Shown piece by piece: positions 1 through 64,000 of a stretch of 64,000 nt of DNA. The position numbers and the translations under genes are program-made. Numbering within the stretch: position 1 is the first letter of the stretch; the number at the start of each line of letters is the position of its first letter. The notes below the pieces were generated by a model. The model had not been told where the DNA came from. It did not search any database and saw nothing but the letters and a program-made list of their open reading frames with translations. The DNA comes from Allomuricauda sp. (GTDB taxonomy: Bacteria; Bacteroidota; Bacteroidia; Flavobacteriales; Flavobacteriaceae): contig NZ_JACESV010000002.1 of assembly GCF_013911645.1 (NCBI RefSeq), positions 62,001 to 126,000 of the forward strand, in the 5' to 3' direction.

Positions 1-409
1 TCCTCCCATCAAAATAAGCGGATTGTACCGCATCCGACTCTTGGTTGACAGCTACTTTGCCCGAAATTTTAACTTGGTTGTCCCCATCAGCCCCGGAACC
101 TACCATAACGGTTTCCACACCAGCCAAAACCATCGCGTTCTCGGTCATTTTAATTTGATTCGCCATCAGTCCCTCTCCGCTGCTTTCTGCTGGAATAAGG
201 TCCATGCCACAAATGGGGCAAGATCCCGGTTCCGGTTGCATAATTTGTGGGTGCATGGAACACGTCCACATTTCGCCCGAAGCAATTTCCGTGCTATGGT
301 CATGCTCCGCTCCGTTTGTGGCATTGGCACCATTTCCAAATATCAGGTATCCGGCCAATAATCCCACCACAACAGCAATTCCAATGTATATGATGTTTTC
401 CTTTTTCAT
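1..409 (-). CDS. Heavy-metal RND efflux periplasmic adaptor (CusB-type), N-terminal part
   Basis: Only the first 136 codons are inside the window; the gene continues past the left edge. It starts at the ATG complementary to 407-409. Residues about 6-24 form one hydrophobic anchor. Residues about 48-71 form a heavy-metal-binding module (WTCSMHPQI ... CPICGMDL), with Cys, His and Met ligands typical of copper- or silver-handling adaptors. The next stretch (QIKMTENAMVLAGVET ... VKISGKV) matches the start of the adaptor's membrane-proximal and lipoyl regions. In the CusCBA model this subunit links the inner-membrane pump to the TolC channel and hands over metal. It is the last visible gene of the minus-strand metal cluster, and its pump partner lies at the other end. 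The family call is firm; the exact metal is inferred from neighbours. Confidence 0.85.
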   Translation of the reverse strand, partial: MKKENIIYIGIAVVVGLLAGYLIFGNGANATNGAEHDHSTEIASGEMWTCSMHPQIMQPEPGSCPICGMDLIPAESSGEGLMANQIKMTENAMVLAGVETVMVGSGADGDNQVKISGKVAVNQESDAVQSAYFDGR

Positions 410-413
410 GTGT

Positions 414-1121
414 TTATTTTTTTCTTTTTACAACTTTTCTCATCGTTGGTGACGAGGTAAACCAAAGCAAAAATCCGCTCAACACGGTAATCAATCCCAA
501 AAGGGAAAATGCCCGTAGCAAAGTGGTATTAAAATCATCACGACTTTCATAGTCCATCGTGTGGGTCATCCAAAGAAAATCGAACCATCTCCAATTCCGA
601 TGTCGCACCGTTTGAAACGAACCATCGGCCACCGAAACGTAGGCCTTAATATTTTCTGGTGAATCATACGTAATCACATAAGCAGGCAATTTCTTTTCCC
701 GATACTCATGATGCTTATCGGCCTCATGGATCACCTCAACCCCTTTAACATTTAATTCTGGTGACATTTGACGCTCAGCTACCGCCAAAGCCTCTTGTTC
801 CGAAACACCTTCTTTTATGTTTCCGTTTTTAGCATCTACCAAATATTCGTTATTGATCCAGTAATACGGTTTTCCCGCTATGTCCTTCAGATTCAACGAA
901 CTTATCTTTGATGGAATATTGATTTGTGAAAGCCCAATGAGTCCATCAAATGCAACGGGTTCATAATCCATGTTTCTGAAATGATCTCCATGGATTTCAT
1001 CAATGTCGGTCCAGCTGAAGTAGAGTCCACTGGCTGTCCACATGATGAATTGAATGCCCAAAAATATTCCCAAATACCTATGGGCTTTTCTAATCTTAAC
1101 CGCTGTTGTTCGTTTTACCAT
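414..1121 (-). CDS. PepSY domain membrane protein
   Basis: About 235 residues. I chose the ATG at 1121 (MVKRTTAVKIRKAHRY) because the longer frame to 1163 would overlap the end of the ATPase gene; from 1121 the gap to that gene is 7 bases. A membrane helix lies near residues 13-30, a PepSY-like periplasmic part follows (EQEALAVAERQM, then KLPAYVITYD), and a second helix sits near the C-terminus (LLGLITVLSGFLLWF) before a Lys/Arg tail. PepSY-associated membrane proteins often accompany metal or siderophore uptake and reduction systems, but their biochemical role is not settled. Position between copA and the adaptor suggests co-transcription and a role in copper handling. Function beyond the family is not visible. 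Confidence 0.8.
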   Translation of the reverse strand: MVKRTTAVKIRKAHRYLGIFLGIQFIMWTASGLYFSWTDIDEIHGDHFRNMDYEPVAFDGLIGLSQINIPSKISSLNLKDIAGKPYYWINNEYLVDAKNGNIKEGVSEQEALAVAERQMSPELNVKGVEVIHEADKHHEYREKKLPAYVITYDSPENIKAYVSVADGSFQTVRHRNWRWFDFLWMTHTMDYESRDDFNTTLLRAFSLLGLITVLSGFLLWFTSSPTMRKVVKRKK

Positions 1122-1128
1122 TTTATTT

Positions 1129-3627
1129 TTAGTCGATTGATTTAGTTCGTAATCGCAATGCATTGGCTATAACCGACACCGAGCTAAAGCTCATGGCCAG
1201 GGCCGCGATCATGGGCGAAAGCAAAATCCCAAAAAAGGGATAGAGCACCCCTGCAGCTACTGGAACACCAATGGTGTTGTATATCAATGCAAAAAATAAG
1301 TTCTGTTTTATGTTTTTCATCACGGCCTCACTAAGGTTCCGTGCTTTTACAATGCCGTGCAGGTCACCTTTCACTAAAGTGATCATGGCGCTTTCTATGG
1401 CCACATCGGTACCCGTACCCATGGCAATACCCAAGTCGCTTTTGGCCAATGCTGGGGCATCGTTGATCCCATCACCAGCCATGGCGACCACTTTGCCGTT
1501 GTTTTGAAGCTGTTCCACTTCTTTCATTTTATCCTCGGGCAAGGTTTCGGCCTTAAAATCATCCAAATGTAACTCACTGGCCACTGCTTTTGCGGTGGTG
1601 GCATTGTCTCCCGTAAGCATGATCACCTTTATCCCCTTATCCTGAATTGCTTTGATGGCCTTGGCACTTGTCTCCTTGATTTTATCACCAATGGCTACAA
1701 AACCGTGACATTTACCATCAATGGCCAAATAGGAAACAGTTTTACCTTTCTCTTGTGCTTTTTTGACCTTTTCCATCATATCATCAGAAATGTCAACATT
1801 GGCTTTTTCCATCAATTTGATGTTCCCCAAACGAATTTTAGAATCCTTGATCTTGCCTTCAACACCCATACCCGTCACAGCATTGAAAGATTCTGTTTTC
1901 AGAATTTTGACACCTTTCTCTTTGCCATATTTTACCGTGGCTTGTGCCAAAGGGTGTTCGCTATTAGCATTTACAGATACTAAGTATTGCAGCAAATCCT
2001 CTTTTGAATATTCATCTGAAAACACCTCTAAATGATCAAAAGTAGGCTTGCCTTCGGTAATGGTTCCTGTTTTATCAATGATCAGGGTGTCCACATCGGC
2101 CATTTTCTCCAAGGCTTCGGCATTTTTGATCAACACCCCATTTTGGGCACCTTTTCCTACCCCTACCATTACGGACATGGGTGTGGCGAGACCGAGTGCA
2201 CACGGACAAGCAATAATCAATACGGCAATGGCATTGATCAAAGCGTAAACATAGGTTGGCTGGGGACCCCATATCGCCCAAACTGCGAATGTCAAAATAG
2301 AAATGATGACAACTGCTGGCACAAAATAAGCGGATACTTTATCAGCCAAATTTTGAATGGGTGCACGGCTTCGGCTGGCTTCGTTCACCATCTTGATGAT
2401 TTGTGAAAGCAGGGTGTCGCTGCCCACTTTTTCAGCTTTCATCAAAAAGGTTTGGTTACCATTGATGGTACCACTGCTTACTTTGTCATCCACTGTTTTT
2501 TCAACTGGAATGGGCTCTCCTGTGATCATGGATTCGTCCACTGAAGTGTCTCCCTCTGTAATGATGCCATCCACAGGAATTTTTTCGCCAGGTTTCACAC
2601 GGAGAATATCATCCTTTTCTATATCATCAATACTTACCTCAACTTCTTCCCCATCCACAACTTTGATCGCTTTGTTGGGCGCCAATTTCAATAATTCCTT
2701 TACCGCATTATTGGTTTTGCTGTGCGCCCTAGCCTCTAACAATTGACCCAAAAGCACCAAGGTGAGGATTACGGTTGCTGCCTCAAAATACACGTGAACG
2801 GCACCTGTTTCCCCCTTGAACTGGTCAGGAAAAAATCCTGGGAACAACAATGCTAGCACACTAAATATAAAAGCCACGCCCGCACCAATACCAATCAAGG
2901 TAAACATGTTCAGGTTCCACGTTTTAATGCTTCGATAAGCTCTTTCAAAAAACATCCAAGTAGCGTAAAAAACTACAGGCAGTGATAACGCAAACTGAAC
3001 CCAATTCCAAAATTTTGGCGCCATTAGCTCATGCAACGGATTATTGGGAATCATATCGCTCATGGCTATCAAGAAAATGGGCAGCGTAAAAGCTACTGCT
3101 ATCCAAAATTTCTTGAGCAGTTTTTTATAGGTTTTTTCTTCCGCGCTGGCTTCGGGCTCCTTGGGCACCAACTCCATTCCACATTTTGGGCAGGAACCTG
3201 GGCCATCTTCCACCACTTCGGGATGCATGGGACAGGTCCATTGTTGTTTGGAGCTGGACGAAGTGTTTTGTTCCTCCACCAAATCCATCCCACAAACGGG
3301 GCAATCCCCTGGTTCATCATAGGTTTTGTCTCCCTCGCATTGCATGGGGCAATAGAAGGTACCATTACCGTTGGAAACCGATTTTTTCTCTTTTTTCTTC
3401 GGTTTATGATGATGGCCTTCGGCATGAATACTGTAACCGCCTCCATCTTTTTCCAAAGCTTCCTCGAACTTTTTAATTGGAATGTGCTCCTCCATCTCAA
3501 TCACGGCCTCGGCTTTTTCCAGATTTACCTCAACCCCGGTAACCCCCTCCACTTTGGAAAGGGTTCCTTCTACATGATTTCTACAGCCATTACAGCTCAT
3601 TCCGTGTATGTGATAGGTATGTTTCAT
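1129..3627 (-). CDS. copA: Copper-translocating P-type ATPase (P1B-1)
   Basis: An 832-residue ATP-driven exporter of monovalent copper or silver across the inner membrane. Residues 1-65 are an HMA domain with GMSCNGC at 9-15. Two heavy-metal-binding modules follow, near 91-114 and 130-151, each with Cys-Pro-Met and CGM ligands. The catalytic core has the CPC metal site (ACPCALG, 473-479), the TGE actuator motif (ITGEP), the phosphorylated DKTGT (518-522), the SEHPLA histidine motif and GDGINDAP. Three separate N-terminal metal modules are more than the one or two HMA domains of the E. coli and B. subtilis enzymes. The downstream PepSY gene follows after 7 bases; an AraC-type regulator lies upstream. 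The CPC site and HMA motif support Cu+/Ag+ rather than Zn2+. Confidence 0.95.
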
Positions 3628-3697
3628 CTTGTTTGTTTTTTTTTATTCAAAACTAGCTGAACACCAGCAGGAAGCTTTTCACAATTCTGGGTATCTT

Positions 3698-4249
3698 TTA
3701 TACAATTTGATCTAAAGGCCTCCGATTCCAATCTTGCACTTTTCGGTATTCACTCATGGACATTCCTGTTATCGATTTAAACTGTTTGGCCAAATGGCTA
3801 CTGCTCTTATAGTTCAAATCATAAGCTATTTCAGAAAATGTCTTGTTATCCATCTGGATTTCTTCCTTTACCCGCTCAATTTTCAAGAGGATAAAGTACT
3901 TTTCAATGGTCAGGCCCTCCTTGGCACTGAACATTTTACTGAGCACCGAATAATCTTTGTTCATTTTTTCTGACAGGTATTTCGAGAGATTCCGGTGCAA
4001 ATCGCCATCCAAAGCATTGATCAAGTGTTTTTTAATGTCAGCTATATAACTTTCATTCACACCCTCGATCAATTCAAAACCATTTTTGACCAAAATCTCC
4101 CGAATACGCTCCAATTGATATTGGGCTCCGTCATAAAATTGGACTTCTCCCAAATCCATATGTACCACCTTGATGCCCGCATTCTGAAACTCTTGTCTCA
4201 GAACACCTTTGCATCTATCGCAAACCATATTTTTTACTTTAATCCGCAT
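3698..4249 (-). CDS. AraC-type regulator with metal-site-like N-terminus
   Basis: About 183 residues from the ATG at 4249; an upstream ATG at 4267 is possible but adds only six residues. The N-terminal 60 residues begin MRIKVKNMVCDRCKG and continue with a beta-alpha-beta-like pattern resembling a reduced HMA (copper chaperone) fold with a CxxC pair. The C-terminal ~100 residues are an AraC/XylS double helix-turn-helix: FSEIAYDLNYKSSSHLAKQFKS and SMSEYRK are its hallmark positions. The gene lies inside the copper cluster, so the simplest reading is a one-component metal-responsive activator of that cluster, with metal bound by the CxxC. The DNA-binding domain is certain; metal sensing is inferred. 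Confidence 0.85.
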   Translation of the reverse strand: MRIKVKNMVCDRCKGVLRQEFQNAGIKVVHMDLGEVQFYDGAQYQLERIREILVKNGFELIEGVNESYIADIKKHLINALDGDLHRNLSKYLSEKMNKDYSVLSKMFSAKEGLTIEKYFILLKIERVKEEIQMDNKTFSEIAYDLNYKSSSHLAKQFKSITGMSMSEYRKVQDWNRRPLDQIV

Positions 4250-4274
4250 CGCTGGTACACAATTCAAGCTTTAA

Positions 4275-4622
4275 TTAATTGTGGGTATGTCCGTCCGCCA
4301 TGTGCTCCTCGTTCAACACATAGGTCATCCCGCAAACTGGGCATTTACCCTCTTCATCGCTTCCACTGCCTTCACAATGCATTGGGCAAACATATGTGGA
4401 GGTATATTCCTTGCCTTCCATTTTTGCGGTTTCCATGCCTTCCATGTCATGCCCTTCATGGTCCATCTTTTCCATGTCATGGCCTTCTTCATGTTCCATG
4501 GTTGCTTCCGTAGAAGTTTCTTTTGCTTCCTCCGTTTTTCCCTTGCACGATACCGTAAGTACCAATACTGAAGCGAATGCGATTCCGATAATAGTTCTAA
4601 TGTTTGTTCTCATTTTTGACAT
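4275..4622 (-). CDS. Heavy-metal-binding domain lipoprotein
   Basis: A 115-residue small lipoprotein. A hydrophobic segment (IIGIAFASVLVLTVSC) ends in a lipobox cysteine. Next comes a low-complexity Glu/His/Met stretch with repeats of the kind HEGHDME, which could chelate metal. The C-terminal part is a heavy-metal-binding module (YVCPMHCEG ... CPVCGM). It probably acts as a periplasmic copper buffer or donor to the RND system. It sits between the TolC gene (8 bases away) and the regulator gene. A start three codons later (MRTNIRT) is possible. No enzymatic motif is visible. Confidence 0.8.
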   Translation of the reverse strand: MSKMRTNIRTIIGIAFASVLVLTVSCKGKTEEAKETSTEATMEHEEGHDMEKMDHEGHDMEGMETAKMEGKEYTSTYVCPMHCEGSGSDEEGKCPVCGMTYVLNEEHMADGHTHN

Positions 4623-4629
4623 TTTAAAT

Positions 4630-5850
4630 TTACTTGTTAATTAAATAATTGATGATGGCAGATTGTAGATAATACAACTGCACTGATTGTATTTGATTGG
4701 TTTGAAACTTGAGCTGCAACTCCTGAATGTCGAGGACATCGTTAAAGTCGATGGTGCCCGTTTCGTAGTTCTTGATCAGGATTTCTTCGGCATCCTTGGC
4801 CTGTTTTAGGTTTTTTGCTTGGGTTTGATGCGCAATACGAGCCTGATTCCGTTGCGAAATGGCATTGGCATAGGCATTTTCCAGCACGTTCAGCCGCTCC
4901 TCTTTTTGGAATTCAATCTCTTTTTGACGAAGCTCGTTCTGTTTGGTGGTCGATTTAAACTTATTGTTGAAAATGGGAACGGAAAAAGTGACCATCGGCA
5001 TTACAATATCCTTGCCGTTATCACTAAAAACCATATTATCCCGTTCCGAAACAGGTATATAATCCAACCCTATCCCAAAACTTGGAGCATTTTCCTTTTG
5101 GTTCAGCAACTCCGATTGGGTGACCGATTCATACAACTGATCATACTTGAGCAACTCTGGGTTGAGGCCCAAATCTTCTTTGTTGAAAATGGGCTCATCC
5201 ATAGGAATATCCATTTCATCCACCACCTCAACCCCAATACTTTCATCTCGATGCAGCAAATTATTGAAGACAGCCTGCTCTGCTAGGTACGATTGCTCCA
5301 GCACTTCTTTCTGCTGTTGCAATTCATTTTGACGAATTTGAAGCTTTAAAACATCAACCGCGGAAGCCTTTCCCACTTCAACAGAGGTCAAAGCCAAGGT
5401 CTCGTAGGTTTTAAGCAGTTCTATATTTTCCTGCAACACTTTTTGCTTCGACTGAATTCCATACAACACATAATAGGATTGTGCCACGGACAAGGCCAAT
5501 TTTCGTTTGGCGATTACAATTTCTGCATACTCGGTCTCCGCCATGGAACCTGCATAGTTTTCCCGTGCGGTGATCGTTCCGAACCAAGGTAACATTTGCG
5601 ATACCGAAAATCTGGCACGCTGTGCCCCTGTTCTGGTCTCTGGTTCGCTCACAAAATATCCTGCCGCTATGGTGGTATTGGGCAAAGTGTTCATTTCGAC
5701 CACCTTTTCCTTTGCGATGTTATAGCGAAGTTCCAAGGCTTGAATCTTGGGACTGTTCAACTCAGCTTCTTGCAAATAGCTTTCCAAGGACTGGGCGTTA
5801 ACCCCAAAAGCTGTTAAAGCAAATACTATGTATATGAATCTCCTTTTCAT
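4630..5850 (-). CDS. TolC family outer-membrane efflux channel
   Basis: A 406-residue protein with a signal peptide (MKRRFIYIVFALTAFGVNAQ). Its two long alpha-helical repeats are rich in Gln, Glu and Lys (near residues 20-210 and 220-400), the architecture of the TolC/OEP family. The length matches the shorter CusC-like channels of Bacteroidota. The start ATG overlaps the stop of the cusA gene (ATGA, 5847-5850), so the two are translationally coupled. It should form the outer-membrane duct of the RND metal pump encoded next to it. Confidence 0.9.
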   Translation of the reverse strand: MKRRFIYIVFALTAFGVNAQSLESYLQEAELNSPKIQALELRYNIAKEKVVEMNTLPNTTIAAGYFVSEPETRTGAQRARFSVSQMLPWFGTITARENYAGSMAETEYAEIVIAKRKLALSVAQSYYVLYGIQSKQKVLQENIELLKTYETLALTSVEVGKASAVDVLKLQIRQNELQQQKEVLEQSYLAEQAVFNNLLHRDESIGVEVVDEMDIPMDEPIFNKEDLGLNPELLKYDQLYESVTQSELLNQKENAPSFGIGLDYIPVSERDNMVFSDNGKDIVMPMVTFSVPIFNNKFKSTTKQNELRQKEIEFQKEERLNVLENAYANAISQRNQARIAHQTQAKNLKQAKDAEEILIKNYETGTIDFNDVLDIQELQLKFQTNQIQSVQLYYLQSAIINYLINK

Positions 5851-8800
5851 CTGTTTTGCATTTTAAGTTGCAACTCACTTTTCCAACTGAATAGCACGGG
5901 CACCACAAACAAGGTGATCAATGCAATCAACATCCCTCCAAAACTTGGAATGGCCATCGGAATCATAATATCACTCCCTCTTCCTGTACTGGTAAGCACG
6001 GGCAAAAGTGCCAAAATGGTGGTCGCTGTGGTCATCAAACAAGGCCGGATACGTTTTTCGCCTGCTTCCAGTACCGAGGTACGGATGCTTTTTAAATTGT
6101 TGGGTTTGTTCTTGTCAAAAGTTTGGGTAAGGTAGGTGGCCATCACCACCCCGTCATCGGTAGCAATACCGAACAGGGCAATAAAACCGACCCAGACAGC
6201 CACACTCAGGTTAATCGTATGCATTTGGAAAAGGTCACGCAGGTTCTCACCCATAAAACTGAAGTTTAGAAACCAATCCTGACCATAGAACCAAATCATT
6301 AAAAAGCCACCTGCAAAAGCCACCGTAATTCCAGAAAAAACCATTAGGGAAGTAGCAACCGACCTAAACTGAAAGTAAAGTATCAAAAAGATGATTAATA
6401 GGGCCAAGGGAACCACCACGGACAAAGTTTTTTCTGCACGTAACTGGTTCTCATACGTCCCGGTAAATTTATAGCTGATGCCTTTTGGCACCACCAATTC
6501 GCCACTTTCTATTTTTTCTTCAATCTTGGCCTGTGCATTTTCCACCACATTGACCTCTGCATAGCCATCTTGCTTATCAAATAGCACATAGCCCACCAAA
6601 AAGGTGTCTTCGCTCTTAATCGCTTGTGGTCCCTGCTCGTATCGAATGGTTACAAGTTCGCTCAATGGAACGGGACTTCCTTTTTGCACCGGAACATAAA
6701 TATTTTCCAAATCGGTTGGGTTTTCCCGAAGTTCCCTTGGGTAGCGCACCCGAACACCATAGCGCTCCCTTCCTTCCACGGTTTGGGTCAAATTCATACC
6801 TCCAATGGCCACCTCAAGAATTTGTTGCACATCTTCAATTACAAGTCCGTAGCGTACCAATTTTTCACGGTCAATATCGATGAGCAGATAGGGCTTCCCA
6901 ACGATTCGGTCTGCAAAAACAGCTTCATCTTTAACTCCAGCCGCTTCTTTTAAAATGGGTTCCAATTGAAGGCCAAAATTTTCAATCTCCTTTAAATCCT
7001 GACCTTTTACCTTAATACCCATCGGAGCACGCATTCCTGTTTGAAGCATCACCAAACGTGTTTCGATGGGTTGGAGCTTGGGCGCCGAAGTGACGCCGGG
7101 CAACTTGGTCACCTTTACAATTTCATTCCAAATATCATCCGGACTTTTGATCTCGGGACGCCAGTTTCGGAAATATTCCCCATCATCATCTGGAATTAAA
7201 AGATTCCGATTTATTCGCAACGGTTCGCTTACATGATTTTCAGTATAGTTTTGTTCGTTGCTCACTTTCAAGTTTGGATTGGCCAATACTTTTCCGTTGC
7301 TCAGCTCAAAATATCCATCGGGATTGATTTTGAATCGTTGTGGACTTCCAGCATCATTTTTCTGGTACTCTGACCGATACTGAATAATGTTCTCGTACAT
7401 GGAAAGTGGTGCAGGGTCCAATGCAGATTCGGTCCTACCAGCTTTACCCACTACAGTTTGAATCTCGGGGATGGTGGCAACGGCCATATCCAGCTGTTGC
7501 AACACCCTTTTGTTTTCTTCAACTCCTGCATGGGGCAAGGAAGTGGGCATCAAAAGGAATGAGCCTTCATTGAGCGAGGGCATAAATTCCTCCCCTGTGT
7601 TGCGCATGATCATAAATCCGAAGACAACTATTACAGAAGGAATAGAAAGAAATAGCAGTTTGTTTTCCAATGCCCATGTTAAAATGCGGCTGTAATATTG
7701 TCTGAATAGGTAAAATACGCCCAATAAAACACCACAAATCAAGCCAACAAAAATTAGGTTGATGGCAATACTGCGATCAAAGCCCAAGGGTCTCCAATAG
7801 GTGGCCAACAAGAAAATAATTGTAGTAACGCAGATACCCACATTGAGCATTCCAGCTTGTTTAGCATCTAGAATTTCTCTCAACTTCAAGATTCCAGAAA
7901 CGCCAAAGGCGATCAAGGCCAGTCCCGACCAATATCCGAAAGCGATGGCCACCAATCCCAAGACGACCAAAACCCCATTCCAAATGTGTTTGAAAGTTTG
8001 ATTTGCACTTTGCTTTCTAAAAATGATGGCTGCAAAGGGTGGAATCAAAAAGAGGGCGACGATAATCGAGGCCGTCAAAGCCATCGTCTTGGTAAAGGCC
8101 AATGGACGGAATAGTTTTCCTTCGGCCCCAACCATGGTAAAGACTGGAATAAAACTGATGATGGTGTTAAAATAGCACCTGATACCTCAGCTGTGGCATT
8201 GTACACTACTTCATTTATAGATAGGTTTTGGTCATTCTCATCCATGTGACGAATAATGTTCTCAGAGAGAATCACCCCGACATCGACCATGGTTCCAATG
8301 GCAATTGCGATACCTGATAATGCAACAATATTGGCGTCAACCCCGAACATTTTCATGGCGATGAACACCATGAGCACTGCAACAGGCAACAAACCTGAAA
8401 TCAAAACGGAAGCCCTCAAATTGAACACCATGACCACAATCACCAAAATGGTGATGAGGATTTCCAGGGTCAAGGCTTCATTGAGCGTTCCCAGCGTTTC
8501 TTGAATGAGTTCGGTTCTATCATAAAAAGGAATGATAGTAAGTTGCGAAGTGGTGCCATCTTTCAACTCTTTGGATGGAAGTCCCGCACTCAACTCTTTT
8601 ATTTGATCTTTTACATTGTTGATGACCTCCAAAGGATTCGCACCATATCGAGCCACGACTACACCACCAACCACTTCGGCGCCTTCTTTATCCAAAATTC
8701 CTCGACGAACCGCAGGCCCCAAAGAAACCTGGGCCACATCCTGAACCCGAATGGAGGTAAAATCAGTAGCGGTCACCACTGCGTTTTTAATGTCGTCCAA

Positions 8801-9574
8801 CGATTTGATGTAGCCGAGCCCACGCACCAAATATTCTGCTTTATTGATTTCCAAGGTCTGTGCACCAATATCCCGATTGCTCTGCTTCACGGCTTTGACA
8901 ACTTGGTCCAACCCCACATTGTATTGCTTCATCAGTTCGGGGTTCACATCCACTTGGTATTCTTGAACAAACCCACCAATGGAAGCGACTTCTGATACAC
9001 CGGATGCTGAGGACAAAGCATATTTTACATAGTAATCCTGTACGCTTCGCAGTTCCTGCAAATCCCATCCGCCCGTTACATTTCCGTCTTTATCGCGCCC
9101 CTCCAATGTGTACCAAAATATCTGTCCAAGGGCAGTGGCATCTGGCCCCAAAGCAGGGTTTACACCATTGGGCAACAAGTTATTGGGAAGCGAGTTGAGC
9201 TTTTCCAAAATACGGCTTCGGCTCCAATAGAACTCCACATCCTCCTCAAAAATGATGTAAATGCTCGAAAACCCAAACATAGAGGAACTTCGGATTGTTT
9301 TTACCCCAGGTATCCCCAATAAGGAGGTGGTCAAGGGGTAGGTAATCTGATTTTCGATATCCTGTGGAGAGCGCCCGGGCCATTTGGTAAAAACTATCTG
9401 TTGGTTTTCACCAATATCAGGTATGGCATCCACAGCAACGGGATTACTAGGCAAAATGCCACCAGTATCCCAATTAAAAGGTGTGCTTACAATGCCCCAT
9501 GCCATAAATAATAGCAGGAGCAACACGGCTACCAATTTGTTTTCTATTAAAAATTTGATGCTCTTGTTCAGCAT
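5847..9574 (-). pseudogene. cusA: CusA-type heavy-metal RND pump, interrupted by a frameshift
   Basis: Two consecutive frames together encode one ~1240-residue RND transporter. The first (9574 down to about 8170) carries the N-terminus, the first porter domain and TM motif AIGTMVDVGVILSEN. This resembles Cu/Ag-type pumps rather than the DFG-type motif of CzcA. The second frame (from about 8170 to 5847) resumes at NTIISFIPVFTMVGAEG and runs through RLVMLQTGMRAPMGIKV to the last helices. At the join, GAILT passes directly into out-of-frame NTIIS. Relatives have about four more residues there, so roughly 13 nucleotides appear to be missing between short TTTTAA-like repeats. As read, the first frame stops at 8075 after 499 residues and no full pump is made. 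A recent mutation or an assembly error would look the same. Confidence 0.85.
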
Positions 9575-9669
9575 AAGGGTTTGATTTAAACATTAGATCA
9601 ACTCAAAAATGCGCATAAACGCAGCCGCCCAACCACTCTGGGGTCGGGTACAGTCCAATCTATGTTAAA

Positions 9670-10056
9670 TCAAATAAGGAAAGTCTGGTCAAGAACCTGC
9701 ACATCCCGTATCAATGGTGGCGGATTATACTCATTAAAAGAGCTAGGTTCTTCGGAATCAATTTCGAAAAGTTGAAAATAGGTATGGACAAAACTCACAA
9801 GAAAAACCTGTTGGTCCAGACTAAAGTTTTCAAAGGAGATTTTTAGGTCGTCCTGACCTTGAACAGTGAACGACTCATCATCACAACACGATTTTTCCAT
9901 ATCCATGTCCATACCGCAATCGTCGGCATGGGCAAAAAAGGAAATATCCATCACACGGCCCATACAGATATGCTTGTCCACCGTCCACGAAACCGTGGAG
10001 GCCAACAGCAAAAGTGCCATTACCGAGGATCCTATTTGATGGAAAAACTGTTTCAT
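9670..10056 (-). CDS. HYC_CC_PP family protein
   Basis: A 128-residue protein that starts with an export signal (IGSSVMALLLLASTVSWTVDKH). It shows the three small landmarks of this Bacteroidota family: an HxC near the signal end (HICMGR), a Cys pair (SCCDDE) and a proline run (YNPPPLIRD). The middle is rich in Met, Asp and Cys (GMDMDMEKSCC), which suggests metal binding. It is the first gene of the minus-strand metal cluster, 95 bases ahead of cusA. The molecular role of the family is not known to me; association with metal efflux is what the context shows. Confidence 0.75.
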   Translation of the reverse strand: MKQFFHQIGSSVMALLLLASTVSWTVDKHICMGRVMDISFFAHADDCGMDMDMEKSCCDDESFTVQGQDDLKISFENFSLDQQVFLVSFVHTYFQLFEIDSEEPSSFNEYNPPPLIRDVQVLDQTFLI

Positions 10057-10140
10057 TCGACTACAAAACTACAAAATATTAACATTTATTGTTTTGCTTA
10101 ACAGAACTTTATCTGTTTTTAGGCTGTAAGCTTACTTTCT

Positions 10141-10173
10141 TTTGTTGTACAAAACCACTATTCAATACATTTG
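10141..10173 (+). promoter_or_regulatory. Bacteroidota-type promoter of the GAF gene
   Basis: TTTG at 10141-10144 and TACATTTG at 10166-10173 fit the -33 TTTG and -7 TAnnTTTG elements with a 21-base spacer. The -7 element ends 16 bases before the ATG at 10190. Confidence 0.55.
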
Positions 10174-10189
10174 CAAAAAAAATTACCTC

Positions 10190-10642
10190 ATGCTAAAATC
10201 ATTGGAACCCAAGGTCCTCGAAATCATAAAAGATGAAAACAAATCAGTAGATGCCCGTTTGGGGGAAATCTGTGAACTTTTGCGCAATAATGTCGATTAT
10301 TACGATTGGGTCGGGTTCTACTTTAAAAATGGCGACAAGGCAGAATTGAAATTGGGCCCCTACGCTGGTACTCCTACCGACCATACTATTATCCCCTTTG
10401 GCAAAGGCATCTGCGGACAGGTTGCCGTGAGCAACCAGAACTTCGTCGTACCGGATGTGGCAGCCCAAGACAACTACATTGCTTGCAGCATCACGGTAAA
10501 AGCAGAGATTGTTGTTCCGCTATTTGTGAATGGCGAAAATGTGGGGCAAATCGACATTGACTCCAATACACCAGACCCATTTACGGAAGAAGATGAACGT
10601 TTTTTGGAATTCATCAACCAGAACGTTGCTGAAATTCTGTAA
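10190..10642 (+). CDS. GAF domain protein, free methionine-R-sulfoxide reductase-like
   Basis: 150 residues from the ATG at 10190 (MLKSLEPKVLEI); the frame is open further upstream, but the promoter and the family's usual length favour this start. It is a single GAF domain. Two cysteines typical of fRMsr enzymes are present, in GKGICG and in IACS, together with the SEIVVPL-like strand (AEIVVPLF) and IDIDS near the end. The third cysteine of the E. coli enzyme, which lies just before the IPFG segment, is absent. Reduction of free methionine-R-sulfoxide is therefore likely but not certain. It is transcribed divergently from the metal cluster and precedes purH by 93 bases. Confidence 0.8.
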   Translation: MLKSLEPKVLEIIKDENKSVDARLGEICELLRNNVDYYDWVGFYFKNGDKAELKLGPYAGTPTDHTIIPFGKGICGQVAVSNQNFVVPDVAAQDNYIACSITVKAEIVVPLFVNGENVGQIDIDSNTPDPFTEEDERFLEFINQNVAEIL

Positions 10643-10694
10643 AACTTCTCCCATTTTGTTGATAAACCGTTCTGCTTTTTAGCTTCAAAAAAGG

Positions 10695-10702
10695 TACTTT
10701 TG
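10695..10702 (+). promoter_or_regulatory. Candidate -7 element of purH
   Basis: TACTTTTG fits the TAnnTTTG -7 consensus and lies 33 bases before the purH ATG. A clear TTTG at the right distance upstream is missing (only TCTG at 10671-10674). Confidence 0.4.
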
Positions 10703-10735
10703 TGCGCTTAATAAATTGATTTTAAGACATAGAAG

Positions 10736-12265
10736 ATGACTGCCAAAAAAGCCTCTGCCGCATTAATTTCCGTATTTCATAAGGATGGACTGGAACCCAT
10801 CGTGAAAAAATTGGACGAACTTGGTGTAACTCTTTATTCCACAGGAGGTACCGAAAAATTTATCCGTGATCTAGGTATCAACGTGGTACCTGTTGAGGAT
10901 GTTACCAGTTACCCGTCCATTTTGGGGGGACGCGTAAAAACACTGCACCCAAAGGTTTTTGGTGGCATTTTGAACAGACAGGACAACGAGAGCGATGTTT
11001 CCCAAATGAAGGAATTTGATATTCCACAGCTGGACATTGTAATCGTAGATCTTTACCCATTTGAAAAAACCGTTGCCAGTGGCGCATCGGAACAAGATAT
11101 TATCGAGAAAATTGATATTGGAGGCATCTCTCTCATCAGGGCCGCTGCCAAAAACTTCAAGGATGTGCTTTGTGTATCGTCCATGGAGGATTACGAAGAC
11201 TTTTTGAATGTGATTTCCGAAGGAAACGGAAGCACTACCCTGGAAGACCGTAAACGTTTTGCGACCAAGGCCTTCAATATTTCCTCACATTACGATACGG
11301 CCATTTTCAACTACTTCAACCAAGAAAAAGAAGAAACCGTGTTGAAAATAAGCGAGACCAAAGGTCAGGTATTGCGTTACGGTGAAAACCCACACCAGAA
11401 AGGATTCTTCTTTGGTGATTTTGATGCGATGTTCTCCAAAATGCACGGTAAGGAATTATCCTACAACAATCTATTAGATGTGGATGCTGCCGTAAATTTG
11501 ATGGTAGAATTCAAAAACGATGACCCAACTTTTGCGATTTTAAAACACAACAATGCCTGTGGGTTAGCCACCCGCAGCACCATTAAACAAGCCTATGTGG
11601 ATGCATTGGCAGGTGATCCAGTTTCAGCTTTTGGTGGTATTTTAATTTCCAATGTTGAAATTGATAAACCTACGGCCGAAGAAATTCACAAATTGTTCTG
11701 CGAAGTAGTAATTGCTCCAAGCTATTCTAATGATGCTTTGGAAATCTTGAAAGGCAAGAAGAATCGAATCATTCTTGTCCAAAATGAAATTGACTTGCCA
11801 GACACTTTGGTACGGACTTGTTTGAACGGTGTTTTGGTTCAGGATAAGGATTCCAAAACCGACACAAAGGAAGACCTGAACCCCGTGACCGACAAAAAGC
11901 CGACTCCAGAAGAAATTGAGGACTTGATTTTTGCTTCTAAATTGTGCAAGCACACTAAAAGTAACACCATTGTTTTGGCAAAGAACAAACAATTGTGTGC
12001 AAGCGGAACTGGGCAAACATCGCGTGTTGATGCATTGAACCAAGCCATCCACAAAGCACAATCCTTTAACTTTGATTTGAACGGTGCGGTTATGGCCAGC
12101 GATGCTTTCTTCCCCTTTCCCGATTGTGTGGAAATTGCGGACAACGCGGGCATTAAAAGTGTGATTCAACCCGGGGGATCAATCAAGGATCAATTGAGCA
12201 TTGATTATTGCAACGAAAATGGATTGGCCATGGTGATGACGGGTACAAGACATTTTAAACATTAA
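10736..12265 (+). CDS. purH: Bifunctional AICAR formyltransferase / IMP cyclohydrolase
   Basis: 509 residues, the normal length for PurH. It catalyses the last two steps of IMP synthesis in the cytoplasm: formylation of AICAR by 10-formyl-THF, then ring closure. The N-terminal MGS-like cyclohydrolase domain shows STGGTEKFIRDLGI and KTLHPKVFGGILNR. The C-terminal transformylase domain shows the KHNNACGLA motif with the Lys-His pair and ends in the expected AMVMTGTRHFKH. It is probably a single-gene transcript; mreB follows after 55 bases. Confidence 0.98.
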   Translation: MTAKKASAALISVFHKDGLEPIVKKLDELGVTLYSTGGTEKFIRDLGINVVPVEDVTSYPSILGGRVKTLHPKVFGGILNRQDNESDVSQMKEFDIPQLDIVIVDLYPFEKTVASGASEQDIIEKIDIGGISLIRAAAKNFKDVLCVSSMEDYEDFLNVISEGNGSTTLEDRKRFATKAFNISSHYDTAIFNYFNQEKEETVLKISETKGQVLRYGENPHQKGFFFGDFDAMFSKMHGKELSYNNLLDVDAAVNLMVEFKNDDPTFAILKHNNACGLATRSTIKQAYVDALAGDPVSAFGGILISNVEIDKPTAEEIHKLFCEVVIAPSYSNDALEILKGKKNRIILVQNEIDLPDTLVRTCLNGVLVQDKDSKTDTKEDLNPVTDKKPTPEEIEDLIFASKLCKHTKSNTIVLAKNKQLCASGTGQTSRVDALNQAIHKAQSFNFDLNGAVMASDAFFPFPDCVEIADNAGIKSVIQPGGSIKDQLSIDYCNENGLAMVMTGTRHFKH

Positions 12266-12320
12266 TTTTAGTACTTTAGCCGTTAAATTTTACCGTTAAT
12301 CCGAAAAACAGACAATTTGT

Positions 12321-13349
12321 ATGGGATTTTTTGATTTCATGACCGAGGAAATTGCCATTGACCTTGGTACTGCAAATACCCTGATCATCCACTTGGACAA
12401 AGTGGTTGTGGACAGTCCTTCCATTGTGGCAAGGGACCGTGTATCGGGGAAAATTATCGCGGTGGGCCGCGAAGCCAACATGATGCAGGGGAAAACCCAT
12501 GAAAACATCAAAACCATACGACCGTTGAAAGACGGGGTAATTGCCGATTTCGATGCTTCGGAAAAGATGATCAGTATGTTCATCAAAAATATTCCGGCAC
12601 TCAAGAAAAAATGGTTCCCGCCGGCACTTCGCATGGTCATTTGTATTCCTTCTGGGATTACTGAAGTGGAAATGCGTGCGGTACGCGAATCTGCTGAACG
12701 TGTAAACGGTAAAGAAGTATACTTGATTCACGAACCAATGGCCGCTGCCATTGGTATTGGTCTGGACATTATGCAACCGAAAGGAAACATGATCGTGGAT
12801 ATAGGCGGTGGTACTACGGAGATTGCGGTCATTGCACTTGGTGGTATTGTTTGTGACAAATCCGTAAAAATTGCTGGTGATGTGTTCACCAACGATATTA
12901 TCTACTATATGCGGACCCAACATAACTTGTACGTGGGCGAAAGCACCGCCGAGGCCATCAAAATAGAGATTGGTTCGGCTACCGAGGATTTGAAATCCCC
13001 ACCAGAGGATAAATCCATACAAGGCCGCGACCTATTGACGGGAAAACCAAAACAGGTCCATGTTTCCTACAGAGAGATTGCCAAAGCACTCGACAAAAGT
13101 ATTTTAAGGGTAGAGGATGCCGTTATGGAAACCTTGTCACAAACCCCACCCGAACTTGCAGCGGATATTTACAATACAGGTATTTATTTGGCAGGTGGTG
13201 GATCCATGCTCCGAGGTTTGGACAGAAGGCTTTCCCAAAAAACCGATTTGCCCGTGTACATCGCCGAAGATCCTTTGAGGGCCGTTGTGCGGGGTACGGG
13301 CATTGCTCTTAAAAACTTGGAGCGCTATAAAAGTATTTTAATAAAATAG
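12321..13349 (+). CDS. mreB: Rod shape-determining protein MreB
   Basis: 342 residues, actin-like ATPase that polymerises at the inner membrane and positions lateral-wall synthesis. The phosphate-1 motif (DLGTANTLI), the phosphate-2 motif (DIGGGTTEIAVI) and the adenosine motif (GIYLAGGGSMLRG) are all present. A short amphipathic N-terminus (MGFFDFMTEE) fits membrane binding. It heads the classical order mreB-mreC-mreD-mrdA-rodA, all on the plus strand with short gaps or overlaps. Confidence 0.98.
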   Translation: MGFFDFMTEEIAIDLGTANTLIIHLDKVVVDSPSIVARDRVSGKIIAVGREANMMQGKTHENIKTIRPLKDGVIADFDASEKMISMFIKNIPALKKKWFPPALRMVICIPSGITEVEMRAVRESAERVNGKEVYLIHEPMAAAIGIGLDIMQPKGNMIVDIGGGTTEIAVIALGGIVCDKSVKIAGDVFTNDIIYYMRTQHNLYVGESTAEAIKIEIGSATEDLKSPPEDKSIQGRDLLTGKPKQVHVSYREIAKALDKSILRVEDAVMETLSQTPPELAADIYNTGIYLAGGGSMLRGLDRRLSQKTDLPVYIAEDPLRAVVRGTGIALKNLERYKSILIK

Positions 13350-13414
13350 ACTTGTATTTTCTGCGGTTCTATTACCTTCAAGGAGTTGAAAAACCTTCTT
13401 AACGATACGATTGC

Positions 13415-14227
13415 ATGCAACGCATCATCAATTTTGTTTTACGCTACCGAAATGCATTTTTGTATGCTTTTTTTGCGTTTATCGCATTGGTGATGACGAT
13501 TCGCTCCCATTCCTACCATCAATCCAAATTTTTTAATTCATCCCGATGGGTGTCTGGAAGTATTTACGGTGCTGGGTCAGATGTGTCTTCGTATTTTAAT
13601 CTACAAGAAGAAAATAAACGATTGGTCGAGGAAAATCAGCAGTTGCGCAAAATGCTATTCAATGCCCAATATGACAGCATTGAACCTTTGGATTCCACCC
13701 TGGCCATCTATCAGGTATTGAACGCGAGGCTCATCAAGAATAGTTTTACCTCTCCCAGAAATTATGTTTTAATTGACAAAGGAGAGAAAGATGGGGTACA
13801 ACAAGATATGGGCGTAATTACCACCGATGGGATTTTGGGAATCGTAGAGAATGTCTCCAATAATTTTGCCACGGTACAAAGTGTGCTGAACACCAAATCC
13901 AACATCAACGCAAAAATTAAGGGCACCGAATACTTTGGTTCCTTGATTTGGGACACTAAAGATTATAAGGTGGTACAATTGATAGATATTCCAAGATTGG
14001 TTCCCTTGGTCGTTGGCGACACTATTGTAACTGGGGGCATGTCCAGTATTTTTCCAGAAAACGTTCCCATTGGGATCATTAAAAAATACGACTTGAACGC
14101 ATCAAAGAGCTTTTACGATATAGATGTGGAACTGTTTTCGGATATGGCCAACATCAAAAATGTATATCTTATAGAGAATAAGGACAAAGAGGAGATTGAG
14201 GAATTAGAATCCAGAACCATAGAATGA
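13415..14227 (+). CDS. mreC: Rod shape-determining protein MreC
   Basis: 270 residues. A single membrane helix lies near residues 12-28, followed by a coiled coil (EENKRLVEENQQLRKML) and the periplasmic beta-domain, with conserved signatures such as GILGIVENVS and INAKIKG. MreC bridges MreB/MreD inside to PBP2 outside. Its stop overlaps the mreD start (ATGA at 14224-14227), so the two are coupled. Confidence 0.96.
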   Translation: MQRIINFVLRYRNAFLYAFFAFIALVMTIRSHSYHQSKFFNSSRWVSGSIYGAGSDVSSYFNLQEENKRLVEENQQLRKMLFNAQYDSIEPLDSTLAIYQVLNARLIKNSFTSPRNYVLIDKGEKDGVQQDMGVITTDGILGIVENVSNNFATVQSVLNTKSNINAKIKGTEYFGSLIWDTKDYKVVQLIDIPRLVPLVVGDTIVTGGMSSIFPENVPIGIIKKYDLNASKSFYDIDVELFSDMANIKNVYLIENKDKEEIEELESRTIE

Positions 14228-14730
14228 ACAATACCCTGATCATAAATATGCTGCGATTTGTGTTATTGGTCATCACACAGATTTTGATATTTAACAATCT
14301 CAACTTTCTGGGTTTTATCAACCCGTTTATATATGTGATTTTCTTTTATTGGTACCCCATCAAAGGGAACAGGGCACTTTTTATGCTTACTGCATTTTTA
14401 TTGGGGCTGGTCATTGATATTTTTTCTGACACCCTTGCCTTGAATGCTTTGGCCTCGGTTACCATTGCCTATGCAAGACCCGCCATTATGCGGTTTTGTT
14501 TTGGTGTAAACTACGATTTTCAAAGTTTCAGCTTTAAGAACACCACCAAGGTACAGCGTATCACCTTTATGGCTTTGCTCGTTTTTATCCATCATCTGAT
14601 ATTCTTTTCGTTTGAAATTTTAAGTATCGCCCATATCCTATTAATTTTGAAGAAAGTTTTCGCCACAGGTATTGTAACTTTAATACTTTGTGTATTATTC
14701 AGTTCACTATTTAGTCCAAAAAGCGAATAA
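14224..14730 (+). CDS. mreD: Rod shape-determining protein MreD
   Basis: 168 residues, almost wholly hydrophobic with five to six predicted membrane helices. The GLVIDIFSDTLALNALAS segment is typical of MreD in Bacteroidota. The start overlaps the end of mreC by four bases. As part of the elongasome it works with MreC and the PBP2-RodA synthase. Confidence 0.93.
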   Translation: MNNTLIINMLRFVLLVITQILIFNNLNFLGFINPFIYVIFFYWYPIKGNRALFMLTAFLLGLVIDIFSDTLALNALASVTIAYARPAIMRFCFGVNYDFQSFSFKNTTKVQRITFMALLVFIHHLIFFSFEILSIAHILLILKKVFATGIVTLILCVLFSSLFSPKSE

Positions 14731-14784
14731 AAACGTAGTTTTTATCGTTGGGGTATATAAGAAGCCCTAGAATTTAGGTTGGTC

Positions 14785-16653
14785 ATGAAGAAATTATTGC
14801 TGTCATCCATTATTGTACTTATAGGATTCACCTTTATTGGCAGGTTATCCTATCTGCAATTGTTTCGGTTTTCGCCCGATCAAATTTTGGATGATCCCGC
14901 CATAAAAAAAGTCTACGACTATCCTGAAAGAGGCTACATTTACGACAGGGACGGCAAACTATTGGTAGGCAATCAGCCTGCATACGACGTTATGGTCATC
15001 CCAAGGGAAGTAAAACCTTTGGACACTCTGGAATTTTGCAGTCTTTTGGGTATTGATAAACTTGAATTCCTTTCCAAAATGGAAAAAGCGAGAATTTATT
15101 CTCCTCGGCTACCCTCTGTTTTGGTGCCCCAACTCTCCAAAGAGGATTATGCCAAGCTTCAGGAAAAAATGCGGCACTTCACCGGTTTTTATATTCAAAA
15201 GAGGTCGTTGCGCTATTACAATACCAAAAGTGCGGCCAATGTACTGGGCTACATCAGTGAGGTAAACGAATGGGACCTAAAAAACAATCCGTATTATGTT
15301 GCCGGAGAATTAAAAGGACGTACAGGTATTGAAAAGCAATATGAAGAAATATTGAGAGGCCGAAAAGGTGTCAAGCATATTCAGAAAGACCGTTTTAACA
15401 GGGATATTGGGCCTTACAAAGACGGAAAATTGGACACCCTTCCCAAACAAGGCAAAGAGATTCACATTACCTTGGACAAGACTCTGCAGGAGTATGGGGA
15501 AAAATTGATGCACGGCAAACGTGGGGGCATTGTGGCCATTGAACCCAAATCAGGAGAAATATTGGCCATGATTTCGGGCCCGACCTACGACCCCGCCCTT
15601 TTGGTAGGCAGGGAACGCTCCAAAAATTATAGCAAACTACATTACGATACCATATCCAAACCTACTTGGGACCGTTCTATTTTAGCACAGCCTTCCCCTG
15701 GATCACCTTTTAAAACACTTAATGCCTTAGTGGGCTTACAAGAAGGCGTAATAGATACCAACACCAAATTTAGGTGCTATCACGGGTTCTACGTAGGCAA
15801 TACGCTCAGGGGATGCCATTGTGGTGGTGGTATTCGAGATTTAAATTCAGGTATTTACCAATCGTGCAACGCCTATTTTGCCGGAGTCTTCCGAAAAATA
15901 TTCGACAAATACGAGACTACCGACGAAGGCATGGATATGTGGGAAAAGCACATGAAAAGTTTTGGTCTTGGTGATTTCTTGGGTACCGACCTCCCTACTG
16001 GAGCCCCGGGAAGAATTCCAGATGTGGCCTATTATGATAAGTGGTATGGGGATGGCCGGTGGGCGGCATCCACGATCATATCCAATTCCATTGGTCAAGG
16101 GGAAATTGCGGCCACTCCTCTACAATTGGCCAATATGACCGCTGCCATTGCCAATCGTGGATATTTTTACACGCCACACATAATTAAGAACGTTGGGGAT
16201 AATGGTAAGATTGACCCCAAATACACCGAGCCCCGATACACCACCATAGACAGAAAACATTTTGAACCTGTAATTGAGGGCATGGCCAATGTGTATAATT
16301 ATGGAACAGCAAGGTGGGTCCAAATTCCAGGTATTGAGATAGCTGGAAAAACAGGTACTGTGGAAAATTATATCCGTATTGATGGAGAGCGAATGCAATT
16401 GACCGACCATTCCGTTTTTGTCGCCTTTGCCCCTATTGAAAACCCCCAGATCGCATTGGCGGTCTATATTGAAAATGGGTATTACGGATCACGCTATGCG
16501 GGTCACATTGCCTCGCTTTTGATAGAAAAATACATTAAAGGGGAGATTACCCGAAAAGATTTGGAAAAGCGCATGCTGGAAAAAACATTGGAACACGAGT
16601 ATGCCAAACCATATAGTGGAGAACCTTTTGAAATAAACGAATATGAGTGGTAG
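14785..16653 (+). CDS. mrdA: Penicillin-binding protein 2 (elongation transpeptidase)
   Basis: 622 residues from the ATG at 14785 (MKKLLLSSIIVLIG); the frame also has a TTG two codons earlier, which I rejected. One N-terminal membrane anchor is followed by the pedestal domain (PERGYIYDRDGKLLV) and the transpeptidase domain. The active-site motifs are SPFK (in QPSPGSPFKT), SCN (YQSCNAYF) and KTGT (AGKTGTVE). It cross-links peptidoglycan during elongation and pairs with RodA, whose start codon lies inside the last codons of this gene. Confidence 0.97.
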   Translation: MKKLLLSSIIVLIGFTFIGRLSYLQLFRFSPDQILDDPAIKKVYDYPERGYIYDRDGKLLVGNQPAYDVMVIPREVKPLDTLEFCSLLGIDKLEFLSKMEKARIYSPRLPSVLVPQLSKEDYAKLQEKMRHFTGFYIQKRSLRYYNTKSAANVLGYISEVNEWDLKNNPYYVAGELKGRTGIEKQYEEILRGRKGVKHIQKDRFNRDIGPYKDGKLDTLPKQGKEIHITLDKTLQEYGEKLMHGKRGGIVAIEPKSGEILAMISGPTYDPALLVGRERSKNYSKLHYDTISKPTWDRSILAQPSPGSPFKTLNALVGLQEGVIDTNTKFRCYHGFYVGNTLRGCHCGGGIRDLNSGIYQSCNAYFAGVFRKIFDKYETTDEGMDMWEKHMKSFGLGDFLGTDLPTGAPGRIPDVAYYDKWYGDGRWAASTIISNSIGQGEIAATPLQLANMTAAIANRGYFYTPHIIKNVGDNGKIDPKYTEPRYTTIDRKHFEPVIEGMANVYNYGTARWVQIPGIEIAGKTGTVENYIRIDGERMQLTDHSVFVAFAPIENPQIALAVYIENGYYGSRYAGHIASLLIEKYIKGEITRKDLEKRMLEKTLEHEYAKPYSGEPFEINEYEW

Positions 16654-17926
16654 GGGGCCTTTTGGCAGATTGGATTGGATTACCGTAATCCTCTACGCAC
16701 TTTTGGTATTTATTGGTTGGATCAATATTTACTCCACATCGGTGGGCGAAGCCAGTACCTCCATTTTTGATTTTTCCACTTTATACGGCAAACAGCTATT
16801 TTTTATAGGCCTTGCCGCTTTGGGCATCATCTTCGTGCTCTTTGTAGAATCACAGTTTTTTGAACGCTTTGCTTCAATCTTCTATATTGTTTCGATTGTT
16901 TTGCTTTTGGGCTTGTTTGTTTTTGGAAAAACCATAGCTGGGGCAACTTCTTGGTACGACCTTGGTTTTTTTAACCTTCAACCTTCGGAGTTGGCGAAAG
17001 TGGCAACCTCCTTGGCACTGGCCAAGTTTTTAAGCGACATCCAAACGGATATTCGGACAAGAAAGCATCAAATTTATGCCTTGATCATCATCTTATTGCC
17101 CGCGTTATTGATATTGCCACAGCCCGATCCAGGAAGCTCACTTATTTACTTTTCTCTCTTTTTTGTGCTATTTAGAGAAGGGTTTCCCATCTATTACTTG
17201 GGCATCCTCATTTTTGCGGTCGTTTTATTTGCTACAACTTTAATGTTCGGAACTGTTTGGGTCACCATAGGGTTGATCATTTTAACCCTATTGATCTACA
17301 CATTCAAAAAGGCATCCGTAAAAATTCCTATACTCCCCGTTGTAGGGGTGATTGTTGTTTCGATACTCTTTTCCCTATCTGTAAATTTTGTATTTGAAAA
17401 TGTATTTGAACAACGTCACAGAGATCGTTTTTCATTATGGTTGAGTTTGGAAAAGGACGAAGAAAAGCTTGATGAAATCCGAAAGACCATTGGCTACAAC
17501 ACCTATCAATCCGAAAAAGCTATCGAATCGGGCGGTTTTACCGGAAAAGGATTTATGGAGGGTACACGGACCAAAGGGGATTTTGTGCCCGAGCAGCATA
17601 CGGATTATATATTTAGCTCGGTGGGCGAAGAATGGGGGTTTTTAGGCACTTCTGCCGTAATTCTATTGTTTTCATTATTCTTTTTACGGTTGATTTATAT
17701 TGCGGAGCGGCAAAAGAGTGACTTTAGCCGAATGTATGGTTATGGGGTGATTTCCATTTTGGTGTTCCACTACTTTATAAATATTGGAATGGTAATCGGG
17801 CTGTTACCCACTATCGGGGTTCCATTGCCCTTTTTTAGCTACGGTGGCTCTGGTTTGATTTTCTTTACGATGTTATTGTTCATCTTCCTAAAACTGGATT
17901 CCAACCGCTTGAAGGACGGTATTTAA
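16643..17926 (+). CDS. rodA: SEDS glycosyltransferase RodA
   Basis: 427 residues with about ten membrane helices. Family motifs are visible: LQPSELAKVA, PDPGSSLIYF, the extracytoplasmic loop PEQHTDYIFSSVGEEWG with its conserved acidic residues, and GVPLPFFSYGGSG. RodA polymerises lipid II with PBP2 in the elongasome. A long hydrophobic insertion between helices 5 and 7 is common in Bacteroidota homologues. It overlaps mrdA by 11 bases and ends convergently, overlapping the nuclease gene by four bases. Confidence 0.97.
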   Translation: MSGRGPFGRLDWITVILYALLVFIGWINIYSTSVGEASTSIFDFSTLYGKQLFFIGLAALGIIFVLFVESQFFERFASIFYIVSIVLLLGLFVFGKTIAGATSWYDLGFFNLQPSELAKVATSLALAKFLSDIQTDIRTRKHQIYALIIILLPALLILPQPDPGSSLIYFSLFFVLFREGFPIYYLGILIFAVVLFATTLMFGTVWVTIGLIILTLLIYTFKKASVKIPILPVVGVIVVSILFSLSVNFVFENVFEQRHRDRFSLWLSLEKDEEKLDEIRKTIGYNTYQSEKAIESGGFTGKGFMEGTRTKGDFVPEQHTDYIFSSVGEEWGFLGTSAVILLFSLFFLRLIYIAERQKSDFSRMYGYGVISILVFHYFINIGMVIGLLPTIGVPLPFFSYGGSGLIFFTMLLFIFLKLDSNRLKDGI

Positions 17927-18720
17927 AATTTCCAATCTTGGGTATCAACCCGAGCTTCTATTGCTGATTGCCAATTTTCAGGTTGGTTTTGAAAAAAATC
18001 AATACCTGTTTTCTCCTCGATTTCATCAATGGGCACCACAAAATTTTGAAGTGGTTCTTGACTTTCTTCTGCTGGCATCAAAAAGGCCAGTACTTGCGCT
18101 CCTTCACCATTACCTTTCAACACAATCTTGTAAAAAGTGCGCGGCACATCTACATCCTCGATTCCAATCTCTTCTAAATCATTTTCCAACACCCCTCCGG
18201 TTATCACTATTAAATCACCATATTTTTTGCACCAATAACGGACTTTCTGCTCCAATCGGTTCCAAATTCCGGCATTGAAGTGTTTATCCTGCGGACTTAT
18301 GTTACTTGTATAAAAAGTTTCGTTGTACGCTTGTTCAGAAAACCGTCGGTCACCAGCAGGAAGCAAATGCCCCCTATTGTACCCAGAACCTCTGTAATTC
18401 CGCCAATCTGCCGATTTTGTTTTCACCATTGGGTCTTCAATAAAATAGGGGCGTTCCCTATCATCATAGGTAAGATGCTCCCTTTTAAGGGTGTATGCCA
18501 CCCACTCTGCTTGTTCGTGGGTTTCACTATAAGAAAGTGTATAGTAGGTATGTTCCACTACTTCACCTGTTGTGGAACTGGGCAAAAAATCGGTTTGCAC
18601 CAAGTCTCCCTTTGTACCATTTGGATTGGAATAGGTTGCCGGGGTATAGAAATTTTCAAACAACCAAAAGCCAATAACACATAGTGTTATGAGCAGGGCA
18701 TAAATTGTTCTGTTCTTCAT
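17923..18720 (-). CDS. Exported DNA/RNA non-specific endonuclease (Serratia/NucA family)
   Basis: 265 residues with an N-terminal membrane or signal segment (YALLITLCVIGFWLF). The beta-beta-alpha-metal active site is recognisable as NRGHLLPAGDRRF, where the usual first Asp of DRGH is Asn, with the general-base His intact. It is followed by the metal-binding Asn in FNAGIWNRLEQ. It probably degrades extracellular or periplasmic nucleic acid for nutrition. It faces rodA tail to tail. Confidence 0.9.
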   Translation of the reverse strand: MKNRTIYALLITLCVIGFWLFENFYTPATYSNPNGTKGDLVQTDFLPSSTTGEVVEHTYYTLSYSETHEQAEWVAYTLKREHLTYDDRERPYFIEDPMVKTKSADWRNYRGSGYNRGHLLPAGDRRFSEQAYNETFYTSNISPQDKHFNAGIWNRLEQKVRYWCKKYGDLIVITGGVLENDLEEIGIEDVDVPRTFYKIVLKGNGEGAQVLAFLMPAEESQEPLQNFVVPIDEIEEKTGIDFFQNQPENWQSAIEARVDTQDWKF

Positions 18721-18978
18721 TGGTCACAATCGTTAGTTGAAACCCCGCCTGCGGCAGGCAAGTATGCACTTTTTAGTGCAAGACTTTGAGTTTCTACAAA
18801 TCTCATCGTCTTAAGAGTTATTAAATTATGGATTATTGAGTTATTAAAACGTCTAAACAACTGAGTAGCTTAATAACCCAATAACGGTTTGCAATTTCAT
18901 TGTTTTTCAAAACCTATGGATTTTTAGTTAGTCAACTATTGTACTGATAGAACTCGTCTGGAGTTCATAACGTTGCAT
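18721..18978. other. Intergenic stretch with short repeats
   Basis: No gene is seen. It contains a GCCTGC-G-GCAGGC palindrome (18749-18761) of the kind scattered between genes in this group, and an 11-bp direct repeat GAGTTATTAAA (18815-18825 and 18838-18848) in an AT-rich setting. Confidence 0.5.
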
Positions 18979-19003
18979 AAAAAAACCAACCCATAAGAGT
19001 TGG
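18979..19003 (-). terminator. Rho-independent terminator of prc
   Basis: On the minus strand a CCAAC ... GTTGG stem with an eight-base loop is followed by seven T residues. It lies 26 bases past the stop of the protease gene. Confidence 0.75.
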
Positions 19004-19028
19004 CTTTTAATACTATTTTTATAAACGA

Positions 19029-21200
19029 CTATCCTTTTACGCTAGCCAATTTATTTTCTTCTCTTTTGATATTGTTCTTGTGAAGGTCCTTTAGCACATT
19101 TACAGCTTCTTCAACATAAATGTCTCGTGCTAGGTCTTTATGCCATCTATCTCTTTTTTCCCTGAGAACAGAATCTTGGGTAAATAGTTCCTTCTCGTAT
19201 TGCAAGGAACTAAAAGACAGTTTGGAATCGTAATCCCTCAGGCTCTTGAACTTTTCCGAACGCTTTTTGGCTTCTTGTTCTTTGCTTACATAAGCATCGT
19301 ATTTAAGGGAAATGGTGTTTTCATCTTGCTGCTCTTTCAACCATTTCGCATTTTCCTCAATAAGCTTGATCTGCTCATTTTTCGCCATACGCTCTTTACT
19401 GTTTTTTACGGCTTCATCAAAATCAATATAGCCATCCCAAACTTCGTAATCCGCAGGGGTAATTTTATCCCAACCAAGCGGGTTTTGCTGGTCGCGTTCT
19501 CCAAGATCTATATAACTGTACCGGTCCGGAACCACAATATCGCTCTTTACACCTTCCAACTGGGTAGACCCACCGTTGATTCGGTAGAATTTTTGGGTTG
19601 TCAATTTAATGGCACCCAAATCTCCATGTTCGTTGCCCCTTACAATATTGTCCAAAGGAATTACATTTTGAACGGTTCCCTTTCCGAAAGTTTGTTTGCT
19701 TCCAATGATTACCGCTCTTTTGTAATCTTGCATGGCAGCGGCCAATATTTCCGAGGCGGAGGCGGATAGTTCGTTCACCAAGATAACCAATGGTCCATCC
19801 CACTGGATACGCTCATCCTTGTCCTCGTGAACTTCTTTGCGTTGGCCAGAGGAACGAACCTGAACGATAGGTCCATCCTTAATGAACAATCCTGCCATTT
19901 CGACAACCGTTTTTAAAGATCCTCCACCGTTGTCGCGCAAATCCAAAATAATTCCTTCTGCGCCTGCTTCTTTTAAACGTTCCAATTCCTTGGCCACATC
20001 GGTTGCTGCGTTTCTTTCGGAGTAATCTTCAAAATCCACATAGAATTTTGGAAGATTGATCAATCCATACTTTTGTTCACCAGCATCAATAGTTGCTGAT
20101 TTAGCGTAGGATTCTTCCAATTCCACAACATCTCTAGTTATGGAAACCGTTTCAATGGTTCCGTCTACTTTTCTTACTGTCAAATCAACCACGGTTCCCT
20201 CTGGGCCCTTAATCAATTTAATGGCATCTTCCAATCGCATGCCCACAATATTGATGGGTTCCTCACCCTCTTGCCCTACTTTGAGTATTTGATCTCCAAC
20301 TTCCAGCGACTGATCTCTCCAAACGGGGCCACCGGAAATAATTTCCACGATTTTGGCTCCTTCAGGCTTTTTCTGCAATCGGGCTCCGATACCTTCAAAC
20401 TTACCGGACATACCAATGTCAAATTTTTCCTTTTCTTCTGGAGCAAAGTAAAAAGTGTGGGGATCAAACTCCTCTACAATGGTGTTCAAGTATTGTACAA
20501 ACCAATCTTTGCGTTCCAAATCACCCACAAAGTCGAAAAACTCGTCCAAGGTGTTTTTGGTTACTTCCCTTGCTTCTTCCTCTGTAGTGACCTTATCAAC
20601 AGTACTAGGAATATCATTAAAAGCCAATATCTGATCGGTATTCGAAGCTGCTTCCTGATTTGCATCAGAGATCATATTGTCTACCTTATTGTCAAAAACG
20701 TTTAGGGTATTGTACTTTAGCTGTTTTCTCCAACGTTCCTTAAGTTCTTTTTTGTTGGCCGCAAAATCTTGTTCGTCATAATCGATTTCAATGGATTCAT
20801 CAAGTGTATAGTCAAAAGGGGTAGCAAGCACTTCTTTATAAATATCCTTGGCTTCCTCCATTCGCACCATTAAACGCTGGTATACGGTATTGAAAAATTC
20901 GATGTCGGTATTTCTGATCTCATCATCGATCATAAACCTGTATTTTTCAAATTCCCTGATGTCACTTTTTAGAAAGTATCTTTTGGTAGGGTCGATGATG
21001 TCAATAAAATCATCAAAAACATTGGAGCTGAAGCTATCGTTGACTTCTTTGGGTTCATAATGCCCTTTTTCCAAAACGTAGGAAATCAGTTCCAATAAAA
21101 ATTTATCCTTGTCGTCGTTATCAAAAGACTTATTGGTAAAACTGCAGGAGGCAACTGCAACAAGAATAACCAAAAGTGCCAAAATAAAGTTCTTTTTCAT
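19029..21200 (-). CDS. prc: Carboxy-terminal processing protease (Prc/Tsp, S41)
   Basis: 723 residues, the long Prc type. The N-terminus is a lipoprotein-like signal (ILALLVILVAVASCSF). A helical N-domain is followed by a PDZ domain (GIGARLQKKPEGAKIVEIISGG) and the S41 catalytic domain. The Ser-Lys dyad is visible as ELSASASEILA and SKQTFGKGTVQ, and GIILDLRDNGGGSL is the family hallmark. The charged C-terminal extension matches the Tsp C-terminal domain. It trims or degrades periplasmic proteins. It stands alone with its own terminator. Confidence 0.96.
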   Translation of the reverse strand: MKKNFILALLVILVAVASCSFTNKSFDNDDKDKFLLELISYVLEKGHYEPKEVNDSFSSNVFDDFIDIIDPTKRYFLKSDIREFEKYRFMIDDEIRNTDIEFFNTVYQRLMVRMEEAKDIYKEVLATPFDYTLDESIEIDYDEQDFAANKKELKERWRKQLKYNTLNVFDNKVDNMISDANQEAASNTDQILAFNDIPSTVDKVTTEEEAREVTKNTLDEFFDFVGDLERKDWFVQYLNTIVEEFDPHTFYFAPEEKEKFDIGMSGKFEGIGARLQKKPEGAKIVEIISGGPVWRDQSLEVGDQILKVGQEGEEPINIVGMRLEDAIKLIKGPEGTVVDLTVRKVDGTIETVSITRDVVELEESYAKSATIDAGEQKYGLINLPKFYVDFEDYSERNAATDVAKELERLKEAGAEGIILDLRDNGGGSLKTVVEMAGLFIKDGPIVQVRSSGQRKEVHEDKDERIQWDGPLVILVNELSASASEILAAAMQDYKRAVIIGSKQTFGKGTVQNVIPLDNIVRGNEHGDLGAIKLTTQKFYRINGGSTQLEGVKSDIVVPDRYSYIDLGERDQQNPLGWDKITPADYEVWDGYIDFDEAVKNSKERMAKNEQIKLIEENAKWLKEQQDENTISLKYDAYVSKEQEAKKRSEKFKSLRDYDSKLSFSSLQYEKELFTQDSVLREKRDRWHKDLARDIYVEEAVNVLKDLHKNNIKREENKLASVKG

Positions 21201-21401
21201 AATGTGATTTTTCTAGAGCGAAATAATCTGACCTCATACTGTCAAATCTTCATTACATCACCCATCGTTTCTACTTGTATGAATTCTCTAAGATACAGAA
21301 AAAACCGTGCCAGTCCTTTCCACCGCATTTAATTTTTTGTTAAACGCCCAAGGCTTCATATCCTTATGAAAAACGTATTTTTATGGCTTAAATTATCCAA
21401 G

Positions 21402-22181
21402 ATGGAAAAACCGCTTATTCTGGTTACCAACGATGATGGAATCACAGCTCCAGGACTTAGGGCGTTAATCCGCACCATGAAAGAACTTGGTGATGTTGTG
21501 GTAGTGGCTCCCGACAGCCCGCAAAGTGGTATGGGGCACGCCATTACGGTGGACAGCACTCTGTTTTCCAAAAAGGTGGTCGTTGACCATAAAGAAGGTG
21601 CACCAAGCGAGTACAGTTGCAGTGGAACCCCTGCCGATTGTGTAAAATTGGCACTTCGGGTAATTTTGGACAGAAAACCCGACATTTGTGTAAGCGGCAT
21701 CAACCACGGGTCCAATTCGTCTATCAATGTGATTTACTCAGGAACCATGAGCGCAGCCATTGAGGCCGGTATCGAAGGTATCCCTGCCATTGGATTTTCG
21801 TTGTGCGACTATGCTTGGGATGCCAATTTTGAGCCTGCGTTGGGTTCCATCAAAAAAATTGTTTCCGAAGCTTTGACCAATGGAATTCCAAAGGGAACTG
21901 TGTTGAATGTAAACATCCCGAAAACGGAAACAGTACCCAAAGGAATACGGATATGCAGGCAAGCAAGGGGAAATTGGAAAGAGGAATTTGACAAAAGAAC
22001 TAGTCCTTCTGGAAAGGATTATTATTGGTTAACGGGAGAATTTGAACTTTTGGACAAAGGCGAGGATACGGACGAATGGGCCTTGGCACAAGGCTACATT
22101 TCGGTAGTGCCTACCCAGTTCGACCTTACGGCACACCACGCCATACCACAAATAAACAACTGGAACTTAAATGAACAATAA
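21402..22181 (+). CDS. surE: 5'/3'-nucleotidase SurE
   Basis: 259 residues from the ATG at 21402 (MEKPLILVTNDDGITAPG), the usual SurE beginning; an ATG at 21366 in the same frame would add 12 unusual residues. The metal-binding DD pair, CSGTPADCVKLAL, VSGINHGSN and YSGTMSAAIEA are all present. SurE dephosphorylates nucleoside monophosphates in the cytoplasm. The next gene starts inside its last codons. Confidence 0.95.
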   Translation: MEKPLILVTNDDGITAPGLRALIRTMKELGDVVVVAPDSPQSGMGHAITVDSTLFSKKVVVDHKEGAPSEYSCSGTPADCVKLALRVILDRKPDICVSGINHGSNSSINVIYSGTMSAAIEAGIEGIPAIGFSLCDYAWDANFEPALGSIKKIVSEALTNGIPKGTVLNVNIPKTETVPKGIRICRQARGNWKEEFDKRTSPSGKDYYWLTGEFELLDKGEDTDEWALAQGYISVVPTQFDLTAHHAIPQINNWNLNEQ

Positions 22182-22458
22182 GAAAGAAATCATCATAGGA
22201 TTTATCGTAGGAATTATTGCAAATACCTTTGGAACTTTGCTCTACATTCTCATGTTTTCCGATTTGGGCATTGTGGAGACCTTTAATGCCGCCATAGAGC
22301 AAGGCCATATTGGCAGCTTATTGGCATTGGGCGCCATCTTGAACTTAGTGGCGTTTTTTGGATTTTTACGGATCAAAAGAGATCAACGGGCCAAGGGAGT
22401 TATGTTGGCCACTTTGGTAACGGCATTGGTTATATTGTTGTACAAAGTGATGTCGTAA
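22171..22458 (+). CDS. Small membrane protein, unknown function
   Basis: 95 residues with three hydrophobic segments (IIIGFIVGIIANTFGTLLYI, LLALGAILNLVAFFGFL, VMLATLVTALVILLY) separated by short charged loops. It overlaps surE by 11 bases and lies ahead of lpxB, so it is likely co-transcribed with both. I recognise no family motif. Confidence 0.75.
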   Translation: MNNKKEIIIGFIVGIIANTFGTLLYILMFSDLGIVETFNAAIEQGHIGSLLALGAILNLVAFFGFLRIKRDQRAKGVMLATLVTALVILLYKVMS

Positions 22459-22511
22459 AAAGCGAAGAACACAAGAGCTAGTTCAAGATTAAACGGTTTC
22501 ACTGAAAACTT

Positions 22512-22552
22512 TTGAACTTGAACTTGAACTTGATACTTGAACTTGATACTTG
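22512..22552 (+). repeat. Short tandem repeat before lpxB
   Basis: Six units alternate TTGAAC (6 bp) and TTGATAC (7 bp) and end four bases before the lpxB ATG. The array covers the region where the ribosome binds. Confidence 0.8.
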
Positions 22553-22555
22553 TCA

Positions 22556-23668
22556 ATGAAATATTACATCATAGCTGGTGAAGCATCGGGGGACCTGCAC
22601 GGTTCCAATCTGATCAAGGCCCTTAAAAAAGAGGATACCTCGGCAGCGATTCGTTGTTGGGGCGGTGATTTGATGCAACAAGCTGGCGGAGAATTGGCAA
22701 AACATTACAAGGACATGGCCTTTATGGGTTTTTTGGAGGTGCTGATGAACATTCCCACCATCTTCAAAAACATTTCATATTGTAAAGAAGATATTCAAAA
22801 GTTCAATCCAGACCAGATTATTTTTATTGATTTCTCCGGTTTTAATCTTAGGATTGCAAAATGGGCCAAAGAACACGGCTTTAAGACCAATTATTACATT
22901 TCACCTCAAATTTGGGCATCAAGAGAGGGCAGAATCAAAAAGATTAAGCGGGATATTGACCATATGTACGTGATCCTTCCTTTTGAAAAGGATTTTTACG
23001 AAAAAAAACACGGTTATCCAGTACAGTTTGTGGGGCACCCTTTAATTGATGCCATAGAAAACACACCGCTCCAGGATAATGAAACCTTTAGAAAAGAAAA
23101 CAGACTGGATCCTGAAAAACCCATAATTGCCCTGCTCCCAGGAAGCAGAAAACAGGAAGTACAAAAAATGTTGGAGGTGATGCTTTCCGTAAAAAAAGAT
23201 TTTTCCGATTATCAATTTGTAATCGCGGGCGCTCCCAGCCTACCCGATGATTTTTACACGCCATTTCTTAAAGGCGATAAAGTGGAATACGTTTCCAACA
23301 AAACTTATACACTTTTAAAGCATTCGCATGCTGCTATGGTCACAAGCGGAACCGCTACTTTGGAAACCGCTCTTTTTGGCATCCCTCAAGTGGTGTGCTA
23401 CAAAGGAAATTGGATTTCTTATCAAATTGCGAAGCGAATAATCACGTTGGATTATATTTCCTTGGTGAACTTAATCATGAAAAGAGAGGTTGTTAAAGAA
23501 TTGATTCAAAATGATTTATCAACAAAAAACTTAAAAAGAGAACTTTCCAAAATCGTAGATGGGGCCGAGCGAGAGCGTATGTTGTCCGACTATACATTGT
23601 TAAAAGAAAAATTGGGCGGGAAAGGCGCCAGTGAATTGGCCGCCAAATTAATTGTGAAAAATGCGTAG
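22556..23668 (+). CDS. lpxB: Lipid-A-disaccharide synthase
   Basis: 370 residues from the ATG at 22556 (MKYYIIAGEASGDLHGSNL); a TTG two codons earlier was rejected. GEASGD, FIDFSGFNLRIAKWAKE, SPQIWASREGRI, LPGSRKQEV and SGTATLETALFG are the GT19 signatures. It joins UDP-2,3-diacylglucosamine to lipid X on the inner membrane face in lipid A synthesis. It follows the surE pair and precedes the NlpC/P60 gene. Confidence 0.97.
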   Translation: MKYYIIAGEASGDLHGSNLIKALKKEDTSAAIRCWGGDLMQQAGGELAKHYKDMAFMGFLEVLMNIPTIFKNISYCKEDIQKFNPDQIIFIDFSGFNLRIAKWAKEHGFKTNYYISPQIWASREGRIKKIKRDIDHMYVILPFEKDFYEKKHGYPVQFVGHPLIDAIENTPLQDNETFRKENRLDPEKPIIALLPGSRKQEVQKMLEVMLSVKKDFSDYQFVIAGAPSLPDDFYTPFLKGDKVEYVSNKTYTLLKHSHAAMVTSGTATLETALFGIPQVVCYKGNWISYQIAKRIITLDYISLVNLIMKREVVKELIQNDLSTKNLKRELSKIVDGAERERMLSDYTLLKEKLGGKGASELAAKLIVKNA

Positions 23669-23677
23669 TTTTATCTT

Positions 23678-23701
23678 CCAAGAATGTAAATCTATTCTTG
23701 G
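23678..23701 (+). other. Hairpin immediately before the NlpC/P60 start
   Basis: A perfect 8-bp stem, CCAAGAAT and ATTCTTGG, with an 8-base loop ends directly at the ATG at 23702. It lacks a T-run, so it is not a standard terminator; it could limit ribosome access. Confidence 0.45.
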
Positions 23702-24259
23702 ATGTTACGAAAAACCATAATCTTACTGTTGCTTTTTGCCGTTACCGCTTGTGGTCCCGGTAAAAAACGACGCACCTACAGCAAGACCCGAACCGTTACG
23801 GTAGAGGGGTCCAATGAAGACACTTCCCCTTTAAAAGAACCTGAAAAGGAACGTAAAAAGAAGGGGCGTAAAAATGCTAAGGCCAATGAAATTATCTCCA
23901 CCGCATTGACTTTTTCCGGAACCCGTTACAAATACGGGGGCACCACCAAAAGGGGCATGGATTGCTCTGGATTGGTCTATGTTTCCTTACGGGAAAATGA
24001 CATTATGTTTCCACGAACCTCCTACCAAATGGCCATGGAAGGACAAAAAATAAAGGTGAACCATGTAGAAAAAGGGGATTTGCTCTTTTTTAAGACCAGC
24101 AAAACCGGAAGGCGCATCAATCATGTTGGCTTGGTAGTGGATGTGGATGGCAACGACATTAAATTTATACATGCCACAACCTCACGGGGCGTGCTGGTAT
24201 CCTCGTTACGGGAGGGGTACTGGAACAGCGCTTTTGTAAAGGCCATGCGTATCCTGTAA
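23702..24259 (+). CDS. C40 (NlpC/P60) peptidoglycan hydrolase, lipoprotein
   Basis: 185 residues. A lipoprotein signal (IILLLLFAVTAC) precedes a basic linker. The NlpC/P60 domain has the catalytic Cys in GMDCSGLVYVS, the His in RINHVGLVVDV and the third polar residue in KFIHATTSRGV. It probably cleaves D-Glu-type bonds of peptidoglycan stem peptides. The comEC gene starts one base after its stop codon. Confidence 0.92.
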   Translation: MLRKTIILLLLFAVTACGPGKKRRTYSKTRTVTVEGSNEDTSPLKEPEKERKKKGRKNAKANEIISTALTFSGTRYKYGGTTKRGMDCSGLVYVSLRENDIMFPRTSYQMAMEGQKIKVNHVEKGDLLFFKTSKTGRRINHVGLVVDVDGNDIKFIHATTSRGVLVSSLREGYWNSAFVKAMRIL

Positions 24260-24260
24260 A

Positions 24261-26276
24261 ATGCGCCAACTTAATTTTGTGTCCATAAAACTCACGATGT
24301 GTGTTATTTTGGGCATTGTTGTCGGTTTTTATTTTGAAGTTGCTCCGCTTTTGCCCCTCGTTTCAATGTCTGTTTTGCTACCCGTGCTTTACTGGGTCGC
24401 CAAAAAACAACAAAGAGAAGGGTTCCCGTATTTTGAGGTGCTTACTTCGTTCATTACGATATGCTTGGGTGTTTTTGTTGTGGGCATTTCCATGAACAGA
24501 GGAATGTCTCAACACTATACTGAACAGGCCCTCGACCAAGAAAAGGTCTGGCACCTCAAAGTGAGAGAGGTACTCAAACCAAATGCCTACTCCCACCCAT
24601 ATATTGCCCAAATTATTGCTTTGAATGGTGACGTAGCATCTGGAAAACTGCTTTTCAGTCTCTCGGTGGATTCCACTTTAAAAGAATTACAGGTTGATGA
24701 TGAACTTGTGGTCTATGCAAAACCCGATAGTATTCGGCCCCCTTTAAATCCACACCAATTTGATTATAAAAGTTATCTGCAAAAACAGGGGATTCAACAC
24801 CAAATAAGAACCAATTATGCTGCTATCATAAAAAAGCAAGGTGCTCCAAAAACTTTATTCGGTCTTGCATCCAACTTTAGGGAACACATCATATCCAAAT
24901 TGAAAAAGGAAAACTTCGGAGAAGAAGAATTGGGCGTAATCCAAGCATTGCTTTTGGGTAAGCGCGACGATATTTCTGAGAACACCTATAACAATTACAC
25001 CAATGCAGGAGCCGTTCATATTTTGGCAGTATCCGGGCTACATGTGGGCATTATCCTTTTGCTGCTGGAATTTATTTTAGTCCCGTTGGAACGTTTACCT
25101 AAAGGTAAAACCCTTAAACTCCTATTGGTTGTCCTCCTACTTTGGGGGTATGCTTTTGTGGCGGGACTTTCGCCATCCATTGTGCGTGCCGTTACCATGT
25201 TTTCTTTTGTGGCCTACGCGCTTTACCTCAACCGACCTACCAATTCATTCAACATTATTGCGCTTTCCATGTTGTTTATATTATTGGTAAAGCCCTTGTT
25301 TTTGTTCCAAGTGGGGTCCCAAATGAGTTACGCTGCGGTGTTTGCCATTGTCTGGATTTACCCCAAATTGCAAAAACTTTGGTTTCCAGATAATTTGATT
25401 ATCCGTAAAACATGGCAGTTGCTGTCCGTGAGCGTTGCGGCACAATTAGGGGTTTTACCGATTAGTTTGTTCTATTTTCACCAGTTTCCCGCCTTGTTTT
25501 TTATTTCCAACCTGCTCATTGTTCCTTTTTTAGGTTTGATTTTGGGTCTAGGAATTTTAGTCATTGCACTGGCTTTGATAGATCTTTTACCCACATTTTT
25601 GGTCGATAGTTTCAATGGGGTCATTAAAATGATGAATTCCATTATTGGCTGGGTTGCCCATCAAGAAGGTTTTATTATAAAAAATATTCCTTTTGATTCG
25701 ATTCAGCTGCTATTGGGTTACCTCATCATCATTGTTTTGGTGGTGTTTTTATCCAGACCCAAATGGAGGGTGGCTTTAGTGTTATTTGGTGGAGTTATCA
25801 TCTTGCAAAGTTGGAATATTTGGAATCAAACCCAATTGCATAAAAAAGAGGTGGTTATATTGGCGCATCGGTCTCGAAATACGGTTCTGTTGCATCAATT
25901 GGGGGATTCTCTTTCCATTATTACTCCTGATAGTTCCAACTTTGGGAGCATAGCAAACAATTATTCAGTTGCGGAACGTATTCAAAAAATGAATACATCA
26001 AAATTGAAAAACAGTTATCGCCTTGGTGATAAAAAGTTATTCGTTGTGGACAGTTTGGGTATTCTTCCTTTGGAAAAGCAACCAGATTATGTGCTGCTCA
26101 CCCAATCCCCGAAAATCAATCTAGACCGGTTTCTGGATTCCATCCGACCCAAAACAATATTCGCGGACGGAAGCAACTACCCAAGTTTGGTCAATAAATG
26201 GAAACTAAGCTGTGCACAAAAAGAAATCCCTTTCCACTATACTGGCGAAAAGGGATTTTATGTTTTTAAGTTTTAA
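24261..26276 (+). CDS. comEC: ComEC/Rec2 family DNA uptake channel protein
   Basis: 671 residues. It has N-terminal membrane helices, a DUF4131-like part, and the polytopic competence domain (HILAVSGLHVGIILLL). A C-terminal soluble part of about 140 residues follows (VVILAHRSRNTVLLHQL onward). The C-terminal part looks like a degenerate metallo-beta-lactamase fold: I see no HxHxDH motif. In competent bacteria ComEC carries single-stranded DNA across the inner membrane. It converges with the POT transporter gene. Confidence 0.9.
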   Translation: MRQLNFVSIKLTMCVILGIVVGFYFEVAPLLPLVSMSVLLPVLYWVAKKQQREGFPYFEVLTSFITICLGVFVVGISMNRGMSQHYTEQALDQEKVWHLKVREVLKPNAYSHPYIAQIIALNGDVASGKLLFSLSVDSTLKELQVDDELVVYAKPDSIRPPLNPHQFDYKSYLQKQGIQHQIRTNYAAIIKKQGAPKTLFGLASNFREHIISKLKKENFGEEELGVIQALLLGKRDDISENTYNNYTNAGAVHILAVSGLHVGIILLLLEFILVPLERLPKGKTLKLLLVVLLLWGYAFVAGLSPSIVRAVTMFSFVAYALYLNRPTNSFNIIALSMLFILLVKPLFLFQVGSQMSYAAVFAIVWIYPKLQKLWFPDNLIIRKTWQLLSVSVAAQLGVLPISLFYFHQFPALFFISNLLIVPFLGLILGLGILVIALALIDLLPTFLVDSFNGVIKMMNSIIGWVAHQEGFIIKNIPFDSIQLLLGYLIIIVLVVFLSRPKWRVALVLFGGVIILQSWNIWNQTQLHKKEVVILAHRSRNTVLLHQLGDSLSIITPDSSNFGSIANNYSVAERIQKMNTSKLKNSYRLGDKKLFVVDSLGILPLEKQPDYVLLTQSPKINLDRFLDSIRPKTIFADGSNYPSLVNKWKLSCAQKEIPFHYTGEKGFYVFKF

Positions 26277-26284
26277 ATCTGTTT

Positions 26285-27820
26285 TTAATGTACTTTGCCC
26301 ATCAACCTTTTGATCAATGGTGAAGCTAAAATCACTAAAACACCAGCTCCCAAAGCATATTCGGCTATGAGCATAAAACCATCTGTGTATACATTAAGAG
26401 TTTCAAAGCCGCTTATATCGGCATCTGTACTTTCTATGGCCAATTGTTTACCGATAAAGCCAACTACCTGAAATGCAAATGCAGATGATAAAAACCACAC
26501 TCCCATCATAAATGCTACGATGCGTTTAGGAGATAGGTCCGTAATTTTGGACAGTCCAACAGGAGACATGAACAATTCCCCAACGGATAACAAGAAGTAC
26601 ATCAACAACAAGTACGTGAAGGGAACAAAACCGTTTTCGTTGGCACTTGCCCCACTTACGGCCAAGGCATAAAAGCTAACTCCGGCCAACAAAAGCCCCA
26701 TTCCGAACTTGTAAGGCGTTCTTGGGTTGAGTTTCTTTTTAGAGAGCCATTGCCACATTAAAGAAATTGGAATGGCCAAAATAATGATCCACATGGAGTT
26801 CAATGAATTGGTCTGGGAAGCGGACATGATTCCCTCCAAATCCACATTTCGGGCGGCAAAGAGTGTGATTACACTGCCCGAAAGCTCATGAAAGCCCCAA
26901 AAGATGGTCATAAAAAAGGTAATCAGTACGGCGACAAATAGTTTTTTACGTTCATCAACGGTTGCTTTGTACATAATGTAACCCAAGTATACCAATATGG
27001 ATAATCCTATCAATTTGAAAATCACATTGACGATGTTCTGATCGTCAAAGAAAGTTCCTTCTGCACCCAATGCTTTGTAAGCCGACAATAAATAGGCTAT
27101 CACTGGAACCGAGGCAAAAGCCAAAACCGGCACCAATACTCCTTGTTTTAGACCGAAAATCTTTTTTTCAATGTTTCCATTTGCTGGTGGAAGTCCTTTA
27201 TCTCCAAAAACCCCTTTTTTGATTCCGCTCCAAAAAACGATCAAACCTGTAAGCATCCCTATTCCTGCTAATCCAAATCCATAATGCCACCCATATTTAG
27301 CTGCCAAGAAACCGCAAAGCAATGGAGCTACCCAACCGCCAATGTTGATTCCCATATAAAAAATGGTGAACCCAGAATCCTTTTTAGGATCTCCATCTTT
27401 ATACAGCGAACCTACAAATGTTGATATGTTTGGTTTGAAGAATCCGTTACCGGCTATAATGAGCGAAAGTGCCAGAAAAAAAGTGATGTTGTTTTCGATG
27501 GCCAGCACAAAATGTCCCAAGGACATTAAGATACCTCCCAAAAAAATAGATTTTCGCATCCCAAGAATGCTATCGGAAATACGTCCACCAATAACGGTGG
27601 AAGCGTAAACCAAAGAACCGTACGATGAATACACTGCCGCTGTGGCGTAATCCCTTTCCATTAAAGCTGCGAAAATCACATCTACCATGTAAAGGGTGAG
27701 CAAAGCTCGCATTCCATAAAAACTGAAACGCTCCCATAACTCTGCAAAAAAGAGGTAGAACAATCCCCTTGGATGCCCAAATATTTGTTTTTCGCTTTCT
27801 GGTTTGGATACTTCTGTCAT
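26285..27820 (-). CDS. POT family proton-dependent peptide transporter
   Basis: 511 residues with about 13-14 membrane helices. PTR2 signatures are visible: FSFYGMRALLTLYMV, GGRISDSILGMRK, and FTIFYMGINIGGWVAPLLCG. It imports di- and tripeptides with protons. It lies 24 bases downstream of a DPP-IV-like peptidase gene on the same strand, so peptide release and uptake are probably co-expressed. Confidence 0.95.
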   Translation of the reverse strand: MTEVSKPESEKQIFGHPRGLFYLFFAELWERFSFYGMRALLTLYMVDVIFAALMERDYATAAVYSSYGSLVYASTVIGGRISDSILGMRKSIFLGGILMSLGHFVLAIENNITFFLALSLIIAGNGFFKPNISTFVGSLYKDGDPKKDSGFTIFYMGINIGGWVAPLLCGFLAAKYGWHYGFGLAGIGMLTGLIVFWSGIKKGVFGDKGLPPANGNIEKKIFGLKQGVLVPVLAFASVPVIAYLLSAYKALGAEGTFFDDQNIVNVIFKLIGLSILVYLGYIMYKATVDERKKLFVAVLITFFMTIFWGFHELSGSVITLFAARNVDLEGIMSASQTNSLNSMWIIILAIPISLMWQWLSKKKLNPRTPYKFGMGLLLAGVSFYALAVSGASANENGFVPFTYLLLMYFLLSVGELFMSPVGLSKITDLSPKRIVAFMMGVWFLSSAFAFQVVGFIGKQLAIESTDADISGFETLNVYTDGFMLIAEYALGAGVLVILASPLIKRLMGKVH

Positions 27821-27844
27821 AACAGGTCTGTATTGGTTAAAATT

Positions 27845-30004
27845 CTATAGATTTTCCTTAACGAAGCTGGTCATTTTGGTATACAGGTGCAATCGGGTAT
27901 TGCCACCATAAATACCGTGGTTTTTATCGGGGTAAATGGCCCAATCGAACTGTTTGTTGGCCTGCACCAATGCTTCGATCATCCGCATGGTGTTCTGCAC
28001 ATGCACATTGTCGTCTCCCGAGCCATGCACCAATAAATAGTTGCCTTTCAACAATTCTGGGTAGTTGAACGGTGAGTTATCATCATAACCCGTTGGATTT
28101 TCTTGTGGCGTCTGCATGTAACGTTCGGTGTAAATGGTGTCATAAAAACGCCAAGAGGTCACGGGTGCCACGGCAATGGCCATTTCAAAGGTGTCGTTGC
28201 CTTTTAGCAAACAGTTGGTGGACATAAAACCACCGTAGCTCCATCCCCATATTCCTGTTCTGTTTTCATCAATATAAGAGCGTTCGCTCAATTTTTGGGC
28301 TGCGGCAATCTGGTCCTCCACCTCATATTTTCCCAACTTTTTTTGGGTCAATTTTTTAAAATCGCGCCCCTTTAAACCTGTTCCCCTTCCATCTACACAG
28401 GCCACAATATAGCCTTGAGATGCTAAAAGTTGGTGCCAGTAATCGTTGCTCCCCATCCAAGAATTGGAAACTTGTTGTGATCCCGGGCCGCTATATTGGA
28501 ACATGAACAACGGATATTTTTTATTGGGGTCAAAATCCGCAGGTTTGATCATATACATATTTAGGTCGTACCCGTTTATGTTTATGGTGGAAAACTCTTT
28601 GGGGGCAACCTCATACCCTTCCAATTTGTTCAGCAAAGCTGAATTGTCCTTGATTTCCTTAAGCAGTTTACCATCAGATGCTTTGTGCAAGGTAAATCTG
28701 TATGGTGTGGTCGCACTGGAATAGGTATTGATGTAGTAGGTGAAATCACTGCTGAAAGCCGCTGAGTTTGTCCCCTCATCTGTGGAAAGTGCCTTTTTAC
28801 GTTTTCCTTTGGTGGAAATGCTATACACTCCCCTGTTGATGGAACCGTTTTCTACGGACTGATAAAAAATACGGTCATGCTTTTCATCATAGCCATAGTA
28901 ACGGGTCACTTCCCACGGGCCTTCGGTTATTTGATTTTTTAGCTTGCCATCTCTTCCGTATAGATAGAGGTGATTGAAACCATCCGCCTCGCTTGTCCAG
29001 ATAAAACTGTCATCATCCAAAAAAGTTAGGTCATCGTCAATATCCACGTAGGCATCGTCCGTTTCTTTCAATAAAATGGATACTGAATTATCTTCTGCAT
29101 TTACAGCATAGAGTTTCAAATCGTTCTGGTGCCTGTTCAAAGTTTGAACGCTCAAATCGTTTGGATTGTGCATCCATTTGATTCTTGGAATATAGTATGG
29201 GTCATTCAAATCAACATCCGAAATATTGCCTGAAGCCACATCGTACAAATGCAACGTAACTATGGAATTCTTCTCCCCTGCTTTGGGGTATTTAAATTCA
29301 TGTTGGTAAGGGTATAGCCCTTTTCCGTATACATCCATCGAAAAATGTGGCACTTCTGTTTCATCAAATCTAAGAAATGCGATTTTGGTTCCGTTGCTGT
29401 TCCATTCAAAGGCGCGAACAAAGGCGAATTCCTCTTCGTACACCCAATCCGTCACTCCGTTAATAATGGTACCCTTGCTGCCATCAGTGGTAACTTGTTT
29501 GATGGTTCCGGACTTCAAATCCAAAACATAAATGTTGTTATCCAGCACATAAGCCACTTGGCTGCCATCGGGAGAAAGTGTGGGTTCTTGTATTTTGGTC
29601 TCGGAGATTTTTGTCAATTCTTTTGATGCAATATCATATACGTAATAGATGCCCAAACGGGAGCGCCTAAAAATAGGTTCCACTTCTGTGGCCAAGAGTA
29701 CTTTGGATTCATCATCGCTAAAGGTGTAGGATGAAAAATAAGGAATGGCATCGGAAGATGCCACAATGGTTTCCATTTTTTCCAAGGTTTCGTAATCATA
29801 TTTGTCCAAACTACTGGAACGCGGTGATTGTTCGGTGTTTAAAATGGTGTACTGTGTTCCGTTGTCCATGGACCGAAGGACGTCCATGTGTTCCGTCCTG
29901 AATTCTCCTCCCCAAATCTCTTCAAGGGTTATCTTTTTCTTTTGTGCCGTGGTAAAAGTCAAAACTCCCAGAAGTAATAGGAATAGAAAAGACTGTTTGT
30001 TCAT
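27845..30004 (-). CDS. S9 family dipeptidyl peptidase (DPP-IV-like), exported
   Basis: 719 residues from the ATG at 30004 (MNKQSFLFLLLLGVLTFTTA is the signal); the frame is open to 30043, but that would bury the signal. The N-terminal half is a beta-propeller with repeated SPDGSQVAYV-like blades. The C-terminal alpha/beta hydrolase has the nucleophile in GWSYGGF, Asp in GSGDDNVHVQN and His in DKNHGIYGG. It cleaves dipeptides, often after proline, from exported peptides. The downstream POT transporter fits uptake of the products. Confidence 0.94.
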   Translation of the reverse strand: MNKQSFLFLLLLGVLTFTTAQKKKITLEEIWGGEFRTEHMDVLRSMDNGTQYTILNTEQSPRSSSLDKYDYETLEKMETIVASSDAIPYFSSYTFSDDESKVLLATEVEPIFRRSRLGIYYVYDIASKELTKISETKIQEPTLSPDGSQVAYVLDNNIYVLDLKSGTIKQVTTDGSKGTIINGVTDWVYEEEFAFVRAFEWNSNGTKIAFLRFDETEVPHFSMDVYGKGLYPYQHEFKYPKAGEKNSIVTLHLYDVASGNISDVDLNDPYYIPRIKWMHNPNDLSVQTLNRHQNDLKLYAVNAEDNSVSILLKETDDAYVDIDDDLTFLDDDSFIWTSEADGFNHLYLYGRDGKLKNQITEGPWEVTRYYGYDEKHDRIFYQSVENGSINRGVYSISTKGKRKKALSTDEGTNSAAFSSDFTYYINTYSSATTPYRFTLHKASDGKLLKEIKDNSALLNKLEGYEVAPKEFSTININGYDLNMYMIKPADFDPNKKYPLFMFQYSGPGSQQVSNSWMGSNDYWHQLLASQGYIVACVDGRGTGLKGRDFKKLTQKKLGKYEVEDQIAAAQKLSERSYIDENRTGIWGWSYGGFMSTNCLLKGNDTFEMAIAVAPVTSWRFYDTIYTERYMQTPQENPTGYDDNSPFNYPELLKGNYLLVHGSGDDNVHVQNTMRMIEALVQANKQFDWAIYPDKNHGIYGGNTRLHLYTKMTSFVKENL

Positions 30005-30058
30005 GAAGTAAAAAAATTGATTAAATATTCTCTTAAATGTCAAAAAAGCGTTTTTGTC

Positions 30059-30140
30059 ATCTTGAGCCTTTCATCTTTGCTCAAGACAAGCTTTGTCTAA
30101 AGGTTCAACAAAAATGTCTCGACTGCGCTCGACATGACAT
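30059..30140. repeat. REP-like palindromic intergenic element
   Basis: Within the 300-base gap between the peptidase and mvaA lie TCTTGAGC/GCTCAAGA arms and a near-palindrome AGACAAGCTTTGTCT. The core TCGACTGCGCTCGA (30119-30132) follows, flanked by TGTC and GACA. The same 14-base core recurs at 58359-58372. The rest of the gap (30141-30326) holds no gene. Confidence 0.65.
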
Positions 30141-30326
30141 TATTTATTCAAAATGTACCGTTAGAAATGCTTTTTCCAATCGGCACATTTGATTAAAAAC
30201 CCCCAAGTTTACTAATATTTATCGGAAAAATAAATTTTGATGTTGCGTTTGCAACAAATTTTAACCTTTGGAACACCGCTTCGGTTTCAAAATAGATGCA
30301 AGGCTCGTCCAAAAGGTCAATATCCG

Positions 30327-30334
30327 TATATTTG
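30327..30334 (+). promoter_or_regulatory. -7 element of the mevalonate operon
   Basis: TATATTTG is a perfect TAnnTTTG match 19 bases before the mvaA ATG. No clear TTTG lies 19-21 bases upstream. Confidence 0.45.
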
Positions 30335-30353
30335 AAAGCTTTAAGCCAGCTTT

Positions 30354-31667
30354 ATGAACACGCCCGTTGAAGGATTTTCCAAACTATCCAAAGCCGAAAA
30401 GATTGATTGGATTGCCCACAATTGTACCAAAGACCCAGAAAATACTCGACAATTGTTGGAACAATATTGGAACGGTGACCCGAAAGTGCAAAAATTGCAC
30501 GATGAATTTATAGAAAACACCATTTCCAATTACTATTTGCCTTTTGCTATTGCTCCCAATTTTTTGATCAATGGAAATTATTTGGCCATTCCCATGGCTA
30601 TTGAGGAAAGTTCAGTAGTTGCCGCAGCCAGTAAGGCCGCCAAGTTTTGGTTGGAACGCGGAGGTTTTAAAACGGAAATCCTTGGAACGGAAAAAGTGGG
30701 GCAAGTACACTTTATATATAAAGGTGACACCAAAAAACTATCCAAATTTTTCAATTGGGTAAAGCCCGAGCTTCTTAAAAGTGTTTCCTCCATCACCCAA
30801 AGTATGGAAAAACGCGGGGGAGGCATCAACAATATTGAGTTAAGGGATTTGAGCAATAAAATGGAAGGGTACCACCAGCTCCATTGCACGTTTGAGACTT
30901 TGGATGCCATGGGGGCCAACTTCATCAATTCGTGTTTGGAGCAATTTGCCAAAACCCTTAAGGAACAAGCCATTTCTTTTGAAGCTTTTACCGAGGAAGA
31001 AAAGAACATTGAGGTGGTAATGAGCATTTTATCCAATTACGTACCTCATTGTCTGGTAAAGGCAGAAGTAAGTTGTCCAATCTCTGATTTGGGCAATAGT
31101 GATATGCCCGCTGAGCAATTTGCTGAAAAATTTGTACGGGCCGTAAACATTGCCAAGGCGGAGCCGTACAGGGCCGTAACGCACAATAAAGGCATTATGA
31201 ACGGAATTGATGCCGTGGTCTTGGCCACCGGGAACGATTTTAGGGCGGTTGAGGCAGGCGTGCACGCCTATGCCGCTAAAGATGGACAGTATTCCAGCTT
31301 AACGCACGCCAAAATTGAAGATGGTATTTTCAAGTTTTGGATCGAGGTTCCTTTGGCCCTTGGAACAGTAGGGGGTCTGACCACTTTGCATCCTTTGGTA
31401 AAGCTTGCATTGGAAATTCTTCAAAATCCTACCGCAAAAGAATTGATGCAGATCGTGGCCGTAGCCGGATTGGCCCAGAATTTTGCCGCTGTCCGTAGCT
31501 TGGTTACCACAGGTATCCAAAAAGGGCACATGAAAATGCATTTGCTCAACATGCTCAACCAGATGGGCGCCACCGAAAATGAAAAAAAACAACTTGTGGA
31601 ATATTTCAAAAGTCGTACGGTAACGAATGCCTCGGTAAAGGAAGCCTTTGAAAAGATTAAAAAATAA
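30354..31667 (+). CDS. mvaA: Class II hydroxymethylglutaryl-CoA reductase
   Basis: 437 residues. Motifs place it in the class II HMG-CoA reductases: catalytic Glu in PMAIEESSVVAAASKAA, Lys in THNKGIMNGID, Asp in ATGNDFRAVEAG and the flap His in IQKGHMKMHLLN. Although class II enzymes are often labelled degradative, in flavobacteria they supply mevalonate for isoprenoids. The nearby GHMP kinase supports that. The gene opens a run of same-strand genes to 33930. Confidence 0.94.
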   Translation: MNTPVEGFSKLSKAEKIDWIAHNCTKDPENTRQLLEQYWNGDPKVQKLHDEFIENTISNYYLPFAIAPNFLINGNYLAIPMAIEESSVVAAASKAAKFWLERGGFKTEILGTEKVGQVHFIYKGDTKKLSKFFNWVKPELLKSVSSITQSMEKRGGGINNIELRDLSNKMEGYHQLHCTFETLDAMGANFINSCLEQFAKTLKEQAISFEAFTEEEKNIEVVMSILSNYVPHCLVKAEVSCPISDLGNSDMPAEQFAEKFVRAVNIAKAEPYRAVTHNKGIMNGIDAVVLATGNDFRAVEAGVHAYAAKDGQYSSLTHAKIEDGIFKFWIEVPLALGTVGGLTTLHPLVKLALEILQNPTAKELMQIVAVAGLAQNFAAVRSLVTTGIQKGHMKMHLLNMLNQMGATENEKKQLVEYFKSRTVTNASVKEAFEKIKK

Positions 31668-31716
31668 CCATGCCCTTTTTTTGTATCTTTATCTTGGTAC
31701 TATTTAATAGAAAACT

Positions 31717-31941
31717 TTGAAAAATTTGGAAAAATATATTGAGATAAATCCAGCCAAAAGGTTTGGAAGGCCCATTTTAAAGGGAACCAGAATATCAATT
31801 TACGATGTTTTGAACTGGATGGCCAACGGCATGGAGAAATCTGCCATTATTGCAGATTTTCCTGAATTGACAGAACAGCACATCAATGCTTGTCTCGCCT
31901 ATGCTGCCGACCGTGAAAAGAAATTGAATATTGCTTCGTGA
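31717..31941 (+). CDS. DUF433 protein, VapB-like antitoxin
   Basis: 74 residues beginning at a TTG codon; no ATG is available in frame before the conserved KYIEINP. The sequence FGRPILKGTRISIYDVLNWMANGM is the DUF433 signature: a small HTH-type fold found as partner of PIN-like toxins. Its stop overlaps the start of the next gene (GTGA, 31938-31941), the coupling expected for an antitoxin-toxin pair. Confidence 0.85.
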   Translation: MKNLEKYIEINPAKRFGRPILKGTRISIYDVLNWMANGMEKSAIIADFPELTEQHINACLAYAADREKKLNIAS

Positions 31942-32282
31942 AATTACTCTTTGATCAAAACATTTCCTTTCGGCTAATAAAAATAATAGCGCCTATTTTT
32001 CCACAAGCATATTCTGTAAAGGATTTAAATCTGGTAGATTCCTCAGATATTGATATATGGAGATATGCCAAGGACAACCATTTTACTATCGTAACCTTTG
32101 ATGCAGATTTTTTTGACCTAAGTACATTATATGGTAGCCCTCCCAAAATTATTTGGCTCAAAACCGGTAACATGACTACTTCGTTGCTGGCGCAATTGTT
32201 TGAGGAGCACCAAAGTTTAATCAAAGAGTTTATCGAAGACAAAGAGAGTGATTCCCTTTTGCTTTCGCTAAACAATCAATAA
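31938..32282 (+). CDS. DUF5615 PIN-like protein, putative toxin
   Basis: 114 residues from a GTG start. It begins MKLLFDQNIS with the first acidic PIN residue and has IVTFDADFF with the next acidic pair. PIN-like RNases of this type pair with DUF433 antitoxins. The stop codon overlaps the ATG of the GHMP kinase by one base (TAATG), so the pair sits inside the isoprenoid gene run. Whether the protein is an active RNase cannot be judged from the sequence. Confidence 0.82.
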   Translation: MKLLFDQNISFRLIKIIAPIFPQAYSVKDLNLVDSSDIDIWRYAKDNHFTIVTFDADFFDLSTLYGSPPKIIWLKTGNMTTSLLAQLFEEHQSLIKEFIEDKESDSLLLSLNNQ

Positions 32283-33190
32283 TGAAAAAATCATTTTACA
32301 GCAACGGTAAATTACTGCTCTCCGGGGAGTATGCCATTTTGGATGGTGCCTTGGGATTGGCCATGCCCACCAGCTATGGGCAATCACTCCATGTAACTCC
32401 AACAACATCTGGCTTTTTGGAGTGGACCAGTTTGGATGAAAACGATAAAGTTTGGTTCACAGCAAAGTTTGATCTTGCCAATTTAAATGTCGTTTCTACT
32501 TCGGACGAAGCGATGGCCAAGACATTGGCAACCCTTCTTTTGGAAGCCAATGCACAAAATCCATTGCTTTTAACCGATGGTGATGGCTTCCAGATAGAAA
32601 CACACCTTACTTTTCCAAAATCCTGGGGGCTGGGAACATCCTCGACCCTTATTAACAACTTGGCGCAATGGGCTCGGGTTGATGCGTATCAGCTCTTGTG
32701 GAATGCCTTTGGCGGAAGTGGCTACGATATTGCTTGTGCCCAGCACAATTCACCCATAACGTATCAGGTAAAAAATGGAGTGCCCCATGTTGAGGCAATC
32801 AATTTTAATCCCTTTTTCAAGGATTCCCTTTACTTTGTACACCTCAATCAAAAACAGAACAGCAAAGAAGCTATTGCAAAGTACAGGGAGCAACAATTTG
32901 ATAGGCCCCAACTCATAAAAAGTATTTCCAGCATCACCCAAAAATTGATAAATGCACCCACTTTGGCAGGGTTCGAGACATTAATGGAGGAACATGAAGC
33001 TTTGCTTTCCAAGGTTTTGAACATAGAACCCGTAAAGCAACGCCTTTTTCCAGACTATTTTGGAATGGTAAAAAGCCTTGGCGCCTGGGGCGGGGATTTT
33101 GTATTGGCCACCGGTGATGAAAAAACGATTTCCTATTTTAAACACAAAGGGTACGAAACTGTAATTCCTTTTTCCAAAATGATGCTTTAA
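32282..33190 (+). CDS. GYDIA family GHMP kinase
   Basis: 302 residues. The N-terminus (KLLLSGEYAILDGALGLAMP) resembles mevalonate-type kinases. The ATP loop is GLGTSSTLINNLA, and the family's name-giving GGSGYDIACAQ is present. GHMP kinases of this Bacteroidota branch probably phosphorylate a mevalonate-pathway intermediate; the precise substrate is not proven by sequence. The gene is coupled to the toxin-like gene upstream and followed after 11 bases by the lactamase gene. Confidence 0.9.
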   Translation: MKKSFYSNGKLLLSGEYAILDGALGLAMPTSYGQSLHVTPTTSGFLEWTSLDENDKVWFTAKFDLANLNVVSTSDEAMAKTLATLLLEANAQNPLLLTDGDGFQIETHLTFPKSWGLGTSSTLINNLAQWARVDAYQLLWNAFGGSGYDIACAQHNSPITYQVKNGVPHVEAINFNPFFKDSLYFVHLNQKQNSKEAIAKYREQQFDRPQLIKSISSITQKLINAPTLAGFETLMEEHEALLSKVLNIEPVKQRLFPDYFGMVKSLGAWGGDFVLATGDEKTISYFKHKGYETVIPFSKMML

Positions 33191-33201
33191 CTATCTCCCA
33201 C

Positions 33202-33930
33202 ATGCAAAAAAAACTATTTTCTTTACTGATCGTCCTTCTTGTTATTTCATGCAAAACAAAAGAAAAACAAATGGCCTACAAAACGGATTCTTTAGAGATA
33301 GGGGCGCTTACGGAGCATGCGTACCAGCACACCTCTTTTCTAGAAACCGAGAGTTTTGGCAAGGTAGCCTGCAATGGTATGATTGTGGTGAATAATGGGG
33401 AGGCCATTGTATTTGACACTCCCACCAACAACATGGTTTCCAAGGAACTCATTGAATGGTTGGACACACAGGATATTACAGTAAGAGCTGTTGTTGCCAC
33501 CCATTTTCATGATGATTGTGTTGGTGGCTTAAAAACCTTTCATGAAAGGGACATTCCATCGTATGCACACCAAGAAACCATAAGGCTCCTTGCTGGAAAA
33601 GAAACGGAGGTTCCACAAAACGGATTCACCGATTTTACAGAGTTACGAGTGGGAAACAAAAAAGTAGTTCTCGATTTTATGGGTGCAGGACATACCAACG
33701 ATAATATTATTGGATATTTCCCAAGTGATAGGATTATGTTTGGTGGCTGCCTAATTAAATCCGTCGGTGCCGGAAAAGGAAATTTGGAAGATGCAAATGT
33801 TATGGAGTGGCCCAAAACAGTTTCCAAAATAAAGTCCAAATATCCCAATACCTACATCATTGTTCCCGGTCATGGAAATTATGGGGATGGTGGGCTCCTT
33901 GATTATACAATTGCATTATTTAAGAGTTGA
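33202..33930 (+). CDS. Subclass B1 metallo-beta-lactamase, lipoprotein
   Basis: 242 residues. A lipoprotein signal ends at Cys17 (LLVISCKTK). All zinc ligands of subclass B1 are present: His101, His103 and Asp105 in ATHFHDDCVGG, His164 in GAGHTNDN, Cys183 in FGGCLIKS and His224 in VPGHGNYG. The B1 substrate-binding Lys (Lys186) and the NLEDANVMEWPKTVSKIKSKY tract are also typical. Hydrolysis of carbapenems and other beta-lactams is the expected activity. It is chromosomal, behind mevalonate genes and with no mobile element next to it, so it looks intrinsic rather than recently acquired. Confidence 0.88.
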   Translation: MQKKLFSLLIVLLVISCKTKEKQMAYKTDSLEIGALTEHAYQHTSFLETESFGKVACNGMIVVNNGEAIVFDTPTNNMVSKELIEWLDTQDITVRAVVATHFHDDCVGGLKTFHERDIPSYAHQETIRLLAGKETEVPQNGFTDFTELRVGNKKVVLDFMGAGHTNDNIIGYFPSDRIMFGGCLIKSVGAGKGNLEDANVMEWPKTVSKIKSKYPNTYIIVPGHGNYGDGGLLDYTIALFKS

Positions 33931-34043
33931 TTTTTGTTCCTGTATCAATTCAGGCCATGCATCCATTAATCCATTTGGGGCATCCGTCAATTAACCCCTA
34001 CGTCAAACCTCTCTTTTTTGCAACTTAAAGCCAGAAGACAAAA

Positions 34044-34700
34044 ATGATAGCTATGTCGTTCTGGGAAAATACACTATTGTTCGCTAAGGATAAAGTGAGC
34101 TTTTTAACAAGAAGGCTCCTTTTCCTCTTTATTTTTCTGTTTTTATACACTGTTTTTTTAACCATTTACAGTTGGACCACCTCAATTGATGATTTTAAGC
34201 TACTGAACATTTATGCACAGCTTGTTCCATTGCTGTTTTATGTAATCATTATTCACATTTTGATTAAAAACCAGAAAACTTTGAACAGAAGGCCTCATCA
34301 ATTGACTCCTTTGGATAAAAAGGACAAATATGAAAAAACAGGCCTTTCCGAAGCATTTTCAATAGAGTTGAAAAACAAATTGGAACATTTAATGGATAAG
34401 CAAAAACTCTATCTAAACCACGAACTCCGACTCGATGATATTGCAGAATTATTAAACATTTCGAGACACCATGCCTCGCAAGTGATCAACGAAAATTTTA
34501 ACATGAGCTTCTATGAATTTATAAATGCCTATAGAATTGAAGAAGCTAAAAACAAATTATGCTCAGGTTTTGAAAATTCTTCCGAATCCATTTCGGATAT
34601 AGCCTACCAATGTGGATTCAACAATCGGGTTTCGTTTTACAAAGCCTTTAAAAAGATAACCCATATCACCCCAAAAGAGTTTATCCAAAAGGCCGCATAA
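34044..34700 (+). CDS. Membrane-anchored AraC-type regulator
   Basis: 218 residues; an ATG three codons later (34053) is an alternative start. Two hydrophobic helices (LLFLFIFLFLYTVFLTIY and LVPLLFYVIIIHILI) are followed by a cytoplasmic linker and a C-terminal AraC HTH pair (LDDIAELLNISRHHASQVIN and ISDIAYQCGFNNRVSFYKAF). No sensor domain is seen between the helices beyond about 20 residues. It lies directly upstream of the SusC/SusD genes on the same strand and is their likely regulator. Confidence 0.85.
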   Translation: MIAMSFWENTLLFAKDKVSFLTRRLLFLFIFLFLYTVFLTIYSWTTSIDDFKLLNIYAQLVPLLFYVIIIHILIKNQKTLNRRPHQLTPLDKKDKYEKTGLSEAFSIELKNKLEHLMDKQKLYLNHELRLDDIAELLNISRHHASQVINENFNMSFYEFINAYRIEEAKNKLCSGFENSSESISDIAYQCGFNNRVSFYKAFKKITHITPKEFIQKAA

Positions 34701-34947
34701 CCAAACAAAAGCCTGTGATTGTAAATGTTAATCTTGTTCGGCAAATGCGTAAAGGTTAATAAGCGCTTACAACCTGCACGATCACTTTCATTTTTTTTGT
34801 GCTGCAATCCACAAGGTGGAGGCTCTAAGTCTTACTTCTTACCGAATTTTTAGTTTTCATTGTTTCGGAAGATTTTTTGAATTAGCCTACAAACAAGATT
34901 TACCCTCCCCTTGCCTGGATGCAATAACTAACTCTAAATTAATTTTT

Positions 34948-37900
34948 ATGATAATGAAAAATTATTGGATGATGCTAGTGTTTTTTCTCTCTGTTTTTAC
35001 AGGAGCACTCGCACAAGAAAAGAATGTTTCTGGTACCGTTACCGGCCAAGACGGATTACCTCTTCCAGGCGTGTCGATAATAGTTGTTGGCACAACTAAT
35101 GGCACACAAACAGATTTTGATGGAAATTATTCCATTACGGCAAATACGGGGCAGGTGCTTCGTTTTAGCTACATTGGTCAAAAAACAGTGGAAAGAACCA
35201 TAGGAGCTTCTTCCACCATCAATGTACAAATGGAAGAAGATGCCCAGGCCTTGGAAGAGGTGGTTGTTACGGCGTTGGGTGTTGAAAGGGATCCAAAATC
35301 TTTGGCATATTCCGCCCCGAAGGTCGGTTCAGAAGAATTGACTTCAGCACAGAACAACAATGCAATTTCTGCACTTTCGGGTAAAGTTGCAGGATTAAAA
35401 ATCAATTCGCCTTCAGGAAACTTAGACGGTTCCCAACGAATATTGATCAGGGGAACCAACTCCATTACTGGGGAAAACCAGCCCCTTTTCGTTATTGACG
35501 GTATTCCTATGGACAACTCAAACTTTAATACTACCAATGCCCAAAGAGGCGCAGGTGGCGTTGACTTTGGTAGCACCATTAATGATATTGACCCAAACAG
35601 CATTGAAAGTGTAACTGTTTTAAAGGGAGCTGCTGCTGCACTTTACGGATCCCGAGCCTCAAATGGCGTAGTGCTCATCACTACAAAAAGCGGCAAATCT
35701 TCCAAAAGGTTAGGAGTCACCATCAACACTTCTGTTGCAATGTCGCAAGTTGCCGTACTTCCTGATCTACAAAGAGAATATGGTGGCGGTTCGATTGTAG
35801 CTGATGATGAGGGTGGAGTTAATGGGTTTGAAACCGTAAATATCAATGGGACCCAATATCTAATTCCACAATACGCTGTCGATGAGAGTTGGGGGCCTAA
35901 GTACGACCCTAACGTAATGGTTTTACATTGGGATGCATTTGATCAAAATAGTTTTCCTGAAGACTATCTCAAACCCAGACCTTGGGTTGCACCAGCTAAC
36001 GATGTTGATAGTTTCTTTAACACGGGAGTTTCTATAAACAACAATGTAACAGTTACAACAGGAGGAGAAAAAGGAAGTGCTTTGATGTCTGTCGGTAACC
36101 AAAATACCACTGGCATCCTTCCTGGTTCAGAAATTAAAAAACATTTCATAAGGTTGAACCTCAAGCAACAACTGTCTGAAAAATGGTTGTTCACCAGTAA
36201 TTTAAATTATGTCAATTCCAAAGGAATTAGACCTACAATAGGTTATGATGACAACAGTGTTACCCAGAAGTTTTTCCAATGGGGACAAAGACAATTGGAT
36301 TTTGATAGATTAAGAAACTATAAAAATGATGATGGCAGTCAAAGAACTTGGAACCGAATAGCCTGGAATGACCCCACTCCCAATTATTCTGACAATCCTT
36401 ATTGGACCGCCTTTGAGAATTATCCAACAGATACACGCTCTAGAATCTATGGCGCGGCCAGCCTCAATTATATGATCAGCGATAACCTAGGAGCCAAACT
36501 ATCTGTCTATGGAGATACATACAACTTTAGGAATACCGAACAAAAAGCGATTGGCTCCCAAGCACAGTCTTCATATTTGGAAAGAACCTACGATTTTCAA
36601 GAGTACAACTACGAGTTTACTCTTAATTATAATAAAGACCTCAGCGATAATTTTGGGATTACCGCCATGCTAGGTGCCAACCAAAGAGATTATCAATTAG
36701 ATTACAGGGCAATTGCCACAACAGGAGGTTTGGCTCTTCCAGGTATTTTTAATATCAATAATGGTAACGGCCCCCTTGATAAAGCCACAGACACAGAACT
36801 GAAAAAGGTGAACAGTTTATTCGGTAGCCTTAACTTGGCTGTGGCAGACCAAATCTTCCTTGATATAACTGCTAGAAATGACTGGTCATCTACATTGCCC
36901 AATGACAACAATTCATATTTCTACCCATCGGCAGCTTTGGCCTGGGTTTTTTCCGAAACCTTCGCAAAAGATTCCAATTGGTTCAACTATGGTAAACTAA
37001 GAGCTGGTTGGGCACAAGTAGGTAACGACGCCAACCCTTATGCAGCTTCCAGTACTTTATCGGTACTAAACCCTTTCAATGGTGAAGGTAGGGCCACTGC
37101 CCCAAGTACTTTGCAAAATGTGAATCTTAAAAATGAGATAACAGAAACTTGGGAGGTAGGTGCTGAACTTAGCTTTCTTAAAAATAGATTGAATCTAGAT
37201 GTAACTTACTATAACAACTCGACAACAGACCAGATTATTCCCGTAGACCTATCACTCAGCACAGGATATGCCGCACAATGGATCAATGCGGGAGAGATGA
37301 CCAACAAGGGAATTGAAGTTCAATTGGGAGTAAAACCTATTAGTTCTGAAGATTTTTCCTGGGAATTCAATATCAACTATGCAAAAAATGAAAATGAACT
37401 GGTAAAATTGATAGAGGGATTGGAATCCGTTAATCTAACCAACGCCCCATTTAGAGCCCAATTGGTAGCAACCGAAGGACAGTCTTATGGTGTTATCATG
37501 GGTACGGATTTTATTTATGATGATGCAGGCAATAAAGTAATAACAGATAGTGGTGCTTATGCAGCCACTCAAGATTTGGTTCCTTTAGGCTCTGTTCTGC
37601 CCGATTATACAGGTGGATTACGAAATACGTTCCGTTTTAAAAATGTTGACTTGAGTTTCTTGTTGGAAATGAGCAAAGGAGGCAAATACTTTTCTACTAC
37701 CCACCAATGGGGGATGTACTCTGGAATGTTGCAAGAAACGGTAGACAACAATATACGAGAAGAGGGTATAGTACTCGATGGCGTTACTGGAACTATTACT
37801 TACGATGAAGACGGAAATTATACCGTTACTGATACTGCTGTAAACACAACCAGTATTTCCGGCCAAGCTTATGGGCAACTTCACTACGGTGGTTTTGGTA

Positions 37901-38163
37901 CTCCCGATGCACAAAATGTCTTTGATGCCGACTTTATTAAAATAAGAGAGATAACCTTGGGGTATACCTTTAAAGACTTTGTCGATATTTTTGAATCTGC
38001 CAGAATAAGCTTCTTTGGCAGGAACATGTTCACGTGGGGGTTGGATTATGATGGAATAGATCCTGAGACCGTCTCTACCGGTTCTGGTAACATACAAGGT
38101 TTGGAAGGTGGCCTGCAGCCGTCCATCAGAACATACGGAATGAACGTTCAACTATCCTTTTAA
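34948..38163 (+). CDS. SusC/RagA family TonB-linked outer-membrane transporter
   Basis: About 1071 residues from the ATG at 34948; the frame is open to 34816, but the signal peptide (MLVFFLSVFTGALAQ) fixes the start near 34948-34954. A CarboxypepD-like domain (VSGTVTGQDGLPLPGVSI) is followed by a plug (LSGKVAGLKINSPSG ... ALYGSRASNGVVLITTK) and the 22-strand barrel, ending in the aromatic YGMNVQLSF. Together with SusD it imports oligomers across the outer membrane. No CAZyme or peptidase accompanies the pair, so the substrate is unknown. Confidence 0.96.
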   Translation: MIMKNYWMMLVFFLSVFTGALAQEKNVSGTVTGQDGLPLPGVSIIVVGTTNGTQTDFDGNYSITANTGQVLRFSYIGQKTVERTIGASSTINVQMEEDAQALEEVVVTALGVERDPKSLAYSAPKVGSEELTSAQNNNAISALSGKVAGLKINSPSGNLDGSQRILIRGTNSITGENQPLFVIDGIPMDNSNFNTTNAQRGAGGVDFGSTINDIDPNSIESVTVLKGAAAALYGSRASNGVVLITTKSGKSSKRLGVTINTSVAMSQVAVLPDLQREYGGGSIVADDEGGVNGFETVNINGTQYLIPQYAVDESWGPKYDPNVMVLHWDAFDQNSFPEDYLKPRPWVAPANDVDSFFNTGVSINNNVTVTTGGEKGSALMSVGNQNTTGILPGSEIKKHFIRLNLKQQLSEKWLFTSNLNYVNSKGIRPTIGYDDNSVTQKFFQWGQRQLDFDRLRNYKNDDGSQRTWNRIAWNDPTPNYSDNPYWTAFENYPTDTRSRIYGAASLNYMISDNLGAKLSVYGDTYNFRNTEQKAIGSQAQSSYLERTYDFQEYNYEFTLNYNKDLSDNFGITAMLGANQRDYQLDYRAIATTGGLALPGIFNINNGNGPLDKATDTELKKVNSLFGSLNLAVADQIFLDITARNDWSSTLPNDNNSYFYPSAALAWVFSETFAKDSNWFNYGKLRAGWAQVGNDANPYAASSTLSVLNPFNGEGRATAPSTLQNVNLKNEITETWEVGAELSFLKNRLNLDVTYYNNSTTDQIIPVDLSLSTGYAAQWINAGEMTNKGIEVQLGVKPISSEDFSWEFNINYAKNENELVKLIEGLESVNLTNAPFRAQLVATEGQSYGVIMGTDFIYDDAGNKVITDSGAYAATQDLVPLGSVLPDYTGGLRNTFRFKNVDLSFLLEMSKGGKYFSTTHQWGMYSGMLQETVDNNIREEGIVLDGVTGTITYDEDGNYTVTDTAVNTTSISGQAYGQLHYGGFGTPDAQNVFDADFIKIREITLGYTFKDFVDIFESARISFFGRNMFTWGLDYDGIDPETVSTGSGNIQGLEGGLQPSIRTYGMNVQLSF

Positions 38164-38173
38164 ACAAATAACA

Positions 38174-39676
38174 ATGAAAAATAATATAAAGAAACTTTTG
38201 ATAACCCTTGGTCTTATGACCATTGTGGTAAGTTGTGACACAGATTATATAGAGGACCCAGACAATCCAGTTTCTGTTCCCTCAATACAATTGTTCAATA
38301 ATGCCACCTACGATTTGGCATGGGAGTTAAATAATGAATGGGTAGCCGGAAGAGGTACTCTTGGGATAGCCCAATACTGGGCAGGTGCTTTCTATGTGGA
38401 AGAAAACCTATATGCCCTACGTCCTTCAATGATTGATGATATGTGGGAATGGCCCTATCGTATCCTAACAGATTATCAGAAAGTCATCGAATTAAACGAA
38501 GACCCTGACACCAAAGCGCTTATGGAGCCTTATGGTTCCAACAATGATCAGATTCAAGTGTGTCGTATGATGATGGCCTACACCTTTTATAAGTTGGTCG
38601 ACACTTTTGGAGATGTTCCTTATTGGAGTTATGGTCAAAAGGACAATCCAGACTTTCAAGCATTAGGTCTATTGAACGAAACCCCGATACCGAATCCAGC
38701 TTATACAGATGCAACTGTTATCTATCAAGATTTATTGGCAGAATTATGGGATGCTGCAAAAAAGATAAGTCCAACTGGCTCTACTTTTGGAACAGTATAT
38801 TCTTCCAATGGAGATTGGATTAAATTTGCCCATTCATTAAGATTAAGGTTAGCTGTACATCTACTTGATGTTAACCCTACCCTGGCCAACGATGTGTTCA
38901 TGGAATCCAATGAGCTTGCCTTTGACAGTAATGCGGATAATGCATTGTTCACTTTCGGAACAGATGATATTACAGGGGGGCCATGGCATGATGCATTTAC
39001 AGTAAATGCCCGAAGAGACTTTGCCCCAACTTTATCCTTTGTAGACTTATTATATAACCGTACGGGCCCATTCATGGACTCTGATGCTGACCCACGGGTC
39101 GAACTTTATTTTGATAAAAGATTGGAATCAGAAGAAGTAGTTGGAATACCTTATGGTTTTGGGCAAGATATTGCAAGGGCAGTGACAGACGAAGGCATTC
39201 CAGCAGAGCGAATATTAGCTCCTGACTTTTCCCAACCATTGTTGACCTATGCGGAAGTAGAGTTCATTAGGTCTGAATTCATGGATTGGGACCAAATGCA
39301 CTACGAAAATGGTATAAAAGCATCTATGGAATATTGGGGAGCTGCATCGAGTGATATTGACAATTATGTTGGAAGCATTGCAGCGGCTACAGAAGAAACC
39401 GTCCTTACCCAAAAATACATTGCACTTTATATGGATGGATTAGAGGCTTGGACAGAATACCGCAGAACGGGTTACCCTACAACATTGAGCGTCCCGGGAG
39501 ATGTATATAACGGTGCTACTTTTGTTACTAATATTCCCGGTTTAGACATTATTCCGACCAGAGTCACATATCCCCAAAACGAACAGTTATTAAATCGTAC
39601 CAATTGGGATGCAGCTCGAAGTAAATTAAATAATGGAGATGCAATGTTCTCAAAAATATTCTGGGATGTTGATTAA
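38174..39676 (+). CDS. SusD/RagB family surface lipoprotein
   Basis: 500 residues. The signal ends in a lipobox (MTIVVSCDTDY). Helical TPR-like units (QVCRMMMAYTFYKLVDTFGDVPYW) and the C-terminal signature with EQLLNRTNWDAAR place it in the SusD-like family, closest to the SusD-like_2 type. It captures substrate as the lid of the SusC barrel encoded 10 bases upstream. A strong terminator follows. Confidence 0.93.
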   Translation: MKNNIKKLLITLGLMTIVVSCDTDYIEDPDNPVSVPSIQLFNNATYDLAWELNNEWVAGRGTLGIAQYWAGAFYVEENLYALRPSMIDDMWEWPYRILTDYQKVIELNEDPDTKALMEPYGSNNDQIQVCRMMMAYTFYKLVDTFGDVPYWSYGQKDNPDFQALGLLNETPIPNPAYTDATVIYQDLLAELWDAAKKISPTGSTFGTVYSSNGDWIKFAHSLRLRLAVHLLDVNPTLANDVFMESNELAFDSNADNALFTFGTDDITGGPWHDAFTVNARRDFAPTLSFVDLLYNRTGPFMDSDADPRVELYFDKRLESEEVVGIPYGFGQDIARAVTDEGIPAERILAPDFSQPLLTYAEVEFIRSEFMDWDQMHYENGIKASMEYWGAASSDIDNYVGSIAAATEETVLTQKYIALYMDGLEAWTEYRRTGYPTTLSVPGDVYNGATFVTNIPGLDIIPTRVTYPQNEQLLNRTNWDAARSKLNNGDAMFSKIFWDVD

Positions 39677-39699
39677 TCAAGCTCAACAAATTCTTATAC

Positions 39700-39731
39700 A
39701 AAAAAGCCACCCTTTAAAGGGTGGCTTTTTT
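39700..39731 (+). terminator. Terminator after SusD
   Basis: A near-perfect hairpin, GCCACCCTTTAAAGGGTGGC, is flanked by six A and six T residues. It ends the SusC/SusD transcript. Confidence 0.9.
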
Positions 39732-39826
39732 GGTCTTAATCATTAAAAGAAAAATCCAAACCCCTATTACATCCATCCAAACCCATCATCCGTCAATTGG
39801 TGCCAAAAAAATCCATCTATAGCTTT

Positions 39827-39834
39827 TAAGTTTG
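39827..39834 (+). promoter_or_regulatory. Candidate -7 element of the 39861 gene
   Basis: TAAGTTTG matches TAnnTTTG, 26 bases before the ATG. The -33 element is not clear. Confidence 0.35.
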
Positions 39835-39860
39835 AACATATTCATCAAACTTAAGGAAAG

Positions 39861-40442
39861 ATGTCCCGAATTTGTAAAAACATAGTTAGCAAGTCCTTGG
39901 TTGTGATTTTTTTTCTATCTGTCTCTTCTTCATTTTGCCAGGACGATATAAAAGCAACCCTTAGGTTGGACAACTTTTTAAATGAAAGCTGTACAACAAA
40001 CTATACCGAAATTACTTCGGAGGCGGTTAAAAATATCCTGAAATATAATGTGTTCTACATCACCCAAGAGACCAAAAACATCTATGGTGAAAAGGAAAAA
40101 CAGGTCAATGAGTTTATTGTAATAGACAATGGAAATCAAGTTAAACCTTTTGAGCGCATTAAAATCAATACCGACTTGCCGGAACTTGCTGGTTATATCA
40201 GGGACGATTTTATTTTGAACAAAGAATCCGCTCCTTATTTTCAAGTACTTTTAGATTACATCTACCCTATTGCAGAATGGAAACCCGATAAAAGAGAGTT
40301 CTTTTTCAAAAATGGCAAATGGTATTTTCTCCGTGATGCCTACTTCCGCACCAAACAAGGTTTTGAAATTACAGTTGATTCCAAAGGGAAAATCACCCAT
40401 ATCTGCTATAAGATGAAATGGGATGAAGCTGAAAGCAAATAA
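39861..40442 (+). CDS. Exported protein of unknown function
   Basis: 193 residues with a signal peptide (SLVVIFFLSVSSSFC, cleaved near Gln26). The mature part is mixed alpha/beta with several aromatic tracts (EWKPDKREFFFKNGKWYFLRDAYF) and ends in a beta-hairpin-like stretch. I recognise no family. It has its own promoter-like element and shares a terminator with ppiD on the other strand. Confidence 0.75.
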   Translation: MSRICKNIVSKSLVVIFFLSVSSSFCQDDIKATLRLDNFLNESCTTNYTEITSEAVKNILKYNVFYITQETKNIYGEKEKQVNEFIVIDNGNQVKPFERIKINTDLPELAGYIRDDFILNKESAPYFQVLLDYIYPIAEWKPDKREFFFKNGKWYFLRDAYFRTKQGFEITVDSKGKITHICYKMKWDEAESK

Positions 40443-40455
40443 TAATGTAATCAAC

Positions 40456-40487
40456 AAAAAACGCCTCCCGTTCGGGAGGCGTTTTTA
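40456..40487. terminator. Bidirectional terminator between the 39861 gene and ppiD
   Basis: A 10-bp G/C-rich stem, ACGCCTCCCG and CGGGAGGCGT with a TT loop, is flanked by A-run and T-run, so it can stop transcripts from both sides. Confidence 0.9.
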
Positions 40488-40507
40488 TTATCTCATATCG
40501 CTAAATC

Positions 40508-42628
40508 CTAGTAGAACGTAGCTCTTTTATCTTCAATCTCGGCTTTGTCCTTCAAAGCGTTGTAAACCGCACCATTCACTCTGGCCGCTGCACTTGTCTG
40601 CAAATTTTGGGCATAAGTGCTATAGTTTTCTACATCTGGAGCTTCGGTTTTGTTGGTAACCTTGATCATGTACACCCCTGTGTTTCCTTCAATTAAATCG
40701 GAAGTCTGGTCTTTATCCATGGCAAACGCTGTTCCGACCACTAAAGGCTCCCTACCAGCTCCAGGCAAGGTTGGTGACGACAATGTTACGGCAGAGGCTG
40801 TACTTTGACTTACATTGTTGTCCGAAGCAATGGCATCCATGGCTTTTCCTTTGTTTGCTGCTATGATTTGTTTTGCCTTTAGTTCTTTTCTAATAGCTGG
40901 CAATGCTGTTGCTGAGGCATCCTCGGGGGCCATAAGTCCTTTTTTGTACTTTTTGGTCAACTGTACCACGGCATAACCGTTGTTTACATTAAATCGTTTG
41001 ATATCCCCTACACTGGTATCCTCGTTAAAGGCCCATTGTACAATGCTTCGCTGTGAACCAAGACCTGGAAGGTTCTCTTCCATTTCCTTGATTTTGTTTA
41101 CGGGCCTAACTGTGTAGTTGCTTTCTTTGGCAATATCCCCAAAGTTTTCCGGTTCTGCATCCATAACGGCCATTTCGTACTTGGTCGCATCGGTAAACAA
41201 AGTGTTGATGGTCGTTTCCGATGGTTCAATTTCTCTTGCCAAGGTAGCTACCTGTATCACATCTTGTTTGTCGTCAACTTTAATAACGTGGTATCCAAAT
41301 TGCGTTTCTACCAAACCTATGGTTCCGGTCGGATTTCCAAAACAAAAATCGTTGAACTCATCTGCCATTACTCCTTCTTGGAAATACCCAAGGTCTCCTC
41401 CACGTGGCGCAGAAGGCCCGTCTGAGTTGTCTCTCGCCAAAGCAGTGAAGGTTACATCGTCTTTTCTGGCCTCGGCCAATAATCTTTTTGCTTCGGCCTC
41501 GGCCTCTTCTTTGGTTCTTGTAATGGATGGGTTCGCGCGCTCGGCTCCTTCCCAAGTTATAAGGATATGACTTGCTTTTACGGTTCCATTTTCTTTTCGA
41601 TCCATTACTTTGGACACTTTATAAGAATCCCCATCCTTGTACGGCCCGTATACTTCTCCAATGCTCATCGCCATCAAAGTATCGGCCACTACAGATGGAA
41701 GGTCCTTTTTAGCTTTGTAAATGGTATCGAATTTGGAATCGGAATATCTGTCCAGAAACGCGGCCATATCGTTGGTATTTCTAAAACCAAGTATGGTATC
41801 GTTGCTATCCGTTGCCTCTGAATATTCAACAGAATCATCCATCAAAGCGGTAATCTCTTCTTTTACACTGTTCTCATCTTCAGCAGATGGCTTTTCCTCA
41901 AAATACACAAAACGGATATCGCGTGCCTTATCTTGCTCGAACATTGCCTTGTGGTCGTTGATGTACGCTTCTATATCACCTTTGGAAATTTCGACCGTAC
42001 TATCAGCAATGGAAGTGTAAGGAATGCGAACGTATTGCAAATCCACCTTATCGTTGGCCATGTCGTAGTTCATCTTTCCTTCGGTAAGGGTAGCAGTAAC
42101 CCCTCCTTTTACCAAGTTGAAGTACATGCGCTCCTTGGCCGCTTGTATAATGGATGCCTCATCTTGCAACCAGGCATCGTAACGCAAAGGGTCGTTTGCT
42201 CTCCAATCGGCAATGGCACTTTTAAATACTTGTTCGTTAAATACTCCGTTCTCGTCCTGGAAATCTGGAATTTGGGCATAACCCGAAGTTCTCACAAACT
42301 CAATGATCTGGTCGCTTTCCACATCAATTCCCAATTCTTCGAACTGTTGGTTCAAAATGGTCTTTCTTACTTCTTGATCGTACACCATGTTCACCAACTG
42401 GGTTGAAGTAACACTGGGCCCATATCTTCTGGAAGCCGTTTCTACCTGAGCTCTAAACTCGTTGATGGGAATATTTTCTCCATTTACCTCTGCAACCGTG
42501 GAGCCTACTTTTCCGCCAGAAAAATTATCGCTGCTGAAAACTCCCGATATTACGAATGCGAACAACGCCAAACCAATAATTAGAATAAGAACTGTTGTCC
42601 GTTTTCTAATATTCTCTAATATTGCCAT
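40508..42628 (-). CDS. ppiD: PpiD-like periplasmic peptidyl-prolyl isomerase
   Basis: 706 residues from the ATG at 42628 (MAILENIRKRTTVLILIIG); the frame opens 10 codons earlier. One membrane helix anchors a large periplasmic part: a SurA-N-like chaperone domain, a parvulin domain (VKASHILITWEG ... GDLGYFQEGVMADEF ... FGYHVIKV), and a second domain with parvulin-like features. It assists folding of outer-membrane proteins at the inner membrane. It is the last gene of the minus-strand envelope cluster, separated by 361 bases from the CNNM gene. Confidence 0.93.
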   Translation of the reverse strand: MAILENIRKRTTVLILIIGLALFAFVISGVFSSDNFSGGKVGSTVAEVNGENIPINEFRAQVETASRRYGPSVTSTQLVNMVYDQEVRKTILNQQFEELGIDVESDQIIEFVRTSGYAQIPDFQDENGVFNEQVFKSAIADWRANDPLRYDAWLQDEASIIQAAKERMYFNLVKGGVTATLTEGKMNYDMANDKVDLQYVRIPYTSIADSTVEISKGDIEAYINDHKAMFEQDKARDIRFVYFEEKPSAEDENSVKEEITALMDDSVEYSEATDSNDTILGFRNTNDMAAFLDRYSDSKFDTIYKAKKDLPSVVADTLMAMSIGEVYGPYKDGDSYKVSKVMDRKENGTVKASHILITWEGAERANPSITRTKEEAEAEAKRLLAEARKDDVTFTALARDNSDGPSAPRGGDLGYFQEGVMADEFNDFCFGNPTGTIGLVETQFGYHVIKVDDKQDVIQVATLAREIEPSETTINTLFTDATKYEMAVMDAEPENFGDIAKESNYTVRPVNKIKEMEENLPGLGSQRSIVQWAFNEDTSVGDIKRFNVNNGYAVVQLTKKYKKGLMAPEDASATALPAIRKELKAKQIIAANKGKAMDAIASDNNVSQSTASAVTLSSPTLPGAGREPLVVGTAFAMDKDQTSDLIEGNTGVYMIKVTNKTEAPDVENYSTYAQNLQTSAAARVNGAVYNALKDKAEIEDKRATFY

Positions 42629-42989
42629 TTTACTGCTTGTTTTCTTTAAATCCCTCATTGAGGGGTTTATTCCCCGACGTTCTACGTCGAAATGAATTAT
42701 TTTTTTGTTTGAATACCTCGTGGCCCTGCCCCGGGGTAGTTTATTTCAGTGGGCGAAAATACCACTTTCTTTTCAAATAGGAAAGCTAAAAAAGGGACGG
42801 AAATTATTAATCTTCAGCCTGTAGTACATTATTGGACACATATCGTCAATTCCTGTGGTTTTTCAATGTGGAGTAGTGAAAATTGTATGTAGAATACGAT
42901 TTTTTACCCTAAAAACACTTGTTATGGCTATGCTCCGCACTCGTGCTGAAGTGTTTATTGGGAAAAATGAAAACATCATGCAGAAGGGG
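42629..42989. other. Intergenic stretch with three small palindromes
   Basis: No gene is supported. It contains CCCTCA-T-TGAGGG (42652-42664), CGACGT-TCT-ACGTCG (42675-42689) and CCCCGGGG (42729-42736). Short reading frames here lack coding character. Confidence 0.5.
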
Positions 42990-44279
42990 TTAATCTTCTG
43001 TATGGACGCGCACACTTACCAAATCTATTTTGGTAGTGGATACCTCCAAAATTTTGAAGGTGAAGTTGCCGACGGTCACTTCTGAATCCTGTTCGGGAAT
43101 TTCGCCCGTTTTGTTTACGATCAATCCTCCCAAGGTTTCATATTCTTCTCCTTCGGGCAGCTCCAATTTATAGTTTTCGTTAATGTAATCCACCTCCAAA
43201 CGGGCCGAAAACTTATACTCGGTCTCACTTATTTGCTCTTCATAAAGATCGGTGGAATCGTGTTCGTCTTCGATCTCCCCAAAAAGCTCCTCGATAATGT
43301 CCTCGACCGTTAAAATACCCGATGTACCCCCATATTCGTCCAAGACCACTGCCATACTTTTACGTTTTTTGGTAAGCACATTCAATATGTCCTGAATGAG
43401 CATGGTCTCGGGAACAAATTCAACGGGAAGCAATATACTTTTGATGGTCTTTGGCTTTTTGAACAGCTCGTAGGAGTGAACATAACCGATTATTTCGTCA
43501 ATGCTGTCTTTATAGATCAGAATTTTTGAATAACCGGTTTCAGAGAATAGTTTGGCAAGGTTTTTTGGTGTCTCGCTAATTTCAACCGCGGTAATCTCGG
43601 TACGGGGCACCATTACCTCCCTCGCTTTTACGGTTGAAAACTCCAATGCATTCTGAAAAATCTGAATCTCGGAATCCACATCATCCTCTTCCTCAACGGT
43701 TTCCATTTGCTCGTTGATATAATCTCCCAATTCCAGTTTGGTAAAGGATAGTTGTACCTCATCACCTTCGGTTTTGAAAAACACCCTCAAGATAAAATCG
43801 GACACTTTGATTACAAACCAAGATATGATGGAGAACAAGAGGTAAAAGAAATAGGCAGGTATTGCTAGAATCTTAATCAGTACATTGGAATATATCTGAA
43901 AAAATACCTTGGGCAAAAATTCCGCTGTCACAAGAATCAACAAGGTTGAGATGACCGTTTGGGAAAGCAAACTAAAATCTGTTAACAAGGCATTTAGGAA
44001 CTGATAATGTGTAGGCAACAAATTTTGGAACCATTCCATAAGCACATCTCCCATAAAAAGTCCGTATACAACCAATGCAATGTTATTGCCTATGAGCATG
44101 GTGGCAATAAATTTTGAAGGTTTATCGGTGAGCAGGGTAAGCACCTTGGCCAAGAAACCTTCTTGCTTTTTTTCTATTTCAATATGAATTTTGTTGGCTG
44201 AAACGAAGGCAATCTCCATTCCTGAGAAAAATGCCGAAAACAGCAGGGAAAGAACTATAATTATAAGGGAGGAATCCAA
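42990..44279 (-). CDS. CNNM/CorC family (hemolysin-like) membrane protein
   Basis: 429 residues from a TTG start two bases past the preceding gene; no ATG fits. A DUF21 (CNNM) membrane domain opens the protein (FSAFFSGMEIAFVSANK, MLIGNNIALVVYG). It is followed by a pair of CBS domains (VMVPRTEITAVEI, VVLDEYGGTSGILTVEDI) and a CorC_HlyC C-terminus (LGGLIVNKTGEIPEQ). Family members take part in Mg2+/Co2+ efflux; GldE of gliding bacteria is a relative, but gldD is not next to it here. Confidence 0.92.
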   Translation of the reverse strand: MDSSLIIIVLSLLFSAFFSGMEIAFVSANKIHIEIEKKQEGFLAKVLTLLTDKPSKFIATMLIGNNIALVVYGLFMGDVLMEWFQNLLPTHYQFLNALLTDFSLLSQTVISTLLILVTAEFLPKVFFQIYSNVLIKILAIPAYFFYLLFSIISWFVIKVSDFILRVFFKTEGDEVQLSFTKLELGDYINEQMETVEEEDDVDSEIQIFQNALEFSTVKAREVMVPRTEITAVEISETPKNLAKLFSETGYSKILIYKDSIDEIIGYVHSYELFKKPKTIKSILLPVEFVPETMLIQDILNVLTKKRKSMAVVLDEYGGTSGILTVEDIIEELFGEIEDEHDSTDLYEEQISETEYKFSARLEVDYINENYKLELPEGEEYETLGGLIVNKTGEIPEQDSEVTVGNFTFKILEVSTTKIDLVSVRVHTED

Positions 44280-44281
44280 TG

Positions 44282-44485
44282 TTATTGTTGATTATCCTTT
44301 TTTCGTTGTTCAAAGCGTTTCCGATACCTTCTTCTGAAAACGAACATGGCAATGGAAACCACTGCAAAGAAGATAAATATGTAGGTCTCCTTTGGGTTTA
44401 TGCTCCAAAGTGTAACAATCTTATAAATGGAAATGACCGCTACGGCCAAGTATAGATATTCTGTGTATCGTAAAATTTTGATCAT
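44282..44485 (-). CDS. Small two-helix membrane protein
   Basis: 67 residues: two hydrophobic segments (YLYLAVAVISIYKIVTLW and YIFIFFAVVSIAMFVF), then a strongly basic tail (RRRYRKRFEQRKK). It is packed between lptC (one base) and the CNNM gene (two bases), so it is certainly co-transcribed. Function unknown. Confidence 0.8.
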   Translation of the reverse strand: MIKILRYTEYLYLAVAVISIYKIVTLWSINPKETYIFIFFAVVSIAMFVFRRRYRKRFEQRKKDNQQ

Positions 44486-44486
44486 C

Positions 44487-45089
44487 CTATTCTTCTTCTT
44501 TAATCGTCATTAATCCGTAGGTCTTGTGGGCCTTGAAAAAAGTGAAATCCTTATTAAAATCCATTCCTTCGCCGTCCATTACGGTTCCGTCTTCAGGATT
44601 GGTGTATTTAAATGCGGCTTCGGTAAAGATCCAATTGTTCTTTCTGTCAAAGTACAACTGGTCTGTCTCCAGTTTTTTGCCATCGTGGCTTTCAATCACC
44701 ACATTTCCTTGCAAATCTATCAAATTGGTCTGTGAATATACAATACCATAATCGGCCACAATAACACTTTTTTGGTTTTTTTCATCGTAAAAATCAACCT
44801 GAAGTCCTTTTGGGAAGGTACGGAATTTAAATCTTTGATTGTCAAAATCCTCGGACAATGGACTACTAAGCACGGCCACCACCCTCGAACTGGCAGAATC
44901 TTGGGTACTCATGGTCTCAACCGTCTCCGTATAGGTCAAGGTAAAATTTTGTGCCACGCCTTGTGGAAACAAAGGTTTAACGGCTTCCTCACCCACCCTT
45001 TCATAATCGTCACCACAGGATATAAAAAGGATTGCCACGGTAAAAACCGTGGCAAAGCTCTTTAAAATATGTTGTAATTTCTGTTTCAC
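44487..45089 (-). CDS. lptC: LPS transport protein LptC
   Basis: 200 residues. A lipoprotein-like signal (FATVFTVAILFISCGDD) precedes an LptC-type beta-jellyroll (YSQTNLIDLQGNVVIESHDGKKLETDQLYFD). LptC bridges the LptBFG exporter to LptA. It lies in the middle of the envelope cluster, which fits the role. Confidence 0.9.
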   Translation of the reverse strand: MKQKLQHILKSFATVFTVAILFISCGDDYERVGEEAVKPLFPQGVAQNFTLTYTETVETMSTQDSASSRVVAVLSSPLSEDFDNQRFKFRTFPKGLQVDFYDEKNQKSVIVADYGIVYSQTNLIDLQGNVVIESHDGKKLETDQLYFDRKNNWIFTEAAFKYTNPEDGTVMDGEGMDFNKDFTFFKAHKTYGLMTIKEEE

Positions 45090-45090
45090 C

Positions 45091-46461
45091 TTATAGATTA
45101 GGTACGGTAACGCTACCTCCTACCCAACAGCTAAAAGAAATGCTTTGACCGGCTTTTCCTGAGCTGAAAATCATCTCTTTGGATGGTGCCTTGGCAGCAT
45201 AACTGGCCGCTGTTTGATTTGCACGACTGCTCAAAGCAGGGTCTACCCTACCGGCTTTTCTGGCCATGTCGGCAGCTTTCCAATAGATTGCTCTTTTCTC
45301 GAACGGTGTACTACCGCAGGAGTTGGCACTTGTTGCATAAAGGTTGGCGATCAACAAATATGCTTTACCGTTGGCCGGGTTTGCATCTATTGCTTTAAGC
45401 GCATAGCTTCTTGCTTGTGATTTACTACTGTTTCTAACGGTAGTGGCAATTTTATAAAGGATTTCAGATTTCTTATAGGAATCTGTTTCCAGTTCCACTG
45501 CTTTGTTAAAGTCAGCAAGGGCACCGTTCATATCTCCAGACTTTTGTTTAAGTGCTCCACCGTACATGTATGCATCGGCAGATGGATCTAGAGCCAACTG
45601 CGCTTCGAACAATTTTCTGAACATGGGGTCGTCTATACACTCTTTTGAGAACATTCTTCCTACGGCACGTTTTACCCACTTAACATCGGTTTTCTTTTCC
45701 TCAAAACTCTTTTCGTACAATGGAATAAGGTTGTCACAGTCGGCCAATGCACCCAATTTGGAATCTACACTGCTTGCAACTTTACCATAAGACTCAGAAT
45801 TAACTGTTGCTACTCTAAGTGCTCTTTTTTCCTTAGATGTCAATGTACCCAAAGAATCTTTTGGAAGAAGTTTGGTTACCACATCGGTCAACTGTTTATT
45901 TTCCTCTTCTATTTTTCCGGTAACATCATCGTAAGTATTAAATACATCCTGAAGGTCTTTTTTACCGGCACCATGTAAATCTACAAGGCTAGAGAAATAT
46001 AGGTACAAAGCTCTTGGGTTCTTGAAATTGGCTTGATCTTCCTGGAAGGCTTTGTCCAACATATTGAACAACTCTTCATCTGAAGCCATTTTGTTTTCGT
46101 ACATCAACAATGCCTTGTCTATCGCTACACCAGCTTTACTGTATTTTGTTGGGAAGTATTTTAGGCTATTATCGTACAGGTCCAACAAATCTTGGATATA
46201 ACCATCTTTTTCGGCTCCTGTTGAACTCTCAACTTTGGCCTTCAGAATTCTTTCTCCATAGGAGAAATTGGCTTTATTGATATCCGGGCAGCTTTCGTAA
46301 ACCATTTTCCATGGCTCGTATGCCGCATCATAATTTTTAACCTTTACGTGTTCTGCATAAATAGATAGATTGGTCATGCACTCGGGGTTCTGTGCTTGTG
46401 CCATACTTAATCCCGTCAACATGGTGACCATTATCATTGTTAAGTAGTGTCTCTTTTTCAT
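45091..46461 (-). CDS. Exported tetratricopeptide repeat protein
   Basis: 456 residues from the ATG at 46461 (MKKRHYLTMIMVTMLTG, a signal peptide); the frame extends 10 codons more. Helical repeats run through the mature part, the clearest being DAYMYGGALKQKSGDMNGALADFNKAVEL. The last ~45 residues are a separate Ser/Gly-rich segment ending in GKAGQSISFSCWVGGSV. It is one base from lptC. Probably a periplasmic scaffold; no partner is identified. Confidence 0.85.
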   Translation of the reverse strand: MKKRHYLTMIMVTMLTGLSMAQAQNPECMTNLSIYAEHVKVKNYDAAYEPWKMVYESCPDINKANFSYGERILKAKVESSTGAEKDGYIQDLLDLYDNSLKYFPTKYSKAGVAIDKALLMYENKMASDEELFNMLDKAFQEDQANFKNPRALYLYFSSLVDLHGAGKKDLQDVFNTYDDVTGKIEEENKQLTDVVTKLLPKDSLGTLTSKEKRALRVATVNSESYGKVASSVDSKLGALADCDNLIPLYEKSFEEKKTDVKWVKRAVGRMFSKECIDDPMFRKLFEAQLALDPSADAYMYGGALKQKSGDMNGALADFNKAVELETDSYKKSEILYKIATTVRNSSKSQARSYALKAIDANPANGKAYLLIANLYATSANSCGSTPFEKRAIYWKAADMARKAGRVDPALSSRANQTAASYAAKAPSKEMIFSSGKAGQSISFSCWVGGSVTVPNL

Positions 46462-46564
46462 CTTACTAGTTTTAAAGGTGTTAAAGTACAAATTTTCATT
46501 AAAAAATCCTCTTACAGGACCTTCTATGGGTGGTTATTTATCAAATTTTTAAAAAAATGGCCTA

Positions 46565-47830
46565 TCAATTTATTTTTCTCTGCTGAAACCATCTATCGTT
46601 TAACGATAAGCCTACATTGATTTTGAAATAACTTTCTTCAATTAAGTTTTGATCGGTAGTTCCACGTCTTCCCAATTCAAAACCTACATTAAGATTGGAA
46701 AAGTTTGCTCCTACGGGTAATCCTAATCCAAAAGTTATGCCAAAGTTGTTTATTTCTTTGTTGTTTACCGTCATACCACTTACATCGTACCGTAATCCGG
46801 CACGATAGGTGACCCGCTTAAAGTAACCGGAAAGCGAACGGTAATCGGGCACCCAATACCCTCCAAAGGCGTAGGTGCTGGCATCGTTATATGTTACGTT
46901 GTCCAAACCCAGGAACGTATTGTCAAAATCTCTCATTTGCTGAAAACTGTACTCCGCTCCCAAAAACCATTTTTTGTCCTCCCCAAAACCAAGGCCAACC
47001 GTTGTTCGCGTAGGTATCTTTAACTCGGTGTTCCGAAGGTTGGATGCATCGAGGTTTACATCCACTACCTCTACATTGTTTCCGTTTGAAAGTGAAAAGG
47101 ACCCAAGCGTTTGTGTGTTTTTTGATACCAGATTACCTTGGGTGTTTACCAAAACCGAGGTGTAAAGTGTATATTTATCTTTTATTTTAGGTGTATAGTT
47201 TAGGGCATATTTAAAATCGTAACCGTTTATTTTAGATTCACGATTGTCCAGAGTTCCGAACTGCACCCCTTCCACACTCTGGATTCTTTCGTATTCCAAA
47301 GTTCCAAAATTAAAGTTGGCGGTAACTCCCAAACTAAGATTTTTGATAGGCTCAAACCCAATGGAGGCATATAATCTGTTAAGCCCTCCTTCTCCCGTAA
47401 AAAAATTGGCCACTTCCGCACCTTGGCTGTTTTCGGAGGAGGAGTTTAAACTGTAGCCAACAGAGGAATAAGGCATTAGGCCAAAACCAAAACCTACATT
47501 TTTTGCCAATGGAAAACCAATGGAAAGGTAATCCAGATTGGTCACCGATGTATTTTGCTCTTCCGTCCAGTTCTTAAGTCGGTATTCTTTATGGGACAAC
47601 CCTGCTGTATATGCTGTTAACCTAAGCTTGGAGTATGCCGCCGGATTGGATAGATTAATATGGATGCTGTCCCCATACATACTTATGCCGCCCATCATTT
47701 GGTTGTCCACGGACCCGTTGTCCCGGTGGTCGCCAATTCCAAAATAAGAATATGGCGAAATAGTTCCATTTTGTGCGAACAGGCCATGGGCGGTCACGCA
47801 GAAAAAAGCGATCAGAATTTTTTTAATCAT
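46565..47830 (-). CDS. Outer-membrane beta-barrel protein
   Basis: 421 residues with a signal peptide (ILIAFFCVTAHGLFAQ). Alternating beta-strands are rich in Gly and aromatics (YLSIGFPLAKNVGFGFGLMPYSSVGYS, FGITFGLGLPVGANF). The FadL-like or PorV-like pattern is recognisable but I cannot assign a substrate. It starts at the end of coaX (stop and start adjoin) and is followed by the TPR gene. Confidence 0.82.
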   Translation of the reverse strand: MIKKILIAFFCVTAHGLFAQNGTISPYSYFGIGDHRDNGSVDNQMMGGISMYGDSIHINLSNPAAYSKLRLTAYTAGLSHKEYRLKNWTEEQNTSVTNLDYLSIGFPLAKNVGFGFGLMPYSSVGYSLNSSSENSQGAEVANFFTGEGGLNRLYASIGFEPIKNLSLGVTANFNFGTLEYERIQSVEGVQFGTLDNRESKINGYDFKYALNYTPKIKDKYTLYTSVLVNTQGNLVSKNTQTLGSFSLSNGNNVEVVDVNLDASNLRNTELKIPTRTTVGLGFGEDKKWFLGAEYSFQQMRDFDNTFLGLDNVTYNDASTYAFGGYWVPDYRSLSGYFKRVTYRAGLRYDVSGMTVNNKEINNFGITFGLGLPVGANFSNLNVGFELGRRGTTDQNLIEESYFKINVGLSLNDRWFQQRKIN

Positions 47831-48559
47831 TCAGTTTGTATTGTATTCCAGCAGGCAATTTAGCCCCTCCAAGAGAAATTTGGAGTTCGCAAATATGGTG
47901 TTTTTTAGCCTTTTGGCAAAAAAATGGGAGTCTCCGCCTGTTAAAATAACTGTTAAATCTTGAAAACGAGATTGATATTGGCCAATTACTCCGTCCACTT
48001 CTTGCGTTACACCGTTAATTACACCGCTATGCATGCACGATTCCGTAGAGTTGCCAATGAAATCCAACAAATCGCTCGGGCCAAGCAAAGGAAGCCCTGC
48101 CGTTTGGTTGTGCATGGCATTGTACCTCATCCTAATGCCCGGGGATATGGCACCACCTACATATTCTCCGGCATTGTTTACCATATCGTAGGTAATACAG
48201 GTGCCAGCGTCTATTACCAAAGTATTTCCGCGCGGATTCTGGTAAAATGCCGCTGTGGCCAAGGCCAACCTGTCCACTCCCAAGGTGTTTGGGGTGGCAT
48301 AGCTGTTTTTAAAAGGGACTTTGGACTCACTTGTGAGCACGTGTACCTTACAAAAAAGGGCCACGACATCCCTTTCCTTTCGGTCCAATTTGCCTACGGA
48401 TGACAGTATGGCGTTGTTGATTCGCGGATATTTCTCGAACAGCTCTTTAATTTTTGACAGGAACAGGCCAGATTCAAAGCTATGGTCGTAAATTATCCTT
48501 CTATTCTCAAAAACAGCGTATTTGATCAGGGTATTACCTATGTCGATAACCAAATTCAT
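47831..48559 (-). CDS. coaX: Type III pantothenate kinase
   Basis: 242 residues. ASKHA-fold motifs are present: DIGNTLIKYAV at the start, DAGTCITYDMV, GGAISPGIRMRYNAM and ILTGGDSHFF. It phosphorylates pantothenate as the first step of coenzyme A synthesis. It heads the minus-strand cluster coaX, outer-membrane protein, TPR, lptC, small protein, CNNM and is divergent to tRNA-Phe. Confidence 0.96.
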   Translation of the reverse strand: MNLVIDIGNTLIKYAVFENRRIIYDHSFESGLFLSKIKELFEKYPRINNAILSSVGKLDRKERDVVALFCKVHVLTSESKVPFKNSYATPNTLGVDRLALATAAFYQNPRGNTLVIDAGTCITYDMVNNAGEYVGGAISPGIRMRYNAMHNQTAGLPLLGPSDLLDFIGNSTESCMHSGVINGVTQEVDGVIGQYQSRFQDLTVILTGGDSHFFAKRLKNTIFANSKFLLEGLNCLLEYNTN

Positions 48560-48611
48560 ACAGCAAAGATCGGCAATTGGAAAAAATCAGGGCCTTTTTT
48601 TCGGGTTTTTG

Positions 48612-48642
48612 TTTGTATATCCTAATTTTGAAATTATATTTG
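48612..48642 (+). promoter_or_regulatory. Promoter of tRNA-Phe
   Basis: TTTG (48612-48615), a 19-base spacer and TATATTTG (48635-48642) form a complete Bacteroidota vegetative promoter, ending 19 bases before the tRNA. Confidence 0.8.
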
Positions 48643-48661
48643 CACCCGCTTAATACAGCAT

Positions 48662-48734
<73 letters not shown>

Positions 48735-48740
48735 CTTAGA

Positions 48741-48779
48741 AAAACCGCATTCACTTAATAATCAAAGTGTTGCGGTTTT
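48741..48779 (+). terminator. Island-borne terminator behind tRNA-Phe
   Basis: Imperfect arms AAAACCGCATTCACTT and AAAGTGTTGCGGTTTT form a stem ending in a T-rich run. It replaces the native tRNA terminator displaced to 56783-56810. Confidence 0.65.
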
Positions 48780-48840
48780 CTTGGTTTTATAGGGTGTTGC
48801 ACAGGGTGTTTTTAAATGTAAAACCTGTAATTCTTGAGCA

Positions 48841-49773
48841 TTACTTTAAGTCTTCCAAATCCTTACCCAACCTATCAATTTGTTTTAATGCATCTGAAAT
48901 TTCTGCTTTTACGGCTTTGAATTTCTTTTTCAAATCTTCTAAATCATTCTCCCTTTCAACATTTTCCTTTTTTAAAATGGAAATTTCATTTAAAATTATC
49001 CTACGCTTGTGCTTCTGTATTTCACTCCAAAGGTATTTTTTATAGCTATTTATGTGTTTCTTATAAGATCCATCATTTAAGTAAACCCAATTTTTGCTAT
49101 TATCAATAAGCAACCATTCCTTTAAGTCGGAGAGATTAAATTTAAACTTAGTAAACCTTATAAATTCCATAAGACTTATGGACAAAGTTGGAATATTTGT
49201 TGTCTTTATTTTTTCTTTTTTATCGTCTTTTATAGCATTTGAATAATATGGTTCAATAAAAAGCATTTTGTTTCTCAAATGAGCAACTACATCAACTCTT
49301 ATATCTCCTTTAGGGGTTTTTATTGTCCTTTCAATTTCAACATTATCAATTTTAACTTTTTTAACCTCAGTCAAATTTTTCTTTAATCCTATAGTGAATT
49401 CACGCTGTTGATTTAAGGGTATATTAGAATCAAGAAGCCCATACTGCATTTGCAGAAAATTCCGTAAATGCTCTTCGGGCAAATCCTTAATTAACAGTTC
49501 AGGAAGCTCGATTTCAGTTATCGTTTTAAACATCTCTTTAACCACCTTATGTATATAGGATTCAAAAGCTCCCGAACATTCACGGTCTCCGTAATGTTTA
49601 AAATGAGGTGTTTGATGATTTATTACTGCTACAAATCTTGAACTACATTCAGGGCAAACTACAAAATCTCTATTTTTCTCGGTAATATGACTTAAATCAA
49701 CCAGTTCCTTACCAAGTGAATCAAATGCTATTGGGTATTTTACCACCCTTTTTTTGGAAGGTTTATTACGCAT
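48841..49773 (-). CDS. CoiA-like protein with C-terminal coiled coil
   Basis: 310 residues from the ATG at 49773. The N-terminus resembles CoiA: a Cys pair in FVVCPECSSRFVAV followed by HFKHYGD and a second Cys, a possible zinc site. The middle has RVDVVAHLRNKMLFIEPYY, which resembles the D ... E-x-x core of PD-(D/E)xK-like nucleases but lacks the usual Lys. The last ~60 residues are a strongly charged coiled coil (ENVERENDLEDLKKKFKAV). CoiA proteins act in competence; such nuclease-like island genes may also act in defence. AT-rich codon use differs from the flanking core genes. Confidence 0.6.
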   Translation of the reverse strand: MRNKPSKKRVVKYPIAFDSLGKELVDLSHITEKNRDFVVCPECSSRFVAVINHQTPHFKHYGDRECSGAFESYIHKVVKEMFKTITEIELPELLIKDLPEEHLRNFLQMQYGLLDSNIPLNQQREFTIGLKKNLTEVKKVKIDNVEIERTIKTPKGDIRVDVVAHLRNKMLFIEPYYSNAIKDDKKEKIKTTNIPTLSISLMEFIRFTKFKFNLSDLKEWLLIDNSKNWVYLNDGSYKKHINSYKKYLWSEIQKHKRRIILNEISILKKENVERENDLEDLKKKFKAVKAEISDALKQIDRLGKDLEDLK

Positions 49774-50008
49774 CAAAAGATAATAATGGTTTGCAATGAA
49801 ATTATTTAAAATTCTGAGGTTTCAAAAATCTAAATCAATCTATTAGGTTTGATAGGGGGGTGGGAAGTTTAGTGTTTGCATAACTAGAGGGGCAGTAACG
49901 GACGTATATGATAAGGGGGAGAGCCCTAAAATTGCGATTATGCAATGCGTGCGTGTAGGGCGAAAATTCGGAAATAAACTATTTGTAAATGTGGGGTAAA
50001 ATTTTGGT
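49774..50008. other. Non-coding stretch with a structured G-rich segment
   Basis: No gene is seen. From about 49852 to 49965 the plus strand is G-rich and can fold: GCCCTA (49923-49928) pairs with TAGGGC (49956-49961), enclosing TTGC-GATTAT-GCAA. Upstream is TAACTAGAGGGGCAG. The contrast with the AT-rich surroundings suggests a conserved RNA or DNA site. Confidence 0.45.
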
Positions 50009-50248
50009 TTATTCGGGTAGGTCGAGAAATTCCTTTACATCCACATCCAAGACCTTTGCGATTTTGTAAAGATTCAGAACATTTGTTCCCATTTCTCCCC
50101 TTTCAACACGAGATACAAGATTACCATGGACTTTGGCATGGAAGACCAGTTCTTGCTGGGTCATATTTTGGCTTTTTCTTATCTCACGAACACGATCCCC
50201 TAATTTCTTCAGGAATTTTTGCTCGTCTTCGGATAGATTTTTTGCCAT
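50009..50248 (-). CDS. XRE family HTH regulator
   Basis: 79 residues, essentially one Cro/C1-type domain: VREIRKSQNMTQQELVFHAK, then GNLVSRVERGE and LNLYKIAKVLDVDVKEFLDL. It is divergent to the row of small exported proteins starting at 50363 and may control them or the island's own transfer genes. Confidence 0.88.
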   Translation of the reverse strand: MAKNLSEDEQKFLKKLGDRVREIRKSQNMTQQELVFHAKVHGNLVSRVERGEMGTNVLNLYKIAKVLDVDVKEFLDLPE

Positions 50249-50362
50249 ATCCGAATTTGCAGCAATAGGTTCATCAATAAAAACACTTTAAAGTACAATT
50301 TTGGACAATAATTACCGATTCTCCCTGTTATATGTAGGAATCAAACTATAAAAATTAAAAAC

Positions 50363-50818
50363 ATGAACCCTAACCAGACACCTATTCAAATTGCAAAACC
50401 TTGTTTACTTGCATTCCTGTTGCTAGTTTTATCCTGTTCCGAATCCGATGACACCAATAACCCCGAAGAAACACCCAACCCACTAATCGGCACTTGGAAA
50501 ACCTATTATACCCAATTGACAACCTACGAAAACGGAGAAAAGCAAGAAGGGGAAAAGGAATACTTTGACGATACTGAATACAGTACCCTTGAATTCAACG
50601 AAGATGGTACCGTGATTGAGATAGACTACTATAACTCCGAGGTAACAGAGGTTGAAGAAGTGCCTTATGAAATGGTATCGGATACGCTCTACATACATTG
50701 GGCAAACAATGAAACCGAGACCACCAAATTTTCAATGACCAATGATGAACTGCATTTGCTATCCATCGATGAAGTCGAATCCAATGAGGAATACATCGAG
50801 GTTTATAAAAAGCAATGA
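50363..50818 (+). CDS. Lipocalin-like lipoprotein
   Basis: 151 residues. The signal ends in a lipobox (LLAFLLLVLSCSES). The mature part shows LIGTWKTYYTQLTTYENG, an Asp/Glu-rich middle and LEFNEDGTVIEIDYY, a pattern of the Bacteroidota lipocalin-like family (small beta-barrels of unknown ligand). Its last codons overlap the next gene start (ATGA), so the exported-protein row begins here. Confidence 0.75.
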   Translation: MNPNQTPIQIAKPCLLAFLLLVLSCSESDDTNNPEETPNPLIGTWKTYYTQLTTYENGEKQEGEKEYFDDTEYSTLEFNEDGTVIEIDYYNSEVTEVEEVPYEMVSDTLYIHWANNETETTKFSMTNDELHLLSIDEVESNEEYIEVYKKQ

Positions 50819-51174
50819 AACTAATTCCCATAACCCTAATCTTTCTATCCCTTTTCACAGCAACAATCACTAATGCACAATCAGTTAGCTGTCAAGATGC
50901 CTATGATTATGTTGTGAAAAACCACGATCATCGAGATTCTACAAGTTGTTTTGGTTCATCCATGTTAACCAAAGTTGAATATTATCAACTGGACGGACAG
51001 GGGTATGTTGTAGCCTACATTAAACAAAATGATTATGACATTACAGGCAGACCATACCTATTTTGCAATATTTCAAAGCAACGGTGGAACACCTTTAAAA
51101 TTGAAGGAGCGTATTATTCATGGGGCAAAAAATTCCATGAGTATATTATCGATAATAAGTGTAACTGTTATTAA
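50815..51174 (+). CDS. Exported protein with KTSC-like domain
   Basis: 119 residues with a signal peptide (LIFLSLFTATITNAQ). The mature part has SSMLTKVEYY, a beta-strand with an aromatic, YLFCNISKQRWNTFK and SWGKKFHEYI, which matches the spacing of KTSC domains, proposed to bind nucleic acids or peptides. There are four Cys residues, so disulphides are possible. It overlaps the upstream gene by four bases. The family call is tentative. Confidence 0.55.
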   Translation: MKLIPITLIFLSLFTATITNAQSVSCQDAYDYVVKNHDHRDSTSCFGSSMLTKVEYYQLDGQGYVVAYIKQNDYDITGRPYLFCNISKQRWNTFKIEGAYYSWGKKFHEYIIDNKCNCY

Positions 51175-51192
51175 AACCTAAAAACTGACGTC

Positions 51193-51555
51193 ATGAGGGC
51201 AATTTCCATACTATACGCCTTATTCTTCTTCTCAATTACTACAAACGCACAAATAGAAGATAAAACAATATATGATTTGACATTGGCTATCGATGCTCTT
51301 GACTACACCCCCCAAAAGAGACTAGAGGGTTTTCAAGGGAAAGAATTGAAAAAGGCTCTATATTCAATTATTGACGATTCATTGTTGAAGCAGCTAAATA
51401 TTGACGGGTGGTATTTATGTAGCCAAGACAAAAGGAAAGGGTATGAGGTTTGGAATTTGTACTATGACAGGATTGATTGGGAAACCTATGCCAAATATTG
51501 TAAAGAAATTAACATTCTTCTTGAAATTGATGGCCTAATCCCGCAACCTAAATGA
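51193..51555 (+). CDS. Small exported protein, unknown
   Basis: 120 residues with a signal peptide (SILYALFFFSITTNAQ). The mature part is largely helical (FQGKELKKALYSIIDDSLLKQL) with a WYLCSQ stretch. No family is recognised. It lies 18 bases after the preceding gene in the same row. Confidence 0.65.
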   Translation: MRAISILYALFFFSITTNAQIEDKTIYDLTLAIDALDYTPQKRLEGFQGKELKKALYSIIDDSLLKQLNIDGWYLCSQDKRKGYEVWNLYYDRIDWETYAKYCKEINILLEIDGLIPQPK

Positions 51556-51615
51556 CTCCTATGAAACTTTTATCAATAGATATAATTTCAAAAAATTAAT
51601 TCTAAAATTAAAATC

Positions 51616-52056
51616 ATGAAGCCAATACTCACATTATTTCTAATATCACTAGCTACAATCACTTATGGTCAAACCCTTATCGCCACCACTGAGGATGGTA
51701 GGAGAGTTGTACTTAATGAAAACAAAACTTGGTCATTTATCGATTCGGCACCAAAGGCTAATTTAACTTCAAGCAACGAATTTCCAGATTGTAATCTTCC
51801 AAATGATTTTCAAGAACCAGAGGGAAATAGGAAAATTCAAGGGACGTTGAAAAGAGTAGATGCAACCGCTATGGATTTAAAAAAGCATGTTGCCGTTGAC
51901 AATGACTGTTCAATAGATGATATAAAAATCACCAGTATATCTGAACAAAAAGGAAATGGAAATTATGTATTATGTGTAAATGGCAAGGAAATGAGGTATA
52001 GACGTACTGGAAGTGTTTTTCATAGACAGGGAGTAAGTCCAATAGGTAAATACTAA
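51616..52056 (+). CDS. Exported protein, DUF3157-like start
   Basis: 146 residues with a signal peptide (LTLFLISLATITYGQ). The mature start TLIATTEDGRRVVLNENKTW resembles the DGxxVxLxxDGTW pattern of small exported Bacteroidota proteins. Two short Cys-containing segments (FPDCNLP and NDCSID) follow, and the C-terminus is basic. Function unknown; fourth gene of the exported row. Confidence 0.65.
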   Translation: MKPILTLFLISLATITYGQTLIATTEDGRRVVLNENKTWSFIDSAPKANLTSSNEFPDCNLPNDFQEPEGNRKIQGTLKRVDATAMDLKKHVAVDNDCSIDDIKITSISEQKGNGNYVLCVNGKEMRYRRTGSVFHRQGVSPIGKY

Positions 52057-52097
52057 ATGAACCTGACAGTTACGGTCAAGTCTGACACTCAAAAAAT

Positions 52098-52292
52098 ATG
52101 AAAGCCCTAGCGATAAAAATACTCCCAACACCCATCTTTTTTATTCAATCAACCTTAGTATTTGGACAAGGCCAAGGAGCATATCACGATGCAATAATGG
52201 AAGAAAAAAATGGGTCTGGCGGAGGCATTATAACGGGTCTTCTGATAATCATTGCTATTCTGTATTTTACATCGGACAAAAATCGTAAATAA
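52098..52292 (+). CDS. Very small membrane protein, unknown
   Basis: 64 residues. A signal-like segment (TPIFFIQSTLVFGQ) and a second hydrophobic helix (IITGLLIIIAILYF) are separated by a Gly-rich loop, with a basic tail. It ends the row of exported proteins. The short length lowers certainty. Confidence 0.5.
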   Translation: MKALAIKILPTPIFFIQSTLVFGQGQGAYHDAIMEEKNGSGGGIITGLLIIIAILYFTSDKNRK

Positions 52293-52296
52293 AGTA

Positions 52297-52330
52297 AAAG
52301 CCATCCTTTGCAGGGAAAAGGCATTTTTAC
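52297..52330 (+). terminator. Weak terminator-like hairpin
   Basis: GCCATCCT-TTGC-AGGGAAAAGGC followed by ATTTTT can form an imperfect stem just after the last small gene. Confidence 0.35.
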
Positions 52331-52965
52331 ACATAGTCTTATATCCTGAAAAGTTGCCCAAGTTTAAGTATTTATCGATTTCTCCTTGAACTTTTGAATT
52401 ATATAGGCCAAATCAAAACCGCAATAACTTACAATAGGGGACATATAAAAAAAGGCCTTAATAATAGTCCTTTGTTAGGGAGAACGGTACAGACACTTTT
52501 TCTTAATTAATTTTGAAAGTCAAAAACCTACAAAAAGTATATCCGTGCGTAAGAGATTAAAAATAATTTTGGATCCATTGGGGAGGGATTTTCCCATTTT
52601 GAGCAAATCAAGGGTTATCAAGTGGTTTTGACCATGAACCCAGTCAATTTTAAAATTTCACAATACCTACAAAAAGACTTAATATACCAACCAAGGTTTT
52701 ACTCATCAGAAAACAATGTAATTAATTATATAACAACAAAATAGATGTGATATTTTTTTATAAAAACAAAAATGACATCGAACGAAAAAATCATACCCAC
52801 AGACAGGAATCACATGCTAATTTATGGGGCTTGAAGATGGATCCTCACACAATTGACCAAATTAGGGTGAGAAATAGATGATAGTATTTCAACAATTTGC
52901 TACATCTGGGGCAGATTTTCAATTAATAATTAAAAAGTTCATTTTTTTGACCTCCAAAGCATTGA
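52331..52965. other. AT-rich non-coding stretch with a repeated 12-mer
   Basis: No gene is supported over about 635 bases. ACCTACAAAAAG occurs twice in the same orientation (52526-52537 and 52665-52676). The stretch lies downstream of the putative Rep gene and could hold island replication or transfer sites. Confidence 0.4.
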
Positions 52966-53892
52966 TTAGGCTACTTTTTGACCACAATCAGCATTACAAT
53001 TTATTAAGTGGGCAAATTTCTCCCTAAGCAGTTTCCCGATGGCTTCTTTGGTGTTGAAAATCCCCATCTTATTCCCATAGTTCTCAAAATCCCTAATATG
53101 TCGCTGATATACCTTGTATGAGACTTCATCTTTCAGGACTTTCCAATGGTTAGGATTGTAATATGCCTGCACCCATTCTTTATTTTCAGGGGTTTTAAGC
53201 CCTTTTTTCAATTCGTTTGAATCAACTATCATTAGTTCGTCAAACTGCTCCAAAAGAAAAGCAAACAACCCGTAATAAGCTTCTTTGACCATTAAATCGG
53301 ATAAGTTCTCAATCCCTAAACTGTTCAGCTTCCTTTTATCCGTAATTTTGACCTCAATCCTTAATATATGGTCATCCAGCCCGAACTGTTTGGACTTATT
53401 ATATAGCTTGAAAGAATAGGAATACTTTTTAAATTCCTTATAATCGCCCTTTCCCTTAAAATTTTCGTGCCTGGTATGGGCATTAAAACCATACATCAGC
53501 AGGTTATCATTGATAAAGATTTCAGGGTCATATCCCAGAGATACATTCATACCAAATTCAAGATTGGTAATCTTAGTCTCGTTGGGATTCAAATAAAACT
53601 TATTACAAAGATTCTCAATGGCCTCCTTTGCCTGACAAAAAGAAAAATCGTTATGGTTATGTTCTTCCCCAAGGACATCCATATTATGGTATTTATGCAA
53701 ACTGCCCCTTATATAGCTGGAAGCTTTATTGATTCTGAGTTCTAAATTCTTGTAACGTGCCTTTTTAGGGTACTCGAACATTTCCCCTGTCGAGCGGTCA
53801 TATTCAGAAATTAAATCAACTGGTTTCTTGGTTTCAATCTGGTAATCAAACCGATTTTTGTCCAAAGGATATACTTTAATGTTATCTATCAT
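52966..53892 (-). CDS. Putative replication initiation protein (phage G2P/plasmid Rep-like)
   Basis: 308 residues. The order of features recalls replication proteins of filamentous-phage gene II type and small Bacteroidota elements: NLELRINKASSYIRGSL, then TNLEFGMNVSL, then YSFKLYNKSKQFG and ILRIEVKITDKRKLN. I do not see a clear HUH motif, so the assignment rests on overall pattern. It is coupled to the excisionase-like gene upstream (ATGA overlap at 53889-53892). It could also be a mobilisation protein. Confidence 0.5.
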   Translation of the reverse strand: MIDNIKVYPLDKNRFDYQIETKKPVDLISEYDRSTGEMFEYPKKARYKNLELRINKASSYIRGSLHKYHNMDVLGEEHNHNDFSFCQAKEAIENLCNKFYLNPNETKITNLEFGMNVSLGYDPEIFINDNLLMYGFNAHTRHENFKGKGDYKEFKKYSYSFKLYNKSKQFGLDDHILRIEVKITDKRKLNSLGIENLSDLMVKEAYYGLFAFLLEQFDELMIVDSNELKKGLKTPENKEWVQAYYNPNHWKVLKDEVSYKVYQRHIRDFENYGNKMGIFNTKEAIGKLLREKFAHLINCNADCGQKVA

Positions 53893-54074
53893 AGCAAAGC
53901 GTTTTTAGGGTTGGACAACTCGATTTGACTTAATACATCCTCCAATAGATAAAGAGGTTTTCTCCCAATCTTATGGGAAGGTTTCAAAATCCCTTTCTTT
54001 TTGTGGTTGTGTAATGTCACCAATGAAATGCCGAGCATTTCAGCGACTTCTTGTCGAGATAAAAATTTCTTCAT
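53889..54074 (-). CDS. Excisionase-like helix-turn-helix protein
   Basis: 61 residues from the ATG at 54074. FLSRQEVAEMLGISLVTLHNHKKKGILKP is a MerR/Xis-type winged helix-turn-helix, followed by KIGRKPLYLLEDV. Such proteins direct the integrase towards excision or act as regulators in Bacteroidota islands. It overlaps the Rep-like gene by four bases. Confidence 0.82.
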   Translation of the reverse strand: MKKFLSRQEVAEMLGISLVTLHNHKKKGILKPSHKIGRKPLYLLEDVLSQIELSNPKNALL

Positions 54075-54269
54075 CGTCAATGTATTTGATTAAACTTCAA
54101 TTGAGTGAACCTAACATTTGTGCGGTTCATTGCGACAAAGAAAGAATGGAATATCGAGGCATTAAACAACTATAGGCTAATGCCCCTAGCCTACCAAATC
54201 GGGTAACAATAATATAGGGCAACTCTGTGCTTTAAAGAATTTTAATGGTCAGAGTGGTCAGAGTTGGAT
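54075..54269. other. Non-coding stretch with inverted and tandem repeats
   Basis: TAGGCTA (54173-54179) and TAGCCTA (54187-54193) form a perfect 7-bp inverted repeat with a 7-base loop. GCCCCTA (54182-54188) can alternatively pair with TAGGGC (54215-54220). A 9-bp tandem repeat GGTCAGAGT occurs at 54247-54264. This looks like a binding site or transfer origin. Confidence 0.45.
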
Positions 54270-55313
54270 TCATCGTCCTTCAAGTAGATTATTCAGCATC
54301 CTATCCAACTTTTGTCTTGAACTCTCTGATATGGTTTCAGAGTTTTTAGAGAAAGTTTTGCCCATGACCCTACGACCTTTCAAGCTAAAGCAATTGGACG
54401 CATCAGTCCATTTTTTTTGATAACCTGATTCTACTATAATATTTTCGGCAAGTAATTTTTTTACCAAGTACTTCAAATCTGGTACAGTTGCAATCCATTC
54501 AACTTGCGTTATAATTCTTTGAGTTTGGTCATTTTTAAAAAGATTTTGAAATGTATCGCTTCTAGTTCTTTCTGCAATATACTCGTGTTCAATCAAGGAA
54601 CTGCAAAAGATGCTTGCTCTACGTGGTGTTATTCTCAACCTATCCCCCAAAATGAGGCCATTTCCATAATGGCCGTTGGGTTTTTCCTCTTTTGATCCTA
54701 TACTATCAAATTTCGCCTTAAAATTTTTAAATTTTTTAGGGTAGGTATCACCGTATGCACTCTCCAAATTATTGGACAATGAATGGTAACTAGAAATGAA
54801 TTGATTTGAAATTGTGGTCTGTATAGCGTTGAGTTCAATTTGCAAATTCATTTCTGTAAGCTCATCAATACTTTTACATATTTTCTCCAATTGATTCTGC
54901 AAAAGTATATCAACCTGAATGTTTGTAGTTGCCTGAAACAACAGGCTTTGTAATTCTTGAAGGTATTTGGCTTTGAGAAGTTCAGTAAATTCCTGAAACG
55001 AATCTTTGAGTATGCCTATATCAATTGATTTTATCAGGGCCGAGTAATCAACATCAATATCTAAATTACTTAACTCTACGTTTGGCATACCCTGTAATTC
55101 TGCCATCGTAAGGCAATCATAGGTTATGTCAAACTCATCACTATAGCTAAAATGATACAGTACATTTTGGAAAACGGCATCTGACAAATCACCAAAAGGT
55201 AGTGAATGGGTTGACATGATACCAAATTGCGAATAATCATAAGGTTTGAACGTTTCCTCAATTGATAGGAGGTCAGTCTTGAAATAAAGTTTATCAAAGA
55301 TTGAAATATCCAC
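54270..55313 (-). CDS. Island protein of unknown function next to the integrase
   Basis: About 347 residues from a GTG at 55313 that overlaps the integrase end by 20 bases. The same frame runs back to 55472 inside the integrase gene, and an ATG at 55217 is the other option. The middle is long helical (NLQIELNAIQTTISNQFI). The end has a compact domain (IITQVEWIATVPDLKYLVKKLL ... KWTDASNCFSLKGRRVMGK) whose pattern recalls RteC-type proteins of Bacteroidota elements. That resemblance is weak. It is probably co-transcribed with the integrase. Confidence 0.65.
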   Translation of the reverse strand: MDISIFDKLYFKTDLLSIEETFKPYDYSQFGIMSTHSLPFGDLSDAVFQNVLYHFSYSDEFDITYDCLTMAELQGMPNVELSNLDIDVDYSALIKSIDIGILKDSFQEFTELLKAKYLQELQSLLFQATTNIQVDILLQNQLEKICKSIDELTEMNLQIELNAIQTTISNQFISSYHSLSNNLESAYGDTYPKKFKNFKAKFDSIGSKEEKPNGHYGNGLILGDRLRITPRRASIFCSSLIEHEYIAERTRSDTFQNLFKNDQTQRIITQVEWIATVPDLKYLVKKLLAENIIVESGYQKKWTDASNCFSLKGRRVMGKTFSKNSETISESSRQKLDRMLNNLLEGR

Positions 55314-56577
55314 TTTTGGCAATGTTAACGGCTTTTTGTTCCTTTTCAATACGAATGTACTTATAAAACTCTCGTTCCGTAGAATGCCCACTAAATTGCA
55401 TAATATCATAAGTTGGCATTCCCCTTTTGTACATATTGGTACAAAACGAACGTCTGGCCGTATGTGTTCCAATCAAATCATATTTGGGGGTACTTTCAAC
55501 GATTTCCTTCCCTCCTTGAGTGCGGGTATGGGTAATCATTTCGTTTATTCCTGCCTTTTTACCTGCTTTCTTTATATACTCGTTAATGTCCTGTTCATTC
55601 ATCTTTTTAGGTGGTTCGCCATTGTTTTTTGGCTTGCTTAAAATTTGTTGTATTTCAGTGGTTATTGGACATAATACTTCTTTCTTGGTTTTCTTTTGTT
55701 TAATCTGAAAAAATGGTATCCCATCCCTTACAACCATATTTCTTTTGGTTAGTCCATTATAATCACTAACTCTTTGCCCCGTATAACACCCAATTAAAAA
55801 TATATCCCTAGCCTTATCAAGATTTGGAAATGCAGACAAGTCATGGTTGGCCAGTTTTGTCAGTTCTCCATCATCGAGATATATTGCTGTTGTTTGCTCT
55901 TTCGGGGCTTTAAAATCGCTTCTTGTAAAGACCATGTTCTTGTTAATACCGTCTTGTGTTGCACTCCGAAGAAAAACCTTAAGATTTTTAATATGCTTAC
56001 CAATGGTATTCAATGACTTATCATCTTCCTCCAAGAAAAGAACAAAATCATCATAAAATTTGAGGTCAATGCTGTCAAAATCAAGATTTGGGTTGAATCT
56101 TTCAAGCAATTTCTTTGTTTGCTTGTAGGAACGCAGAGTAACATCTGCAATTTTTCCCTTTTTATGGTCTAAGAATTTATCCATGTATTTGTACAACCCT
56201 ATTGGCTCATCAATATCTTTGGGTTGACTTTTACCCGTAACTTGGTCTAGCTTTTGTTTCAAATGCTTATTGGTAACGGGAGTACGGTTTGCATCCAAAG
56301 TGCTTATTTCCTTATACAACTCGGTTTCAAGCATATTTAGATAATCGTTTACATGGCCCCCATTCAAAATATGGGCTTTGTTGCGAATACGCTGTTTTTT
56401 CAAATCCCAATCTAAAAAGCAAGAATAATACCCCGTACTATATTTGAACCGTTGGCCTCTTCCATAATTAAAGTGAAGCATTATCAAAGATTCCTTTTTA
56501 GGCTCTTTTTTAAGGTTGGCAATACTTTCTTTAAATGAAAAACGGATTGTACCCTTTGAACGCTGAACTGCTGGCAT
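55294..56577 (-). CDS. Tyrosine recombinase (island integrase)
   Basis: 427 residues. An Arm-binding N-terminus, a SAM-like core-binding domain and the catalytic domain are in order. Catalytic residues are visible: Arg in IGCYTGQRVSDYN, His-x-x-Arg in GTHTARRSFCTN, His in MQFSGHSTEREF and the nucleophile Tyr shortly after (FYKYIRI). It recombines the tRNA-Phe 3' end. Its start is 187 bases from the right repeat, the usual place for such an enzyme. Confidence 0.95.
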   Translation of the reverse strand: MPAVQRSKGTIRFSFKESIANLKKEPKKESLIMLHFNYGRGQRFKYSTGYYSCFLDWDLKKQRIRNKAHILNGGHVNDYLNMLETELYKEISTLDANRTPVTNKHLKQKLDQVTGKSQPKDIDEPIGLYKYMDKFLDHKKGKIADVTLRSYKQTKKLLERFNPNLDFDSIDLKFYDDFVLFLEEDDKSLNTIGKHIKNLKVFLRSATQDGINKNMVFTRSDFKAPKEQTTAIYLDDGELTKLANHDLSAFPNLDKARDIFLIGCYTGQRVSDYNGLTKRNMVVRDGIPFFQIKQKKTKKEVLCPITTEIQQILSKPKNNGEPPKKMNEQDINEYIKKAGKKAGINEMITHTRTQGGKEIVESTPKYDLIGTHTARRSFCTNMYKRGMPTYDIMQFSGHSTEREFYKYIRIEKEQKAVNIAKSGYFNL

Positions 56578-56763
56578 TTTTTATTTTAAAAGTATAAATA
56601 AATCTCGTAAAGGGTGCTACAAAGGGTGCTATTTTCGATTAATGAATCAAAATTCTGATTAATGAAAATTAATCTTGATTAATTGTTGAAGCATTGTTTT
56701 TATTGACAATTTAAGAGCATTTTAATGAATCGAAGTTAATTCCAATTAAAATATAATATGGTA
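56578..56763. other. AT-rich stretch between integrase and right attachment repeat
   Basis: No gene is seen. Several copies of TTAATGAATCAAAATT-like and TGATTAATG motifs (56638-56685) cluster here; they would suit integrase arm sites or the integrase promoter. Confidence 0.4.
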
Positions 56764-56776
56764 CTGGAGGTACCAC
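56764..56776 (+). repeat. Right attachment repeat
   Basis: CTGGAGGTACCAC, identical to the tRNA-Phe 3' end at 48723-48735. The bases before it do not continue the tRNA, as expected for a duplicated target remnant. Confidence 0.88.
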
Positions 56777-56782
56777 AAAAAA

Positions 56783-56810
56783 GCCCGCGAACTATGTTTG
56801 CGGGTTTTTT
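56783..56810 (+). terminator. Displaced native tRNA-Phe terminator
   Basis: CCCGCGAAC-TAT-GTTTGCGGG followed by six T residues. It is separated from the tRNA by the island; before integration it would have followed the tRNA directly. Confidence 0.85.
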
Positions 56811-56936
56811 GTTTTTTGAACAAGCGGTGAAACTGCTTCGACATTGCACAGTCAAAGCTACCCTACAATGAGAATCATATGAGATTTGGCTTAAACGAAT
56901 TTCATTTTAACTAAGTTCTTTGATTGGATGTGTTTA

Positions 56937-58061
56937 TTATTTAAATAAATTGATATATTCTTCGAACCAATATTGTTTCCCTCGTTTAGCACCTGTTATT
57001 TCCTTTAGAATACCAAGTTGTTCTAATTCATGCACTAGTTTATATGCTGATGGTAAGGAAAGATCTGTAAGATCTGCCACCTTTTGGACATTGATAAGCG
57101 GTCGAAGATAGAGTTTACTCACTACAGCTCTAGCATTGCTCGTTCTTGCACCAAGTCCTTGAATTTTCAAATCAACCTCTTTTTGCAACTTCATAATATT
57201 GTTAAAAGTATCGATACTTCCCTTTGCGGTTTCTATAACACCCACCAGAAAAAACTTAAACCATTGTTTAATGTCATTGGCAGTTCTAACTTTCATCAAA
57301 TTGTCATAATACAATTGCCTATTTCTTTCAAAGAAATCAGATAAGTATAAGATTGGTTTTTTCAAAATACCTTTCTCAACTAAATAAAGAGTAATCAAGA
57401 GGCGCCCAACTCGACCGTTGCCATCTAAAAAGGGATGTATTGTTTCGAACTGGTAGTGAATAAGCGCAATTTTCAATAGATGTGGCAGCCTTATTTCAGC
57501 GTTGTGAGAAAACTTCTCCAAATCCCCCATTAACCGAGGGACTTCAGTATGCGGAGGAGGAATGAATGTTGCATCGGCAATTGAGGCACCACCGATCCAA
57601 TTTTGACTAGTTCTGAATTGTCCTGGTATTTTATGTTTCCCTCGAACTCCTTGTAGAAGAACTTTATGGGCTAATCTTATTAATCTCGAAGATAACGGTA
57701 ATTCATCCAGTGATTCAATAGCTTTATTCAATGCTTTAATATAGTTCTGAACTTCTTCCCAATCGTCCCGTTCTTCTTCAGCTATCTCTTCTTTATCCTG
57801 TAGCGCTTCTTCTATATTGGTTTTTGTGCCTTCTATTTTACTTGATTTTGTTGCCTCCTTTAGAATATGCATAGAAATGAAAAGATCTATATTAGGCGTA
57901 TGTTCGGAGTACATATCCAATCTTCCTAGCTGTCTGTCCGCTTGGCTTAACAACTCTATGACCTCCATGTCGTCTAGAGTCCAATTTCGATTGATCTCTT
58001 CGGGAATAAAACTATTGAAGGTTCCCTGACTGACGTAATTCCCTGCTTTAAAGTTCTGCAT
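56937..58061 (-). CDS. Fic family protein (class II, autoinhibited)
   Basis: 374 residues. The Fic core HPFLDGNGRVGR lies at 209-220, with the His that activates the target hydroxyl. An inhibitory helix motif, SSKIEG (73-78), lies N-terminal, which marks class II Fic enzymes that block their own ATP site. The C-terminus is a winged helix (KVADLTDLSLPSAYKLVHELEQL). It probably transfers AMP to a protein target or regulates transcription. It lies just outside the right repeat. Confidence 0.92.
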   Translation of the reverse strand: MQNFKAGNYVSQGTFNSFIPEEINRNWTLDDMEVIELLSQADRQLGRLDMYSEHTPNIDLFISMHILKEATKSSKIEGTKTNIEEALQDKEEIAEEERDDWEEVQNYIKALNKAIESLDELPLSSRLIRLAHKVLLQGVRGKHKIPGQFRTSQNWIGGASIADATFIPPPHTEVPRLMGDLEKFSHNAEIRLPHLLKIALIHYQFETIHPFLDGNGRVGRLLITLYLVEKGILKKPILYLSDFFERNRQLYYDNLMKVRTANDIKQWFKFFLVGVIETAKGSIDTFNNIMKLQKEVDLKIQGLGARTSNARAVVSKLYLRPLINVQKVADLTDLSLPSAYKLVHELEQLGILKEITGAKRGKQYWFEEYINLFK

Positions 58062-58618
58062 TATATATTAACTAGCGCAGCTCCTAAATTAAGAAAAAAA
58101 TAAAAAACTTAAATAACGAATGGGTAATTTTAAGTTTATAGGGAAATTCTTTAAAACTGACCGTTCTTAATAAACATACTCCAATGGTCTAGCCTATAAT
58201 TTTATTAGACTAGTAGTCGACGAGCAATACTGCGGACGGCGTGCGGGGTGGTTCTTTGTATGTACCACAAAAAGAAGCTGTCTAAAAAGCAACAAAAGTT
58301 TGAATTTGTCAGGTTGAGCACAGTCGAAACCCATTGATTATCAAATTACTTTAGGTTCTCGACTGCGCTCGAACTGACAGATAACGGGCTTTTTAGAATT
58401 CACCCTCTTTTGTTTTTTGGCTACTTCGAACCTATAGTTCCTCCTTCTGAGCACCTTTCTTGCTGTTTATGAACCCTTCTATTACGAGTTTATATATGTC
58501 ACTTTTCATTTAATCACTAACACTCGCAATTCCAAGTGTATTCATTTTGTCCAGAGTGAAGTCGAAGGGTAGTCGAATCCACCGTAATTACAGTTATAAA
58601 TTGTCGTGCGTAGTGTTT
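58062..58618. other. Intergenic stretch with REP-like elements
   Basis: No gene is supported in this 557-base gap. It contains the long inverted repeat described at 58307-58379, a degenerate third copy near 58546-58580 (AGTGAAGTCGAAGGGTAGTC), and GTACCACAAAAA (58262-58273), which matches 56770-56781 beside the right attachment repeat. Confidence 0.55.
58307..58379. repeat. REP-like inverted repeat
   Basis: Arms of about 25 bases (TGTCAGGTTGAGCACAGTCG ... and TCGACTGCGCTCGAACTGACA) are imperfect inverted copies around an AT-rich centre. The core TCGACTGCGCTCGA equals that at 30119-30132. Confidence 0.75.
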
Positions 58619-59212
58619 TTAATCACGGAATAATGCAATATCAATAATAAGTTGCTTTTTATTTATTTCTAATTTTTTTGATAACAATTCAATATTATAG
58701 TTATCCTTTAAAGGAATTATTTGAAGTCCATAAATATTCAAATCAAATCCGCTAACAGGGATTTCATTCTTATCTTGTTTCAATTTTATTGGCCGAAATA
58801 ATACTTGACTTAAAATCAACTGTATATATTTAACCCAATATTCTTCAAAATCTATTTTGCTAACAATTACCTTATTGTTAAGATTTTTCCATAGAATTTC
58901 TTTTATTTCAACGATTAATTTTTTTAATGATATTGCTTCATTAATTTTTTTTATTAAATCATTTTTGGAATGGAAGTTTTGAAATGAATTGGTAATGTTT
59001 TGAATTATTGTTGATGGTAAATTTGTTCGGTCAAGTTCCTTGTGTAAAAGCCAATTACAGTATAACGTTGTTATTGGATATTTAGATTTACAATCATCAA
59101 TTTCTATTAAAATTCTTATGGATTGCATAATATAGCAAATATTGGGAATTGATAATTTTTCCCACACTAAAGATTGTTCGATTTGCTTTATAACATTTTC
59201 TCGTAAATTCAT
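58619..59212 (-). CDS. Hypothetical protein, AT-rich
   Basis: 197 residues with no signal or membrane helix. It is rich in Ile, Leu, Lys and Asn (LIKKINEAISLKKLIVEIK), likely all helical. Codon use is strongly A/T-biased compared with the core genes, pointing to horizontal origin. I recognise no family; it may be a component of an accessory or defence locus. Confidence 0.6.
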   Translation of the reverse strand: MNLRENVIKQIEQSLVWEKLSIPNICYIMQSIRILIEIDDCKSKYPITTLYCNWLLHKELDRTNLPSTIIQNITNSFQNFHSKNDLIKKINEAISLKKLIVEIKEILWKNLNNKVIVSKIDFEEYWVKYIQLILSQVLFRPIKLKQDKNEIPVSGFDLNIYGLQIIPLKDNYNIELLSKKLEINKKQLIIDIALFRD

Positions 59213-59348
59213 TTAGTATTCAAATCTTGCGTTTAAGTTAGAACATTACGCATAACTTGCTTATATGGATGTAAAATACACCTCTACACACCCAAATTAA
59301 GAATAAAGTTGATATTATTTTTTACTTCGATGAAAAGATGATGGTATC

Positions 59349-59582
59349 CTATTCATCAAACCCTTCAGCAAAAAATTCGGTGATGCTTAAATCAAAATAG
59401 GTAGAAATTCTTTTGATGGTGCTGAATTTTGGGTCCCATTTCCCAGTTTCTATCCGTCCAAAATGGATTCCTGTATCGTTGTAAGCATCTTCTTGGGTAA
59501 GGTTTCGGGCTTCTCTCAACCCTTTAATCCGGTTGGCTAAATCCTTCAAAAAATCAACATTTTGGTCGTCGTTGTCAATCAT
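59349..59582 (-). CDS. XRE family HTH regulator
   Basis: 77 residues, one Cro/C1-type domain: IKGLREARNLTQEDAYNDTGI, then GRIETGKWDPKFSTIKRISTYFDLSITEFF. It is divergent to the 59679 gene with a 96-base gap that holds a palindrome, the usual layout for an autoregulator. Confidence 0.88.
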   Translation of the reverse strand: MIDNDDQNVDFLKDLANRIKGLREARNLTQEDAYNDTGIHFGRIETGKWDPKFSTIKRISTYFDLSITEFFAEGFDE

Positions 59583-59617
59583 ACGACAGCAATGTCAAAA
59601 TTTTGCAAGTCGAAATT

Positions 59618-59649
59618 AATGACTTAAACGTCATTTTTGTTTAATTTTG
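59618..59649 (+). promoter_or_regulatory. Palindrome and -7 element between XRE gene and 59679 gene
   Basis: AATGAC-TTAAAC-GTCATT (59618-59635) is an 18-base palindrome that would suit an XRE dimer. TAATTTTG (59642-59649) matches TAnnTTTG and lies 30 bases before the ATG at 59679. Confidence 0.5.
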
Positions 59650-59678
59650 GGCAATCCCATTCACTAAAATGACCTATT

Positions 59679-60125
59679 ATGCCAACACTTCCCATTTCAT
59701 CCACTTTTACCAACTTCCTCCATCAAAATTCCCATGCACCCCTGCACATCACCTTTGCAGCGCTGGAAATCATAAACCACCAAAACGGGCAGTCCCTTAA
59801 CCGGGTGCAACGGCCCCAGAGCCGTATCTTCCTCCAAAAAATGCCACAAACGGGCCTGGCCAAGATGACCGTGCCGGACAATCTGGTGTTTTGTTTTTCC
59901 TTCCAGTTCCATATACCCAATGCTGGGGAATTCCACCATGGCGAAATGCTGTGCCTGCCCCGGCCCTTGGATTGTGGTAGGCTGTTCGTGGATGACGAAA
60001 AACTGCTGCTATCCTTTAGGATAGATGCCCCGGACCCCACCCTACGGGTGGAGGTGACCCATGTGTACCAAGGTATCCTCCGCCTAGAGCATTTTTGCAC
60101 ACCGCTGTGTGGGCAAACCCACTAA
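59679..60125 (+). CDS. Uncharacterised protein divergent to the XRE gene
   Basis: 148 residues. Codons on this strand are rich in third-position G/C and give a balanced composition (LHITFAALEIINHQNGQSL, VPDNLVFCFSFQFHIPNAGEF, PTLRVEVTHVYQGILRLEHF). A promoter-like element and palindrome lie upstream. Two open frames on the other strand over the same bases have no such signals and look like shadows. No family is recognised; base composition differs clearly from the AT-rich gene before it. Confidence 0.5.
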   Translation: MPTLPISSTFTNFLHQNSHAPLHITFAALEIINHQNGQSLNRVQRPQSRIFLQKMPQTGLAKMTVPDNLVFCFSFQFHIPNAGEFHHGEMLCLPRPLDCGRLFVDDEKLLLSFRIDAPDPTLRVEVTHVYQGILRLEHFCTPLCGQTH

Positions 60126-60162
60126 TTTGCCGGGTTCTTTGTTTTATGCGAGCAAAGTAACT

Positions 60163-60369
60163 TTAATCCACTACCTGTGCGCCCTTTTTACTGTTCTTGA
60201 ATTCACTTGGGCTTAAACCATATCTTTCCTTAAAAATCTTGGAAAAATAACTCCGGCTGGTAAATCCAATGGAGTATACCACCTCGGAAATGTTCATCTC
60301 GGTGGTGGTGTAACCTTCCCTAAAAAGGGTAAGGCCATGGGGCGAGAAAAAGACAAAATGCGAGCGCAA
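60163..60369 (-). pseudogene. AraC-type regulator, 3' remnant
   Basis: The last ~45 codons encode the second half of an AraC HTH (NISEVVYSIGFTSRSYFSKIFKERYGLSPSEF). The N-terminal residues read through do not fit the family. No first HTH or sensor domain is found upstream. It is probably the tail of a hybrid two-component or AraC gene cut by rearrangement. Confidence 0.75.
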
Positions 60370-60581
60370 AGATAAATTTACAGCAATATTGGGAACTTAA
60401 GACGAGTTCTATACCTACAATTATCAATTTGTCAAGTTAGAAGGTATAAATACCAAGAGTTATTATATCGAAGAACATCGACTTTATATTAAAGAATATC
60501 GAAAAAAACAAAAATAACTCTTGAAGGTAGAATTAACTGAGTTTATTTGTTCATTACCACATCGAACATTAAATAAAATAA
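60370..60581. other. AT-rich leader of the exopolysaccharide-like genes
   Basis: No gene is seen. TATATCGAAGAACATCGAC and GAATATCGAAAA repeat an ATCGAA motif near 60465-60505, which could be a regulator site; no clear TAnnTTTG is present. Confidence 0.35.
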
Positions 60582-61886
60582 ATGCTTCCGATTCGAATAA
60601 TAAGCAGGTATTTTTTATGGCTATGGTTCCTCCTTATTTGCATATGCCTTTCCTGTAACTCCGGCCATAGAAAAGAAGATGAAAAAGGAGTAAAGCTTTT
60701 AAAGACTTCCGAGGGCTTTGGTCTATTTAGAAATGGCAAGGAATTCTATATCAAAGGAGCTGCGGGCAACGGACATTTAAAAGAATTGGCAAAGGCTGGG
60801 GCAAATACCCTGCGCGTATATGACACAATAGGCTTAAAGAACAAATTGGATTTGGCCGATAGTTTGGGCTTGGCCCTAGTTGTTGATTTACCCTTGATCA
60901 TATCTAAAGGACAAATAAAGACAACCACAGTAGAAGCTGTTATAAGCACTGTGGAAAATTATAAAGACCATCCAGCACTTTTGTATTGGGTCTTGGGCAA
61001 CGAGGTCTATTCTCCAAGATTTAAACCAGGGATTCTTGATGAGGAATTCAATCAACTAGTCGAAAAAATACGCCAAATTGACCCCGATCACCCTATAACA
61101 ACCACGGTAACGGCAGGAGCAGTTGAACATATGATTTTGATCAATTGGCGATGCCCCGGTATCGATTTTATATCGATAAATATATTTGGTCGCTTAAATC
61201 AAATCGATTTTTTGAAAAAGCTTTCGTTCGTTTGGCAAGGCCCTTATGTCATTTCAGAATGGGGCAATAATGGACCTTGGGAGTCGAATAGTACCACATG
61301 GGGCGCCCCTTTGGAACAGACGAGCACCAAAAAAGCTGTACAGATCAAACAGAGGTACCAAGATTATATTGCCACCCTTGATGATGGGAGATGTTTGGGC
61401 AGTTTGGCCTTTTATTGGGGAACAAAACTTGAGACTACCGAAACGTGGTTCAGTTTGTTTCCCGAAAATGAAAAAAAAACACAGGCAATATTTGAACTGG
61501 AAAATGTTTGGACCAATAAGGACCGGAAATATACAGGACCGGAAATTGACCATATTTTAATCAATGGGCAAAGGGAATGGAACAGTATCATCAGCTTGCC
61601 AGGGCAACCGATAACCGGTCAGGTGGTTTTAGTTGGCAACGATCAAGATGATGCCTTTTTCTGGGAAGTGAAACCTGAGGCCTGGTCTACACCATCAAAA
61701 GTATACCTTAAGGATAAGGACCGACCAAAAGAAGTGGTTCAGATTGAGGAACAAAACAATGTCCAGATAACTTTTAATGCTCCTTTAAAGGAAGGTCCGT
61801 ATAGATTACATTATACAGTCGAAGGAAAGGATGGCTATGTGGCCACTGCGAATGTTCCATTTTATGTATTAGAGGAAGAGGAATGA
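60582..61886 (+). CDS. Clan-A TIM-barrel glycoside hydrolase-like lipoprotein
   Basis: 434 residues. The signal ends at Cys25 (LICICLSCNS). Residues about 45-300 look like a GH2/GH5-type TIM barrel: EFYIKGAAGNGHLKELAKAG, TLRVYDT, catalytic acid Glu141 in WVLGNEVYSP, nucleophile Glu226 in YVISEWGNNG. The last 100 residues form a beta-sandwich-like part (PITGQVVLVGNDQDDAFFWEV). It probably cleaves or remodels a polysaccharide on the cell surface. Its stop overlaps the next gene start (ATGA at 61883-61886), tying it to the GT2 protein. Confidence 0.78.
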   Translation: MLPIRIISRYFLWLWFLLICICLSCNSGHRKEDEKGVKLLKTSEGFGLFRNGKEFYIKGAAGNGHLKELAKAGANTLRVYDTIGLKNKLDLADSLGLALVVDLPLIISKGQIKTTTVEAVISTVENYKDHPALLYWVLGNEVYSPRFKPGILDEEFNQLVEKIRQIDPDHPITTTVTAGAVEHMILINWRCPGIDFISINIFGRLNQIDFLKKLSFVWQGPYVISEWGNNGPWESNSTTWGAPLEQTSTKKAVQIKQRYQDYIATLDDGRCLGSLAFYWGTKLETTETWFSLFPENEKKTQAIFELENVWTNKDRKYTGPEIDHILINGQREWNSIISLPGQPITGQVVLVGNDQDDAFFWEVKPEAWSTPSKVYLKDKDRPKEVVQIEEQNNVQITFNAPLKEGPYRLHYTVEGKDGYVATANVPFYVLEEEE

Positions 61887-64000
61887 ACGATGTAATGCTC
61901 AAGACCCCAAAACGACGGGAATTCCTGATTCTTCGAACTATGATATGCATAGGGCTGTTCAGTATATTCCAGTTTTTCTATTTTTTTTTCAACCCAGAAT
62001 ATAGGGGTGCTCCCTTTTTGTATTGGATGTTATGCGTTATAATGGTCTATGGTGCCCTGAAAAATATATATCTGTGGTACCATTACAGCAGCATGTCGGC
62101 GCCGAAAAAGCCAGTAGGGGAATTTCGGCCCACAGTCGATATATTAACCACTTATTTCCCTGGGGAACCTTATGAAATGACCTTGGGAACCTTGGAGGCC
62201 ATACAGAAAATAACATACCCGCACACAACCTATTTGTGTGATGAGGCCAATGATCTTTTTCTGAAAAAAGAATGTGAGCGATTAGGCGTAGTGCACGTGA
62301 CCCGCAACAATCGAAAGGATGCCAAAGCAGGGAACATAAATAATGCCCTAAAAATTGCCACAGGGGAAATTGCCTTGGTCTTGGACCCAGACCATGTTCC
62401 GAAACCTGATTTTTTAGATCGAGTGGTGCCCTATTTCGCCGATGAAAAGATTGGGTTTGTTCAGGTGGTTCAAAGCTATTATAACAAGGTGCATTCACTG
62501 GTAGCAAGGGGAGCGGCCGAGCAGACTTTTCATTTTTATGGCCCCATGATGATGACCATGAACACCTATGGTACGGCACAGGCCATAGGGGCCAACTGTA
62601 CATTTAGAAGATCGGCACTCGATAGCATTGGAGGGCATGCGCCAGGACTGGCAGAAGACATGCATACATCAATGCTATTGCATGCTAAAGGATGGAAATC
62701 CGTGTATGTTCCATCACTCTTGGCCAAGGGTATGGCTCCTTTGGACCTTACATCGTATTACAAACAACAGTTAAAATGGTCAAGGGGCGTCTTTGAATTG
62801 TTGTATACGGTCTATCCCAAAATTTTCAAAAACCTGACTACGCGGCAAAAGCTTCATTATGGATTGCTGCCCATGCATTATTTGATCGGCTTTGTCTATC
62901 TATTGAGCTTTGCGATTCCAGTTGTTGCATTGTTTACCTCAAAAATGCCTTGGACCGGAAACTTTTTGAACTTTTTAATTGTTGGTGCACCTGTTTTTAT
63001 GAGCAGCTTTTTCATTCGCATTTTTGTTCAAAAATGGGTGATAGAGAGAAGTGAAAGAGGGTTTCATGTCATTGGGGGGCTATTACAGATCATCACATGG
63101 TGGGTGTTCATTCTTGGGGTTGTATATACCTTTGTTCGAAAAAAAGTCCCTTATCTACCAACACCCAAACAGGAGGAAGGGACCAACCTGTTGATCACAA
63201 TCCCTAGCCTTGTTGTCGCTATCGTGTCAATTACGGCCATTTGGTATGGGCTGAATACCAATATTACCCCCTTCAGTATTGCTATGATGGGGTTTGCTGC
63301 CATAAACACACTCTTTATGCTGTTCAGCCTGTATTTGGCGACCAGGGTGACAAATAAGAACCATATATTGAGGAGTACATTGGAGCGAAATGCCATAGAC
63401 TTCCTTGTAGGCGTCAAGCAAAAAGTCATCCATATATCAGATTGGACTTTTCGCTTTACAAGAAACATTGTCCTTCCCATGGCTTTTTTGACTTTGATAG
63501 CTTCCAACTTGGCCATTAATAAACTCCACAAAAACCAATGGGAGAACATCGAGGCCCCGGTTGTAGAAACCCAAGACTATCTGTACAGGGGAATTTTTTA
63601 TCCTACTGGGGAAAATGGTTTGACGGACTTAAAGGCCATGGACAGTCTTGAAAAAAATTCGGACATCAAGTTTGATATGGTCTCCTATTATATTGCATGG
63701 GGAGATTCTGTGCAACAAGGAATATCATCAAACGATATAGCGATTTTAAAGGAAAGAGGGGCCAGCATAATGATTACTTGGGAGCCATGGCTGAATGCCA
63801 TGCCAGCAACTGATTCCCTTGATCGGACAACGGCACAGAACAAAGGCCTTGCCAGTATTGGCGACGGAAGCTTTGATTCATATATCAAACAATTTGCCAC
63901 ACAGGTCAGAGCATTGGATATCCCTGTTTTTCTACGCTTTGCCCATGAATTTGACAACCCTGCTTATCCATGGTATAGTGATGACAAATATGCGGATAGG
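61883..64000 (+). CDS. GT2 polysaccharide synthase fused to a GH26-like domain (5' part)
   Basis: 706 codons are visible and the gene runs off the right edge. Residues 15-65 hold two membrane helices. Residues 80-310 form a cellulose-synthase-like GT2 domain: DILTTYFPGEP, DPD at 168-170, AED at 257-259 and QQLKW at 295-299 (a QxxRW variant with Lys). Helices follow to about 545. From about 560 a soluble domain begins that resembles GH26: VSYYIAWGDS, ITWEPWLNAM and FLRFAHEFDNPAYPWY with the acid/base Glu689. The active GH part should face the periplasm. A single protein would then make and trim or release a glycan. The nucleophile Glu lies beyond the window. Confidence 0.85.
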   Translation, partial: MNDVMLKTPKRREFLILRTMICIGLFSIFQFFYFFFNPEYRGAPFLYWMLCVIMVYGALKNIYLWYHYSSMSAPKKPVGEFRPTVDILTTYFPGEPYEMTLGTLEAIQKITYPHTTYLCDEANDLFLKKECERLGVVHVTRNNRKDAKAGNINNALKIATGEIALVLDPDHVPKPDFLDRVVPYFADEKIGFVQVVQSYYNKVHSLVARGAAEQTFHFYGPMMMTMNTYGTAQAIGANCTFRRSALDSIGGHAPGLAEDMHTSMLLHAKGWKSVYVPSLLAKGMAPLDLTSYYKQQLKWSRGVFELLYTVYPKIFKNLTTRQKLHYGLLPMHYLIGFVYLLSFAIPVVALFTSKMPWTGNFLNFLIVGAPVFMSSFFIRIFVQKWVIERSERGFHVIGGLLQIITWWVFILGVVYTFVRKKVPYLPTPKQEEGTNLLITIPSLVVAIVSITAIWYGLNTNITPFSIAMMGFAAINTLFMLFSLYLATRVTNKNHILRSTLERNAIDFLVGVKQKVIHISDWTFRFTRNIVLPMAFLTLIASNLAINKLHKNQWENIEAPVVETQDYLYRGIFYPTGENGLTDLKAMDSLEKNSDIKFDMVSYYIAWGDSVQQGISSNDIAILKERGASIMITWEPWLNAMPATDSLDRTTAQNKGLASIGDGSFDSYIKQFATQVRALDIPVFLRFAHEFDNPAYPWYSDDKYADR

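Follow-up and report, generated by a model that had tools for sequence, protein, structure and literature searches.

The gene at the 3′ edge of the window (the whole 64,000-nucleotide stretch of contig NZ_JACESV010000002.1 of the marine bacterium Allomuricauda sp. that we analysed) has a predicted 1264-aa product that is made up of three parts: a BcsA-like GT2 synthase, a GH26 domain and a third domain whose fold resembles GH158. Together with the GH158 gene directly upstream, it probably forms a two-gene inner-membrane machine that makes a β-glucan chain and cuts or re-joins it. As judged by the sequence, the product would be a β-glucan of controlled length, probably β-1,3/1,4-linked. If this reading holds, a single protein both makes the glucan and cuts it where it leaves the channel.

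A BcsA-like synthase with a C-terminal GH26 domain

From the ATG at 61883 the frame stays open up to the window edge (61883..64000, forward strand; 706 of the 1264 codons). Extended on its own contig, the gene runs to a stop at window-equivalent position 65677 and encodes 1264 aa. An AlphaFold2 model of the protein reaches a pTM of 0.60, at which the relative placement of the domains is not reliable, and an Rfam scan of the source locus at gathering thresholds gave no match.

The GT2 catalytic core (aa about 79–320; 62117..62842, forward strand), predicted to be cytoplasmic, carries the full set of D, DxD, ED and Q(Q)xxW motifs: D120, DPD (D168-P-D170), AED (257–259, with E258 and D259) and QQLKW (Q295 to W299). 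Of 37 full-fusion rows, 35 show all of these motifs; of the remaining two genes, one is cut and one interrupted. The best Pfam GT2 families match with E values of 7e-22 and 2.9e-21, while the CelA/BcsA equivalog TIGR03030 scores 150.7 bits, under its cut-off of 699.1. The solved protein closest to the GT2 part by both sequence and fold is BcsA (5ej1, 166.9 bits by profile; 4p00, Foldseek E 5.6e-25). The GT2 sequence does not fix the sugar linkage. Pfam detected neither PilZ nor GH17 in the protein up to E 1; the core helices are followed by another helix and GH26.

The core, the channel and the gating-loop region can be aligned with BcsA up to about aa 494, including the channel helices after the GT domain (334–352, 364–382, 436–454 and 465–483, by hydropathy). 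The preliminary description had proposed about eight membrane helices. Hydropathy does yield eight hydrophobic stretches; we count them, however, as seven membrane helices and one interfacial helix, since stretch 396–414 aligns with the BcsA region directly before the FxVTxK gating loop. This interfacial helix and the gating-loop equivalent VPYLPTPK (aa 422–429) lie within aa 396–435 (63068..63187, forward strand), which aligns with a BcsA segment whose last residues are FAVTAK; the AlphaFold2 model shows a broken helix here (396–404/406–418). The last membrane helix (aa 528–546 by hydropathy, 530–554 in the model; 63464..63520, forward strand) leads into the presumed periplasmic part. We infer from this predicted topology that GH26 is located outside the inner membrane, at the exit of the chain. 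Stretch 396–414 is hydrophobic enough for a membrane crossing, and if it does cross, GH26 would lie in the cytoplasm.

The GH26 domain resembles a lichenase

While the in-window part alone gave no GH26 match in Pfam at E 0.001, the full-length protein scores 36.6 bits against PF02156 (cut-off 20.2). The domain covers aa about 566–870 by Pfam, profile, fold and alignment, with 63578..64000 (forward strand) inside the window. The acid/base motif H688-E689 (63944..63949, forward strand) and the nucleophile-position E794 (64262–64264, beyond the window) align with the HE and AEF of 2vi0 and are invariant in 24 of 24 aligned GH26 domains; both catalytic Glu are kept in all 37 full-fusion rows (HEE in 36, PEE in one). 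The earlier proposal of a processive GT2 and a GH26-like hydrolase in one chain is thus borne out, as are its HE acid/base motif, its placing of GH26 after residue 560 and the expected second catalytic Glu downstream.

The nearest solved relative of the domain is the lichenase CtLic26A (PDB 2vi0, 2bvd, 2cit), in which the catalytic Glu are conserved; we take them to be E109 and E222 in CtLic26A numbering. Among the matches listed, the profile match to CtLic26A reaches 145 bits, as compared to at most 50 for other GH26 chains including mannanases (the best named mannanase, 6hf2, scores 44.5), and among the best 50 fold matches the TM-score by target is 0.81 for 2vi0 and 0.53–0.59 for mannanases. 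By sequence and fold the domain is therefore assigned to the CtLic26A lichenase type, and cutting of mixed-linkage glucan is predicted from this similarity only. A mannan or glucomannan synthase equipped with a mannanase is the other product class to consider, given that GH26 holds many β-mannanases and that mannanases do score here, at lower rank. With the domain far closer to CtLic26A than to the named mannanases among the matches listed, we rejected mannan synthase as first choice and regard it as very improbable; of the two products proposed earlier, mannan or glucan, we favour glucan.

A GH158 partner gene and a GH158-like domain without the catalytic pair

The upstream gene (60582..61886, forward strand) encodes a 434-aa homologue of GH158-family β-1,3-glucanases with a lipoprotein-type N-terminus (LSC at 23–25) and overlaps the synthase gene by 4 nt (ATGA; gap −4). 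It matches the structures of BuGH158 (6pal, E 1.8e-48), a near solved relative, and 9oro (E 3.4e-45; 300 bits by profile). Its predicted catalytic residues, N140-E141 and E226, correspond to N136, E137 and E220 of BuGH158, in which the catalytic Glu are conserved, and are invariant in 24 of 24 aligned and 40 of 40 complete genes. With these residues intact and the 4-nt overlap, the suggestion that the coupled upstream lipoprotein is a second hydrolase holds up. Speaking against our overall reading, the BuGH158 of one strain is highly laminarin-specific and acts poorly on mixed-linkage glucan (PMC7157763), although that of another strain works on lichenin (PMC7553746). The source genome (99.96% complete) has no further GH26 at E 0.001 and no further GH158 by profile at E 1e-10, and so neither enzyme seems to belong to a separate system for food glucans.

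GH26 and GH158 might act mainly as transglycosylases, cutting the new chain and then linking the end either back onto the same chain or onto a different one, which would give a cyclic or branched β-glucan. BuGH158 is a retaining enzyme that works through a covalent intermediate in the manner of clan GH-A (PMC7157763), which permits transfer, and the proteins of the closest known architecture, GT2-GH17, are proposed to cyclise β-1,3-glucan (PMC10237404). On the other hand, the nearest solved GH26 relatives among the matches listed are named lichenases, that is, hydrolases, and no sequence feature that we tested tells transfer from hydrolysis; we consider predominant transfer unlikely.

The third domain (aa about 890–1264) lies wholly beyond the window. 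Its fold matches at ranks 1–6 are all GH158, and its profile match to GH158 has an E value of 1e-16. The acid/base Glu is found in 0 of 40 rows, the nucleophile-position Glu in seven of 40 and both together in none, the corresponding positions here being D1002 and G1098. The domain is a GH158-like fold that has lost its catalytic pair, and we rejected it as an active GH158. An NWQ motif was also rejected as its nucleophile site, as it follows strand 8 by profile alignment and model strand order. The domain had no match in the plasmid collection, leaving plasmid-borne spread unsupported.

Recurrence and natural variants of the locus

Profile searches for the fusion, which covered Bacteroidota, returned the same three-domain architecture in 37 rows. 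In 35 of these the frame measures 1202 to 1288 aa and keeps the domain order; they come from genome families f1, f3, f10, f22 and f24 and from Chitinophaga. This conservation rules out, to near certainty, that the long frame is an accident of assembly or annotation: nothing was found in favour of such an origin beyond a few interrupted relatives (L080, and L051 in its GH158 gene), whose breaks could stem from gene decay or from errors in sequencing. At least seven loci carry exact peptide patterns taken from one protein, and copy numbers per genome are lower bounds, at most two candidates having been scored per genome. Trees were quick searches with moderate support and left out L061, L072 and L080; the GT2 tree is to be read for its inner groupings only, as two of the four outgroup rows (L031 and L034) are in a wrong frame and L115 has a very long branch.

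Locus counts refer to fetched loci, with stretches of differing length (3.3 kb for L072). The co-occurrence survey called for in the preliminary description shows that the fusion and its upstream gene go together across Bacteroidota: of 42 loci, in which one organism is represented twice, 41 have a GH158 gene next to the synthase, and the other is a contig end. In 39 of the 42 it is upstream on the same strand, within 60 nt in 37 of these and overlapping in 27. The gene pairing, like the domains, the residues and their conservation, is read from the sequences themselves. A sulfatase-family neighbour of 828–838 aa occurs in one of the 42 fused loci.

Four loci are split, with GT2 and GH26 encoded separately: side by side in L108 and L115, three genes from each other in L043 and L044. 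Each of the four GH26 proteins carries a hydrophobic anchor at its N-terminus. In two further loci GT2-GH26 lacks the third domain, and of the two catalytic Glu of GH26 one is missing in L112 and both in L113. The fusion is found without GH26 in L042, with no GH26 within the fetched 20 kb, and in L077 and L078, which have a separate GH26 gene in tandem behind the fusion gene. The pseudo-GH26 and GH26-less loci indicate that some of these systems can do without cutting by a GH26 in the same chain.

The neighbourhoods bear on another possibility, namely that the protein is an exopolysaccharide synthase whose GH26 only edits the chain in the manner of BcsZ, with export via an unlinked outer-membrane porin. 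A TPR-containing protein that we read as an outer-membrane barrel is found beside the split relatives in three of four loci, and an MBOAT acyltransferase with a partner gene, as expected for an acylated exported polymer, is located within the fetched stretch of seven of 42 fused loci. However, the fetched stretches of the 42 fused loci hold no homologue of the TPR protein, and the source genome has no MBOAT match. With MBOAT in only seven of 42 loci and none in this genome, acylation was rejected as a general feature. We consider export rather doubtful.

A proposed mechanism

Under the β-glucan machine that we favour, the GT2 part would polymerise UDP-glucose on the cytoplasmic side and, like BcsA, push the chain across the membrane through a channel that it forms itself. 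The chain would come out on the periplasmic side next to GH26, a tethered endo-acting enzyme of the lichenase type that may cut (or re-join) it as it grows. The third domain, in which the catalytic pair is absent, probably serves to hold or guide the glucan, and the separate membrane-tethered GH158 enzyme would deal with the β-1,3-rich part in the same compartment. We infer the product, the cutting during synthesis and the role of the third domain, as well as the topology. Coupling of synthesis to release or length control, put forward in the preliminary description, is a plausible prediction.

More tentatively, the locus may be a periplasmic-glucan system of Bacteroidota that evolved apart from OpgGH and NdvB, in which the outer part of the synthase releases short β-1,3/1,4-glucans into the periplasm and the dead glycosidase domain guides the chain. 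If true, this synthase would combine polymerisation, threading and cutting in one polypeptide, and Bacteroidota would include a source of lichenan-like mixed-linkage glucan.

Comparison with known systems

BcsA shares with the protein described here the GT2 core, the channel and the gating loop. BcsZ is a separate cellulase that edits the cellulose chain, whereas here the hydrolase is within the same chain and PilZ has no match. To our knowledge, the role of the hydrolase for the synthase is still open for BcsA/BcsZ, and the fused, split, GH26-less and pseudo-GH26 versions offer a natural series on this question. CtLic26A and BuGH158, solved relatives of the two glycosidases, are stand-alone degradative enzymes.

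The osmoregulated glucan of the OpgH system is β-1,2-linked. It is periplasmic, and its synthesis involves the dedicated proteins OpgG and OpgD, now in glycoside hydrolase family GH186 (PMC10514313); these are separate proteins, as opposed to the fused GH26 here. RiGT2 and BgsA are, by description, GT2 synthases of bacterial mixed-linkage glucan, the product suspected here: a (1,3;1,4)-β-glucan product is shown for RiGT2 and suggested for BgsA (PMC10374906). The same description sets RiGT2 apart by its C-terminal PilZ, and the term glycoside hydrolase is absent from the text of that paper.

Closest in architecture are the GT2-GH17 ‘Orphan’/NdvB proteins found in pseudomonads and their relatives (Glt1, Glt3, Glt7). 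They likewise join a BcsA-like GT2 to a TIM-barrel glycosidase in the periplasm, which is proposed to act on the emerging β-glucan by cutting and re-joining it (PMC10237404, PMC11005184). The preliminary description, in taking synthase and hydrolase to be usually separate, had overlooked these fusions. In GT2-GH17 the GH17 is N-terminal, whereas here GH26 is C-terminal, and the excerpts of the two papers mention neither a third GH158-like domain nor a GH158 partner gene. We recognised no description of a GT2-GH26 fusion among the open-access literature matches listed. While synthase–glycosidase fusion is thus already known from GT2-GH17, the GT2-GH26 version differs from it in both glycosidase family and domain order.

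Gene structure, GT2 domain and membrane topology

The synthase-hydrolase gene starts at 61883 on the plus strand and is open at the window edge; in a longer stretch of the same genome (L003, where window position 61883 is 3883) it runs over L003:3883-7677, with 1264 codons plus a stop and an ATG lying in a 4-nt overlap with the upstream gene's stop. In genome coordinates the window spans G000:C2:62001-126000. The protein joins GT2, GH26 and a third, GH158-like domain (D3). The GT2 part matched its top Pfam GT2 families at E 7e-22 and 2.9e-21, and its closest solved relative by both sequence and fold is BcsA (4p00, Foldseek E 5.6e-25), while the TIGR03030 CelA model scored 150.7 bits, far under its cut-off of 699, and a Pfam scan up to E 1 detected no PilZ domain. 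The GT2 core that the preliminary description had recognised by its DPD, AED and QQLKW motifs holds up: these motifs and D120 are all present in 35 of 37 full-fusion rows, which include one organism's gene twice (L038 and L061), the two incomplete rows being cut at a contig end (L072) and from an interrupted gene (L080). The genome encodes a second, distant GT2 (G000:C2:150408-151454; 29% identity, 499 aa frame), seemingly a common GT2 of the family, since 290 of 397 family genomes matched the query at E 1e-20, with frames of ~490 to 570 aa in most matches listed.

Hydropathy gave eight hydrophobic stretches, where about eight membrane helices had been described earlier; we take seven of them as membrane helices. 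Residues 396-414 align with the BcsA region entering the FxVTxK gating loop (VPYLPTPK here, FAVTAK in BcsA) and were modelled by AlphaFold2 (aa 1-871) as a broken helix; among four relatives encoding GT2 and GH26 as separate genes (split loci), the equivalent segment falls below the hydropathy threshold in L043 and L115 and above it in L044 and L108. Were this segment a true membrane-crossing helix, GH26 would lie on the cytoplasmic side, which we consider unlikely. Taken as interfacial, it leaves a predicted topology with the N-terminus and GT domain inside and GH26 outside, and the loop charges fit this arrangement (eight Lys/Arg in loop 484-527, none in loop 455-464).

The GH26 domain and its degenerate variants

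The domain following the membrane helices scored 36.6 bits against PF02156 (GH26; cut-off 20.2). The proposed HE acid/base motif is H688-E689 and the second catalytic Glu lies downstream as E794, all three being invariant in 24/24 aligned relatives; across all full-fusion rows the triplet is HEE in 36/37 and PEE in one. A profile of these 24 relatives (from 26 rows, omitting L042, which lacks GH26, and L061) scored the lichenase CtLic26A ('Endoglucanase H', 2vi0) at 145 bits, followed among GH26 entries by 12nx (activity not named) at 50 and the best named mannanase, 6hf2, at 44.5. The Foldseek ranking agrees, with TM-scores by target of 0.81 for 2vi0 and 0.53-0.59 for mannanases among the 50 matches listed. 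Of the mannan or glucan suggested earlier, it is thus a glucan that we propose, the GH26 being lichenase-type.

In the two GT2-GH26 proteins without D3, catalytic Glu residues of GH26 have been lost, one in L112 and both in L113, and three fusions lack GH26, a separate tandem GH26 gene following in L077 and L078. In the alignment, tandem GH26 proteins (L077, L078, L082, L119, L120) lack at least one catalytic Glu in copy 1 and have HEE in copy 2. Active and inactive glycosidase domains have thus been repeatedly mixed around the synthase, and, judged by sequence, the Glu losses in L112 and L113 and the GH26-less fusions argue against a simple cutting reading. In L082 (13383-17608) and L120 (8687-12948), the tandem GH26 gene adjoins that of a sulfatase-family protein (PF00884; 828-838 aa) weakly matching phosphoglycerol transferase, both genes coming after the fusion in L082; decoration of the glucan by this neighbour is possible.

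A probable pseudo-glycosidase third domain and a GH158 partner

D3 (aa ~890-1264) gave no match up to E 1 in a single-sequence search against solved structures, and its sequence profile found weak PDB matches, with GH2-type beta-galactosidases first (best E 7e-5) and GH158 at E 0.088. Profile-profile comparison with a GH158 alignment gave a probability of 98.8 (E 1e-16, 318 columns), and the top six PDB matches of its model (mean pLDDT 91.3) were all GH158. The acid/base Glu is substituted in 40/40 sequences (Asp in 29), the nucleophile position is Glu in 7/40, and none of the 40 has both; the fusion under study has D1002 and G1098. A Gln past strand 8 is conserved in 40/40, preceded by Trp in 38 and Phe in two. 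We take D3 to be a pseudo-glycosidase that may bind glucan.

The upstream gene, correctly suspected of encoding a second, lipoprotein hydrolase, specifies a 434 aa GH158 (6pal, E 1.8e-48; 9oro, E 3.4e-45) with a lipoprotein-type N-terminus. Its N140, E141 and E226, equivalents of the catalytic N136, E137 and E220 described for BuGH158 of Bacteroides uniformis (PMC7157763), are conserved in 40/40 complete GH158 genes, and the L051 gene, which appears as two ORFs, retains its parts of this set. N-termini across loci are of lipoprotein type or apparently plain membrane anchors, so we take the enzyme as tethered either way. Beyond these two genes the genome (99.96% complete) contains no other GH26 (Pfam model, E 0.001) or GH158 (profile, E 1e-10), and both families therefore seem devoted to the synthase here.

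Distribution and locus organisation

At E 1e-200 or better, 23 of 397 genomes sampled from the family were positive, counting the study genome: 22 matches cover all three domains (G244 with an internal stop) and G113 lacks GH26; two or more copies are present in three genomes. Within the genus 2/71 genomes were positive, the study genome included. Of 395 genomes sampled from the phylum, 10 had D3 (E 1e-10), and in 21 a GH26 was matched by the profile used here (E 1e-20); a plasmid collection yielded no D3 match. Named carriers are Muricauda, Maribacter, Robertkochia, Galbibacter, Pelagihabitans and two Chitinophaga.

The fetched loci comprise 37 GT2-GH26-D3 rows, three GT2-D3, two GT2-GH26 and four split. 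The co-occurrence with the upstream gene, proposed for survey in the preliminary description, holds in the fetched Bacteroidota loci, GH158 adjoining the synthase in 41/42 (the exception, L072, is a contig end): in 39 it lies upstream on the same strand, 37 of these within 60 nt and 27 overlapping, and in two it is convergent. None of the four split loci appears among the GH158 genes listed. A TPR-containing protein, read as an outer-membrane barrel, adjoins in 3/4 split loci and has no homologue in the fetched stretches of the 42 fused loci, so that a periplasmic product is possible for the latter.

In a quick tree, fused GH26s stand beside the split GH26s of L043, L044 and L108 (support 83, 87); the L115 GH26 goes with the tandem proteins on a long branch and its GT2 is the most distant, so L115 may fall outside this set. 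Split GH26 proteins have an N-terminal hydrophobic anchor in 4/4 cases, and the last fusion helix may be such an anchor, retained at gene joining. GT2-D3 proteins nest within full fusions in the GT2 tree, which suggests later loss of GH26. L043 and L044 run GT2, nucleotidyltransferase-like, two dehydratase/epimerase-like and anchored GH26 genes; with nucleotide-sugar genes (named by sequence reading) in between, their polymer may contain an unusual sugar. Seven of 42 synthase loci (L037, L042, L045, L057, L058, L083, L085) carry in the fetched stretch an MBOAT acyltransferase (DltB-like, below the DltB cut-off; scored in L058, elsewhere by homology) together with a partner gene of 311-332 aa, which in L058 has no Pfam match; acylation of the product in these lineages is possible.

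A tRNA-Phe gene (48662-48735) lies 11.8 kb from the GH158 gene (stretch 48662-60582), with a phage-type integrase (55294-56577, minus strand) and a Fic protein (56937-58061, minus strand) in between; in Muricauda sp. NBRC 101325 the GH158 start is ~0.4 kb past the matching tRNA-Phe block. The 11.8 kb stretch has the look of an element that entered at this tRNA. The interval between the tRNA-Phe block and the conserved block that follows (G000:C2:110735-132311, window 48735 onward, past the edge) measures 21.6 kb, as against 6.2 kb in G804, the closest relative tested, and between 1.8 and 10.6 kb across 11 more genus genomes with both blocks on one contig; the fusion occurs in none of these 12. 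Such a variable spot may explain the sparse genus distribution. An imperfect direct duplication (window 59238-60309 and L003:8603-9663; blocks of 70, 300 and 142 nt at 86, 80 and 92% identity) flanks the operon and suggests how it inserted; judged by translation, the upstream copy contains a fragment of the end of an AraC-like regulator gene.

Proposed mechanism and known relatives

UDP-glucose would be polymerised on the inner side and the chain would exit via the GT2 channel; outside, tethered GH26 would act on it, the dead third domain would guide the chain, and GH158 would work on its beta-1,3 stretches. Our guess, from the lichenase-type GH26 and its GH158 partner, is a beta-1,3/1,4-glucan, for which the reported activity of B. 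uniformis JCM 13288 GH158 on laminarin and lichenin counts (PMC7553746). Against it, the ATCC 8492 enzyme is described as specific for laminarin, with poor activity on mixed-linkage glucan (PMC7157763), and a product rich in beta-1,3 linkages is therefore possible too.

Among the open-access literature matches listed, we recognised no description of a GT2-GH26 fusion. RiGT2 makes mixed-linkage glucan and carries a PilZ domain (PMC10374906). An exopolysaccharide cluster of Actinoplanes encodes a GH26, WpsE, as a separate protein (PMC13390465). The GT2-GH17 proteins of pseudomonads, as described in PMC10237404 and PMC11005184, follow the same plan, but with a different glycosidase, placed at the opposite end; the joining of synthase and glycosidase is therefore already known, and GH26 at the other end is a variant of it.
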